Origin: a virus
Virus record (IMG/VR): IMGVR_UViG_3300025949_000070
Coordinates: 1 to 30,505 of that record
Reading direction: 5' to 3' (one strand)
Length of the DNA: 30,505 bases
Both the position numbers and the translations under genes were made by a program. This document shows positions 1 through 30,505 of the stretch, one piece after another; positions within the stretch are counted from its first letter, which is position 1; each line of letters begins with the position of its first letter. The notes below the pieces were generated by a model, which saw only the letters and a list, made by a program, of their open reading frames with translations, ran no database searches and was not told the DNA's origin.

Positions 1-2
1 CG

Positions 3-539
3 GTCGAGATCATCAAGCGCAAGCGCGTGCACTTCGAGACCGACAAGGGCGTCACCGATTACAAGCACGCGGAACTGTCCGATGTCATCGACGCCGCTGC
101 GCCCGCGCTTTCGAAGCATGGCTTCAGCACCAGCTGGAAGGTCACGAAGCAGGAACGCGACTGGATCGAGGTGACGTGCTTCCTAAAGCACAGACTCGGC
201 CACTTCGAGACGGCTACGCTCGGCGGACCGCCGGACCAGAGCGGCGGCAAGAACGCCATTCAGGCCGTCAGTTCGGCGAAGACCTATCTCGAACGCCAGA
301 CCATGAAGGCCGTCTGCGGGTTGGCGGAGAAGGGTCAAGACGACGACGGCAAGGGAGGCGACGCGGTCGTCGACCAAGTTCTGGCCGCGTGGCTGGTGGA
401 GTCTGCGAAAGGCGAGAAGGCGCTGCGCGACTACTACGAGGCGAATGTGCCGACCGAGGAGTTCTGGTCGAAGCACGGTCCGAAGCTGCGCCACAGCGCG
501 CGACAGGCTGACGCCGAACGAAAGGCGGACCAGCAATGA
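3..539 (+). CDS. ERF-family single-strand DNA annealing protein (5'-truncated)
   Basis: Probable single-strand annealing recombinase of the ERF superfamily, which pairs complementary strands during phage recombination. The reading frame is open to the first bases of the window, so the N-terminus lies outside; a GTG at 27 is available but conserved-looking sequence continues upstream of it. Visible family features are an early KHAELSDVIDAAAPALSKHG segment (lysine/tyrosine followed by a helix leading to 'P.L.K.G') and the core GGKNAIQAVSSAKTYLERQT, which matches the usual 'G.pq..gSa.TYarRy.l..l.gl' signature. A charged linker and a short C-terminal tail follow. The stop overlaps the start of the downstream exonuclease gene (ATGA), implying translational coupling and a functional annealase-exonuclease pair. 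Assignment by motif recall, not by search. Confidence 0.82.
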   Translation, partial: VEIIKRKRVHFETDKGVTDYKHAELSDVIDAAAPALSKHGFSTSWKVTKQERDWIEVTCFLKHRLGHFETATLGGPPDQSGGKNAIQAVSSAKTYLERQTMKAVCGLAEKGQDDDGKGGDAVVDQVLAAWLVESAKGEKALRDYYEANVPTEEFWSKHGPKLRHSARQADAERKADQQ

Positions 540-1444
540 TCGTCCTCAACCACCCCCAGGGCTCGGAGGACTGGCTCCGGGCGCGCTGCGGCGTCATCAC
601 GGCGAGCCGCTTCTCCGACGCGATCGACATGGTCGGAGGCCTGACGGAGCAGCAGCAGGCCTACGTCGATGCGCTGATCGCCGGCAAGGCCGAGAGCGAC
701 GCGCGCGCCGCCGCCGGCTACAAGGCCAAGCCCACGTCCGGCGCGATCGAGAAGGCGCTGCGGGGCGAAGACCTGCGGCAGCCCAGCGCGAAGGCGACCG
801 CCTACGCATCGTTGATCGCCATGGAGATGATCTCGCGCGAGCCGCTCGACGACACCTTCGTCACCTACGCCATGCGGCGCGGGCGCGAGCTGGAGCCGCA
901 GGCGCGCGCGGTCTATGAGCACAGGACCGGCGCGTGGATCGAAGAGGTCAGCCTGATCCTGACCGACGACTCGCGTTTCGGTTACAGCGCCGACGGTTTC
1001 CGCGACGAGGACGGCCTGATCGAAATCAAGTGCCCCGCCGCCTGCGAGAAGCTGGTCGACGTGTGGCGCCATCCCGAGCAGGCCCACCTCGAATACATCG
1101 ACCAGATCAACGGCGGCCTGTGGATCACCGGGCGGAAGTACTGCGACCTGGTCATCTACTGCCCGTGGCTCGCGCCCGTCGGGAAGGACCTCTTCGTGAA
1201 GCGGATCTTCCGCGACGAGGCCGCGATCGAGCGTCTGGAAGAAGGCCTCGTGCGCTTCATGCGGCTGGCCGACTCGATCCTCGAGGTCCTGCGCACGCCG
1301 ACCAAGATGACCGGCGCCCTGAAGGACGAAACGCCAGCCGCCGAGGCCCCGCCGTGGGAAGAGCCGCGCGCGCCCGCTCCCTCTGCCGCCCCCATCACCA
1401 AGCCCAAGGCGTCGGCACCGATGCCGACCGAGATTCCCTTCTGA
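536..1444 (+). CDS. YqaJ-type (lambda exonuclease-like) recombination nuclease
   Basis: 302-residue nuclease of the YqaJ/lambda-Exo branch of the PD-(D/E)XK superfamily, expected to resect double-stranded DNA ends 5'-3' and hand single strands to the annealing protein encoded just upstream. The N-terminal QGSEDWLRARCGVITAS segment is the classic family opening (W-x-x-x-R-x-G-x-x-T-A-S). Putative catalytic residues are E118 (GRELEP), D153 (YSADGF), E163 and K165 (EIKCP) and Q190 (DQINGGLW). The last 50 residues are alanine/proline rich and probably disordered. The ATG overlaps the preceding stop by 4 bases. The next gene starts 9 bases after the stop behind a GAGG ribosome site. All expected active-site residues are present. 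Confidence 0.92.
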   Translation: MIVLNHPQGSEDWLRARCGVITASRFSDAIDMVGGLTEQQQAYVDALIAGKAESDARAAAGYKAKPTSGAIEKALRGEDLRQPSAKATAYASLIAMEMISREPLDDTFVTYAMRRGRELEPQARAVYEHRTGAWIEEVSLILTDDSRFGYSADGFRDEDGLIEIKCPAACEKLVDVWRHPEQAHLEYIDQINGGLWITGRKYCDLVIYCPWLAPVGKDLFVKRIFRDEAAIERLEEGLVRFMRLADSILEVLRTPTKMTGALKDETPAAEAPPWEEPRAPAPSAAPITKPKASAPMPTEIPF

Positions 1445-1453
1445 GGAGCCACC

Positions 1454-3118
1454 ATGACCGATCAACTGGATTTCCCGCAAATCGAATCCGCCAGCACGGC
1501 AGTCGCCGCCACCGCGCCGGAGGGCGCTCTCGACTTCGAGAAGGTCGACCTGAAGACCATCGCCCTCGCCCAGTTCGGCGACTGGCGCAAGGATGTCACG
1601 GACGTCGAAGCGAAGCTCACCGGCGTCGTCCACGACCTCAGCACCCAGACGAAGGTCGACGACGCGAAGTCCCTGCGCCACCGCCTGATCAACGTTCCAC
1701 TCGCCAAGCAGCGCAAGGTATCCAAGGCGCTGAAGTCGAAGCTCAACGACGTCAGCAAGGACGTCGGCGCCGAACTGGAAGCCATCGAGTCGGGCTACGC
1801 CAACGCGGAGAAGCTGATCACGCCGCAGATCGAAGCCGCCGATGCGAAGCTCGAAGCCGAGCGCCTGGAACGCGCGCGCAAGGAAGAGGAGCGCGTGGCC
1901 GCTCACGAGGCCCGCCTCGGCACCTTCCTCAACGTTATCACCCGCGCACATGGATTGCCGTCGGAGCGCATCGCTGCGGCCATCGCTGCGGTCGATGGCA
2001 CCGTCATCAACCCCGACGAGTGGGAGGAGTTCGCCGCGCGCGCCGAGGCTGTCAAGGGCGAGACGCTGACGACGCTACGCGACATGCACGCCAAGTCCGT
2101 CGAAGCCGAGCGCATCGAAGCCCAGCGGATCGAGAACGAGCGGATTGCCGCGGAACTCGAGGCCAGGCGGCTGGCGCTGGAGAAGAAGGAGCGCGAGCAG
2201 GCCGCCGAGGCGCGCCGCCTCGCGGCCATCGAGGAAGAGCGCGTCGCGCGCATCGACGCGCGACTCGCCAACCTGGCGGCGAAGCGTGCCTACACGTCGG
2301 ATCAGTCGGTCAACATGATCAACGCCGCGTTGCTGGAGATGAGCCGGAATCCTCCCACGGCCGACCTCTACGCCGAGCGTGTCGACGAAGGCATCGCCAG
2401 TCACGATGCCGCCGTCGAGCATCTGAAGATGCTCCTTCCCGTCGCGGTTGCGCGCGAGGAGGCCGAGATCATGGCGCGCCTCGCCGCTGAAGCTGCCGCC
2501 GCAGAGCCCGCGCCCTCCGAGACGCAGGCCCAGCTGATCGAGCGTGGCCGCGAGATCGTCAACGACATCATCGCCGCCGAAGTCCTGAGCGACGCCATTG
2601 GCGAAAAGTCCGAGACGCTCGCAGGGCGAGTCCTCCGTCTCGCCAACGAGCTGAGCTATTTCGAGGCCGGCGAGGGTGACTCCTACCGCCGCGAAACCGG
2701 CGCGCGCGACCGCTGCTACCAGGAGTTCAGGGCTGCGGTTGCTGACGCCAAGGCGAACGGCGTGAAGGTCAACCTACGCGGCTGCCTCGTGGACCAGTCG
2801 ATCATCAATGCGCTGATGCCCGAGGACGTCGTCCCCGTCGCCGCTCCTGTCGCTCAGATCCGCCAGCCCGATCCCGCTCCGGCACCCGTCAGCGAGCCCG
2901 AGCAGGTCCGCGTCATGAAGCTGAGCGAGATCAATGAAGCCTTCGAAGGCAAGTTCACGGTCAGCGGCGATGGCCTGGCCGCCCTGGGCTTCGACGCGCT
3001 GCCAGTGAAGGGCGCCGCGAAGCTCTACCGCGCGTCGGACTTCGACCGCATCTGCAACGCGATCTCGGACCACGCCCACACCGTGCGCGCGCGTCGGAGC
3101 CTGGAGAAGGCAGCATGA
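1454..3118 (+). CDS. Long coiled-coil phage protein, recombination neighbourhood
   Basis: 554 residues, function unknown. Residues 30-130 form a helical domain with alternating acidic and basic residues. Two strongly charged heptad-like segments, about 126-155 and 212-280 (runs of ERIEAQRIENERIAAELEAR type), predict coiled coil. Residues 350-480 include a proline-rich linker. The last 65 residues (from MKLSEINEAF near 488) form a separate small domain of the pattern 'MKLSEI...F.V...gLa.LGF......KLY...DF..IC.AI..H', which I recall as a recurrent C-terminal module on otherwise unrelated phage proteins. It resembles DUF1351-like coiled-coil proteins found beside phage annealase genes, but I hold that only as a suggestion. 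It is translated from an ATG after AGGAG and its stop overlaps the next start (ATGA). Confidence 0.75.
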   Translation: MTDQLDFPQIESASTAVAATAPEGALDFEKVDLKTIALAQFGDWRKDVTDVEAKLTGVVHDLSTQTKVDDAKSLRHRLINVPLAKQRKVSKALKSKLNDVSKDVGAELEAIESGYANAEKLITPQIEAADAKLEAERLERARKEEERVAAHEARLGTFLNVITRAHGLPSERIAAAIAAVDGTVINPDEWEEFAARAEAVKGETLTTLRDMHAKSVEAERIEAQRIENERIAAELEARRLALEKKEREQAAEARRLAAIEEERVARIDARLANLAAKRAYTSDQSVNMINAALLEMSRNPPTADLYAERVDEGIASHDAAVEHLKMLLPVAVAREEAEIMARLAAEAAAAEPAPSETQAQLIERGREIVNDIIAAEVLSDAIGEKSETLAGRVLRLANELSYFEAGEGDSYRRETGARDRCYQEFRAAVADAKANGVKVNLRGCLVDQSIINALMPEDVVPVAAPVAQIRQPDPAPAPVSEPEQVRVMKLSEINEAFEGKFTVSGDGLAALGFDALPVKGAAKLYRASDFDRICNAISDHAHTVRARRSLEKAA

Positions 3119-3546
3119 GCGCGACCACGAAGGAGGATCGCGTCGCGCACGCGAACGCGCTGATCGACGTGATCGCGCGTCATGGCCGCCGGTTCTTCCA
3201 CAACCAGCGCCACCAGCGCAACGCCCGCATCGAACTGCGCCATGGCCGCGTGTACTTCCTGGACGACTACTCCGGGAAGGCGATCTACACGCACAAGACG
3301 ACCTTCGAGAACCGCTGGCGCGGCTTCAGCCACGGCGGCACGCTGCGCTCGCTGGTTGAGCAACTGCGCGACTACATCACGAAGGGGACGCTGCTTTCGC
3401 GCTGGGTGATCGCGCCGGCCTACGTGCACACCGACGGCGACATCTGGGGCTACGGCAGCGCCGCTGAGGCGGTGCGCGCCGAGGCCTGGAAGCTGCCCCT
3501 GTTCGCGCCGGAGAAGGTCGTCCAGGCGGAAGGAGCCGGCACATGA
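3115..3546 (+). CDS. Hypothetical phage protein, 143 aa
   Basis: Not recognised. A basic, aromatic-rich protein with a predicted alpha/beta mix: FFHNQRHQRNARIELRHGRV followed by a YFLDDYSGKAIYTHK strand pair and a central WRGFSHGGTLRSLVEQLRDYI helix. No signal peptide, membrane segment or metal motif is obvious. Its ATG overlaps the upstream stop (ATGA) and its own stop overlaps the downstream start in the same way, so it is clearly a member of the early operon. Codon use matches its neighbours. A DNA- or RNA-associated role would fit the charge but is not demonstrated. Confidence 0.72.
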   Translation: MSATTKEDRVAHANALIDVIARHGRRFFHNQRHQRNARIELRHGRVYFLDDYSGKAIYTHKTTFENRWRGFSHGGTLRSLVEQLRDYITKGTLLSRWVIAPAYVHTDGDIWGYGSAAEAVRAEAWKLPLFAPEKVVQAEGAGT

Positions 3547-3776
3547 GCAGCGCCAAGCGACGCGCGAAACGAAAGATCGCGCAACTGGTCCGGATGGACT
3601 GGCAGCGGATGCGCATGACCAGCATTGGCCCCTCCGTCGCCATCTTCGGCGTGCCGGACAAGAAGTGGCTCCTGTTCGTGGGCTGCATGGTCCCGCTCGG
3701 CAAGAAGCTGCGGCGGATGGGTCTTGAACAGCGGGCGCGCGCGGCGTTGGAAGCCGCGCGGTCCGATCTGCAGTGA
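3543..3776 (+). CDS. Small basic hypothetical protein, 77 aa
   Basis: Unrecognised 77-residue protein with a highly basic N-terminus (SSAKRRAKRKIAQLVRMDWQ), a short hydrophobic beta-like middle (SVAIFGVPDKKWLLFVGCMV) and a basic helical C-terminus ending in ARAALEAARSDLQ. The start overlaps the previous stop by 4 bases. The net positive charge suggests nucleic-acid contact, but there is no identifiable motif. An overlapping frame (from about 3625) also stays open into the next gene, but only its 3' part from 3787 looks coding. Confidence 0.62.
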   Translation: MSSAKRRAKRKIAQLVRMDWQRMRMTSIGPSVAIFGVPDKKWLLFVGCMVPLGKKLRRMGLEQRARAALEAARSDLQ

Positions 3777-3786
3777 GGGGCGCGCG

Positions 3787-4077
3787 ATGAACTACACCAC
3801 CGTCGCTCTGATCCTCGCCGCGCTGGCCAGCGCCTTCTCCGCAGCCGCGATCTTCGTTGCCCTGCTGGCGTTCCGCCGCGCGCCGCTGGCCGGCAACGGG
3901 CCGATCGATCTTCCCGACGCCATTCCTGCAGGCGCCACCTTCCACGACGCAGCCCTGCTCACGGCGATGCAGGGAATGCTGTCCCACGGTGACACGCAGG
4001 ACCGGAGCGCCTTCTACATCGCCAACAAAGCCCAGCAGATCGCGGACTACATGGTCCGGGTCAGGAGAGCAGCATGA
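3787..4077 (+). CDS. Small single-pass membrane protein, 96 aa
   Basis: The N-terminus NYTTVALILAALASAFSAAA and the following IFVALLAFRR make one hydrophobic segment of about 24 residues closed by arginines, predicting a single inner-membrane helix or an uncleaved signal anchor with the C-terminus in the cytoplasm. The remaining 65 residues are soluble and helical (TMQGMLSHG...IANKAQQIADYMVRVRR). I chose the ATG at 3787 because it is preceded by GAGGGG and gives the membrane segment directly; the frame opens 54 codons earlier inside the upstream gene. The stop overlaps the next start (ATGA). An early-operon membrane protein could act in exclusion or host modification, but nothing specific supports that. 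Confidence 0.68.
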   Translation: MNYTTVALILAALASAFSAAAIFVALLAFRRAPLAGNGPIDLPDAIPAGATFHDAALLTAMQGMLSHGDTQDRSAFYIANKAQQIADYMVRVRRAA

Positions 4078-4370
4078 CCTGCGAACTCCTCAGCACCGCG
4101 ACGCGCGTCGCCAGGAAGCCGCATCACTGCATCTGGTGCTGGCAGTCGATCGCGAAGGGCGAGACCTACGTCCACGAGGCCAGCGTCAACTATGGCGACT
4201 TCCAGAACCATCACTTCCATCCGGAGTGCTGCGATGCCATGCACGAGGCCGCGCGCGAGGAAGGCGGCCCGATCGAATGGACTCCAGGGATTGAGCGGCC
4301 CCTGACTGCAGCCGAGATCGAGTACCAGTCGTGGAACCCGGTCGTGCTGCTGCAAGCGAGGTTGCTTTGA
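4074..4370 (+). CDS. Small zinc-binding phage protein (CxxC...HxxC)
   Basis: 98 residues. A treble-clef-like zinc site is visible: C19-x2-C22 in HHCIWCWQSIAKGETY and H49-x2-C52 in FHPECCDAM. This layout ('ARK.H.C.WC...I.KGE.Y......dg.....HPEC') is common in small phage and prophage proteins of unknown role; some related folds are HNH-like, but no HNH catalytic histidine pair is seen here. The ATG overlaps the previous stop by 4 bases. The C-terminal 35 residues carry no motif. A regulatory or structural zinc protein is the cautious reading. Confidence 0.7.
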   Translation: MTCELLSTATRVARKPHHCIWCWQSIAKGETYVHEASVNYGDFQNHHFHPECCDAMHEAAREEGGPIEWTPGIERPLTAAEIEYQSWNPVVLLQARLL

Positions 4371-4516
4371 GCCGGCGCGCGCGGCAGCGCCAGGACTCGC
4401 GCCCCTGGAATCGACCCACCCCCACGGACCATCCCATCGACTTCGAGGCCCTCGCAGCGGACATCGCCCGGCGTGAGCAGCAGGCCCAGCAACCGAGCAA
4501 AGGACAGCAGCAATGA
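4367..4516 (+). CDS. Small basic protein, 49 aa, TTG start
   Basis: Short frame starting at TTG, which overlaps the upstream stop as TTGA and has GCGAGG six bases before it. A GTG at 4331 in the same frame would overlap the previous gene by 40 bases and is less likely. The product begins with an arginine-rich stretch (SRRARQRQDSRPWNR), continues with PTDHPIDFEALAADIARR and ends in a glutamine-rich tail. It fills what would otherwise be a 140-base hole in a gap-free operon, and its stop overlaps the next ATG. The function is unknown. Confidence 0.5.
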   Translation: MSRRARQRQDSRPWNRPTPTDHPIDFEALAADIARREQQAQQPSKGQQQ

Positions 4517-4983
4517 AGATGGCAAAAGCCACCGAGAAGGACATCGACGCCGCTGGCGATGCGATGTCCGTGCTGAACGACATCAGCAGCGGCTACTACC
4601 CGGCCCGCGATGGAGAGGAAGGAGCGCCGACCTGCTTCGACCCCGACGATGCCGAGCACCTGCGCCGCTTCTACGATCTGATGAAGCAGACGCTCGATGC
4701 GGCCCCGGGCTGGCAAGGCCGCGTCATCGGCGGCATGTGCTACGTGATCCTGTGGGACGAGAACAAGATCGTCGAACCCGACTCGGACACGCTGGACTTG
4801 CATCATCGATTCCACCCCACGACAGCCGAAGGATTCCAGGCCGCCGCGCAGGACCTGGCCGAGCGCGCCCGCGCCGCCGGCTGGGTGATCACCATCGACC
4901 AGCGCTCGATCCTCGAGCCCTACCCCGCGATGGGGAAGCACGTGGACGTGGTGACGGTGCGGCAGAAGCGGGAGGTCGCCTGA
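4513..4983 (+). CDS. Hypothetical phage protein, 156 aa
   Basis: Not recognised. Acidic protein with an N-terminal helix (TEKDIDAAGDAMSVLNDI), a GYYPARD turn and a central FDPDDAEHLRRFYDLMKQTL helix followed by GRVIGGMCYVILWDENKIVE, which predicts a beta pair. The C-terminal HRFHPTTAEGFQAAAQDLAE to VDVVTVRQKREVA region repeats the helix-strand pattern. The ATG at 4513 overlaps the preceding stop; a second ATG at 4519 is possible. The stop region overlaps the ASCH gene start by one base. Small alpha/beta accessory protein of the early operon. Confidence 0.7.
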   Translation: MKMAKATEKDIDAAGDAMSVLNDISSGYYPARDGEEGAPTCFDPDDAEHLRRFYDLMKQTLDAAPGWQGRVIGGMCYVILWDENKIVEPDSDTLDLHHRFHPTTAEGFQAAAQDLAERARAAGWVITIDQRSILEPYPAMGKHVDVVTVRQKREVA

Positions 4984-5255
4984 TGCGCACCCTGACCCTC
5001 AGCCTGAAAGGCGAGTACTTCCACGCAATCGCCTTGGGCGAGAAGGTGGAGGAGTTCCGGCTCGTGACGCCGTACTGGCGCCGCCGCCTGGAAGGCAAGA
5101 CCTTCGATCGCATCGAGCTCACCTGGGGCTACCCGAAGAGCGACGACAACTCGCGCCGCATATTCCGCGACTGGCTCGGCTTCACGATCAAGACCATCAC
5201 CCACCCCCACTTCGGGCCGGATCCGGTCCAGGTGTACGCCATCCGCGTGAACTGA
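4983..5255 (+). CDS. ASCH-domain protein, 90 aa
   Basis: The product is essentially one ASCH domain, a beta-barrel fold related to PUA that binds RNA or modified nucleotides. The diagnostic GxKxxExR motif is present as G19-E-K21-V-E-E24-F-R26 in ALGEKVEEFRLVTPYW. WGYPKSDDNSRR and HPHFGPDPVQVYAIRV complete the usual strand pattern. I chose ATG 4983 because it directly follows the upstream stop and places the N-terminal strand LTLSLKGEYF at the correct position; a longer frame runs through the previous gene but lacks coding character. In phages such proteins have been suggested to read modified bases or to process modified nucleosides. The specific ligand here is unknown. Confidence 0.85.
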   Translation: MRTLTLSLKGEYFHAIALGEKVEEFRLVTPYWRRRLEGKTFDRIELTWGYPKSDDNSRRIFRDWLGFTIKTITHPHFGPDPVQVYAIRVN

Positions 5256-5263
5256 GGAACGCC

Positions 5264-5617
5264 ATGACCACCTACACCCACACCGCCGAGCAGCACGATC
5301 AACTCCTGACCATCCAGAAGCAGCTGATCGACCTCGGAGACGAGAAGACCGCAGCGCTGCTGGACTGGGCGGTGACGGCTGAGCCGACCTGGATCAATGT
5401 TCGCGATCGCATGCCGCCGGATGCCGATGAGGTGCTGATCTGCGTCGACCACGACGACGGCAACGGCCCGTACGTGATGGTCGATCGCTGGTCCATGCAC
5501 CGTGAGGACCCTCTCGGAATGGGTGGCCCGACCATCGAAATCGGCTTCGACTGGGACAACAACGCTCCAGATGACGTGACCCACTGGATGCCGCTCCCGC
5601 AACCTACGGCGGCCTGA
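5264..5617 (+). CDS. DUF551-like phage protein, 117 aa
   Basis: The C-terminal two thirds match the DUF551 pattern: W-I-N-V-R-D-R-M-P followed by a strand (DEVLICVDHDDG), a second strand ending in DRW, and the closing DDVTHWMPLPQP. This domain is frequent in accessory genes of temperate phages and has no known biochemical role. The N-terminal part (EQHDQLLTIQKQLIDLGDEK) is a separate short helix containing AALLDWA, which recurs in the protein encoded at 7123. An ATG nine bases after the preceding stop, behind GAGGAA, is the start. Confidence 0.8.
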   Translation: MTTYTHTAEQHDQLLTIQKQLIDLGDEKTAALLDWAVTAEPTWINVRDRMPPDADEVLICVDHDDGNGPYVMVDRWSMHREDPLGMGGPTIEIGFDWDNNAPDDVTHWMPLPQPTAA

Positions 5618-5618
5618 C

Positions 5619-5750
5619 ATGACCCCGCAGCAGCGCGCCTTCCTCGCCCAGATCGCAGCCGCGAAGGCAGAGGCTCAGAAGCTACGCGAGCTGCTCGGAC
5701 CCAACGCAACGAAGGTCGCCGTGCTGCGGTGGCCGAGTCTGAAAGGATGA
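5619..5750 (+). CDS. Small alanine-rich helical protein, 43 aa
   Basis: ATG one base after the DUF551 gene stop. The product begins TPQQRAFLAQIAAAKAEAQK and continues as a single amphipathic helix to LRELLGP, then a short tail. There is no strong ribosome site, so reinitiation from the upstream gene is assumed. It fills the space exactly between two confident genes and ends at 5750, three bases before the preferred next ATG. The function is unknown; confidence rests on position and codon use only. Confidence 0.5.
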   Translation: MTPQQRAFLAQIAAAKAEAQKLRELLGPNATKVAVLRWPSLKG

Positions 5751-5752
5751 AC

Positions 5753-6103
5753 ATGACCACGAAGACACCCGAATCCGTCATCAACGCCGTCTACAGCGAG
5801 CTGAGCCGCGCACTCGCGAAGTTCCCCGAATGGCCCACCGACCCTCTGCACGCGCTGGCCGTCCTGGGTGAGGAGTTCGGCGAGCTGACGAAGGACGTCT
5901 TGCAGATGACCTACGAGCCGGGCAAGACCAATGCCGAGAACGTGCGGAAGGAGGCGATCCAGACCGCCGCGATGGCGTTGCGATTTGCTGCGATCCTCGA
6001 TGCCTACATCTATAAGGCGGGCGAGCAACACCGGCAGGAGCAGTGGCAGGCCGACCGCGAGCGGTATGCGGCCAGCGGCGGCCTTCATCCCTGCTACGAC
6101 TGA
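5753..6103 (+). CDS. MazG-like protein, 116 aa
   Basis: All-helical protein resembling the MazG/NTP-pyrophosphohydrolase superfamily as seen in phages. LAVLGEEFGELTKDVLQMTY provides the E40-E41-x2-E44 metal motif, and KEAIQTAAMALRF gives the second helix with E67. The canonical second-motif aspartate is not obvious (the sequence reads E-A-I-Q), so catalysis is uncertain. Superfamily members hydrolyse nucleoside triphosphates, for example to clean non-canonical dNTPs or ppGpp. ATG 5753 is preferred over the ATG at 5747 because AAGGA lies five bases upstream of it; the latter would overlap the upstream stop. Confidence 0.68.
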   Translation: MTTKTPESVINAVYSELSRALAKFPEWPTDPLHALAVLGEEFGELTKDVLQMTYEPGKTNAENVRKEAIQTAAMALRFAAILDAYIYKAGEQHRQEQWQADRERYAASGGLHPCYD

Positions 6104-6112
6104 GGAGCTGAC

Positions 6113-7126
6113 ATGACCGACAAGAACGCACAGGCGCTGGAAGCGCTGAAGGAATCAATCAAGGCGGAGCCGGTCGAGATGCTCGCGAAGTGGCGCGTGC
6201 TCGAATTGATCTCCGGCGCCCTCTCCTCCGCCGCACCGGCTGCGAGAGAGGTGGTGGCATTGACCCGCGAAACGATGAAGGTCGGGGGCCGCTACAACTG
6301 GCGCTTTCAGAATGATCGGTTGATCTACCTCGGGCGCAATTGGAGCGGCAACGGCTACTGGCACCAGTTTGCTCTCGTCGACAAGCCGGGCAAAGTCTGG
6401 TGCGAGGTGACGGACAACGAACTCGTCAACTTCGAAGTCACGGCCCCGCCCGCCCCTTCGGAGACCTCTGCCGAGCCCCTGGGGTGCGATGAAACCGGCA
6501 TGAGTGGTGACCCGTCGACCTATCCGGCTCACAATCGCCCCACCGTCACTGACGGGGAAGTAGCGCGCAACGCCTTGCAAGCCATCGTCAATGCAGAGCA
6601 CTACGGGGCTGATGAGGTCGTGCTGGCGAAGATCGCTCGAGACGCGCTCGCCACCCTCCCCGCCGTCCAGCCCGAAGCAGAGACGAGCGCGGAGAATGCG
6701 GTGAAACGGGGCGGAAGCATGTGGCACGCGTCGCTGCAGAAGGCCATCGACCTGTGCGAGCGGCATGGGCACGCCGGTGACGCCGCGACGCTACGCGAGA
6801 TCAAGGCCGATGCGCCGGTGGCTGAGCCTGTGGCGCTGACGGATGTCTTCCTCTGCCGCGCCTGGGGCGAGAGCGATCACCCGTGCGCCGAGCTGGTGCC
6901 GGACTGGAACGGCGTGCGCGACTTCATGGTCCGCGAGTGGTTGGGCGCAGCTGACGCGACGAACTACGACGGCACCGTGACGCTGGACCAACTCAAGGAA
7001 GACTTCGACGAGCACGAGCAAGACGAGCGTGGCGGCCCGTACGAGGTGATCTTCGAGATCGGCGGTGTGAGCATCGAACGCGTGACCGGATTCATCCACC
7101 CATCAACGGTGAAGGAGCCGACATGA
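6113..7126 (+). CDS. Modular hypothetical phage protein, 337 aa
   Basis: Largest unknown of the accessory block. Three parts are separated by flexible proline/glutamate linkers: an N-terminal helix (ALEALKESIKAEPVEMLAKW) plus a beta-rich module around GGRYNWRFQNDRLIYLGRNW to CEVTDNELVNFEV; a helical middle (ARNALQAIVNAEHYGADEVV...IARDALATLP); and a C-terminal module from ALTDVFLCRAWGESDHPCAE to YEVIFEIGGVSIERVTGFI. The 'AL..I......IA..AL..L' middle is a pattern often seen in accessory proteins of temperate phages. No catalytic motif is visible. Strong ribosome site GAGGAG before the ATG; its stop overlaps the following start (ATGA). Confidence 0.68.
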   Translation: MTDKNAQALEALKESIKAEPVEMLAKWRVLELISGALSSAAPAAREVVALTRETMKVGGRYNWRFQNDRLIYLGRNWSGNGYWHQFALVDKPGKVWCEVTDNELVNFEVTAPPAPSETSAEPLGCDETGMSGDPSTYPAHNRPTVTDGEVARNALQAIVNAEHYGADEVVLAKIARDALATLPAVQPEAETSAENAVKRGGSMWHASLQKAIDLCERHGHAGDAATLREIKADAPVAEPVALTDVFLCRAWGESDHPCAELVPDWNGVRDFMVREWLGAADATNYDGTVTLDQLKEDFDEHEQDERGGPYEVIFEIGGVSIERVTGFIHPSTVKEPT

Positions 7127-7437
7127 ACATGCGCGCCGTCATCCGCGCCAACCGTCTGTTGGCCGAAATGGGCTTCACCAACACCGTTGAGGCACTGGAA
7201 GAACTTCAACGACTGCGCGCCACCCGCCCTCCAGCGCCAGAAGAGGGCAAGGATGCGGCGCTGCTGGACTGGATGGAGACGAAGGTCGTCAACGTGCGAG
7301 AGCCGTTGATGTACGGCTCTCGCGATCTGTTCTGGGCGTCGCCGGATCAGGACGATCCCGCATTTCCCGCCGGCCCGTCCGACATCCGAGCCAAGGTCCG
7401 CGCTGCCATGGCGCAAGGGGAGAAGAGCAATGGCTAA
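7123..7437 (+). CDS. Hypothetical phage protein, 104 aa
   Basis: Unrecognised. N-terminal helices (RAVIRANRLLAEMGFTNTVE, then EELQRLRATRPPAPEE), then KDAALLDWMETKVVNVREPL and a C-terminal DIRAKVRAAMAQ helix. The layout 'D-A-A-L-L-D-W ... G-S ... D-I-R-A-K-V-R-A-A-M' is frequent in small proteins of temperate phages of Gram-negative hosts and is of unknown role. The AALLDW segment is shared with the protein encoded at 5264, suggesting a mobile sub-domain. It overlaps both neighbours (ATGA at the start, 8 bases at the end). Confidence 0.65.
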   Translation: MNMRAVIRANRLLAEMGFTNTVEALEELQRLRATRPPAPEEGKDAALLDWMETKVVNVREPLMYGSRDLFWASPDQDDPAFPAGPSDIRAKVRAAMAQGEKSNG

Positions 7438-7624
7438 GACCGCATCCGACACGACGCTCCTCCGCCGCGAGCGGGCCGACAACAAGCGGCTGCGCGCGGA
7501 ACTCTCGTTGATCCGCCAAGACTGGATGAAAGCGGATTTGAAGGCCGAACGTCTCGCCAAGGAAGTCGAGGAGTGGAAGGCGCGCTTCGATGCGCTACTC
7601 AAGCGTGACACCGCGCTGTCCTAG
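7430..7624 (+). CDS. Small coiled-coil protein, 64 aa
   Basis: Almost entirely one predicted coiled coil: TTLLRRERADNKRLRAELSL followed by an aromatic IRQDW break and a second helix LKAERLAKEVEEWKARFDAL. Highly charged and without cysteine. The ATG overlaps the previous stop by 8 bases and has AAGGGGAGAAG upstream, a strong ribosome site. Function unknown; oligomerisation or a partner-binding role is the only structural inference. Confidence 0.6.
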   Translation: MAKTASDTTLLRRERADNKRLRAELSLIRQDWMKADLKAERLAKEVEEWKARFDALLKRDTALS

Positions 7625-7635
7625 GGAGGCGGAGC

Positions 7636-7719
7636 ATGAGCGCGCAGCGCTTCGCCGAGATGGTCGTGGCGCCGCTGATCGAGGACGACAGCCTCTGGCA
7701 CTGGTGCTTCGATTACTAA
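7636..7719 (+). CDS. Very small ORF, 27 aa, with strong ribosome site
   Basis: ATG 7636 is preceded by GGGAGGCGGAGC, one of the best ribosome-binding sequences in the operon. It encodes an acidic, tryptophan-containing microprotein (SAQRFAEMVVAPLIEDDSLW, then HWCFDY) ending at TAA 7719. The next 106 bases (7720-7825) hold no convincing gene. Phage genomes contain many real microproteins of this size, but this could also be a leader or the remnant of a longer gene. The call rests on the ribosome site and position. Confidence 0.42.
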   Translation: MSAQRFAEMVVAPLIEDDSLWHWCFDY

Positions 7720-7825
7720 CGCCTCACCTGCAGCGCCTCGGTACCAAGGGCGGCCAAGTGCGCCAGCCGCATGCAGCGGCCTCCCAACCATCGCCCGTGG
7801 CCGCGCCCCTACCGGAGACCTTCCA

Positions 7826-8074
7826 ATGCCAGCTGATCCGCAACAACTCACCCCGTGGCTCGATGGGAGTGTGAAGCCAGTGCGCAGCGGCGAGTACGAG
7901 CGCCAGGTGCTGACCGCGTCGGGCGACTGGTCCGTCACGGAGCGCGTCTCGTGGAAGCGCGGCCAATGGTTCGTCCGACAAACGCCGCACCTCTGGATCC
8001 AGTCCCTCTATCAGCCGCGCTTTGCCGGTGGCATGGACTTCCGGTGGCGCGGCCTCACGAAGGAGCAGAAATGA
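7826..8074 (+). CDS. Hypothetical phage protein, 82 aa
   Basis: Small beta-rich protein: LTPWLDGSVKPVRSGEYERQ, then two or three predicted strands with WSVTERVSWKRGQWFVRQ and a C-terminal FRWRGLTKEQK. The 'PWLDG..KPVR.G.YER' opening followed by 'F..WRGL' is a family I recall from accessory regions of proteobacterial phages; no function is known. It starts at an ATG behind GGAGA. The frame extends nowhere upstream, so the start is well defined. Confidence 0.7.
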   Translation: MPADPQQLTPWLDGSVKPVRSGEYERQVLTASGDWSVTERVSWKRGQWFVRQTPHLWIQSLYQPRFAGGMDFRWRGLTKEQK

Positions 8075-8229
8075 CCGAACCGCAAGGCCCCAAGGACCAC
8101 GTCGTCCACTACACCGATCTGAACGGCGTGCGCCAGCAGACCGCGCGCACGACGAAGGATCACGCCTACAAGCTCGCCGCGACGCTCCGTGACTCGGTCG
8201 TCGTGCATGTCGGACTGGAGGTGAAATGA
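8071..8229 (+). CDS. Small hypothetical protein, 52 aa
   Basis: 52-residue product (TEPQGPKDHVVHYTDLNGVR...TTKDHAYKLAATLRDSVVVHV). A strand-turn-helix-strand arrangement is likely. The ATG overlaps the preceding stop (ATGA) and the stop overlaps the next start, so it is locked into the operon. An open frame runs upstream of it through the previous gene but lacks coding character. No family recognised. Confidence 0.58.
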   Translation: MTEPQGPKDHVVHYTDLNGVRQQTARTTKDHAYKLAATLRDSVVVHVGLEVK

Positions 8230-8999
8230 TGACCGACCCGCAACAGCAGGCCATGCCGCCTCTTCCCCCGCTCGATGACGAGAACATCGAATGGCCCGAT
8301 GTTGAGAGCATGGCTCACGAGTGCGTGCAGGAGGCGCTGTGCTTCGGCCTCAACTACGACGTCATCCATCGCCACATGCTGTCGGTGATGTTCAGGACCG
8401 CCGGATCCTGCCGTCGCGCTCTCGCCGCCTCGGATCCAAGCGACCAGGTCGAAAGCTTGAAGCAGTCGGTTATGTTCTGGAAAGCGCAGACGGAGCAAAC
8501 CACACGCGTGCACGCTGAACTTCGCAGCGCCCAAATGGTCATCCAACGCATGCAGGCAGGCACTGCTGACGAAGAGATGATCCGCGAGACCCTGGCGCTC
8601 AAGGGCCAATGCACCGCCGCCTCGGCTCCCAGCAGGGAGGTGCCTGAGAACCGGTATCCACCGTATGGCCCTCAAGACGATGGCGAGCCCAACCCGTGGA
8701 GCGCCACCGAGTTCCCCGATCTCACCGATGAGGAGCGAGCGGCGGCTGCCGGTGGAGTACCAATGCTCGACGACGATGGTCGCGCGATGATCGCCAACTC
8801 GCACCACTACACGGCGGAGAACATCCAGGCTGTTATCGACGACCTGAATGCGGTCGCGCGGGGTGAAGAGTCGGTGAAGTGGCATGACCGCGATTGGCGC
8901 ACGCAGGCGGCCATCTACGCTCGGATCATCCAAGGTCTTTTCCACGACGTGCCTATCGCCCCCTCCCCTTCTGTCGCAGCAGAGGAGAGGAAGCTGTGA
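8226..8999 (+). CDS. Hypothetical phage protein, 257 aa
   Basis: Not recognised. Acidic protein: a proline-rich start (QQQAMPPLPPLDDENIEWPD), a helical segment with conserved-looking cysteines and methionines (VQEALCFGLNYDVIHRHML...AGSCRRALA), a probable coiled-coil stretch (SVMFWKAQTEQTTRVHAELR to IQRMQAG), a linker, and a helical C-terminus (IQAVIDDLNAVARGEESVKW). There is no membrane or metal motif. Two adjacent ATG codons (8226, 8229) are possible starts; the first overlaps the previous stop. The modular, linker-rich build resembles the protein encoded at 6113. Confidence 0.66.
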   Translation: MMTDPQQQAMPPLPPLDDENIEWPDVESMAHECVQEALCFGLNYDVIHRHMLSVMFRTAGSCRRALAASDPSDQVESLKQSVMFWKAQTEQTTRVHAELRSAQMVIQRMQAGTADEEMIRETLALKGQCTAASAPSREVPENRYPPYGPQDDGEPNPWSATEFPDLTDEERAAAAGGVPMLDDDGRAMIANSHHYTAENIQAVIDDLNAVARGEESVKWHDRDWRTQAAIYARIIQGLFHDVPIAPSPSVAAEERKL

Positions 9000-9265
9000 A
9001 ATACCTGATGCCACAAGTTGGGGTTAATGACCTTCGCCCATGGGATGCGCAGCCTGGGCCGGTGAGAACCGACTTTCACGACCCTGCGGTCCTATTTGAG
9101 TGGCACGGCGGTCGGCCAAATAGTGAGGGGACAGCCGTCGGCACCTGGAAAATTACACGAGCGCTGCTCATCAAGCAAAACGGTCATCCTCCGGCAATTG
9201 TTTTTGCACCGGTCATTGCCGATACGGCGCTGCGCGGAATGTCCGCAGAGGAGACCAAGCCGTGA
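8996..9265 (+). CDS. Hypothetical protein, 89 aa, GTG start
   Basis: Small beta-rich protein (KYLMPQVGVNDLRPWDAQPG, then FEWHGGR and TWKITRALLIKQNGHPPAIV). The GTG at 8996 overlaps the previous stop (GTGA) and is preceded by GAGAGGAAG, making it the natural start. Base composition dips slightly toward A/T around 9010-9130 compared with its neighbours, which may mark recent acquisition. The function is unknown. Confidence 0.58.
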   Translation: MKYLMPQVGVNDLRPWDAQPGPVRTDFHDPAVLFEWHGGRPNSEGTAVGTWKITRALLIKQNGHPPAIVFAPVIADTALRGMSAEETKP

Positions 9266-9465
9266 GCAATGGCATCATCCTGTCGCCCGCTGAGATCGTC
9301 ACCCTGACCGGCCGTCGTCAGCGCCAGGCCCAGCGCCGCGAGCTCGAACACATGGGCATCGCGTTCCGTGCTCGTTGCGATGGCTCCTTGGTGGTGCTTC
9401 GCAGCGACGTCGAGCGCCACCCCGACCACAAGCCGACGATGCGAGAACCGGAACTGCAGCTGTGA
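9262..9465 (+). CDS. DUF4224-like excisionase-type DNA-binding protein, 67 aa
   Basis: Compact winged-helix-like protein: ILSPAEIVTLTGRRQRQAQR, then RELEHMGIAFRARCDGSLVV and LRSDVERH. This is the DUF4224 pattern ('LS..Ev..LTGr....aQ...L...GI.f....dG.pvVlrs.ve'), a small DNA-binding family that is nearly always encoded immediately upstream of phage tyrosine integrases. By context it may act as the recombination directionality factor or as a regulator of the integrase gene. It starts at GTG overlapping the previous stop; its own stop overlaps the integrase GTG, so the two are translationally coupled. Confidence 0.82.
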   Translation: MSNGIILSPAEIVTLTGRRQRQAQRRELEHMGIAFRARCDGSLVVLRSDVERHPDHKPTMREPELQL

Positions 9466-10454
9466 ACCGCCCGCGGAAGAACAACAAGCACCTGCCCCCG
9501 TGCGTCTATTACAAGCACGGCACGCACTGGTATGTGAAGAAGGGGAAGTGGAGGGACATCGGCAAGACCGTGACCGAAGCGCTCGCTGAATATGCCCGCA
9601 TCATCGAAACCCCTGTGGGTGGAATGCCGGACCTCATCGAGCGGGTTTACAAGCACCACGTCAAGACTGTCTCCGAGAACACGCGCAAGCAGTATCGGCA
9701 GGCCGCCGACGCTCTCAAGAAGGCGTTCCAGCAGTTCTCACCGGCGCAGGTGAAAGCCAAGCACGTCGCGGCGATGAAGCTCGCAGGCGCAGCCAAGCCG
9801 AACATGACCAACCGCAAGCTGTCGTTCCTGCGCACGGTCTTCAACTACGCCGTCGAGTGGCAGGAGGTCGACTCCAATCCATGCGTCGGCATCAAGCGGC
9901 TGCCTGAGCACCAGCGCGACCGATACCTGACCGATGCCGAGGTCGCCGCCATTCGCGGCCAAGCCGGACCGCGTCTGCAGATCATCATCGATCTTCAATT
10001 CTTGACCGGTCAGCGAATCCAGGACGTGCTGAAGATCCGGCGAGCCGATCTCACGGAGCAGGGCATCCTGTTCAAGCAGCAGAAGACGGAGAACAAGCTC
10101 TGCATCGCCTGGAACGATGAGCTGCGCGCTGTGGTGGAGCGAGCCAAGGCCATGCACCCGAAGGTTGCAGCGCTGACGCTGCTCTATGGCCGCACTGGCC
10201 GGGCGCCCGACTACAAGACGGTGCTCAAGCAATGGCACGACGCGCGCATCGCCGCCAAGGTCGAGGACGCGAAGCTGAACGACATGCGTGCCAAGTCGGC
10301 CACAGACGCGGACGAGGCCGGCGTGAACGCCACGGCGCTCCTTGGGCACAGCAGCGCAGCCATGACGAAGAGGTACATTCGACGCCGCAAGGGGGCCGTT
10401 GCGGAAGGCCCGAGTATTAGACAGGTGTTGGACGTTGGACAAAAAAGCAAATAG
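9462..10454 (+). CDS. int: Phage tyrosine integrase
   Basis: 330-residue tyrosine recombinase that should catalyse attP x attB integration and, with a directionality factor, excision. An N-terminal arm-binding region (YYKHGTHWYVKKGKW, an AP2-like strand set) is followed by a core-binding helical domain (about 58-140) and the catalytic domain. Putative catalytic residues are R185 (TGQRIQDVLKIRR), K208 (QQKTENK), R276 (LNDMRAKSATDA), H296 (LLGHSS) and the nucleophile Y305 (MTKRYIRR). The usual first histidine of the HxxR box is asparagine (N273), a tolerated but less common variant. GTG 9462 overlaps the upstream stop; an earlier in-frame start would lie inside the DUF4224 gene. The gene ends 170 bases before the oppositely oriented lysis genes. 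Confidence 0.93.
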   Translation: MNRPRKNNKHLPPCVYYKHGTHWYVKKGKWRDIGKTVTEALAEYARIIETPVGGMPDLIERVYKHHVKTVSENTRKQYRQAADALKKAFQQFSPAQVKAKHVAAMKLAGAAKPNMTNRKLSFLRTVFNYAVEWQEVDSNPCVGIKRLPEHQRDRYLTDAEVAAIRGQAGPRLQIIIDLQFLTGQRIQDVLKIRRADLTEQGILFKQQKTENKLCIAWNDELRAVVERAKAMHPKVAALTLLYGRTGRAPDYKTVLKQWHDARIAAKVEDAKLNDMRAKSATDADEAGVNATALLGHSSAAMTKRYIRRRKGAVAEGPSIRQVLDVGQKSK

Positions 10455-10509
10455 CGACGCGGGGTTAGAACATACTCCAATGATGCAGCAGTACGACTTT
10501 CAATCTCGC

Positions 10510-10522
10510 CAAGTGATTGATG
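10510..10522 (-). promoter_or_regulatory. IHF-like binding site in candidate attP
   Basis: On the minus strand the bases read CATCAATCACTTG, matching the IHF consensus WATCAANNNNTTR at every fixed position except the first. It sits between two of the arm-type repeats, where DNA bending is needed in integrative recombination. Short consensus, so a chance match remains possible. Confidence 0.4.
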
Positions 10523-10582
10523 CGCATGCGATATTGGCACTGAAGCTGTCCAATACTTTCGGGGCCCGTGGCAGCTTTTGAA

Positions 10583-10605
10583 ACTCGATGGAATCGAGTG
10601 ATTCC
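10583..10605. repeat. Overlapping inverted repeats, possible att core or operator
   Basis: Two perfect inverted repeats overlap here: ACTCGAT-GGA-ATCGAGT (10583-10599) and GGAATC-GAGT-GATTCC (10590-10605). Tyrosine integrase core sites are short inverted repeats around a spacer, so this could be the crossover site; equally it could be a regulator operator. It lies next to the third arm-type repeat. Confidence 0.4.
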
Positions 10606-10623
10606 GTGAGTTTTAGACAGGTT

Positions 10624-10857
10624 TCAGCGCCCCGCCAGGGACGCCTCCCGGCATCGGTCGTACTGGTCCGCCAGCTCGTAAGCCTTGCGCTCCCACCCCG
10701 CCAGACTGTCGTCAGTCGCTGGCGTCCGAGGCGGGCAGCTCGCTTGGATCAGCGCCTGGTTGCGCGGCGCCGGGGATGCCGGAATTGAAGCGCTGCAGGC
10801 TACCTGCACCAGTGCGGCAAGCAGGATCGCGGTACACCTCTTTGGTCTGGATCTCAC
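10624..10857 (-). CDS. Rz1-like outer-membrane spanin lipoprotein, nested in Rz
   Basis: 77-residue outer-membrane spanin subunit, read in a different frame within and beyond the 3' half of the Rz gene, as in lambda-type spanin pairs. The GTG start has AGGAG seven bases upstream. A basic n-region (RSRPKRCT), hydrophobic AILLAALVQVA and C21 form a lipoprotein signal; the residue at -3 is glutamine (Q-V-A-C), atypical for a lipobox, although the hydrophobic context is right. The mature part starts with a proline-rich stretch (SASIPASPAPRNQ) and ends in a helix (DDSLAGWERKAYELADQYDR). Rz-Rz1 complexes span the periplasm and fuse the inner and outer membranes in the last step of lysis. This implies a Gram-negative host. 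Confidence 0.72.
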   Translation of the reverse strand: MRSRPKRCTAILLAALVQVACSASIPASPAPRNQALIQASCPPRTPATDDSLAGWERKAYELADQYDRCREASLAGR

Positions 10858-11077
10858 GTTCCAACTCCTGGCGAATGGTCTGGTGCTTGACCGTGATCTT
10901 GCTGATAGCCGATGCCGCGGCGCTGGCTGCTGCATCGGATGCGATCTGGGCAACGACCGTGTCGCGCGCGGTCTCGGCGATGCAGCCGTCGCGGCCATCC
11001 TGCCTGCCCTGCCAGTAGGCACCGCCGGCCAGGGCGATGGCGGATAGCACTCCGCCCAGAAGCACCCAGGGGTTCAT
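10712..11077 (-). CDS. Rz-like inner-membrane spanin
   Basis: 121 residues. An N-terminal signal anchor (NPWVLLGGVLSAIALAGGAY) is followed by a periplasmic helical domain rich in alanine, serine and charged residues (ARDTVVAQIASDAAASAAAS, then HQTIRQELEREIQTKEVYRD), the expected coiled coil of an i-spanin. A short cysteine-containing tail follows, with a low-complexity C-terminus. ATG 11077 overlaps the endolysin stop (ATGA); upstream in-frame codons lie in the endolysin gene and are not coding. It works with the nested Rz1-like lipoprotein to disrupt the outer membrane. Confidence 0.8.
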   Translation of the reverse strand: MNPWVLLGGVLSAIALAGGAYWQGRQDGRDGCIAETARDTVVAQIASDAAASAAASAISKITVKHQTIRQELEREIQTKEVYRDPACRTGAGSLQRFNSGIPGAAQPGADPSELPASDASD

Positions 11078-11499
11078 GGGTAGAAGGTCCTGCGACCGGA
11101 GCGAGGCGGCACCGTCTGCACGTGCGCCCAGCCCTTCGTGGCGCTCGGATGCTCGTGCCACAGTCCCAGCGCCGTCATTGCAGCCTGGCCGTCGCCAGTC
11201 ATCAGCCACTCGTCAAGGTCGCCGTCCGGATCGTAGATGTCGATCGCTTCACCGGTCATGTGCTTGGAGTGCGGAGCCGCATTGGTGGTCACGGCGTTGA
11301 CCTGCGGAGGCCTCCAGCCGCTGTTCACGACAGAACCAGAGCCCGGGTGCTTGTCGATGCTGACGCCGAAGATTCCGGCCTGTGTCAGTAGCTTCGTCGC
11401 CAGATCGCAGGTACGAGCGGCGTTGCGCTCGATCTCCGGCGTGAGCATCTTCGGGTAAAGCTCGCGTCGGCCCATGAAGTAGTCAGCCAAGGTGATCAT
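11074..11499 (-). CDS. M15-family peptidase endolysin
   Basis: 141-residue peptidoglycan peptidase of the M15 (D-Ala-D-Ala carboxypeptidase / L-Ala-D-Glu endopeptidase-like) fold. The zinc motif SxHxxGxAxD is intact: S78-K-H80-M-T-G83-E-A85-I-D87 in PHSKHMTGEAIDIYD, and the third ligand is H126 in GWAHVQ. The preceding NSGWRPPQVNAV is also typical. No signal peptide is present, so release to the periplasm needs a holin encoded nearby. ATG with GGGAG upstream; its stop overlaps the Rz start. The single-domain size is normal for phage M15 lysins. Confidence 0.88.
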   Translation of the reverse strand: MITLADYFMGRRELYPKMLTPEIERNAARTCDLATKLLTQAGIFGVSIDKHPGSGSVVNSGWRPPQVNAVTTNAAPHSKHMTGEAIDIYDPDGDLDEWLMTGDGQAAMTALGLWHEHPSATKGWAHVQTVPPRSGRRTFYP

Positions 11500-11810
11500 G
11501 ACTTTCTCCCGCCGCTGACGCGGCCTAGGTGTCTGCCGTCGATTTCGCGCAGCTCCATCGGCTTGGAGATTTCCTCGACGTAGGTTTCGCGCGATCGCAG
11601 AAGGTACAAGCCCGCCATAGCTGCCATCAGCGCGTGCGTGACCTGCGCGCCGTTCATCGCTACGTCCCAGGCGCTGTAGATCCCAGCGATGGCGCCGACG
11701 GCGTTCTGAAGGACGAAGCTGACGCCGTTGCGCAGGTAGTGCAGCTGTTCCATGCGGCGCAGATAGGCCGCGGCGAGTGCAACGGCGATGATCAGGGCGA
11801 TGGCGTTCAT
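11496..11810 (-). CDS. Membrane protein of lysis cassette, 104 aa
   Basis: The N-terminus AIALIIAVALAAAYLRRMEQ gives one transmembrane helix; SFVLQNAVGAIAGIYSAWDV and VTHALMAAMAGLYLLRS give two weaker ones. The C-terminus is charged and soluble (SRETYVEEISKPMELREIDG). It sits directly upstream of the endolysin, with overlapping stop/start, which is the classic holin or antiholin position. ATG 11810 follows AGAGG and overlaps the preceding gene; the longer frame above it is not coding. Candidate holin subunit; the specific class is undecided. Confidence 0.62.
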   Translation of the reverse strand: MNAIALIIAVALAAAYLRRMEQLHYLRNGVSFVLQNAVGAIAGIYSAWDVAMNGAQVTHALMAAMAGLYLLRSRETYVEEISKPMELREIDGRHLGRVSGGRKS

Positions 11811-12187
11811 GGCTGGCCTCTTCGACCGAACGGCAGCAGGCTCATCAGCCAGTCCACCAGGGCGGGCGCTTTCAGCGCTCCAGCGGCTAGGACTGGGTGG
11901 AAGAAGATCGCCGCCGTCGTCGCGATTGCGTTTGCCGCAAGTGGCTTTGATCCAAGCCACCACACCGAGGTGAAGTGCCCGATCAGGGCGGAGATCAGAG
12001 AGGCGCTGAGATAGACCGAAATGGCGCCCCACCAGCGATTCGCAGCCGGAGCCCAACCAGCGCCAAGCACGCTGCCGATCAAACCCCATACGATGGGCTG
12101 CAACGGGACGCCGAAGATCTCCATCAGGGCTGCGCTCGCCAGCCCAACGCCGGCCAGCGCCTCAACCGGCATCTGCGGCGCATTCAT
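11807..12187 (-). CDS. Putative holin, 126 aa, multi-pass
   Basis: Hydrophobic protein with about three membrane segments: ALAGVGLASAALMEIFGVPL extending into IVWGLIGSVLGAGW, ISVYLSASLISALIGHF, and LAANAIATTAAIFFHPVLAA, followed by a short basic tail (LLPFGRRGQP). Size, hydrophobicity and position upstream of the endolysin fit a class I holin of proteobacterial phages. An ATG behind AGGTAGCAGG is the start; the stop overlaps the next ATG. Holins open the inner membrane and let the endolysin through. Confidence 0.68.
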   Translation of the reverse strand: MNAPQMPVEALAGVGLASAALMEIFGVPLQPIVWGLIGSVLGAGWAPAANRWWGAISVYLSASLISALIGHFTSVWWLGSKPLAANAIATTAAIFFHPVLAAGALKAPALVDWLMSLLPFGRRGQP

Positions 12188-12527
12188 GGCCTGCTACCTT
12201 TGCGACCAACGCCCCAATCAGCACGAGGCTGAGGGCGCCGATCTTGAATCCGATTCGCGCGCTGCATTGCTCCTCCCCTTGCCCGACATACCACCAGTCG
12301 AAGATGCGCCACGTCGAGCAGATGGCGACCAATGCTTCTTCGTAGATGAACCACGCGACGACCAAGCCGATCACCACGCCGCGGTTCTGCCGCCAGACCT
12401 GCACCAGCAGCGCGCCGATGACAAGCGCGCCGCAGAGGTTCCAGACCAGCGCCTGCGCCACGACGTGCTCCCACAGGACGTGACGTGTCACGCCCAGCAG
12501 CAGGAGCAGTGCGGCCAGGTTCTTCAT
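12162..12527 (-). CDS. Membrane protein of lysis cassette, 121 aa
   Basis: Very hydrophobic: LAALLLLLGVTRHVLWEHVV, ALVWNLCGALVIGALLVQVW, GVVIGLVVAWFIYEEALVAI and a C-terminal FKIGALSLVLIGALVAKVAG suggest three to four membrane helices with a cysteine in an intervening loop. There is no strong ribosome site; the ATG lies two bases after the 45-residue gene's stop, implying coupling. It overlaps the putative holin start by 26 bases. It could be an antiholin, a second holin or a superinfection-related membrane protein; context alone cannot separate these. Confidence 0.6.
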   Translation of the reverse strand: MKNLAALLLLLGVTRHVLWEHVVAQALVWNLCGALVIGALLVQVWRQNRGVVIGLVVAWFIYEEALVAICSTWRIFDWWYVGQGEEQCSARIGFKIGALSLVLIGALVAKVAGHECAADAG

Positions 12528-12529
12528 GA

Positions 12530-12667
12530 TCAGTTCGGCTTGACCGGATCCGGGCCGCCGCCGCCCTGGATCACGACCTTGATCGCGTCCTTGACGGTGC
12601 GAGACCCCTTCAGGCGCCACAGCGCGAAGAACAGGACGGCGTTGACGATGAGAGATGCGATCAGCAT
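12530..12667 (-). CDS. Small membrane protein, 45 aa
   Basis: 45-residue product with one N-terminal membrane helix (LIASLIVNAVLFFALWRLKG) and a basic, glycine-rich cytoplasmic tail (TVKDAIKVVIQGGGGPDPVK). ATG 12667 has AAGGAAAG just upstream, a strong ribosome site. It opens the lysis cassette nine bases after the tail spike gene. Pinholin- or antiholin-sized proteins look like this, but no family is recognised. Confidence 0.6.
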   Translation of the reverse strand: MLIASLIVNAVLFFALWRLKGSRTVKDAIKVVIQGGGGPDPVKPN

Positions 12668-12676
12668 GGCTTTCCT

Positions 12677-14788
12677 TTAGAGACCCCAGACACGATGGAC
12701 ACCGGTGACGGCGAGACTGCCGCCCGCTTGGTTCTTCCACAGCCCCAGCAACCCACCTCGGAACGGGCCGGTCAGGGCCTGGGTTCCGATCGATGTTCCG
12801 TCGACGAAGACTTGCACCGTCGCCGACGTCGGGTTGACGTTTGTGAGCACCGCACGGAAGGTGTGAGACGCCGCCGACTGATCGGTGGCAGCCAGCGCAG
12901 CGTTGGCCGTGTAGGTGCCAGATCCTGTTGCTTCCTGCACCGACAGATAGCCGGTGGTCGGATTCAGCATGATCGAGATGGCGCGCTCGCACGAGGCGCT
13001 TCCGCCGTTCGATCCGACGTTGCCGCCGATGATCACCGCCGAGTCCTTGAGCATCTGTCCGGTCCACTCGATGGTGGCCGCGTCGATGAGGAACGACACC
13101 GGCAGGTCGTCGAAGACCGCCATCGTGTTGGCGTTCGCCGAGTTCAGCTCCAGCCGCGGCGCCAGCAGCTTGCGCTGCTGCGGGACGGAGAACCCGTTGG
13201 GCAGGATCAGCGGCTTTTCGGCGTCGCGGCTGCGGATGCAGTGCAGGCCGATGCCGCCCGTCGACGCCGTCGTCATCAGCAGCACGTGGTAGCCCGGCGC
13301 CAGGTTGCGCGCGATCACGGTCTCGTAGTCCTGCCAGAACGACGACGTGAAGCCGGCATGCAGCATGGACAGCGTGCCGAGCGCGCCGCCGTCCAGATTG
13401 ATCGCGATCGACGCGGAGCCGTTGGAGAAGATCGGATGCGACAGCACGAGGTCGAGGCCGGACTCATCGACTCGGAACACCATGCGCATGGTCTGGGGCG
13501 TAGCGATTCCGGTGGTGACGACGACGCCCACTCGCGAGCTGCTGGATGCACTGACGGTCTGGCTGGTGGCCTTGATGGCTGACGCGCTGGACGGCAGACG
13601 CTGAGCCGGGCGGCTGAACGCCTCCATCTGCGAGTCCAGAAGAACGCCCGCCATGTTGTTGCCGGCGAATCCGTATCCGGCCTGGCTGGCATGCACGCCA
13701 TCCGGAAGGATCGACAGCGGCAGCTGACCGTCGATGTTCAGCAAGCGCGACATCAGCAGGTTGTTGTCGACGACGGTAACGCTGTGGTCGCGAGCAACCT
13801 TGCGCATCTCCTCGGCGAAGCGAGACGTCGCCTCCGAGCGCGCCTGGCTGCCAAAGGCGCCGTAGTTGCCCGCCACCGCCAGCGCCGGGAAAGGGCTCAC
13901 CAGGATGGGCGTCTTGCTGTAGAAGCGGCACGTGTAGATGAACGAGAGGAGTGCCGTGCGGTAGGCCGCAAGGGTCGTCGCGTTGGCACCGAAGGCATCG
14001 TTGATGCCGTGGTTGCACAACACGGCACGCGCGGTGCTGGCCGCCATCTTCGCGGCGAACGTCGTGCCGCTGCCGTCGGTCCCGGCAATCATCTGCGTGG
14101 CCGTCGTGCCGCTGATGCCGTTGTTCGTGACCGTCAGCGCGCTGTTGCCGTGGTAGTTGTTGACGAAGTTCTGCAGCGCGGTGGGCGGCGGAACCGCGAC
14201 TTGGTTGGCGAGATTCGCAGGGTCCGCGCCCCACATCGTTGAGTCGCCAAAGCACGCGATGATGCGACCTGTCCCGGCCGCGACATCGGTCATCAATTGC
14301 TGGATCGCGTCGACGTCGATGACGGAATACTGCTTGAGAGTCGATAGCGCCAGCCCGATGGATCCAGACAGATAGGTCGTATCGAAGTCAAACAGCATCT
14401 GATTTGCAGATACCGAAAGCGCCGACGGGTCGATCGCAGCAATGACGATCGACGTCGCTCCGATGACGATTGGGTTGGCAGTCTGCACTTGCCAGAATCT
14501 GGCTGCGACACCGGGCGTCACAAGGACTATCGTTCCCTGAACGACATCTCGGTTCCCGTCGAAATCACGCGCCCTTTCCCAAGCCCCAGTGTCGACAACC
14601 CAGATCCCGTTGCTGATCGATCCGCCCGCAATTGCGACGAGGACTCGATCGCCGGAAACGCACGGCACGCCACCGACGGTCTGCTCACCGTTGAGCGTGA
14701 TTGCGGATGTGGTGACCGCCTTGCATGGCGGTTTCACAGCGACCGACGTGGTCAATCCCTGCAGTCGGTCGGTTGAAGTCGCTGGCAT
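12677..14788 (-). CDS. Tail spike/fibre with SGNH hydrolase domain (T7 gp17 position)
   Basis: 703 residues. Residues 1-120 are the particle-binding domain widely shared by podovirus tail fibres (TSVAVKPPCKAVTTSAITLN, then GDRVLVAIAGGSISNGIWVV and RDFDGNRDVVQGTIVLV). Residues about 170-390 are an SGNH/GDSL hydrolase: block I GDS with nucleophile S183, block II glycine G224 (NNGISGTTATQM), block III N263 (HGIND) and block V D363-x2-H366 (LPDGVHAS). Such domains usually remove acetyl groups from capsular or O-antigen sugars on the receptor. The C-terminal 150 residues look like a concanavalin/laminin-G-type lectin sandwich (DDLPVSFLIDAATIEWTGQM to FRGGLLGLWKNQAGGSLAVT). It is the last structural gene before lysis, as in T7. 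Confidence 0.86.
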   Translation of the reverse strand: MPATSTDRLQGLTTSVAVKPPCKAVTTSAITLNGEQTVGGVPCVSGDRVLVAIAGGSISNGIWVVDTGAWERARDFDGNRDVVQGTIVLVTPGVAARFWQVQTANPIVIGATSIVIAAIDPSALSVSANQMLFDFDTTYLSGSIGLALSTLKQYSVIDVDAIQQLMTDVAAGTGRIIACFGDSTMWGADPANLANQVAVPPPTALQNFVNNYHGNSALTVTNNGISGTTATQMIAGTDGSGTTFAAKMAASTARAVLCNHGINDAFGANATTLAAYRTALLSFIYTCRFYSKTPILVSPFPALAVAGNYGAFGSQARSEATSRFAEEMRKVARDHSVTVVDNNLLMSRLLNIDGQLPLSILPDGVHASQAGYGFAGNNMAGVLLDSQMEAFSRPAQRLPSSASAIKATSQTVSASSSSRVGVVVTTGIATPQTMRMVFRVDESGLDLVLSHPIFSNGSASIAINLDGGALGTLSMLHAGFTSSFWQDYETVIARNLAPGYHVLLMTTASTGGIGLHCIRSRDAEKPLILPNGFSVPQQRKLLAPRLELNSANANTMAVFDDLPVSFLIDAATIEWTGQMLKDSAVIIGGNVGSNGGSASCERAISIMLNPTTGYLSVQEATGSGTYTANAALAATDQSAASHTFRAVLTNVNPTSATVQVFVDGTSIGTQALTGPFRGGLLGLWKNQAGGSLAVTGVHRVWGL

Positions 14789-14831
14789 CTCACACCTATC
14801 CGCCGGCCCGCCCGGCTTGATAGGCGCAAAT

Positions 14832-14853
14832 TATCAGCGACTAATCGCTGATA
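14832..14853. repeat. Perfect 9-bp hairpin between ejection protein and tail spike
   Basis: TATCAGCGA-CTAA-TCGCTGATA forms a perfect 9-bp stem with a 4-base loop in the 73-base gap upstream of the tail spike gene. There is no following T-run on the minus strand, so it is not a simple rho-independent terminator. It abuts the repeated 16-bp element at 14850-14865. Confidence 0.6.
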
Positions 14854-14865
14854 GTTCAACGCTAT
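14850..14865 (-). repeat. Copy 1 of repeated quasi-palindrome ATAGCGTTGMACTATC
   Basis: On the minus strand the bases read ATAGCGTTGAACTATC, 15/16 identical to the element at 29560-29575. The element begins at the TAG stop of the 2125-residue gene (14862-14864) and runs into the gap before the tail spike. Nearly self-complementary (ATAG...CTAT), so it could bind a dimeric regulator or fold in RNA. Confidence 0.5.
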
Positions 14866-17800
14866 TGCTTTGATTCTGGCGATGCTGTTCCCGACACGAG
14901 GCCGCGCGCCGCATCGACAGGACCTGTGGGATTGACCTTTCCTTCTGAGACGTCCGTTAGGTATCCGATCGGTCGAGCCATAGCGCTGGCTGGCAGGCCG
15001 ACCGTCATGGAGATCAACGTGGCGAGGTCGCGGACTGCCTTCTTGGAACTCCCCTCGCCGGACGCCGCCGCGTACACGGAATGCGGCGCCGACACCGCGC
15101 TCTCGATCATCGAGATGGCGGGACTGGTGCTGATCCGGTCGTCGTAGGGCTTCTTGTTGAAGGTGTTCACTCCGGCGTTGATGACCTGTCCGAGGCCCGG
15201 AAGCATCCCAACACCGGCGCGGAAGGCTCCCATCCCAAGGGCGGAAAGCCAGTCGTCCCAAACCTCACCGTCGCCGTCCTCGTCTTCCGGCCCACCACGG
15301 AAAGCCTGGACGATCGCCTCGCTGACCAGTGCCGGAACCAGGAACCCGAAGGTGAAGATGAACAGGCCACGACCCATACCCTTGCGCAGGCCGAGTTCGT
15401 GATAGGTGTTCGCCATCTCCGTGCCGATCAGGTTGGCCTGCATGTTGAAGTAGCCTGCGAACTGCGTGAACATGCGAGCGAAGGCGCTGCCGGTCTCGAT
15501 CCGTGAGACGTCTTCAGGGAGGGTGCTGCCCTGCGTCTCGCGCACGGCGGAGTCAGCCCTACGGATGGCATCTCGCTCGCTAAGGCCCTGCGTGATGGCA
15601 TCGTTGTAGGCCCCCGTCCAAACGATCGGACCAATCACGTTGTCCACCGCCGACTGAAGGAAGTAGGCGTGCTTTCCGAACCACTGCTGGCTGGACTGCA
15701 GGACGTTCGGGTTGAGCAGGATGTCGCCGATGGCGTCATTCATCTGCGCCACCTCGTTGTCCATGCGAGAGGCCATGTACGTTGAAGCCGATGTCACGGC
15801 GTCAATGGTTGCCTTCGGCTGGGTCAGGAACTGCACCGTGGCAGACATCAGCGACTTCGGTTTGACGCGCAGCGCCGCGATGCTCAGCCCGGTGATCTGC
15901 TGCGCGGCGTTGGCGAAGTTGGCGAACATGGCCGCCATGCCGGCGCGCTGACGCATCAGGGAGAAGAACCGCATCACGCCGTTGGTTCCGGCGATTGGGG
16001 TCTCGACCTGCTGCCGTGCTGCGCGATTGAGCCATGGCGTCAGCAGTCCATCGAAAGCCGTCGGGTCGATGCGATGCAAGGCCGTCGAGACATCGTCGGA
16101 GGTCAGGATCTTGCGGACGTCGCGCACCGGTTGCTCGAGGTGCGTGAACATCAGCACCTTGTCGATGTGCTGCGCCAGCGAGCGCAGGTCCAACAGCAGC
16201 GGCTTGTTGTACTCGACGCGTGCGTTCGTGAATCCCTTGGAGGTGGTCGGGAAGGCGTAGGCCAAAGACTGATTCTCGGCCTCCGCCAGCTCCCTGGTGG
16301 CGGCATCCTTGACGACCTCGGAGTCAGTCATCGCGGGGACGTAGCCGCCGCGGTACTGGCCGAACGGCGTCTCGAAGGAATCGGCCGTCACCTCGTCGAA
16401 GTACGAGCCGAACACGTCTCGGTGAGTCTTCTGGGCGGCCGGCTTCATCTGCTCGAGCAGATCCCAAACGCCCTGCGCGAAGTCGTACTCCGCTTTGCCG
16501 ATCACTCCCGTGTCCTGCATGCGCTTGACGAATCGATCCCAGCGAGAGGTGTCGATGGTTCCGTCCTCGTTCTCGGTCGCCCAGCCGCGTCCGAGCAGCA
16601 ACTTCCGCTTGTTGCTCTCGTTGCCGGTGTGCAGCAGCGCGTGGAGGATCTCCTGCTTTCCGGATCCGCCGCGGCTGAAGCCGAACACATAGCCAAGTTC
16701 AGGAGCCTCGACACGCCCGCGCCCCAACTCGACCGTCTTGAGCAGATCGCGGTACTTGCGCAGATGTCCGCCCTTCTCTGCGCGGTACCGATCTGCTGCT
16801 TCCTTCACCGGCTGCCAAATGTAGGTGCGGAACGGGCCGCTCTGACCGCCGTCCTTGGCGCCAACCCACGATTCAACGCGTCGCAACGCGGCGCCGATGG
16901 TCTGGATCTTGGACAAGCGACGCTCAGAATCGGTGACCGCCATGCCCTCACCGGCCACCCGTGCGGGGATGCCGATCTCCTCCAGTCGGCCCATCAGTTC
17001 GGCTTGGACCATCTCGCGATCGATCAACTTGCCGTCGACCTCGATCTGGCGCAGTCGGCGCGACTGCTGCCACATGCTCTTGAGCTCGTCTGTCAAGCCG
17101 CGAAGCTTCTCGACGCTGACCTCTTGGTATGGCGCTGCGGCCATGGTCATGTTGTCGACGCGATCCTTGAGGATCTGATAGGTCGCCGGATCGTAGGCGC
17201 GGATGTTCTCCAGGTACTCGCCGGCCAGTTGTCCAGGACGCAGACCAACGCCGTACTCTGCGACGATCGCACGCATGGCCATGACCAGGTTGACGTCTCT
17301 GGTCTTGGCGATCGTGTCCTTCGTGCCTTTCTGGATCTGGCGGAAGAACGCGAGCGTCTCGCGGACCTCGTTCTGCACGTCGACCGCCGCCTTGAAGGCG
17401 TAGCCGTTCACCAGTTCGTTGCGCTTCTCCTTCGCCGCCGCGGCGATGTCGTCCTTCGCGAGAGCCTGGGTTGCCGCGCGCGCGGCGCGAGCCTGTGAAG
17501 CGGCGTACTGGTTCGGCCGCACGTCCTTGACCAGCAGCTTCGCGACCATCGCCTCTGCGAATGTCTTCGCCGCCGCCGGCAAAGTCGCCACGGTGCCGCC
17601 CGAGATGTCGGCGTTCTTCCCCTCGCTCCGGACCTTCATCGCCTTCTCAAGCGCCTTCAGTTCCGTCGCAACCGCGCGCTGGCGCGCCTCGTTGAACAGG
17701 GCTTCGTTCACGGCCTTGGCGAGCGCCTCGGGGCTGGTGATGTCGCCATAGCGTTCCAGCATGCGCTGATCGGTCAGTCCCTCAACGGCCTCGTTCGGCG

Positions 17801-20800
17801 TGTCGGCAAGCACCAGCGCGCGGACCAGCTGCTGCCCAGACTGGAAGCCGAACTGCTCGGCAAGCACGTCCGGGTCCATCCCTTCCTTGCTGGCCATGCG
17901 GCGCTTCTGCAGCGCTGCCGCGGCGTCCTTGTCGATGGCCTTGACCGCCTCGGTGCTCAGCTTTCCGACCTCGAATCCCTCAGGCACATCACCCTGTGCC
18001 GACGGCGGCGCTTCCGGCTCTTGGTGGGCGTTGTCCCACTCCAGCATCCGCTGCTGGACGTTGATGTCGATCTGGCGCTTGTTCTTGGCGAGGAACTGGC
18101 CCTTCTGCAACCCCTTCAACTCAGGGTTGGCCGCCAGCATCTTGGCGCGTTCCTCCTTGGCCGCCTGCTCCTCAGCTTCAACCCGGCGCTGGCGGAAGTC
18201 CTTGAGTTCCTTGCGGTACTCGGCCTCGGCCTCCGTGGGCTCAACTGGCTTTGCCACCTTGCCGGTCAGGAACGCCCAGGCGCGGTAGATGGGGGTCGCC
18301 ATCACCTCTGTCCGAACCTCGGACCTGACGGCGCGGCGCTTCTCCGCGGCATCCTTCTGCAGGGCCTTGAGGGTGCGACTGCGCGCGTTGGCGAGCCACT
18401 GCATGTCCCTTAGCGAGCGGGTCTCGAGTTCCGAGATTGCCTGCTCGGTCTGGGCCCGTCCCAGTTCCTGGTACTTGGACCAGTCGAGGCCGAATTGCTT
18501 CGCCTGCTCCGGTGTTTGGAACAGGGCGGCCATGGACTGCGCAGCCTCCGCAGTCTCGATCTCCTGCTCGCTGGCCAGCATGCGGTCCATCACGCCGCGG
18601 ACTTCCTCCGAAAGGGTGACGTTCAGCGACTTGAGCGACTGATAGACGTTCATCAGCCACGCGCGGAAGCGTTGGAACACACCCTGCAATTCCAGGCTCG
18701 GCGCCTTGCCACCGAACAAGTAGGCCTCGAAGCCACGCGCGAACTTCTCATGGCTCTCGCGCTGCTCGTCCAGGCTCATGTCCTGCCAAGTCTGGAGTTG
18801 TGTCTTGCCCTCCGCCGGCTGGATGCCGAACCAGTCTAGGACGGTGGTCAGGTCCTGCTGCACGCCGGGTTCCGCGTTCTCGCGCGCGGCGATGTCGACC
18901 ATGATCTCCAGGAAGGCATGGCCGAACTCATGCAAGGCCGTCGACAGGTCGGCGTTGGCCAACAAGGAGATGGTCAGGTTGCTCGGGCTGAAGGCTCCGC
19001 GCTGACCCTGGGCCAGCGCGCCGGTGGCCTGACCGCGGCCGACAGCCGCCATCGCCGCATTCCGCGTGACGCCCGGGCCGGCCGACATCACCGTCCAGTC
19101 GGTGGCGCCGACGTTGCGCTGCACGATGATCTGGTCGGCGGAGGCATTGGTGTCGACGGCATCAACGCCCACCAGCGGACGGACCTGACCGGTTCGGGTG
19201 TCGACAACGTAGCGCCGACGGCCGAGCGCCCTCTCCTCGCGCAGACGACCTTGTGCCTCCAGGCTTGCGGCACTCTCGCCGCTGGCGTTGTCGGAGATCC
19301 CGAAGGACTCCTCTCCGCTACCACGCATCAGGCTGTCGAGATCACCAAGGTCCAGGATGTCGCCCTGGTTCAGCACGTTGCCTTGCAGGTCCTCGCCTTG
19401 GAGGCGGAGCGGGTACTGGGCGTAGAGTTGCTCCGCCGTCATCCCGAGCCGACCGGCCGTCGTGGCGTAGAAGGCCGAGGCCAGCGCCGCATTTGGCTTG
19501 GCGATGTCCTCGTTGTATCGGCCCGTAGCCAGGATCTGCTGCAGGAAGTTGTCGCGCACCGCATCGCGGCTTGTGCGCGCCGCGTCCGCCGTGTCGCGCC
19601 GAGACAGTTCGGTCTCGACAGCCGAGCGGATCTCTTCTCCGTGGTCCTTGATGAACTGGTCCGCCTCGGTGAGGCTCATCCCTTCAGGATCGGTGCGAAG
19701 GTGAGGGATCAGCTGCTCGGCCAGACCTGCGTCGACCACATTGGCAGCAAACTCTGACACCGGGATTCGGATGTCGGTCCCCGCCGCCGTCGCAGCGTCG
19801 ATCTGATCAGCCACAGCCGGCGAAGCCTCGGCCAGCGCGCGCACGTCGATCCCCGACTGCGCCAGCGCCTGAGGTGCGAGATAGATGTCATGCACCGGTC
19901 CGTTCTCCGTCGCGGAGTCGATGAAGGCCTTGAAGCTCTGCGGATCCCGCTTCTTCACCTTGCTCGCTTCGGAAGCCGCCGCCAGTTGAGTCAGTACCTG
20001 AGCATTTTCCTTGGCCGCCTGGGCGTGCTGCATGCGCTCACGGATGGCCGTGTGTGCAACGCCTGCGGCCTCTGCCGGTGCAGTGAAGGCCTCACCGACA
20101 ACTTCCGCCAGGATGTTCCCAGGGCTGATGTCCTGGCCGGCAGCCAGTTCACCGCCTAGTTCACCGAGGCCGCCAAGCAGTCCCTGGACCGGCGTCTGCA
20201 CGCCCATGTTCGCGATCTCGCGCGCCAGTGGCCGGGCAGCCAGCTTCGTTGCGACACGACCGGGCAGCAGCACCTTCCCCGCCAGACCTCCGCTGATCGC
20301 ATCGAGAGTGCCAACGACGCCGGCATGAGCGAAGGCCTGGGCCGTTGCTCGACGCATCAGCGCCTGATCCTTGGATGCAGCGACCAGCGCGTCCGGGCTG
20401 TTTAGATCGACGCCTTCCTTCTGGAGCGCCTCCATCAGCGTAGCGCCGTAGTCGACAGCAAATGACCCACCACCCATAGCCGCAGCGCCAGCGGCCGGGC
20501 CTGCTACCACAGCTGCTCCGATGCCAGGGACACTCTGGATCAGACTCTCCGGTCCGATGTTGGCGACGAACTTGACCGGGTCGGTAGAGAACGCCGAGAT
20601 GGCATCGCCGAATCCCTTGGCATCCATCACCCGCTGGACGACTGGATCCGAAGGGAGCTGGTTCTTCTCGCCCTGAGTCGACACGATGGTCCCGACCTCA
20701 CGCACATCGGCGCCACGCATGCCGGCAATGCGTTCACGGAGTCCATCGTTAGAGATGGTAGCAAGGCCAGGATCTTCACGTCCACGGCCAGCGGCGCGCT

Positions 20801-21239
20801 CCGACAACTCTCGCTCCAGGCGTGCGACGCTGGACTGGCGGGCGCCGATGGCCAGGGCCGACAGGTTCTGCTTCAGGCTGGGGATGCCGCGCTTGAACGA
20901 GTTGACCAATCCCTCTGTCAGACTCATCCCGTCAACATCGTCATGCGCGATCTGGGCATTGTTGACGTCCGAGAGATACCGGGTGGTCGACGGGAAGCGC
21001 ACGGCGAGGTCGTTGAAGTCGACCGTATTCAGCGCTGCAGTACGCTTCACCTCATCCGGGATGGACTTGGCAGTGTCCAGCGGCACTCCGGCGCGCTGAG
21101 CCAGGCGGCGGAACTCCGCCTCCTGGTCAGGCTGCGCGGCCACACCGACAGCCATGCTGGTGCGGACCTGTGTATCAGGCTTGCGTCCGGCGATATAGCG
21201 AGAAACCGCGCCAGCAGTATCGAGAGTATCTTCGTCCAT
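14862..21239 (-). CDS. Giant ejection/internal virion protein (T7 gp16 position) with zincin motif
   Basis: 2125 residues, far longer than T7 gp16 (about 1320), placed exactly where T7 encodes its largest ejection protein. It is expected to be packaged inside the capsid and injected at the start of infection. Visible parts: helical N-terminus; a glycine/alanine-rich hydrophobic stretch (about 225-260, VPGIGAAVVAGPAAGAAAMG) suited to membrane insertion; a zinc-peptidase motif H770-E771-F-G-H774 with a downstream HEKFARGFEAYL in which E838 may be the third ligand; long charged coiled-coil regions (about 960-1250); and a C-terminal region with hydrophobic GLFIFTFGFLVPALVSEAIV and SALGMGAFRAGVGMLPGLGQ. 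The zincin plus 'ARGFEAYL..G' combination is known from phage polyvalent proteins. No transglycosylase motif is evident here. Overlaps the upstream gene as TGATG. Confidence 0.82.
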   Translation of the reverse strand: MDEDTLDTAGAVSRYIAGRKPDTQVRTSMAVGVAAQPDQEAEFRRLAQRAGVPLDTAKSIPDEVKRTAALNTVDFNDLAVRFPSTTRYLSDVNNAQIAHDDVDGMSLTEGLVNSFKRGIPSLKQNLSALAIGARQSSVARLERELSERAAGRGREDPGLATISNDGLRERIAGMRGADVREVGTIVSTQGEKNQLPSDPVVQRVMDAKGFGDAISAFSTDPVKFVANIGPESLIQSVPGIGAAVVAGPAAGAAAMGGGSFAVDYGATLMEALQKEGVDLNSPDALVAASKDQALMRRATAQAFAHAGVVGTLDAISGGLAGKVLLPGRVATKLAARPLAREIANMGVQTPVQGLLGGLGELGGELAAGQDISPGNILAEVVGEAFTAPAEAAGVAHTAIRERMQHAQAAKENAQVLTQLAAASEASKVKKRDPQSFKAFIDSATENGPVHDIYLAPQALAQSGIDVRALAEASPAVADQIDAATAAGTDIRIPVSEFAANVVDAGLAEQLIPHLRTDPEGMSLTEADQFIKDHGEEIRSAVETELSRRDTADAARTSRDAVRDNFLQQILATGRYNEDIAKPNAALASAFYATTAGRLGMTAEQLYAQYPLRLQGEDLQGNVLNQGDILDLGDLDSLMRGSGEESFGISDNASGESAASLEAQGRLREERALGRRRYVVDTRTGQVRPLVGVDAVDTNASADQIIVQRNVGATDWTVMSAGPGVTRNAAMAAVGRGQATGALAQGQRGAFSPSNLTISLLANADLSTALHEFGHAFLEIMVDIAARENAEPGVQQDLTTVLDWFGIQPAEGKTQLQTWQDMSLDEQRESHEKFARGFEAYLFGGKAPSLELQGVFQRFRAWLMNVYQSLKSLNVTLSEEVRGVMDRMLASEQEIETAEAAQSMAALFQTPEQAKQFGLDWSKYQELGRAQTEQAISELETRSLRDMQWLANARSRTLKALQKDAAEKRRAVRSEVRTEVMATPIYRAWAFLTGKVAKPVEPTEAEAEYRKELKDFRQRRVEAEEQAAKEERAKMLAANPELKGLQKGQFLAKNKRQIDINVQQRMLEWDNAHQEPEAPPSAQGDVPEGFEVGKLSTEAVKAIDKDAAAALQKRRMASKEGMDPDVLAEQFGFQSGQQLVRALVLADTPNEAVEGLTDQRMLERYGDITSPEALAKAVNEALFNEARQRAVATELKALEKAMKVRSEGKNADISGGTVATLPAAAKTFAEAMVAKLLVKDVRPNQYAASQARAARAATQALAKDDIAAAAKEKRNELVNGYAFKAAVDVQNEVRETLAFFRQIQKGTKDTIAKTRDVNLVMAMRAIVAEYGVGLRPGQLAGEYLENIRAYDPATYQILKDRVDNMTMAAAPYQEVSVEKLRGLTDELKSMWQQSRRLRQIEVDGKLIDREMVQAELMGRLEEIGIPARVAGEGMAVTDSERRLSKIQTIGAALRRVESWVGAKDGGQSGPFRTYIWQPVKEAADRYRAEKGGHLRKYRDLLKTVELGRGRVEAPELGYVFGFSRGGSGKQEILHALLHTGNESNKRKLLLGRGWATENEDGTIDTSRWDRFVKRMQDTGVIGKAEYDFAQGVWDLLEQMKPAAQKTHRDVFGSYFDEVTADSFETPFGQYRGGYVPAMTDSEVVKDAATRELAEAENQSLAYAFPTTSKGFTNARVEYNKPLLLDLRSLAQHIDKVLMFTHLEQPVRDVRKILTSDDVSTALHRIDPTAFDGLLTPWLNRAARQQVETPIAGTNGVMRFFSLMRQRAGMAAMFANFANAAQQITGLSIAALRVKPKSLMSATVQFLTQPKATIDAVTSASTYMASRMDNEVAQMNDAIGDILLNPNVLQSSQQWFGKHAYFLQSAVDNVIGPIVWTGAYNDAITQGLSERDAIRRADSAVRETQGSTLPEDVSRIETGSAFARMFTQFAGYFNMQANLIGTEMANTYHELGLRKGMGRGLFIFTFGFLVPALVSEAIVQAFRGGPEDEDGDGEVWDDWLSALGMGAFRAGVGMLPGLGQVINAGVNTFNKKPYDDRISTSPAISMIESAVSAPHSVYAAASGEGSSKKAVRDLATLISMTVGLPASAMARPIGYLTDVSEGKVNPTGPVDAARGLVSGTASPESKQ

Positions 21240-23311
21240 CAGCGGAGCTTCAGTTGAAGGTATGCGCCCAGGATGTCGCCATCCGATGGGGATTGAACGC
21301 CGTTGGCCTTGAAGTCGGCCTTGAGCTTCTCTCGTACAGCTGGCGGGATGTCGCCCGCCTGCATGGTCAGGAGCCGTTCAGAGGAATCCGTCACGCCGCC
21401 GAAGAATCCAGTCGTACGGAATTGGACCTTCCTTGCGATCGCCTGATCAATGGTCTTGGCCATCATGGCGTCGTCGAACTTCTTTCCGGCCTGCTGTTGC
21501 TGCTGTAGCACGTAACTCTGAACCGCGTTGCGAATGGCACCCACCCGCTGCTGTCCAGCCTTGTCACGATCCGGAGGCGTCGGGTCGATGCCCATCTGGT
21601 TCAGTCTCGAGTTCAACGTCGAGTTCAGCGAAGCGAAGTCGACATCGCCAGGGCCGTTTCCACCCTTGCCGCTAATCAGTTGCCCGCGGCGCAGCGCCAT
21701 CTGCTGTTGATCCGCCTGGGAGAGCTTGCGCGACTGCCAGTAGAACTCTGCGTCGGACATTCCCTTCAGCCACTTATCGTCCGTGGCCATCTTCTGGAAC
21801 ACGATCGGATCCGTCTGATCCTCTCCTTTGGCTACCCGCGCGCCGAAGTTCAGCAGGTCATCCACCTTCCCTGCCGGGACGGCATTGCGAACCGACGGCG
21901 GCAGAGCGTTCCACGAGCCGCCGTTTTGCGCCAAGCCTCGCTGCGCGGTGGCAAGCGCTTCATCCTCTCGCTGCTTGATCTCATCGGTCTGTTCCTTGAA
22001 GAGACGAGTCGATTCGTCTAGCGCGACCTTGATGCGCTCGGGGCGTTGGCCGACCAGGGTGCGGCGCACGTTGTCATGCACCTCCTTGAGGGTCGGACGC
22101 TGCGGGGCGCCGCCTCCGGCATCTAGCGCCGCCATGTTCTTGGCGACGTAGGCCTGGGTCTCCTGGGGAAGGAAGATCGTCCACTCCGGATCGCCCTGTT
22201 CCTTGGCGGTAGCCAGAGCCTCATCAACCCGGCCAGGGCCAGCGTTGTACGCAGCCCATGCCTTCGACATGTCACCGCCGTATCGCTTGATCATGGCGTT
22301 GAGGTAGTCACGTCCGACGCGCGCACGTTCGTCCGGGCTGTTGTCCTTGGCCGCCTTCACACCGAACCCAGGATCCAGGTTGGTGGAGTCCATGACCTGC
22401 ATCTCGCCCTTGGCGCCGGCAGAGCTCGTGAGTAACTTCCCATCCGTGCCGTACCGACGACCACCGGACTCCGAAGCCATGGTGATGTTCATCACCCGGT
22501 CCAGGTCTGTTGGCTGCATGTTGGGCTGGATGGCTCCGATCACAGCGTGAGCCGCGGCAGTTCCTTCGACGGAATCCTCCTGTTTCTGGATCTGGTTGCT
22601 AAGCCGCAGGACGGCGGCCGGGTTCATCGCCTCGGCGTTCTTGTCGAGGTAGCCCTTTGCTGCCTTCCAGTTGTCGCCGGCCAGCAGCGTGTCAAGCACC
22701 GCCACGTGCGTCTTCTCGTCCTGATTTCGGATGGTCTGTGCGATCTCTTCTTCGCTGCGACCTTTGCTGCGGAGGTATCCGATCGTGCGCGCGGCGCCCG
22801 TGGCCATCTCCGCCTTCACTCGCGCTGGATCACCGGCGAACCGGGCTGCACGGTCATGAACGGACTGGATGTCGGCCTCAAACTGTCCTCGATCGTAGGT
22901 GTCCTTCTCGCGCTGAACGTGGCGATCAGTCCAGTCCAGAACCTGATTGCGGCGCGAAGCGGAGAGTTCACGGAAGGCGCGACGCTGGCGCTCAGAAGTG
23001 AGTCCTTCTCCGATCTTCGCGGACGCCTCGTCGAACGACTTGGGGATCGCCTCCTGCAGTCCAAACGAGTCCTGCCCCAATTTGTTGATGGCGCCGTTGT
23101 CCGGATCGTAGATTGCGGACCGTTCCCAATCGTCCAGCTGCCGACGCGCGCTGAACACAGCTTGGGCATCAGCCTCCTTCGCAAGCTGGTCGACGGCGCC
23201 GGCCACACTTCCAAGCGCCTGACCGATGCCACCGTCATTGACCGACGCGATAGAACGCTGCGATCGCGGCGCAGCGCGCGCGACGGTATCGAGGGATGGG
23301 AGGCGAGGCAT
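21239..23311 (-). CDS. Ejection protein with lytic transglycosylase domain (T7 gp15 position)
   Basis: 690 residues, close to T7 gp15 in length and order. Residues 1-260 are helical (SVAGAVDQLAKEADAQAVFS, ELSASRRNQVLDW). Residues about 270-390 form an SLT/goose-lysozyme-type transglycosylase domain: catalytic E281 in MASESGGRRYG, GEMQVM at 302-307 and AYNAGPGRVDEA at 354-365. This domain cuts peptidoglycan glycan strands so the ejection channel can cross the cell wall. In T7 the transglycosylase is on gp16, so here it has moved to the gp15-like protein. The C-terminal half is helical and glutamine rich. Overlaps both neighbours (TGATG). Confidence 0.87.
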   Translation of the reverse strand: MPRLPSLDTVARAAPRSQRSIASVNDGGIGQALGSVAGAVDQLAKEADAQAVFSARRQLDDWERSAIYDPDNGAINKLGQDSFGLQEAIPKSFDEASAKIGEGLTSERQRRAFRELSASRRNQVLDWTDRHVQREKDTYDRGQFEADIQSVHDRAARFAGDPARVKAEMATGAARTIGYLRSKGRSEEEIAQTIRNQDEKTHVAVLDTLLAGDNWKAAKGYLDKNAEAMNPAAVLRLSNQIQKQEDSVEGTAAAHAVIGAIQPNMQPTDLDRVMNITMASESGGRRYGTDGKLLTSSAGAKGEMQVMDSTNLDPGFGVKAAKDNSPDERARVGRDYLNAMIKRYGGDMSKAWAAYNAGPGRVDEALATAKEQGDPEWTIFLPQETQAYVAKNMAALDAGGGAPQRPTLKEVHDNVRRTLVGQRPERIKVALDESTRLFKEQTDEIKQREDEALATAQRGLAQNGGSWNALPPSVRNAVPAGKVDDLLNFGARVAKGEDQTDPIVFQKMATDDKWLKGMSDAEFYWQSRKLSQADQQQMALRRGQLISGKGGNGPGDVDFASLNSTLNSRLNQMGIDPTPPDRDKAGQQRVGAIRNAVQSYVLQQQQQAGKKFDDAMMAKTIDQAIARKVQFRTTGFFGGVTDSSERLLTMQAGDIPPAVREKLKADFKANGVQSPSDGDILGAYLQLKLR

Positions 23312-23835
23312 CAGCGACGAGCCCTCACGTCAGAGCCGGCGGCGGAGAACTTCGCCCCACTGGCATCGTTGTTGTAGTTGTACTTCGCGCCACCACCGAA
23401 CATCGAGGAGATGTCGCCGAAGCCCGTGAGGATGGAAGGGATCGCCTTGATGCGCGAAGCCCGCTTTGCGTTCTTCCCGCTTGCCCGCACAGCGCCGGCT
23501 TGCTGCTCATCAGAGCGAGCCTGCTCCTCGCCTTCGTACAGCGACGTCAGGGCGCGGTATTCGCCCTCGCCAGCGATGTCGCTGGCGAGCTTGACCATGG
23601 TTTCGTCGCCACCACCCCCTCCGCCCAGCGCCTGGAGTCGCGACAAAGCTAGTCTGGATTGACGGCGATCCTCAATGGACTGGCGTTGAGCCGTCGCGCG
23701 TGACTGTCCTGCCCGTTGCTCAAGCTGCGCGGCCTGATAGCCGGCGGACTTGTCTGCCGCATTGCCTTCAAGGATTGGCGCAACCGTCTGCAGAACGGTC
23801 GATGCGACCGGGAGAAAGGCAGCAAATTCAGCCAT
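23311..23835 (-). CDS. Internal virion/ejection protein (T7 gp14 position), 174 aa
   Basis: Short alanine/glutamine-rich protein. The N-terminus AEFAAFLPVASTVLQTVAPI is a hydrophobic helix fit for outer-membrane or membrane association; a long helix with QAAQLEQRAGQSRATAQRQS, a glycine run (LGGGGGGDETMVKLASD) and a C-terminal IPSILTGFGDISSMFGGGAK follow. T7 gp14 forms the outer-membrane part of the ejection channel and has a similar size and composition. ATG 23835 is chosen because it overlaps the GNAT-like gene stop by 8 bases; five upstream codons in frame are not needed. Identity is by synteny and composition more than by motif. Confidence 0.72.
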   Translation of the reverse strand: MAEFAAFLPVASTVLQTVAPILEGNAADKSAGYQAAQLEQRAGQSRATAQRQSIEDRRQSRLALSRLQALGGGGGGDETMVKLASDIAGEGEYRALTSLYEGEEQARSDEQQAGAVRASGKNAKRASRIKAIPSILTGFGDISSMFGGGAKYNYNNDASGAKFSAAGSDVRARR

Positions 23836-24169
23836 GGCGCCAGACCTCACTCGTGACTTGTTGGAAGCCCAGATGACTCAGGAGCCCAGGGGATGTTGGT
23901 TCACGGCTGTCGCAGATAGCGAACACCGGGCCTCGGCAGGCCGCCAGCAACTGACCGAAGGCGATGGCCAGCCGAGTCAGTGCCACCTTGTGCTTTCGGC
24001 TCTCGTCACGGATCTCGCTGAAGGCCTGCATTCCGTCTGCACCTTGGGCCAGCCCAGCGATTGCAGTCACTCGCCCATCTTGCTCAAGAACAACGGCTCG
24101 CATGGTCGACGGAACGCGTCCGTTGAACCAGACGGCGACGTCTTCTCTGGTCGCGAATCGGATCGTCAT
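23828..24169 (-). CDS. GNAT-fold protein (T7 gp13 position), 113 aa
   Basis: Reads as a small GNAT acetyltransferase-like fold: TIRFATREDVAVWFNGRVPS, a strand ending in AVVLEQDGRVTAIAGLAQGA, a helix RKHKVALTRLAIAFGQLLAA, and a C-terminal strand-helix SPGLLSHLGFQQVTSEVW. The 'F/L L...LGF' ending is typical of GNATs and of T7 gp13. The acetyl-CoA loop (Q/R-x-x-G-x-G/A) is not clearly preserved, so catalysis is doubtful. In T7, gp13 is needed for virion assembly and not for acetylation. ATG 24169 overlaps the gp12-like stop (ATGA); the gene sits in the same slot as T7 gene 13. Confidence 0.72.
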   Translation of the reverse strand: MTIRFATREDVAVWFNGRVPSTMRAVVLEQDGRVTAIAGLAQGADGMQAFSEIRDESRKHKVALTRLAIAFGQLLAACRGPVFAICDSREPTSPGLLSHLGFQQVTSEVWRHG

Positions 24170-26805
24170 GAGTGGTTCGCCATGGTGATTACCGCCGAGG
24201 TGACCGTGGCCGGCCGAGGCGATGCTGCCCGCAGGAACAGGCGGGCGTCGTTGTCCCAAGAACCATCCATCGGGACGACGTCCTTGTCGTACTCGCTCCA
24301 GACCTGGTTGACGTCGATCTCAAATCCATCTTCAACCTGCGGCATATCGTTGAGCTCATCGAGCCGCTGGCCGAACTGGACCCCTTGCGCGTGTGTATCG
24401 ACCAGCACCAGACCCAGCGCATTCAGCCGCTTGCTGGTATGCAGACCGGACTTCCCGGGTGGAACGACATAGGCCATCTTGGTCGACTTGAAGATCGCCT
24501 CATAGAAGAGGCCAACGCAGACGCTCGCGTAGGTTCCCGGCAAAGCGACGTTGCCGGAACCGTCAACGATGGCGGTGCCGACGTCGTTTCCATCCGCCCA
24601 GATGGTGACCTGACGGTTGATCAGGTGTGGCGCGCTCACCGAGGAACCAGAACCCATCACGAACGAGTCGGCGATCTTGTTGGTGACGCCGCCGCGGGCT
24701 TCGCTCTCCAGCGCCCACTTCTCGAGGTATCGGACGACAACACCCTGCACCTCGCGTCTGACGGCGTAGTAGACGGCATCCTCTTCCACGCCGGGGAGCA
24801 CGGCCACGTCTTCGACAACGCCGTCTGTCTGGATCGTGACCCAGCACAGCAGGTTCTCCGTTCGGTCGATGATCAGGACCGCCACAGTGCCATCAGCCAG
24901 CCACACGTGCAGCCGGGTGTCGGGCTGGCGTTGGATCTTGATCCCCACGACACCTGCTGAGCACAGGTCCGGAACCAGAGCAGTAAGGTCGCTCTCGTCG
25001 TACTCGCGCGCGGAGTTGCCGTAGCTCATCTGATAGAGCCGGGACAGGCAGCGCTGGACGAAGATCCCACTACCGTCGATCTCCTGTGCCGGGATGGCTG
25101 CCGTTCCTTGGGTGCCGGTCTTCTTGGGCGTGAAGTTGGTCGGCGTCAGTGGTTCATCCAGCGCGGACGACCGGCAAGCCAACTCCATGCTGTCCGTCCC
25201 GGCCACGAGCCGATCCAGCGAGATCAGCCAGTTGATGCTGTCGACCGGCCCGAATCCGATGGATCTCGAGATGGGCCCGGCATCTCCTTCGAAGTCCGGA
25301 TCGAACGACTCGAAAGCATCCGTCACCGATCCGTTGAACTTGTCCTTGCCGCACCACCACAGCCGTCCGTCATGGATGGCGACAGCAGACGGCCAGCCGC
25401 GGAAGTCCGACCACAGTCCCTCGGCCCAGGTGTCGGTGGCAGTCAGACCGCCGAGCGGACTCAGTACCTCAGCCGATACAGACGTCGGGCTGATGTACGC
25501 GGTGATCCTCACGACACCAGTGATCGAGCCGCTGGCGTAGCTCAACGTCGTCGTTGCGGTTCCGCTCGTGTAGTCACCCGTCTTGATGCCGACGCGGTAG
25601 TAGATGATCTGGTTGTCCAGTCCATCGTTGTACGACTTGCTGCCCACCCCGGTGTACGTCTCGCCGGGGACATCCTGCCAGGTTCCAGGAGACCCAACGG
25701 ACCGTTGCAGCGTCAGGTTCGCGACAAACGTTCCAGAGTTGACGATCGAGAATGCGCGGGCGTCACCAACTCCGGTGATGCGGATCGGGTCGCCGAAGGT
25801 ATTTGCCGCAGACAGCGATGTCGTCACGATCTGACCGACTGACGTTAGGGAGAAGAGCGCTCCAACGTGGCCGGGCGCGAACACATCCGACGACGCAGTA
25901 ATTGAGATGTTGCCGCTCAGGCCGGTTGCCGTCAGCGTGGTCGGTGTGGTGTTCTGAACTCGGAACGGACCGTCGACCGGCTGGTAAAGCGTCACGGACC
26001 AAGAGCCATTCGATCGACGCTCGATCTTGCGTTGCTGGTATCCGCGGCACGCAAGGAAAATCACGTCACCCGACTGAATGGCCCGCAGGTACTGCAGGTC
26101 GGCGGCTGCATATGGGGTCGGTAGAGTCATCGCTCCAGCCGCCTCGATTGCAATGCTGTCAATCAGCACCTGACGCGACGTCCGGCTTCGGAACTGGAAG
26201 AAGAAGCTGGCCCCTGTGGTCGGGATCACAATGCTGTGCGTACCTGCGCCCAGCGTCGTGTCGCGCAAAAATTGAGTTCCGCCCGAAACGGATCCGGCCC
26301 GGATCGTTACCGAACCTCTCGTCACGACGATGCGGACCGCTTGGTCCCCGGCCGCTGCGACGACCTGCTGTTCACGGATGGCATAGTTGGTTCCGTCACC
26401 TGTGAGACCCATGAATCCGCCGGCCACCCAGATGGACGTCGCGCCAGCTTGGTCAAGGTCCGTCCACCCGGACAGGTCAGTGTTGAAAGTTCCGTTGGTG
26501 AAGGCTGAGCCGTTGGCAGGGCGAGTCACCAGAGCGTCGTCCTTCCAAACCCTCAGTTGCCCGGCCGACATCTCGATCAGGGCTGTGTCCTGCGCCGAGA
26601 AGATGAACTCGATCAGTTTTTCCTGGCCAGGGAAAGCGCCGAGGTAGCCGAGCCCCGGGCGAAGCATCATCGACCCCAGCGCGCGCGGCATCCAGTTGCG
26701 CTGGATTTCGGCGCTGAACTTCATCTTGTTCAGGTCGATGCGCGACAGAGCCAGCCGCGACACGACGCCGCGGTTGAACGCCAGGATCTCGTGGTCTCCT
26801 CTCAT
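24166..26805 (-). CDS. Tail nozzle protein (T7 gp12/tubular protein B-like)
   Basis: 879 residues, predominantly beta. The N-terminal GDHEILAFNRGVVSRLALSR and MPRALGSMMLRPGLGYLG form the conserved opening of podovirus tail nozzle proteins ('N.G..s......R.dl..y......N..p...G....RpG..y'). Similar later signatures are DALIEMSAGQLRV-like strands, RLWWCGKDKFNGSVTDAFES and STALVPDL-type repeats leading to a C-terminal KMAYVVPPGKSGLHTSKRLN region. A possible inserted carbohydrate-type sandwich lies between about residues 100 and 220 (FTNGTFNTDLSGWTDL onward). The nozzle closes the tail and conducts DNA. Order relative to the gp11-like gene is as in T7. The ATG overlaps the preceding stop (ATGA). Confidence 0.83.
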   Translation of the reverse strand: MRGDHEILAFNRGVVSRLALSRIDLNKMKFSAEIQRNWMPRALGSMMLRPGLGYLGAFPGQEKLIEFIFSAQDTALIEMSAGQLRVWKDDALVTRPANGSAFTNGTFNTDLSGWTDLDQAGATSIWVAGGFMGLTGDGTNYAIREQQVVAAAGDQAVRIVVTRGSVTIRAGSVSGGTQFLRDTTLGAGTHSIVIPTTGASFFFQFRSRTSRQVLIDSIAIEAAGAMTLPTPYAAADLQYLRAIQSGDVIFLACRGYQQRKIERRSNGSWSVTLYQPVDGPFRVQNTTPTTLTATGLSGNISITASSDVFAPGHVGALFSLTSVGQIVTTSLSAANTFGDPIRITGVGDARAFSIVNSGTFVANLTLQRSVGSPGTWQDVPGETYTGVGSKSYNDGLDNQIIYYRVGIKTGDYTSGTATTTLSYASGSITGVVRITAYISPTSVSAEVLSPLGGLTATDTWAEGLWSDFRGWPSAVAIHDGRLWWCGKDKFNGSVTDAFESFDPDFEGDAGPISRSIGFGPVDSINWLISLDRLVAGTDSMELACRSSALDEPLTPTNFTPKKTGTQGTAAIPAQEIDGSGIFVQRCLSRLYQMSYGNSAREYDESDLTALVPDLCSAGVVGIKIQRQPDTRLHVWLADGTVAVLIIDRTENLLCWVTIQTDGVVEDVAVLPGVEEDAVYYAVRREVQGVVVRYLEKWALESEARGGVTNKIADSFVMGSGSSVSAPHLINRQVTIWADGNDVGTAIVDGSGNVALPGTYASVCVGLFYEAIFKSTKMAYVVPPGKSGLHTSKRLNALGLVLVDTHAQGVQFGQRLDELNDMPQVEDGFEIDVNQVWSEYDKDVVPMDGSWDNDARLFLRAASPRPATVTSAVITMANHS

Positions 26806-27440
26806 CGGTCACCCGCCCGGCGGTAGCGTTGACCACTGAAGCGAGACTTGACCCAGCTTCCAGGCGGCGGGAACTTGGTCGGCTCCTCCATCGCGTCGCG
26901 GGCCAGGGCGGCCTTCAGAACGATGCGATCGCGCTTGGCCTCGAGCTTGTCCTGCAGGTTGTCGTCCTGCGTCAGCGGCTTGGCTACCTTGGCAGCAAGA
27001 TGGATCTCGACGAGCTCGATGAAGCTTTGCGGCCATAGCGAGAAGTCACCACCGCAGGACTCGTCATCCGACACGTACCGGACATACATCGTCTCCAGGT
27101 TGCCCCATAGGAACCCACCCTCTTCGCGATAGTCCAGGTACGGAACTTTCATGCTCTCGTCCTGAAACACACCGGCAAGACGCACCAGGTCATCCGGCAG
27201 GTTGAACGCGTACTGCAAGCCAGGGAACCCCGGCTCGACGCTGGGCGAGTAGTCCAGCTGGACGGAGCGCATGGCGAATTTCCACTGCCCCTTCTCCAGG
27301 CACCACTTCACCGCATCGTTATTCCAGGCCGTGTCCAGGTACCGGCGCGCGGCTTCGTTCACCGTCAGGTTGGCGATTGCGCGTTGGCCCAGGTGGTTGA
27401 CCAGGGCGCCGTTGTAGAGCTGGATACGGCTGGTGGTCAT
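26802..27440 (-). CDS. Tail tubular protein A (T7 gp11-like)
   Basis: 212 residues, close to T7 gp11 (196). RIQLYNGALVNHLGQRAIAN, then EAARRYLDTAWNNDAVKWCL and EKGQWKFAMRSVQLDYS match the adaptor family pattern ('iyN.AL...G......l.d....a..l...wd.....lLe...W.FA'). The end of the protein is a helix plus basic tail (DKLEAKRDRIVLKAALARDA). In T7-like particles this protein forms the adaptor ring between the portal and the nozzle. It is followed directly by the nozzle gene with overlapping stop/start, as in T7. Confidence 0.86.
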   Translation of the reverse strand: MTTSRIQLYNGALVNHLGQRAIANLTVNEAARRYLDTAWNNDAVKWCLEKGQWKFAMRSVQLDYSPSVEPGFPGLQYAFNLPDDLVRLAGVFQDESMKVPYLDYREEGGFLWGNLETMYVRYVSDDESCGGDFSLWPQSFIELVEIHLAAKVAKPLTQDDNLQDKLEAKRDRIVLKAALARDAMEEPTKFPPPGSWVKSRFSGQRYRRAGDR

Positions 27441-27442
27441 GC

Positions 27443-27763
27443 TCAGTCCTTGGCCGCTTCAGCAGCTTTTTGAGCTTGGCCGGTCTGGTAAGGCATCCAC
27501 TGCGCATAGGCCTCACCATCGGGCGGCATATCGCCTTCCTGAATGAGCAGGATGTTGAGTCTCGGCCACGCCCGGCCAATCGCGTCAACGACCAGCAGGT
27601 TGATCCGGTCGGCGCCGTGCACGCCAACGATGGTCGCGTCCAATGGCTGGAAGCCTTCACCATCGATATCAGGCAGAAGCGCCAGCGACCGGTAGCCCTG
27701 GCGCTCCGCTTCGCTCGGGCGGTACCAGATCTTGCGCCCGACAGTTGGATTGATCGTGGTCAT
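27443..27763 (-). CDS. Hypothetical virion-region protein, 106 aa
   Basis: Small alpha/beta protein with an N-terminal TTINPTVGRKIWYRPSEAER, a central ATIVGVHGADRINLLVVDAI strand pair and a C-terminal alanine-rich helix. 'INPTVGR..WY.P' followed by 'a.I..V....vNL.V.D..G' is a common small protein of unknown role that I recall from phage genomes. It lies between capsid and tail genes with a two-base gap to the gp11-like gene. Function unknown. Confidence 0.7.
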   Translation of the reverse strand: MTTINPTVGRKIWYRPSEAERQGYRSLALLPDIDGEGFQPLDATIVGVHGADRINLLVVDAIGRAWPRLNILLIQEGDMPPDGEAYAQWMPYQTGQAQKAAEAAKD

Positions 27764-27764
27764 G

Positions 27765-28190
27765 TCAGGCCTTCTCGTGTTCCGTGATCCAGGCGTTGGC
27801 CGTCTTCTTGTCGGAGAAGCCGTCCTTCAGGACCTCGCCGTCGGCCTTGCGAATAACGCGGTGCTTCTGATGCGGTCCGCCCCAGTTCACGACGTAGGCC
27901 GACTCCTTGCCAGAGTCGCCGGCAGGCTCGGTGGGAACCAGTTCCGTGAACTGAAGAACGTGGAACTTGGCGAAGTTTCGACCGCAGTCCTTCACCATCA
28001 GTTCGGCATACCAAGACTGGTCGGCCGGCGTGACTTCGAGGATGTCGCTCACGCGAAGCTGGGCCGCGATGTGCTGCGTTGCTTCCTCTTTCAGAACGTC
28101 TTCCAGTGTGCTTTCCGGCTCGACCGTCACGGAATAGCGCGTGCGCACACTATCTGCCAGAGAGAACTGCGAACGGGTGATGGGTTTCAT
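27765..28190 (-). CDS. Hypothetical virion-region protein, 141 aa
   Basis: Not recognised. The start at ATG 28190 follows GGAG five bases away; upstream codons in the same frame run through the terminator and are non-coding. The sequence is TRSQFSLADSVRTRYSVTVE, then an acidic helix (DVLKEEATQHIAAQLRVSD), a strand-rich middle (WYAELMVKDCGRNFAKFHVL) and a C-terminal KADGEVLKDGFSDKKTANAW module with a W-containing helix, a pattern seen in small DNA-pairing or head-associated phage proteins. It is the first gene after the capsid-operon terminator, so it probably needs read-through or its own promoter. Confidence 0.66.
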   Translation of the reverse strand: MKPITRSQFSLADSVRTRYSVTVEPESTLEDVLKEEATQHIAAQLRVSDILEVTPADQSWYAELMVKDCGRNFAKFHVLQFTELVPTEPAGDSGKESAYVVNWGGPHQKHRVIRKADGEVLKDGFSDKKTANAWITEHEKA

Positions 28191-28205
28191 GTGGACTCCA
28201 GTTGG

Positions 28206-28239
28206 AAAAAAGCCGACGCCTTCCTTGGATGGCGTCGGC
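28206..28239 (-). terminator. Rho-independent terminator downstream of capsid genes
   Basis: On the minus strand a perfect 9-bp stem GCCGACGCC / GGCGTCGGC (28212-28220 and 28231-28239) with a 10-base loop is followed immediately by six T residues (28206-28211). It lies 33 bases after the 96-residue gene. A textbook intrinsic terminator, placed to limit read-through from the highly expressed capsid genes into tail genes. Confidence 0.88.
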
Positions 28240-28272
28240 GCGGGTGACCCACAAGGGATCAAGGAGGAGACA

Positions 28273-28563
28273 TCAGTCGGTGTTCGTGGCCGCGCCGATG
28301 ACGGTGCCGTCGCCAAGGTCCACGGAACCCGGCGAAACGGTGCCCACGGAGACCACGCGGTGATCGGTGATCACACCGGTGCCGGTCACGGTGACCTCGA
28401 CCAGGTCACCCACCTTCATGCCCAGATCCAGGCCGTTGGTGATGTAGCCGGCAGTGTCGACCGTCGCCACGGTGTCGGCAGTGGAGTAGGTCCAGGTCTG
28501 GCCCGCTCCGTACAGTCCGCCGTTGGACTTGAGTCGCGGCGGGGTTGCGGTGGAATACGGCAT
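28273..28563 (-). CDS. Putative capsid-associated (decoration-type) protein, 96 aa
   Basis: All-beta small protein: PYSTATPPRLKSNGGLYGAG, then QTWTYSTADTVATVDTAGYI, LGMKVGDLVEVTVTGTGVIT and HRVVSVG. The pattern 'W.Y.t.D....V...GY......lGmkvGD.v.V' is common immediately downstream of major capsid genes in podoviruses and siphoviruses and is thought to be a head decoration or stabilising protein. ATG with AAGGAG ten bases upstream. The gene lies 15 bases after the capsid gene and just before a strong terminator, so it is co-transcribed with capsid. Confidence 0.66.
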   Translation of the reverse strand: MPYSTATPPRLKSNGGLYGAGQTWTYSTADTVATVDTAGYITNGLDLGMKVGDLVEVTVTGTGVITDHRVVSVGTVSPGSVDLGDGTVIGAATNTD

Positions 28564-28578
28564 TTCGTTCTCCTTGGG

Positions 28579-29415
28579 TCAGGCGGTCGCGGCGATGCCG
28601 GAACCGTCGTGGCGGATCGAGACTACGCCGCTGTTCTGCAGCAGCTTCGGTCCCATGTAGGCAGAGCAGCGGGCCCACGAGTAGTCCTGCTCCTCGTCGT
28701 ATCCGACCGGCGACTGGATGCCCTTGACGTCCATGCCGTGGCCGATGGCCGACTTGTGGTAGACGAACAGGCGCTCGTTCGCGGTGCCGTTGCCCGGCAG
28801 GGCGGTGTGGACCATCCAAATCACGCCGGCCCAGCGGAAGCGGATGGGCGCGTCGACCAGCTTGGTGTCGTTGACGTAGTCCTTGGAGGTGACCTCCTTG
28901 ACCTGCATCAGGTACGCCCAGGCCGCCGGAGTCAGCAGGCCGGAGATGTTGCCGTCGATGGGAACGTTGTTGTTGCCCAGGATGGCGATGGCTTGCAGCG
29001 CCTTGGCGATGCTCAGCGTTGTCGGCGCGACACCAGCGTACAGCGTGCCGGTGGCGAGTTCGCTGATGATCTGGTCGTCCACCTTGCGGTTGATGACGGC
29101 CATGGTCGTGTCCTGCATGGCGGCGCGCTGGTCGCCCTGGGACGCGAAGACGTTGTAGTTCGTCTTCTTGGCCAGGTCGTGCCACTCGGTCAGCGGGCAG
29201 GTGTACTGCGTGTTGTTGTCCGTGCGCGCCGGGATCAGGCCGTTCACGCCGCGCGTCACCGCGCTGGCGCCGCCGGAGTCGATCACGTCGAAGACGATGG
29301 AATTGCCCTTGATGACCCCTTCCGTGGTCACCGTCTGGCGGAGGAGGGATTGCCGACGCTCGAAGCCCTGGATGAGCTCCTGTCGGTACTGTGTCTGGAA
29401 TGCGGTATCAGCCAC
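28579..29415 (-). CDS. Major capsid protein
   Basis: 278 residues with the profile of a podovirus major capsid protein (HK97 fold group): AFQTQYRQELIQGFERRQSL, VIKGNSIVFDVIDSGGASAV, TRGVNGLIPARTDNNTQYTC, EWHDLAKKTNYNVFASQGDQ and MAVINRKVDDQIISELATGT are a continuous match to the recalled family pattern ('Q....E....Ferr.S.L...V.te....G....F......G.a..RG.nG.iP'). The product assembles into the icosahedral shell around the scaffold. GTG start, with AAGGAG eight bases upstream, a strong ribosome site. Follows scaffold and precedes the decoration-type gene, the normal head order. Confidence 0.88.
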   Translation of the reverse strand: MADTAFQTQYRQELIQGFERRQSLLRQTVTTEGVIKGNSIVFDVIDSGGASAVTRGVNGLIPARTDNNTQYTCPLTEWHDLAKKTNYNVFASQGDQRAAMQDTTMAVINRKVDDQIISELATGTLYAGVAPTTLSIAKALQAIAILGNNNVPIDGNISGLLTPAAWAYLMQVKEVTSKDYVNDTKLVDAPIRFRWAGVIWMVHTALPGNGTANERLFVYHKSAIGHGMDVKGIQSPVGYDEEQDYSWARCSAYMGPKLLQNSGVVSIRHDGSGIAATA

Positions 29416-29482
29416 GGTGTGGACTCCTTGAGATTGAGGTTTGCGCCTCGCTCGGGGTGTCTTGTGGCTGATCCGTCGGGGT

Positions 29483-29515
29483 GCCCTGAAGGGGCCGACT
29501 GACCCGCTTCAGGGC
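29483..29515. repeat. Hairpin in capsid leader
   Basis: GCCCTGAAG (29483-29491) and CTTCAGGGC (29507-29515) are perfectly complementary, with an inner GGG/CCC extension. It lies in the 164-base gap between scaffold and capsid genes. No T-run follows on the minus strand, so it may be an mRNA-stabilising leader structure or a processing site and not a terminator. Confidence 0.6.
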
Positions 29516-29528
29516 CTCGCTGCGGCAA

Positions 29529-29577
29529 ATAGCTTTCAGCTATCGCAGCGAGTTTAGCGATAGCGTTGCACTATCGC
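29529..29577. repeat. Clustered inverted repeats after scaffold gene, contains copy 2 of 16-bp element
   Basis: Directly after the scaffold stop, CTATCGC/GCGATAG occurs three times (29540-29546, 29557-29563, 29571-29577). The inner pair GCGATAG-cgttgca-CTATCGC is a 7-bp inverted repeat, and ATAGCT-TTC-AGCTAT (29529-29543) is another. ATAGCGTTGCACTATC at 29560-29575 is 15/16 identical to the element near 14850 in the other orientation. Possible regulator-binding cluster upstream of the capsid gene. Confidence 0.55.
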
Positions 29578-29579
29578 AA

Positions 29580-30505
29580 TCATTTCTTGAGGCGCTCCTT
29601 CGCACCCAGCAGTTCGCGGTAGCGCTTCTGCTGCGCTTCGTCCTTCCAGTAGGCGGGGTTCCGCGTCCCATCCGCTTGGTACTGCATGGCTTCAATCTTC
29701 GCGATCTCCTGATCGACGGACTCCAGGCGGTCGCCGCCGGCCGGGGTGACGGTGCCGCCCGTGAAGCCCATCTCGCGCGCATGCCCGGCCAGCCACTTCA
29801 CGACGGCCGGGTTGTTCATGAGCGCGCGGCCATCGGGACCACGGGCATGACTGATCGCCTCAGCGATGTCGTTGCCGGCGTTGCTCAGCAGGGAGCGGAT
29901 GCCATCGACGTTCTTGCGGTACTCGCCGCCCCAGTCCTGCCGGAGCGTGTCTTCGACCTCGGTCTTGTTGGCCTCGTCCATCTCCTGACGCTGGATGGCC
30001 GCCGCCTCGGTCATCTTGAGGTAGGTCTCGACGCCAGCCTTGACCATCGCAGGCGAGGCGTTCTGTCCATGCATCGCTGCGACGAACTGGTCCACGAGGG
30101 GCTTGTCGTCGTCCCCGATCACCAGGCCGTTGTCGAACTTGAGTTCGTAGCCTTCCGGCTTTTCCGGGATGCCCTGCTCTTGGCGCCACGCGGCCAGTTC
30201 TTCCGGCGTCGCGTCCTTCTTCAGCAACGAACGGAGCTCACCTTTGCTGATCTTGAGGTTGAGTTCACGAAGAGCCTTGCCGGCCGCAGCCGGGTCGGTG
30301 TAGCGCTCGAAGAGCTTCTGCGCCTTTTCGTCGTCGCCGGCCATCTGCTTGCGCCAGTCTTCCGGCCAGGTCTGCTTCGGCGGTTCGGGCGGATTGGCGG
30401 GCGGGCTCGGCGGAGCGCCTGCAGGCGGTTCATTCGCGGGCGGGTTGCTCGGCGGTGTACCGGTTGGCGGCGGCGGGTTGCCAGCGCCGGCCGGCGCTGG
30501 CAACC
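29580..30505 (-). CDS. Capsid scaffold protein (5'-truncated)
   Basis: Read on the minus strand, the frame is open to the end of the window, so the true N-terminus is missing; a TTG at 30503 is not a convincing start. About 309 residues are visible. The first 45 are extremely proline/alanine rich (NPPPPTGTPPSNPP...), followed by WPEDWRKQMAGDDEKAQKLF, a helical PEELAAWRQEQGIPEKPEGYEL segment with an acidic GDDDKPLVDQFVAAMHGQN, and a long helical, charged C-terminus ending LLGAKERLKK. The 'P..W.......d......l.ry.....A..AL.......' to 'W....G.P..P.gY.l' pattern is typical of podovirus scaffold proteins, which guide capsid assembly and then leave. It lies directly upstream of capsid. The terminal 30 bases form a perfect palindrome, so the first 5-10 residues may be artefactual. 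Confidence 0.8.
   Translation of the reverse strand, partial: LPAPAGAGNPPPPTGTPPSNPPANEPPAGAPPSPPANPPEPPKQTWPEDWRKQMAGDDEKAQKLFERYTDPAAAGKALRELNLKISKGELRSLLKKDATPEELAAWRQEQGIPEKPEGYELKFDNGLVIGDDDKPLVDQFVAAMHGQNASPAMVKAGVETYLKMTEAAAIQRQEMDEANKTEVEDTLRQDWGGEYRKNVDGIRSLLSNAGNDIAEAISHARGPDGRALMNNPAVVKWLAGHAREMGFTGGTVTPAGGDRLESVDQEIAKIEAMQYQADGTRNPAYWKDEAQQKRYRELLGAKERLKK
30476..30505. repeat. Perfect 30-bp palindrome at the window end
   Basis: The last 30 bases are perfectly self-complementary: the 15-base arm GGTTGCCAGCGCCGG is followed without a spacer by its reverse complement. It lies within the proline-rich part of the scaffold frame and ends exactly at the last base of the window. An assembly fold-back is the simplest explanation; a real hairpin-type end is the alternative. 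Confidence 0.85.

Follow-up and report, generated by a model that had tools for sequence, protein, structure and literature searches.

In phages of the N15 type, the protelomerase target, like the hairpin telomere, is a perfect palindrome centred at the would-be end. Viral records classed as linear are those without end repeats, and these are often fragments of a longer genome.

Palindromic joins are also described among sequencing artifacts. In the available part of PMC8458033, a mechanism described for fixed tissue, short reverse complementary regions let single strands pair, and the paired strands are filled in at end repair, giving artifact chimeric reads. With regard to assembly, the portion of the PRICE paper that was available states that palindromic k-mers complicate the graph, with no more on them there.

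Here, we analyzed the right end of a viral record classed as linear, referred to as the window (the whole stretch of DNA under study, 30,505 bp). Like an N15-type hairpin telomere, the window presents a perfect palindrome centred on its would-be end; unlike at such a telomere, further genome sequence follows the site, and two records, both possibly incomplete, yielded no resolvase. Judging from the sequences compared below, the terminal palindrome is almost certainly a fold-back (inverted) assembly chimera at the contig end, in which bases 30497-30505 are false. As in the artifact chimeras covered by the available text of PMC8458033, for which an inverted repeat is one possible product, a short self-complementary stretch would have joined single strands, which were then filled in. 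In contrast, that source deals with read-level artefacts in fixed-tissue libraries, while here the join is deduced from a metagenome contig end. The features involved are collected in Table 1.

Table 1 Features at the right end of the window.
Feature	Position	Strand	Remarks
Major head protein gene	28579..29415	-	Served as query for relatives
Scaffold-like gene (named by position), 5' end cut	29580..30496	-	Adjoins the major head protein gene; start in L003 at L003:3920
30-bp perfect palindrome	30476..30505	.	Right contig end; sequence check and simulations
Genuine 12-bp self-complementary core, CGCCGGCCGGCG	30485..30496	.	Also in L003; putative fold-back pivot
Nine bases, almost certainly false	30497..30505	.	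Reverse complement of 30476-30484; second record differs here

A perfect palindrome closes the contig

Window positions 30476-30505 (GGTTGCCAGCGCCGGCCGGCGCTGGCAACC) read the same on both strands: the palindrome is perfect over its 30 bp, lacks a spacer and runs up to the last base, which confirms the self-complementarity that a preliminary description had pointed out at the end of the sequence. That description had also considered chance an unlikely source, and our results agree: among the other perfect palindromes of at least 14 bp in the window, four measure 14 bp and the longest, a single one, 16 bp, and the longest palindrome in each of 200 sequences simulated from the window with a first-order Markov model measured 12-22 bp, never 30. 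For 15 positions to pair at a single specified site, the probability is 2.9e-9 given the base composition of the window. A chance origin was rejected, as the simulations top out at 22 bp.

At the left end of the window the terminal palindrome is just 2 bp long. The exact 30-mer was absent from all contigs scanned in the viral collection (the window's own record possibly lay outside the scan). That the palindrome reaches the last base is no second coincidence, because any fold-back yields one that ends at the contig end.

A second record of the same virus reads through the site

IMG/VR was searched with the scaffold-like protein of the window, and the sole relative obtained was locus L003, from IMGVR_UViG_3300005563_000062 (39,773 bp). 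This record is 100% identical to window positions 13349-30496, over 17,148 bp, and runs 22,625 bp beyond the site, through a normal start of the scaffold gene and past the gene for the head-to-tail connector, which lies farther upstream (L088:1939-3549). L003 itself matches window 25583-30496 at 100%, with zero mismatches or gaps, and the divergence falls exactly at 30497. The two records extend each other and jointly cover ~53 kb by arithmetic, so the right end of the window lies in the interior of the genome. A 28-base probe taken from window 30469-30496 (minus strand) was present in just one record of the viral collection, that from which L003 comes, with the same proviso about the window's own record. 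Neither end of IMGVR_UViG_3300005563_000062 carries a terminal palindrome, and the end region of the window (28401-30505) had zero matches in the phages collection.

The preliminary description had favored an assembly fold-back or chimera, and the departure of L003 at 30497, inside the scaffold gene, supports that preference. It had further held that a smooth continuation through the site would dispose of a hairpin and an artefact alike. The first half of this statement stands; the second does not, because the smooth continuation lies in another assembly and not in this contig, so that an artefact survives it.

The alternative offered in the same description was genuine hairpin-ended DNA; a linear phage genome would then end in a covalently closed telomere, like those of N15-like phages. 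Such an end would explain a perfect terminal palindrome, and the window does contain a tyrosine recombinase gene (9375-10454). However, this recombinase (scanned over 9423-10451) matches an ordinary phage integrase, the site is inside a gene, and the second record goes on for some 22.6 kb where a genome end would have stopped. The telomere resolvase PF16684 was detected in 0 of the 2 records, both possibly incomplete, which does not by itself show its absence. The read-through refutes a hairpin at this site unless two phage forms coexist, and we therefore assign this explanation almost no probability. A real DNA end at the terminal palindrome is very improbable.

The breakpoint falls on a natural self-complementary core

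In L003, palindromy at this site is confined to the central 12 bases, CGCCGGCCGGCG; this all-G+C core falls in the proline-rich first part of the scaffold gene. Comparison of the window with L003 resolves the long palindrome into the natural 12 bp plus nine mirrored bases. Thus, the sequence past the pivot (30497-30505) mirrors 30476-30484; L003 has at this place a different, gene-consistent sequence leading to a normal gene start; and the short self-complementary stretch at the breakpoint is present in L003 as well. Palindromes of at least 12 bp centre on 9 of the 30,505 positions of the window, the terminal one counted. Since the pivot sits exactly on one of them, we infer pairing through the core and not random joining. 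The base-exact breakpoint depends on one other record (L003), and the gene order on several.

One could also envisage a virus variant with a real 30-bp palindrome that defeated the assembler, so that the contig breaks off there although the true sequence goes on beyond 30505; halting at a palindrome of k-1 is indeed what a de Bruijn walk did in a toy simulation (see below). This would require a change of nine bases that by coincidence produced a mirror of the flank (~7.6e-6 from composition) in records otherwise identical over 17,148 bp, the overlapping one of which lacks the 30-bp palindrome, and the changed bases would alter the scaffold protein. We consider such a variant very unlikely.

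The scaffold-like gene has a normal start in the second record

The gene at 29580..30496 is called a scaffold gene by its position beside the major head protein gene. It belongs to phrog_3742, a PHROG without a named function, and its protein had zero matches in Pfam. In L003 the sequence AAGGAG precedes the ATG of the gene, whose product has 331 aa, versus 307 aa in the window, and matches window residues 4-307 of 307 at 100%. The suspicion in the preliminary description that the N-terminus of the scaffold protein is partly wrong was therefore well placed.

Relatives of the virus were used to examine the same region. L004, whose head protein is 90% identical, aligns to L003 3374-6735 at 77% identity; the alignment is a single collinear one with 119 gap positions and spans the site. 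When only L003 3300-4300 is compared, L004 matches 3374-3908 and 4124-4300, and the proline-rich linker between them, which holds the breakpoint, is unaligned. The start motif of L003, YQ(D/E)E, precedes the scaffold match, in the same frame, in L004, L005, L049, L063, L068 and L070, and is missing from the window version of the gene. The motif scan covered 81 loci and returned 20 rows, of which 7 were at the scaffold start (L003 counted) and 13, located elsewhere or dissimilar, were dropped; a narrower pattern matched L003 alone. That the frame stays open between the motif and the scaffold match was read directly for L004 and L005; for the other four, the frame follows from coordinate arithmetic.

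A model for the formation of the terminal palindrome

How might the nine bases have been added? We hypothesize that two single strands ending in the 12-bp G+C core annealed through it during library preparation or amplification, and that filling in of the annealed strands produced fragments turning back on their own sequence. In the length model given in the available part of PMC8458033 (lognormal, u 1.8, sigma 0.55), 12 bp lies in about the upper tenth by our arithmetic. The assembler would then have followed the fold-back reads nine bases past the core and halted on re-entering its own k-mers, a stopping rule that we infer.

When fold-back reads were walked in a toy de Bruijn graph, the path ended in a terminal palindrome of exactly k-1 for 8 of the 8 k values tried, and of 30 at k=31. 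The k-1 rule is taken from this toy walk. The length of 30 in the window is no more than a hint of an assembly at k=31. In the partial texts covered by our literature searches, we found no paper for the k-1 rule under de Bruijn hairpin or palindrome ends and palindromic k-mers, and nothing on point under chimeric or fold-back metagenome contigs.

The natural self-complementary core could equally have served template switching in the cell. In that case the contig would have sampled a rare inverted dimer or defective genome, a minor head-to-head inverted form of the phage joined at the 12-bp G+C palindrome of the scaffold gene. The 30-mer is in no other viral contig, and an origin in the library needs no biology; we regard in vivo inversion as extremely improbable, and favor a fold-back made during library preparation or amplification.

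Fold-back ends among control contigs

The control drew on 150 loci and used the hand-picked stretches that reach a contig end (103, plus L136); the other 46 loci were left out, their stretch not reaching the contig end. This gave 157 ends, 155 of them distinct, since L004/L145 and L082/L142 are the same contigs and each pair shares one end. Among these 155 ends the longest spacer-free terminal palindrome was 8 bp, and the maximum was also 8 bp in a smaller set consisting of both locus ends of 52 loci (63 of them contig ends). A looped fold-back was present at 1 of the 155 control ends, that of L039, and the same 15-base test, applied to 31,200 points drawn at random from the partly overlapping loci, found 0 fold-backs. 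On this comparison, fold-back ends appear to be a recurring artefact of contig ends.

The L039 fold-back occupies L039:6024-6079, the first bases of IMGVR_UViG_3300025012_000538, where 18-bp inverted arms enclose a 20-nt loop and end at the first base of the contig. It sits in a tail protein gene, and the protein homology stops at the turn, at residue 84 or 87 of 99 (12 of 12 among the relatives listed). We interpret it as a putative second contig-end artefact. In contrast to the end of the window, it does not fit a k-1 stop at k=31, and its 18-bp arm is left unexplained by that rule.

The finding is mainly a caution: its cause is very probably ordinary, and it reflects no real feature of the end of the phage genome. 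Before a palindrome that closes a metagenome contig is taken for a hairpin end, overlapping records should be consulted. In the present record, annotation of the scaffold gene start should disregard the final nine bases (30497-30505).

Other content of the window

A single open frame of 2,125 aa occupies window 14862-21239 (-). Residues 745-2121 of its product match phrog_9880, of unknown function, with an E value of 0; from its position, our guess would be a large internal virion protein. At the other end of the window, positions 3-1444 (+) encode an Erf-like annealing protein and a RecE-like exonuclease. A search of the window for tRNA genes, as a possible attachment site, returned 0 genes. 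The Erf-like and RecE-like genes and that of the tyrosine integrase (9375-10454, +) are opposite in strand to the head and tail genes. From its annealing, exonuclease and integrase genes, the phage is probably temperate.
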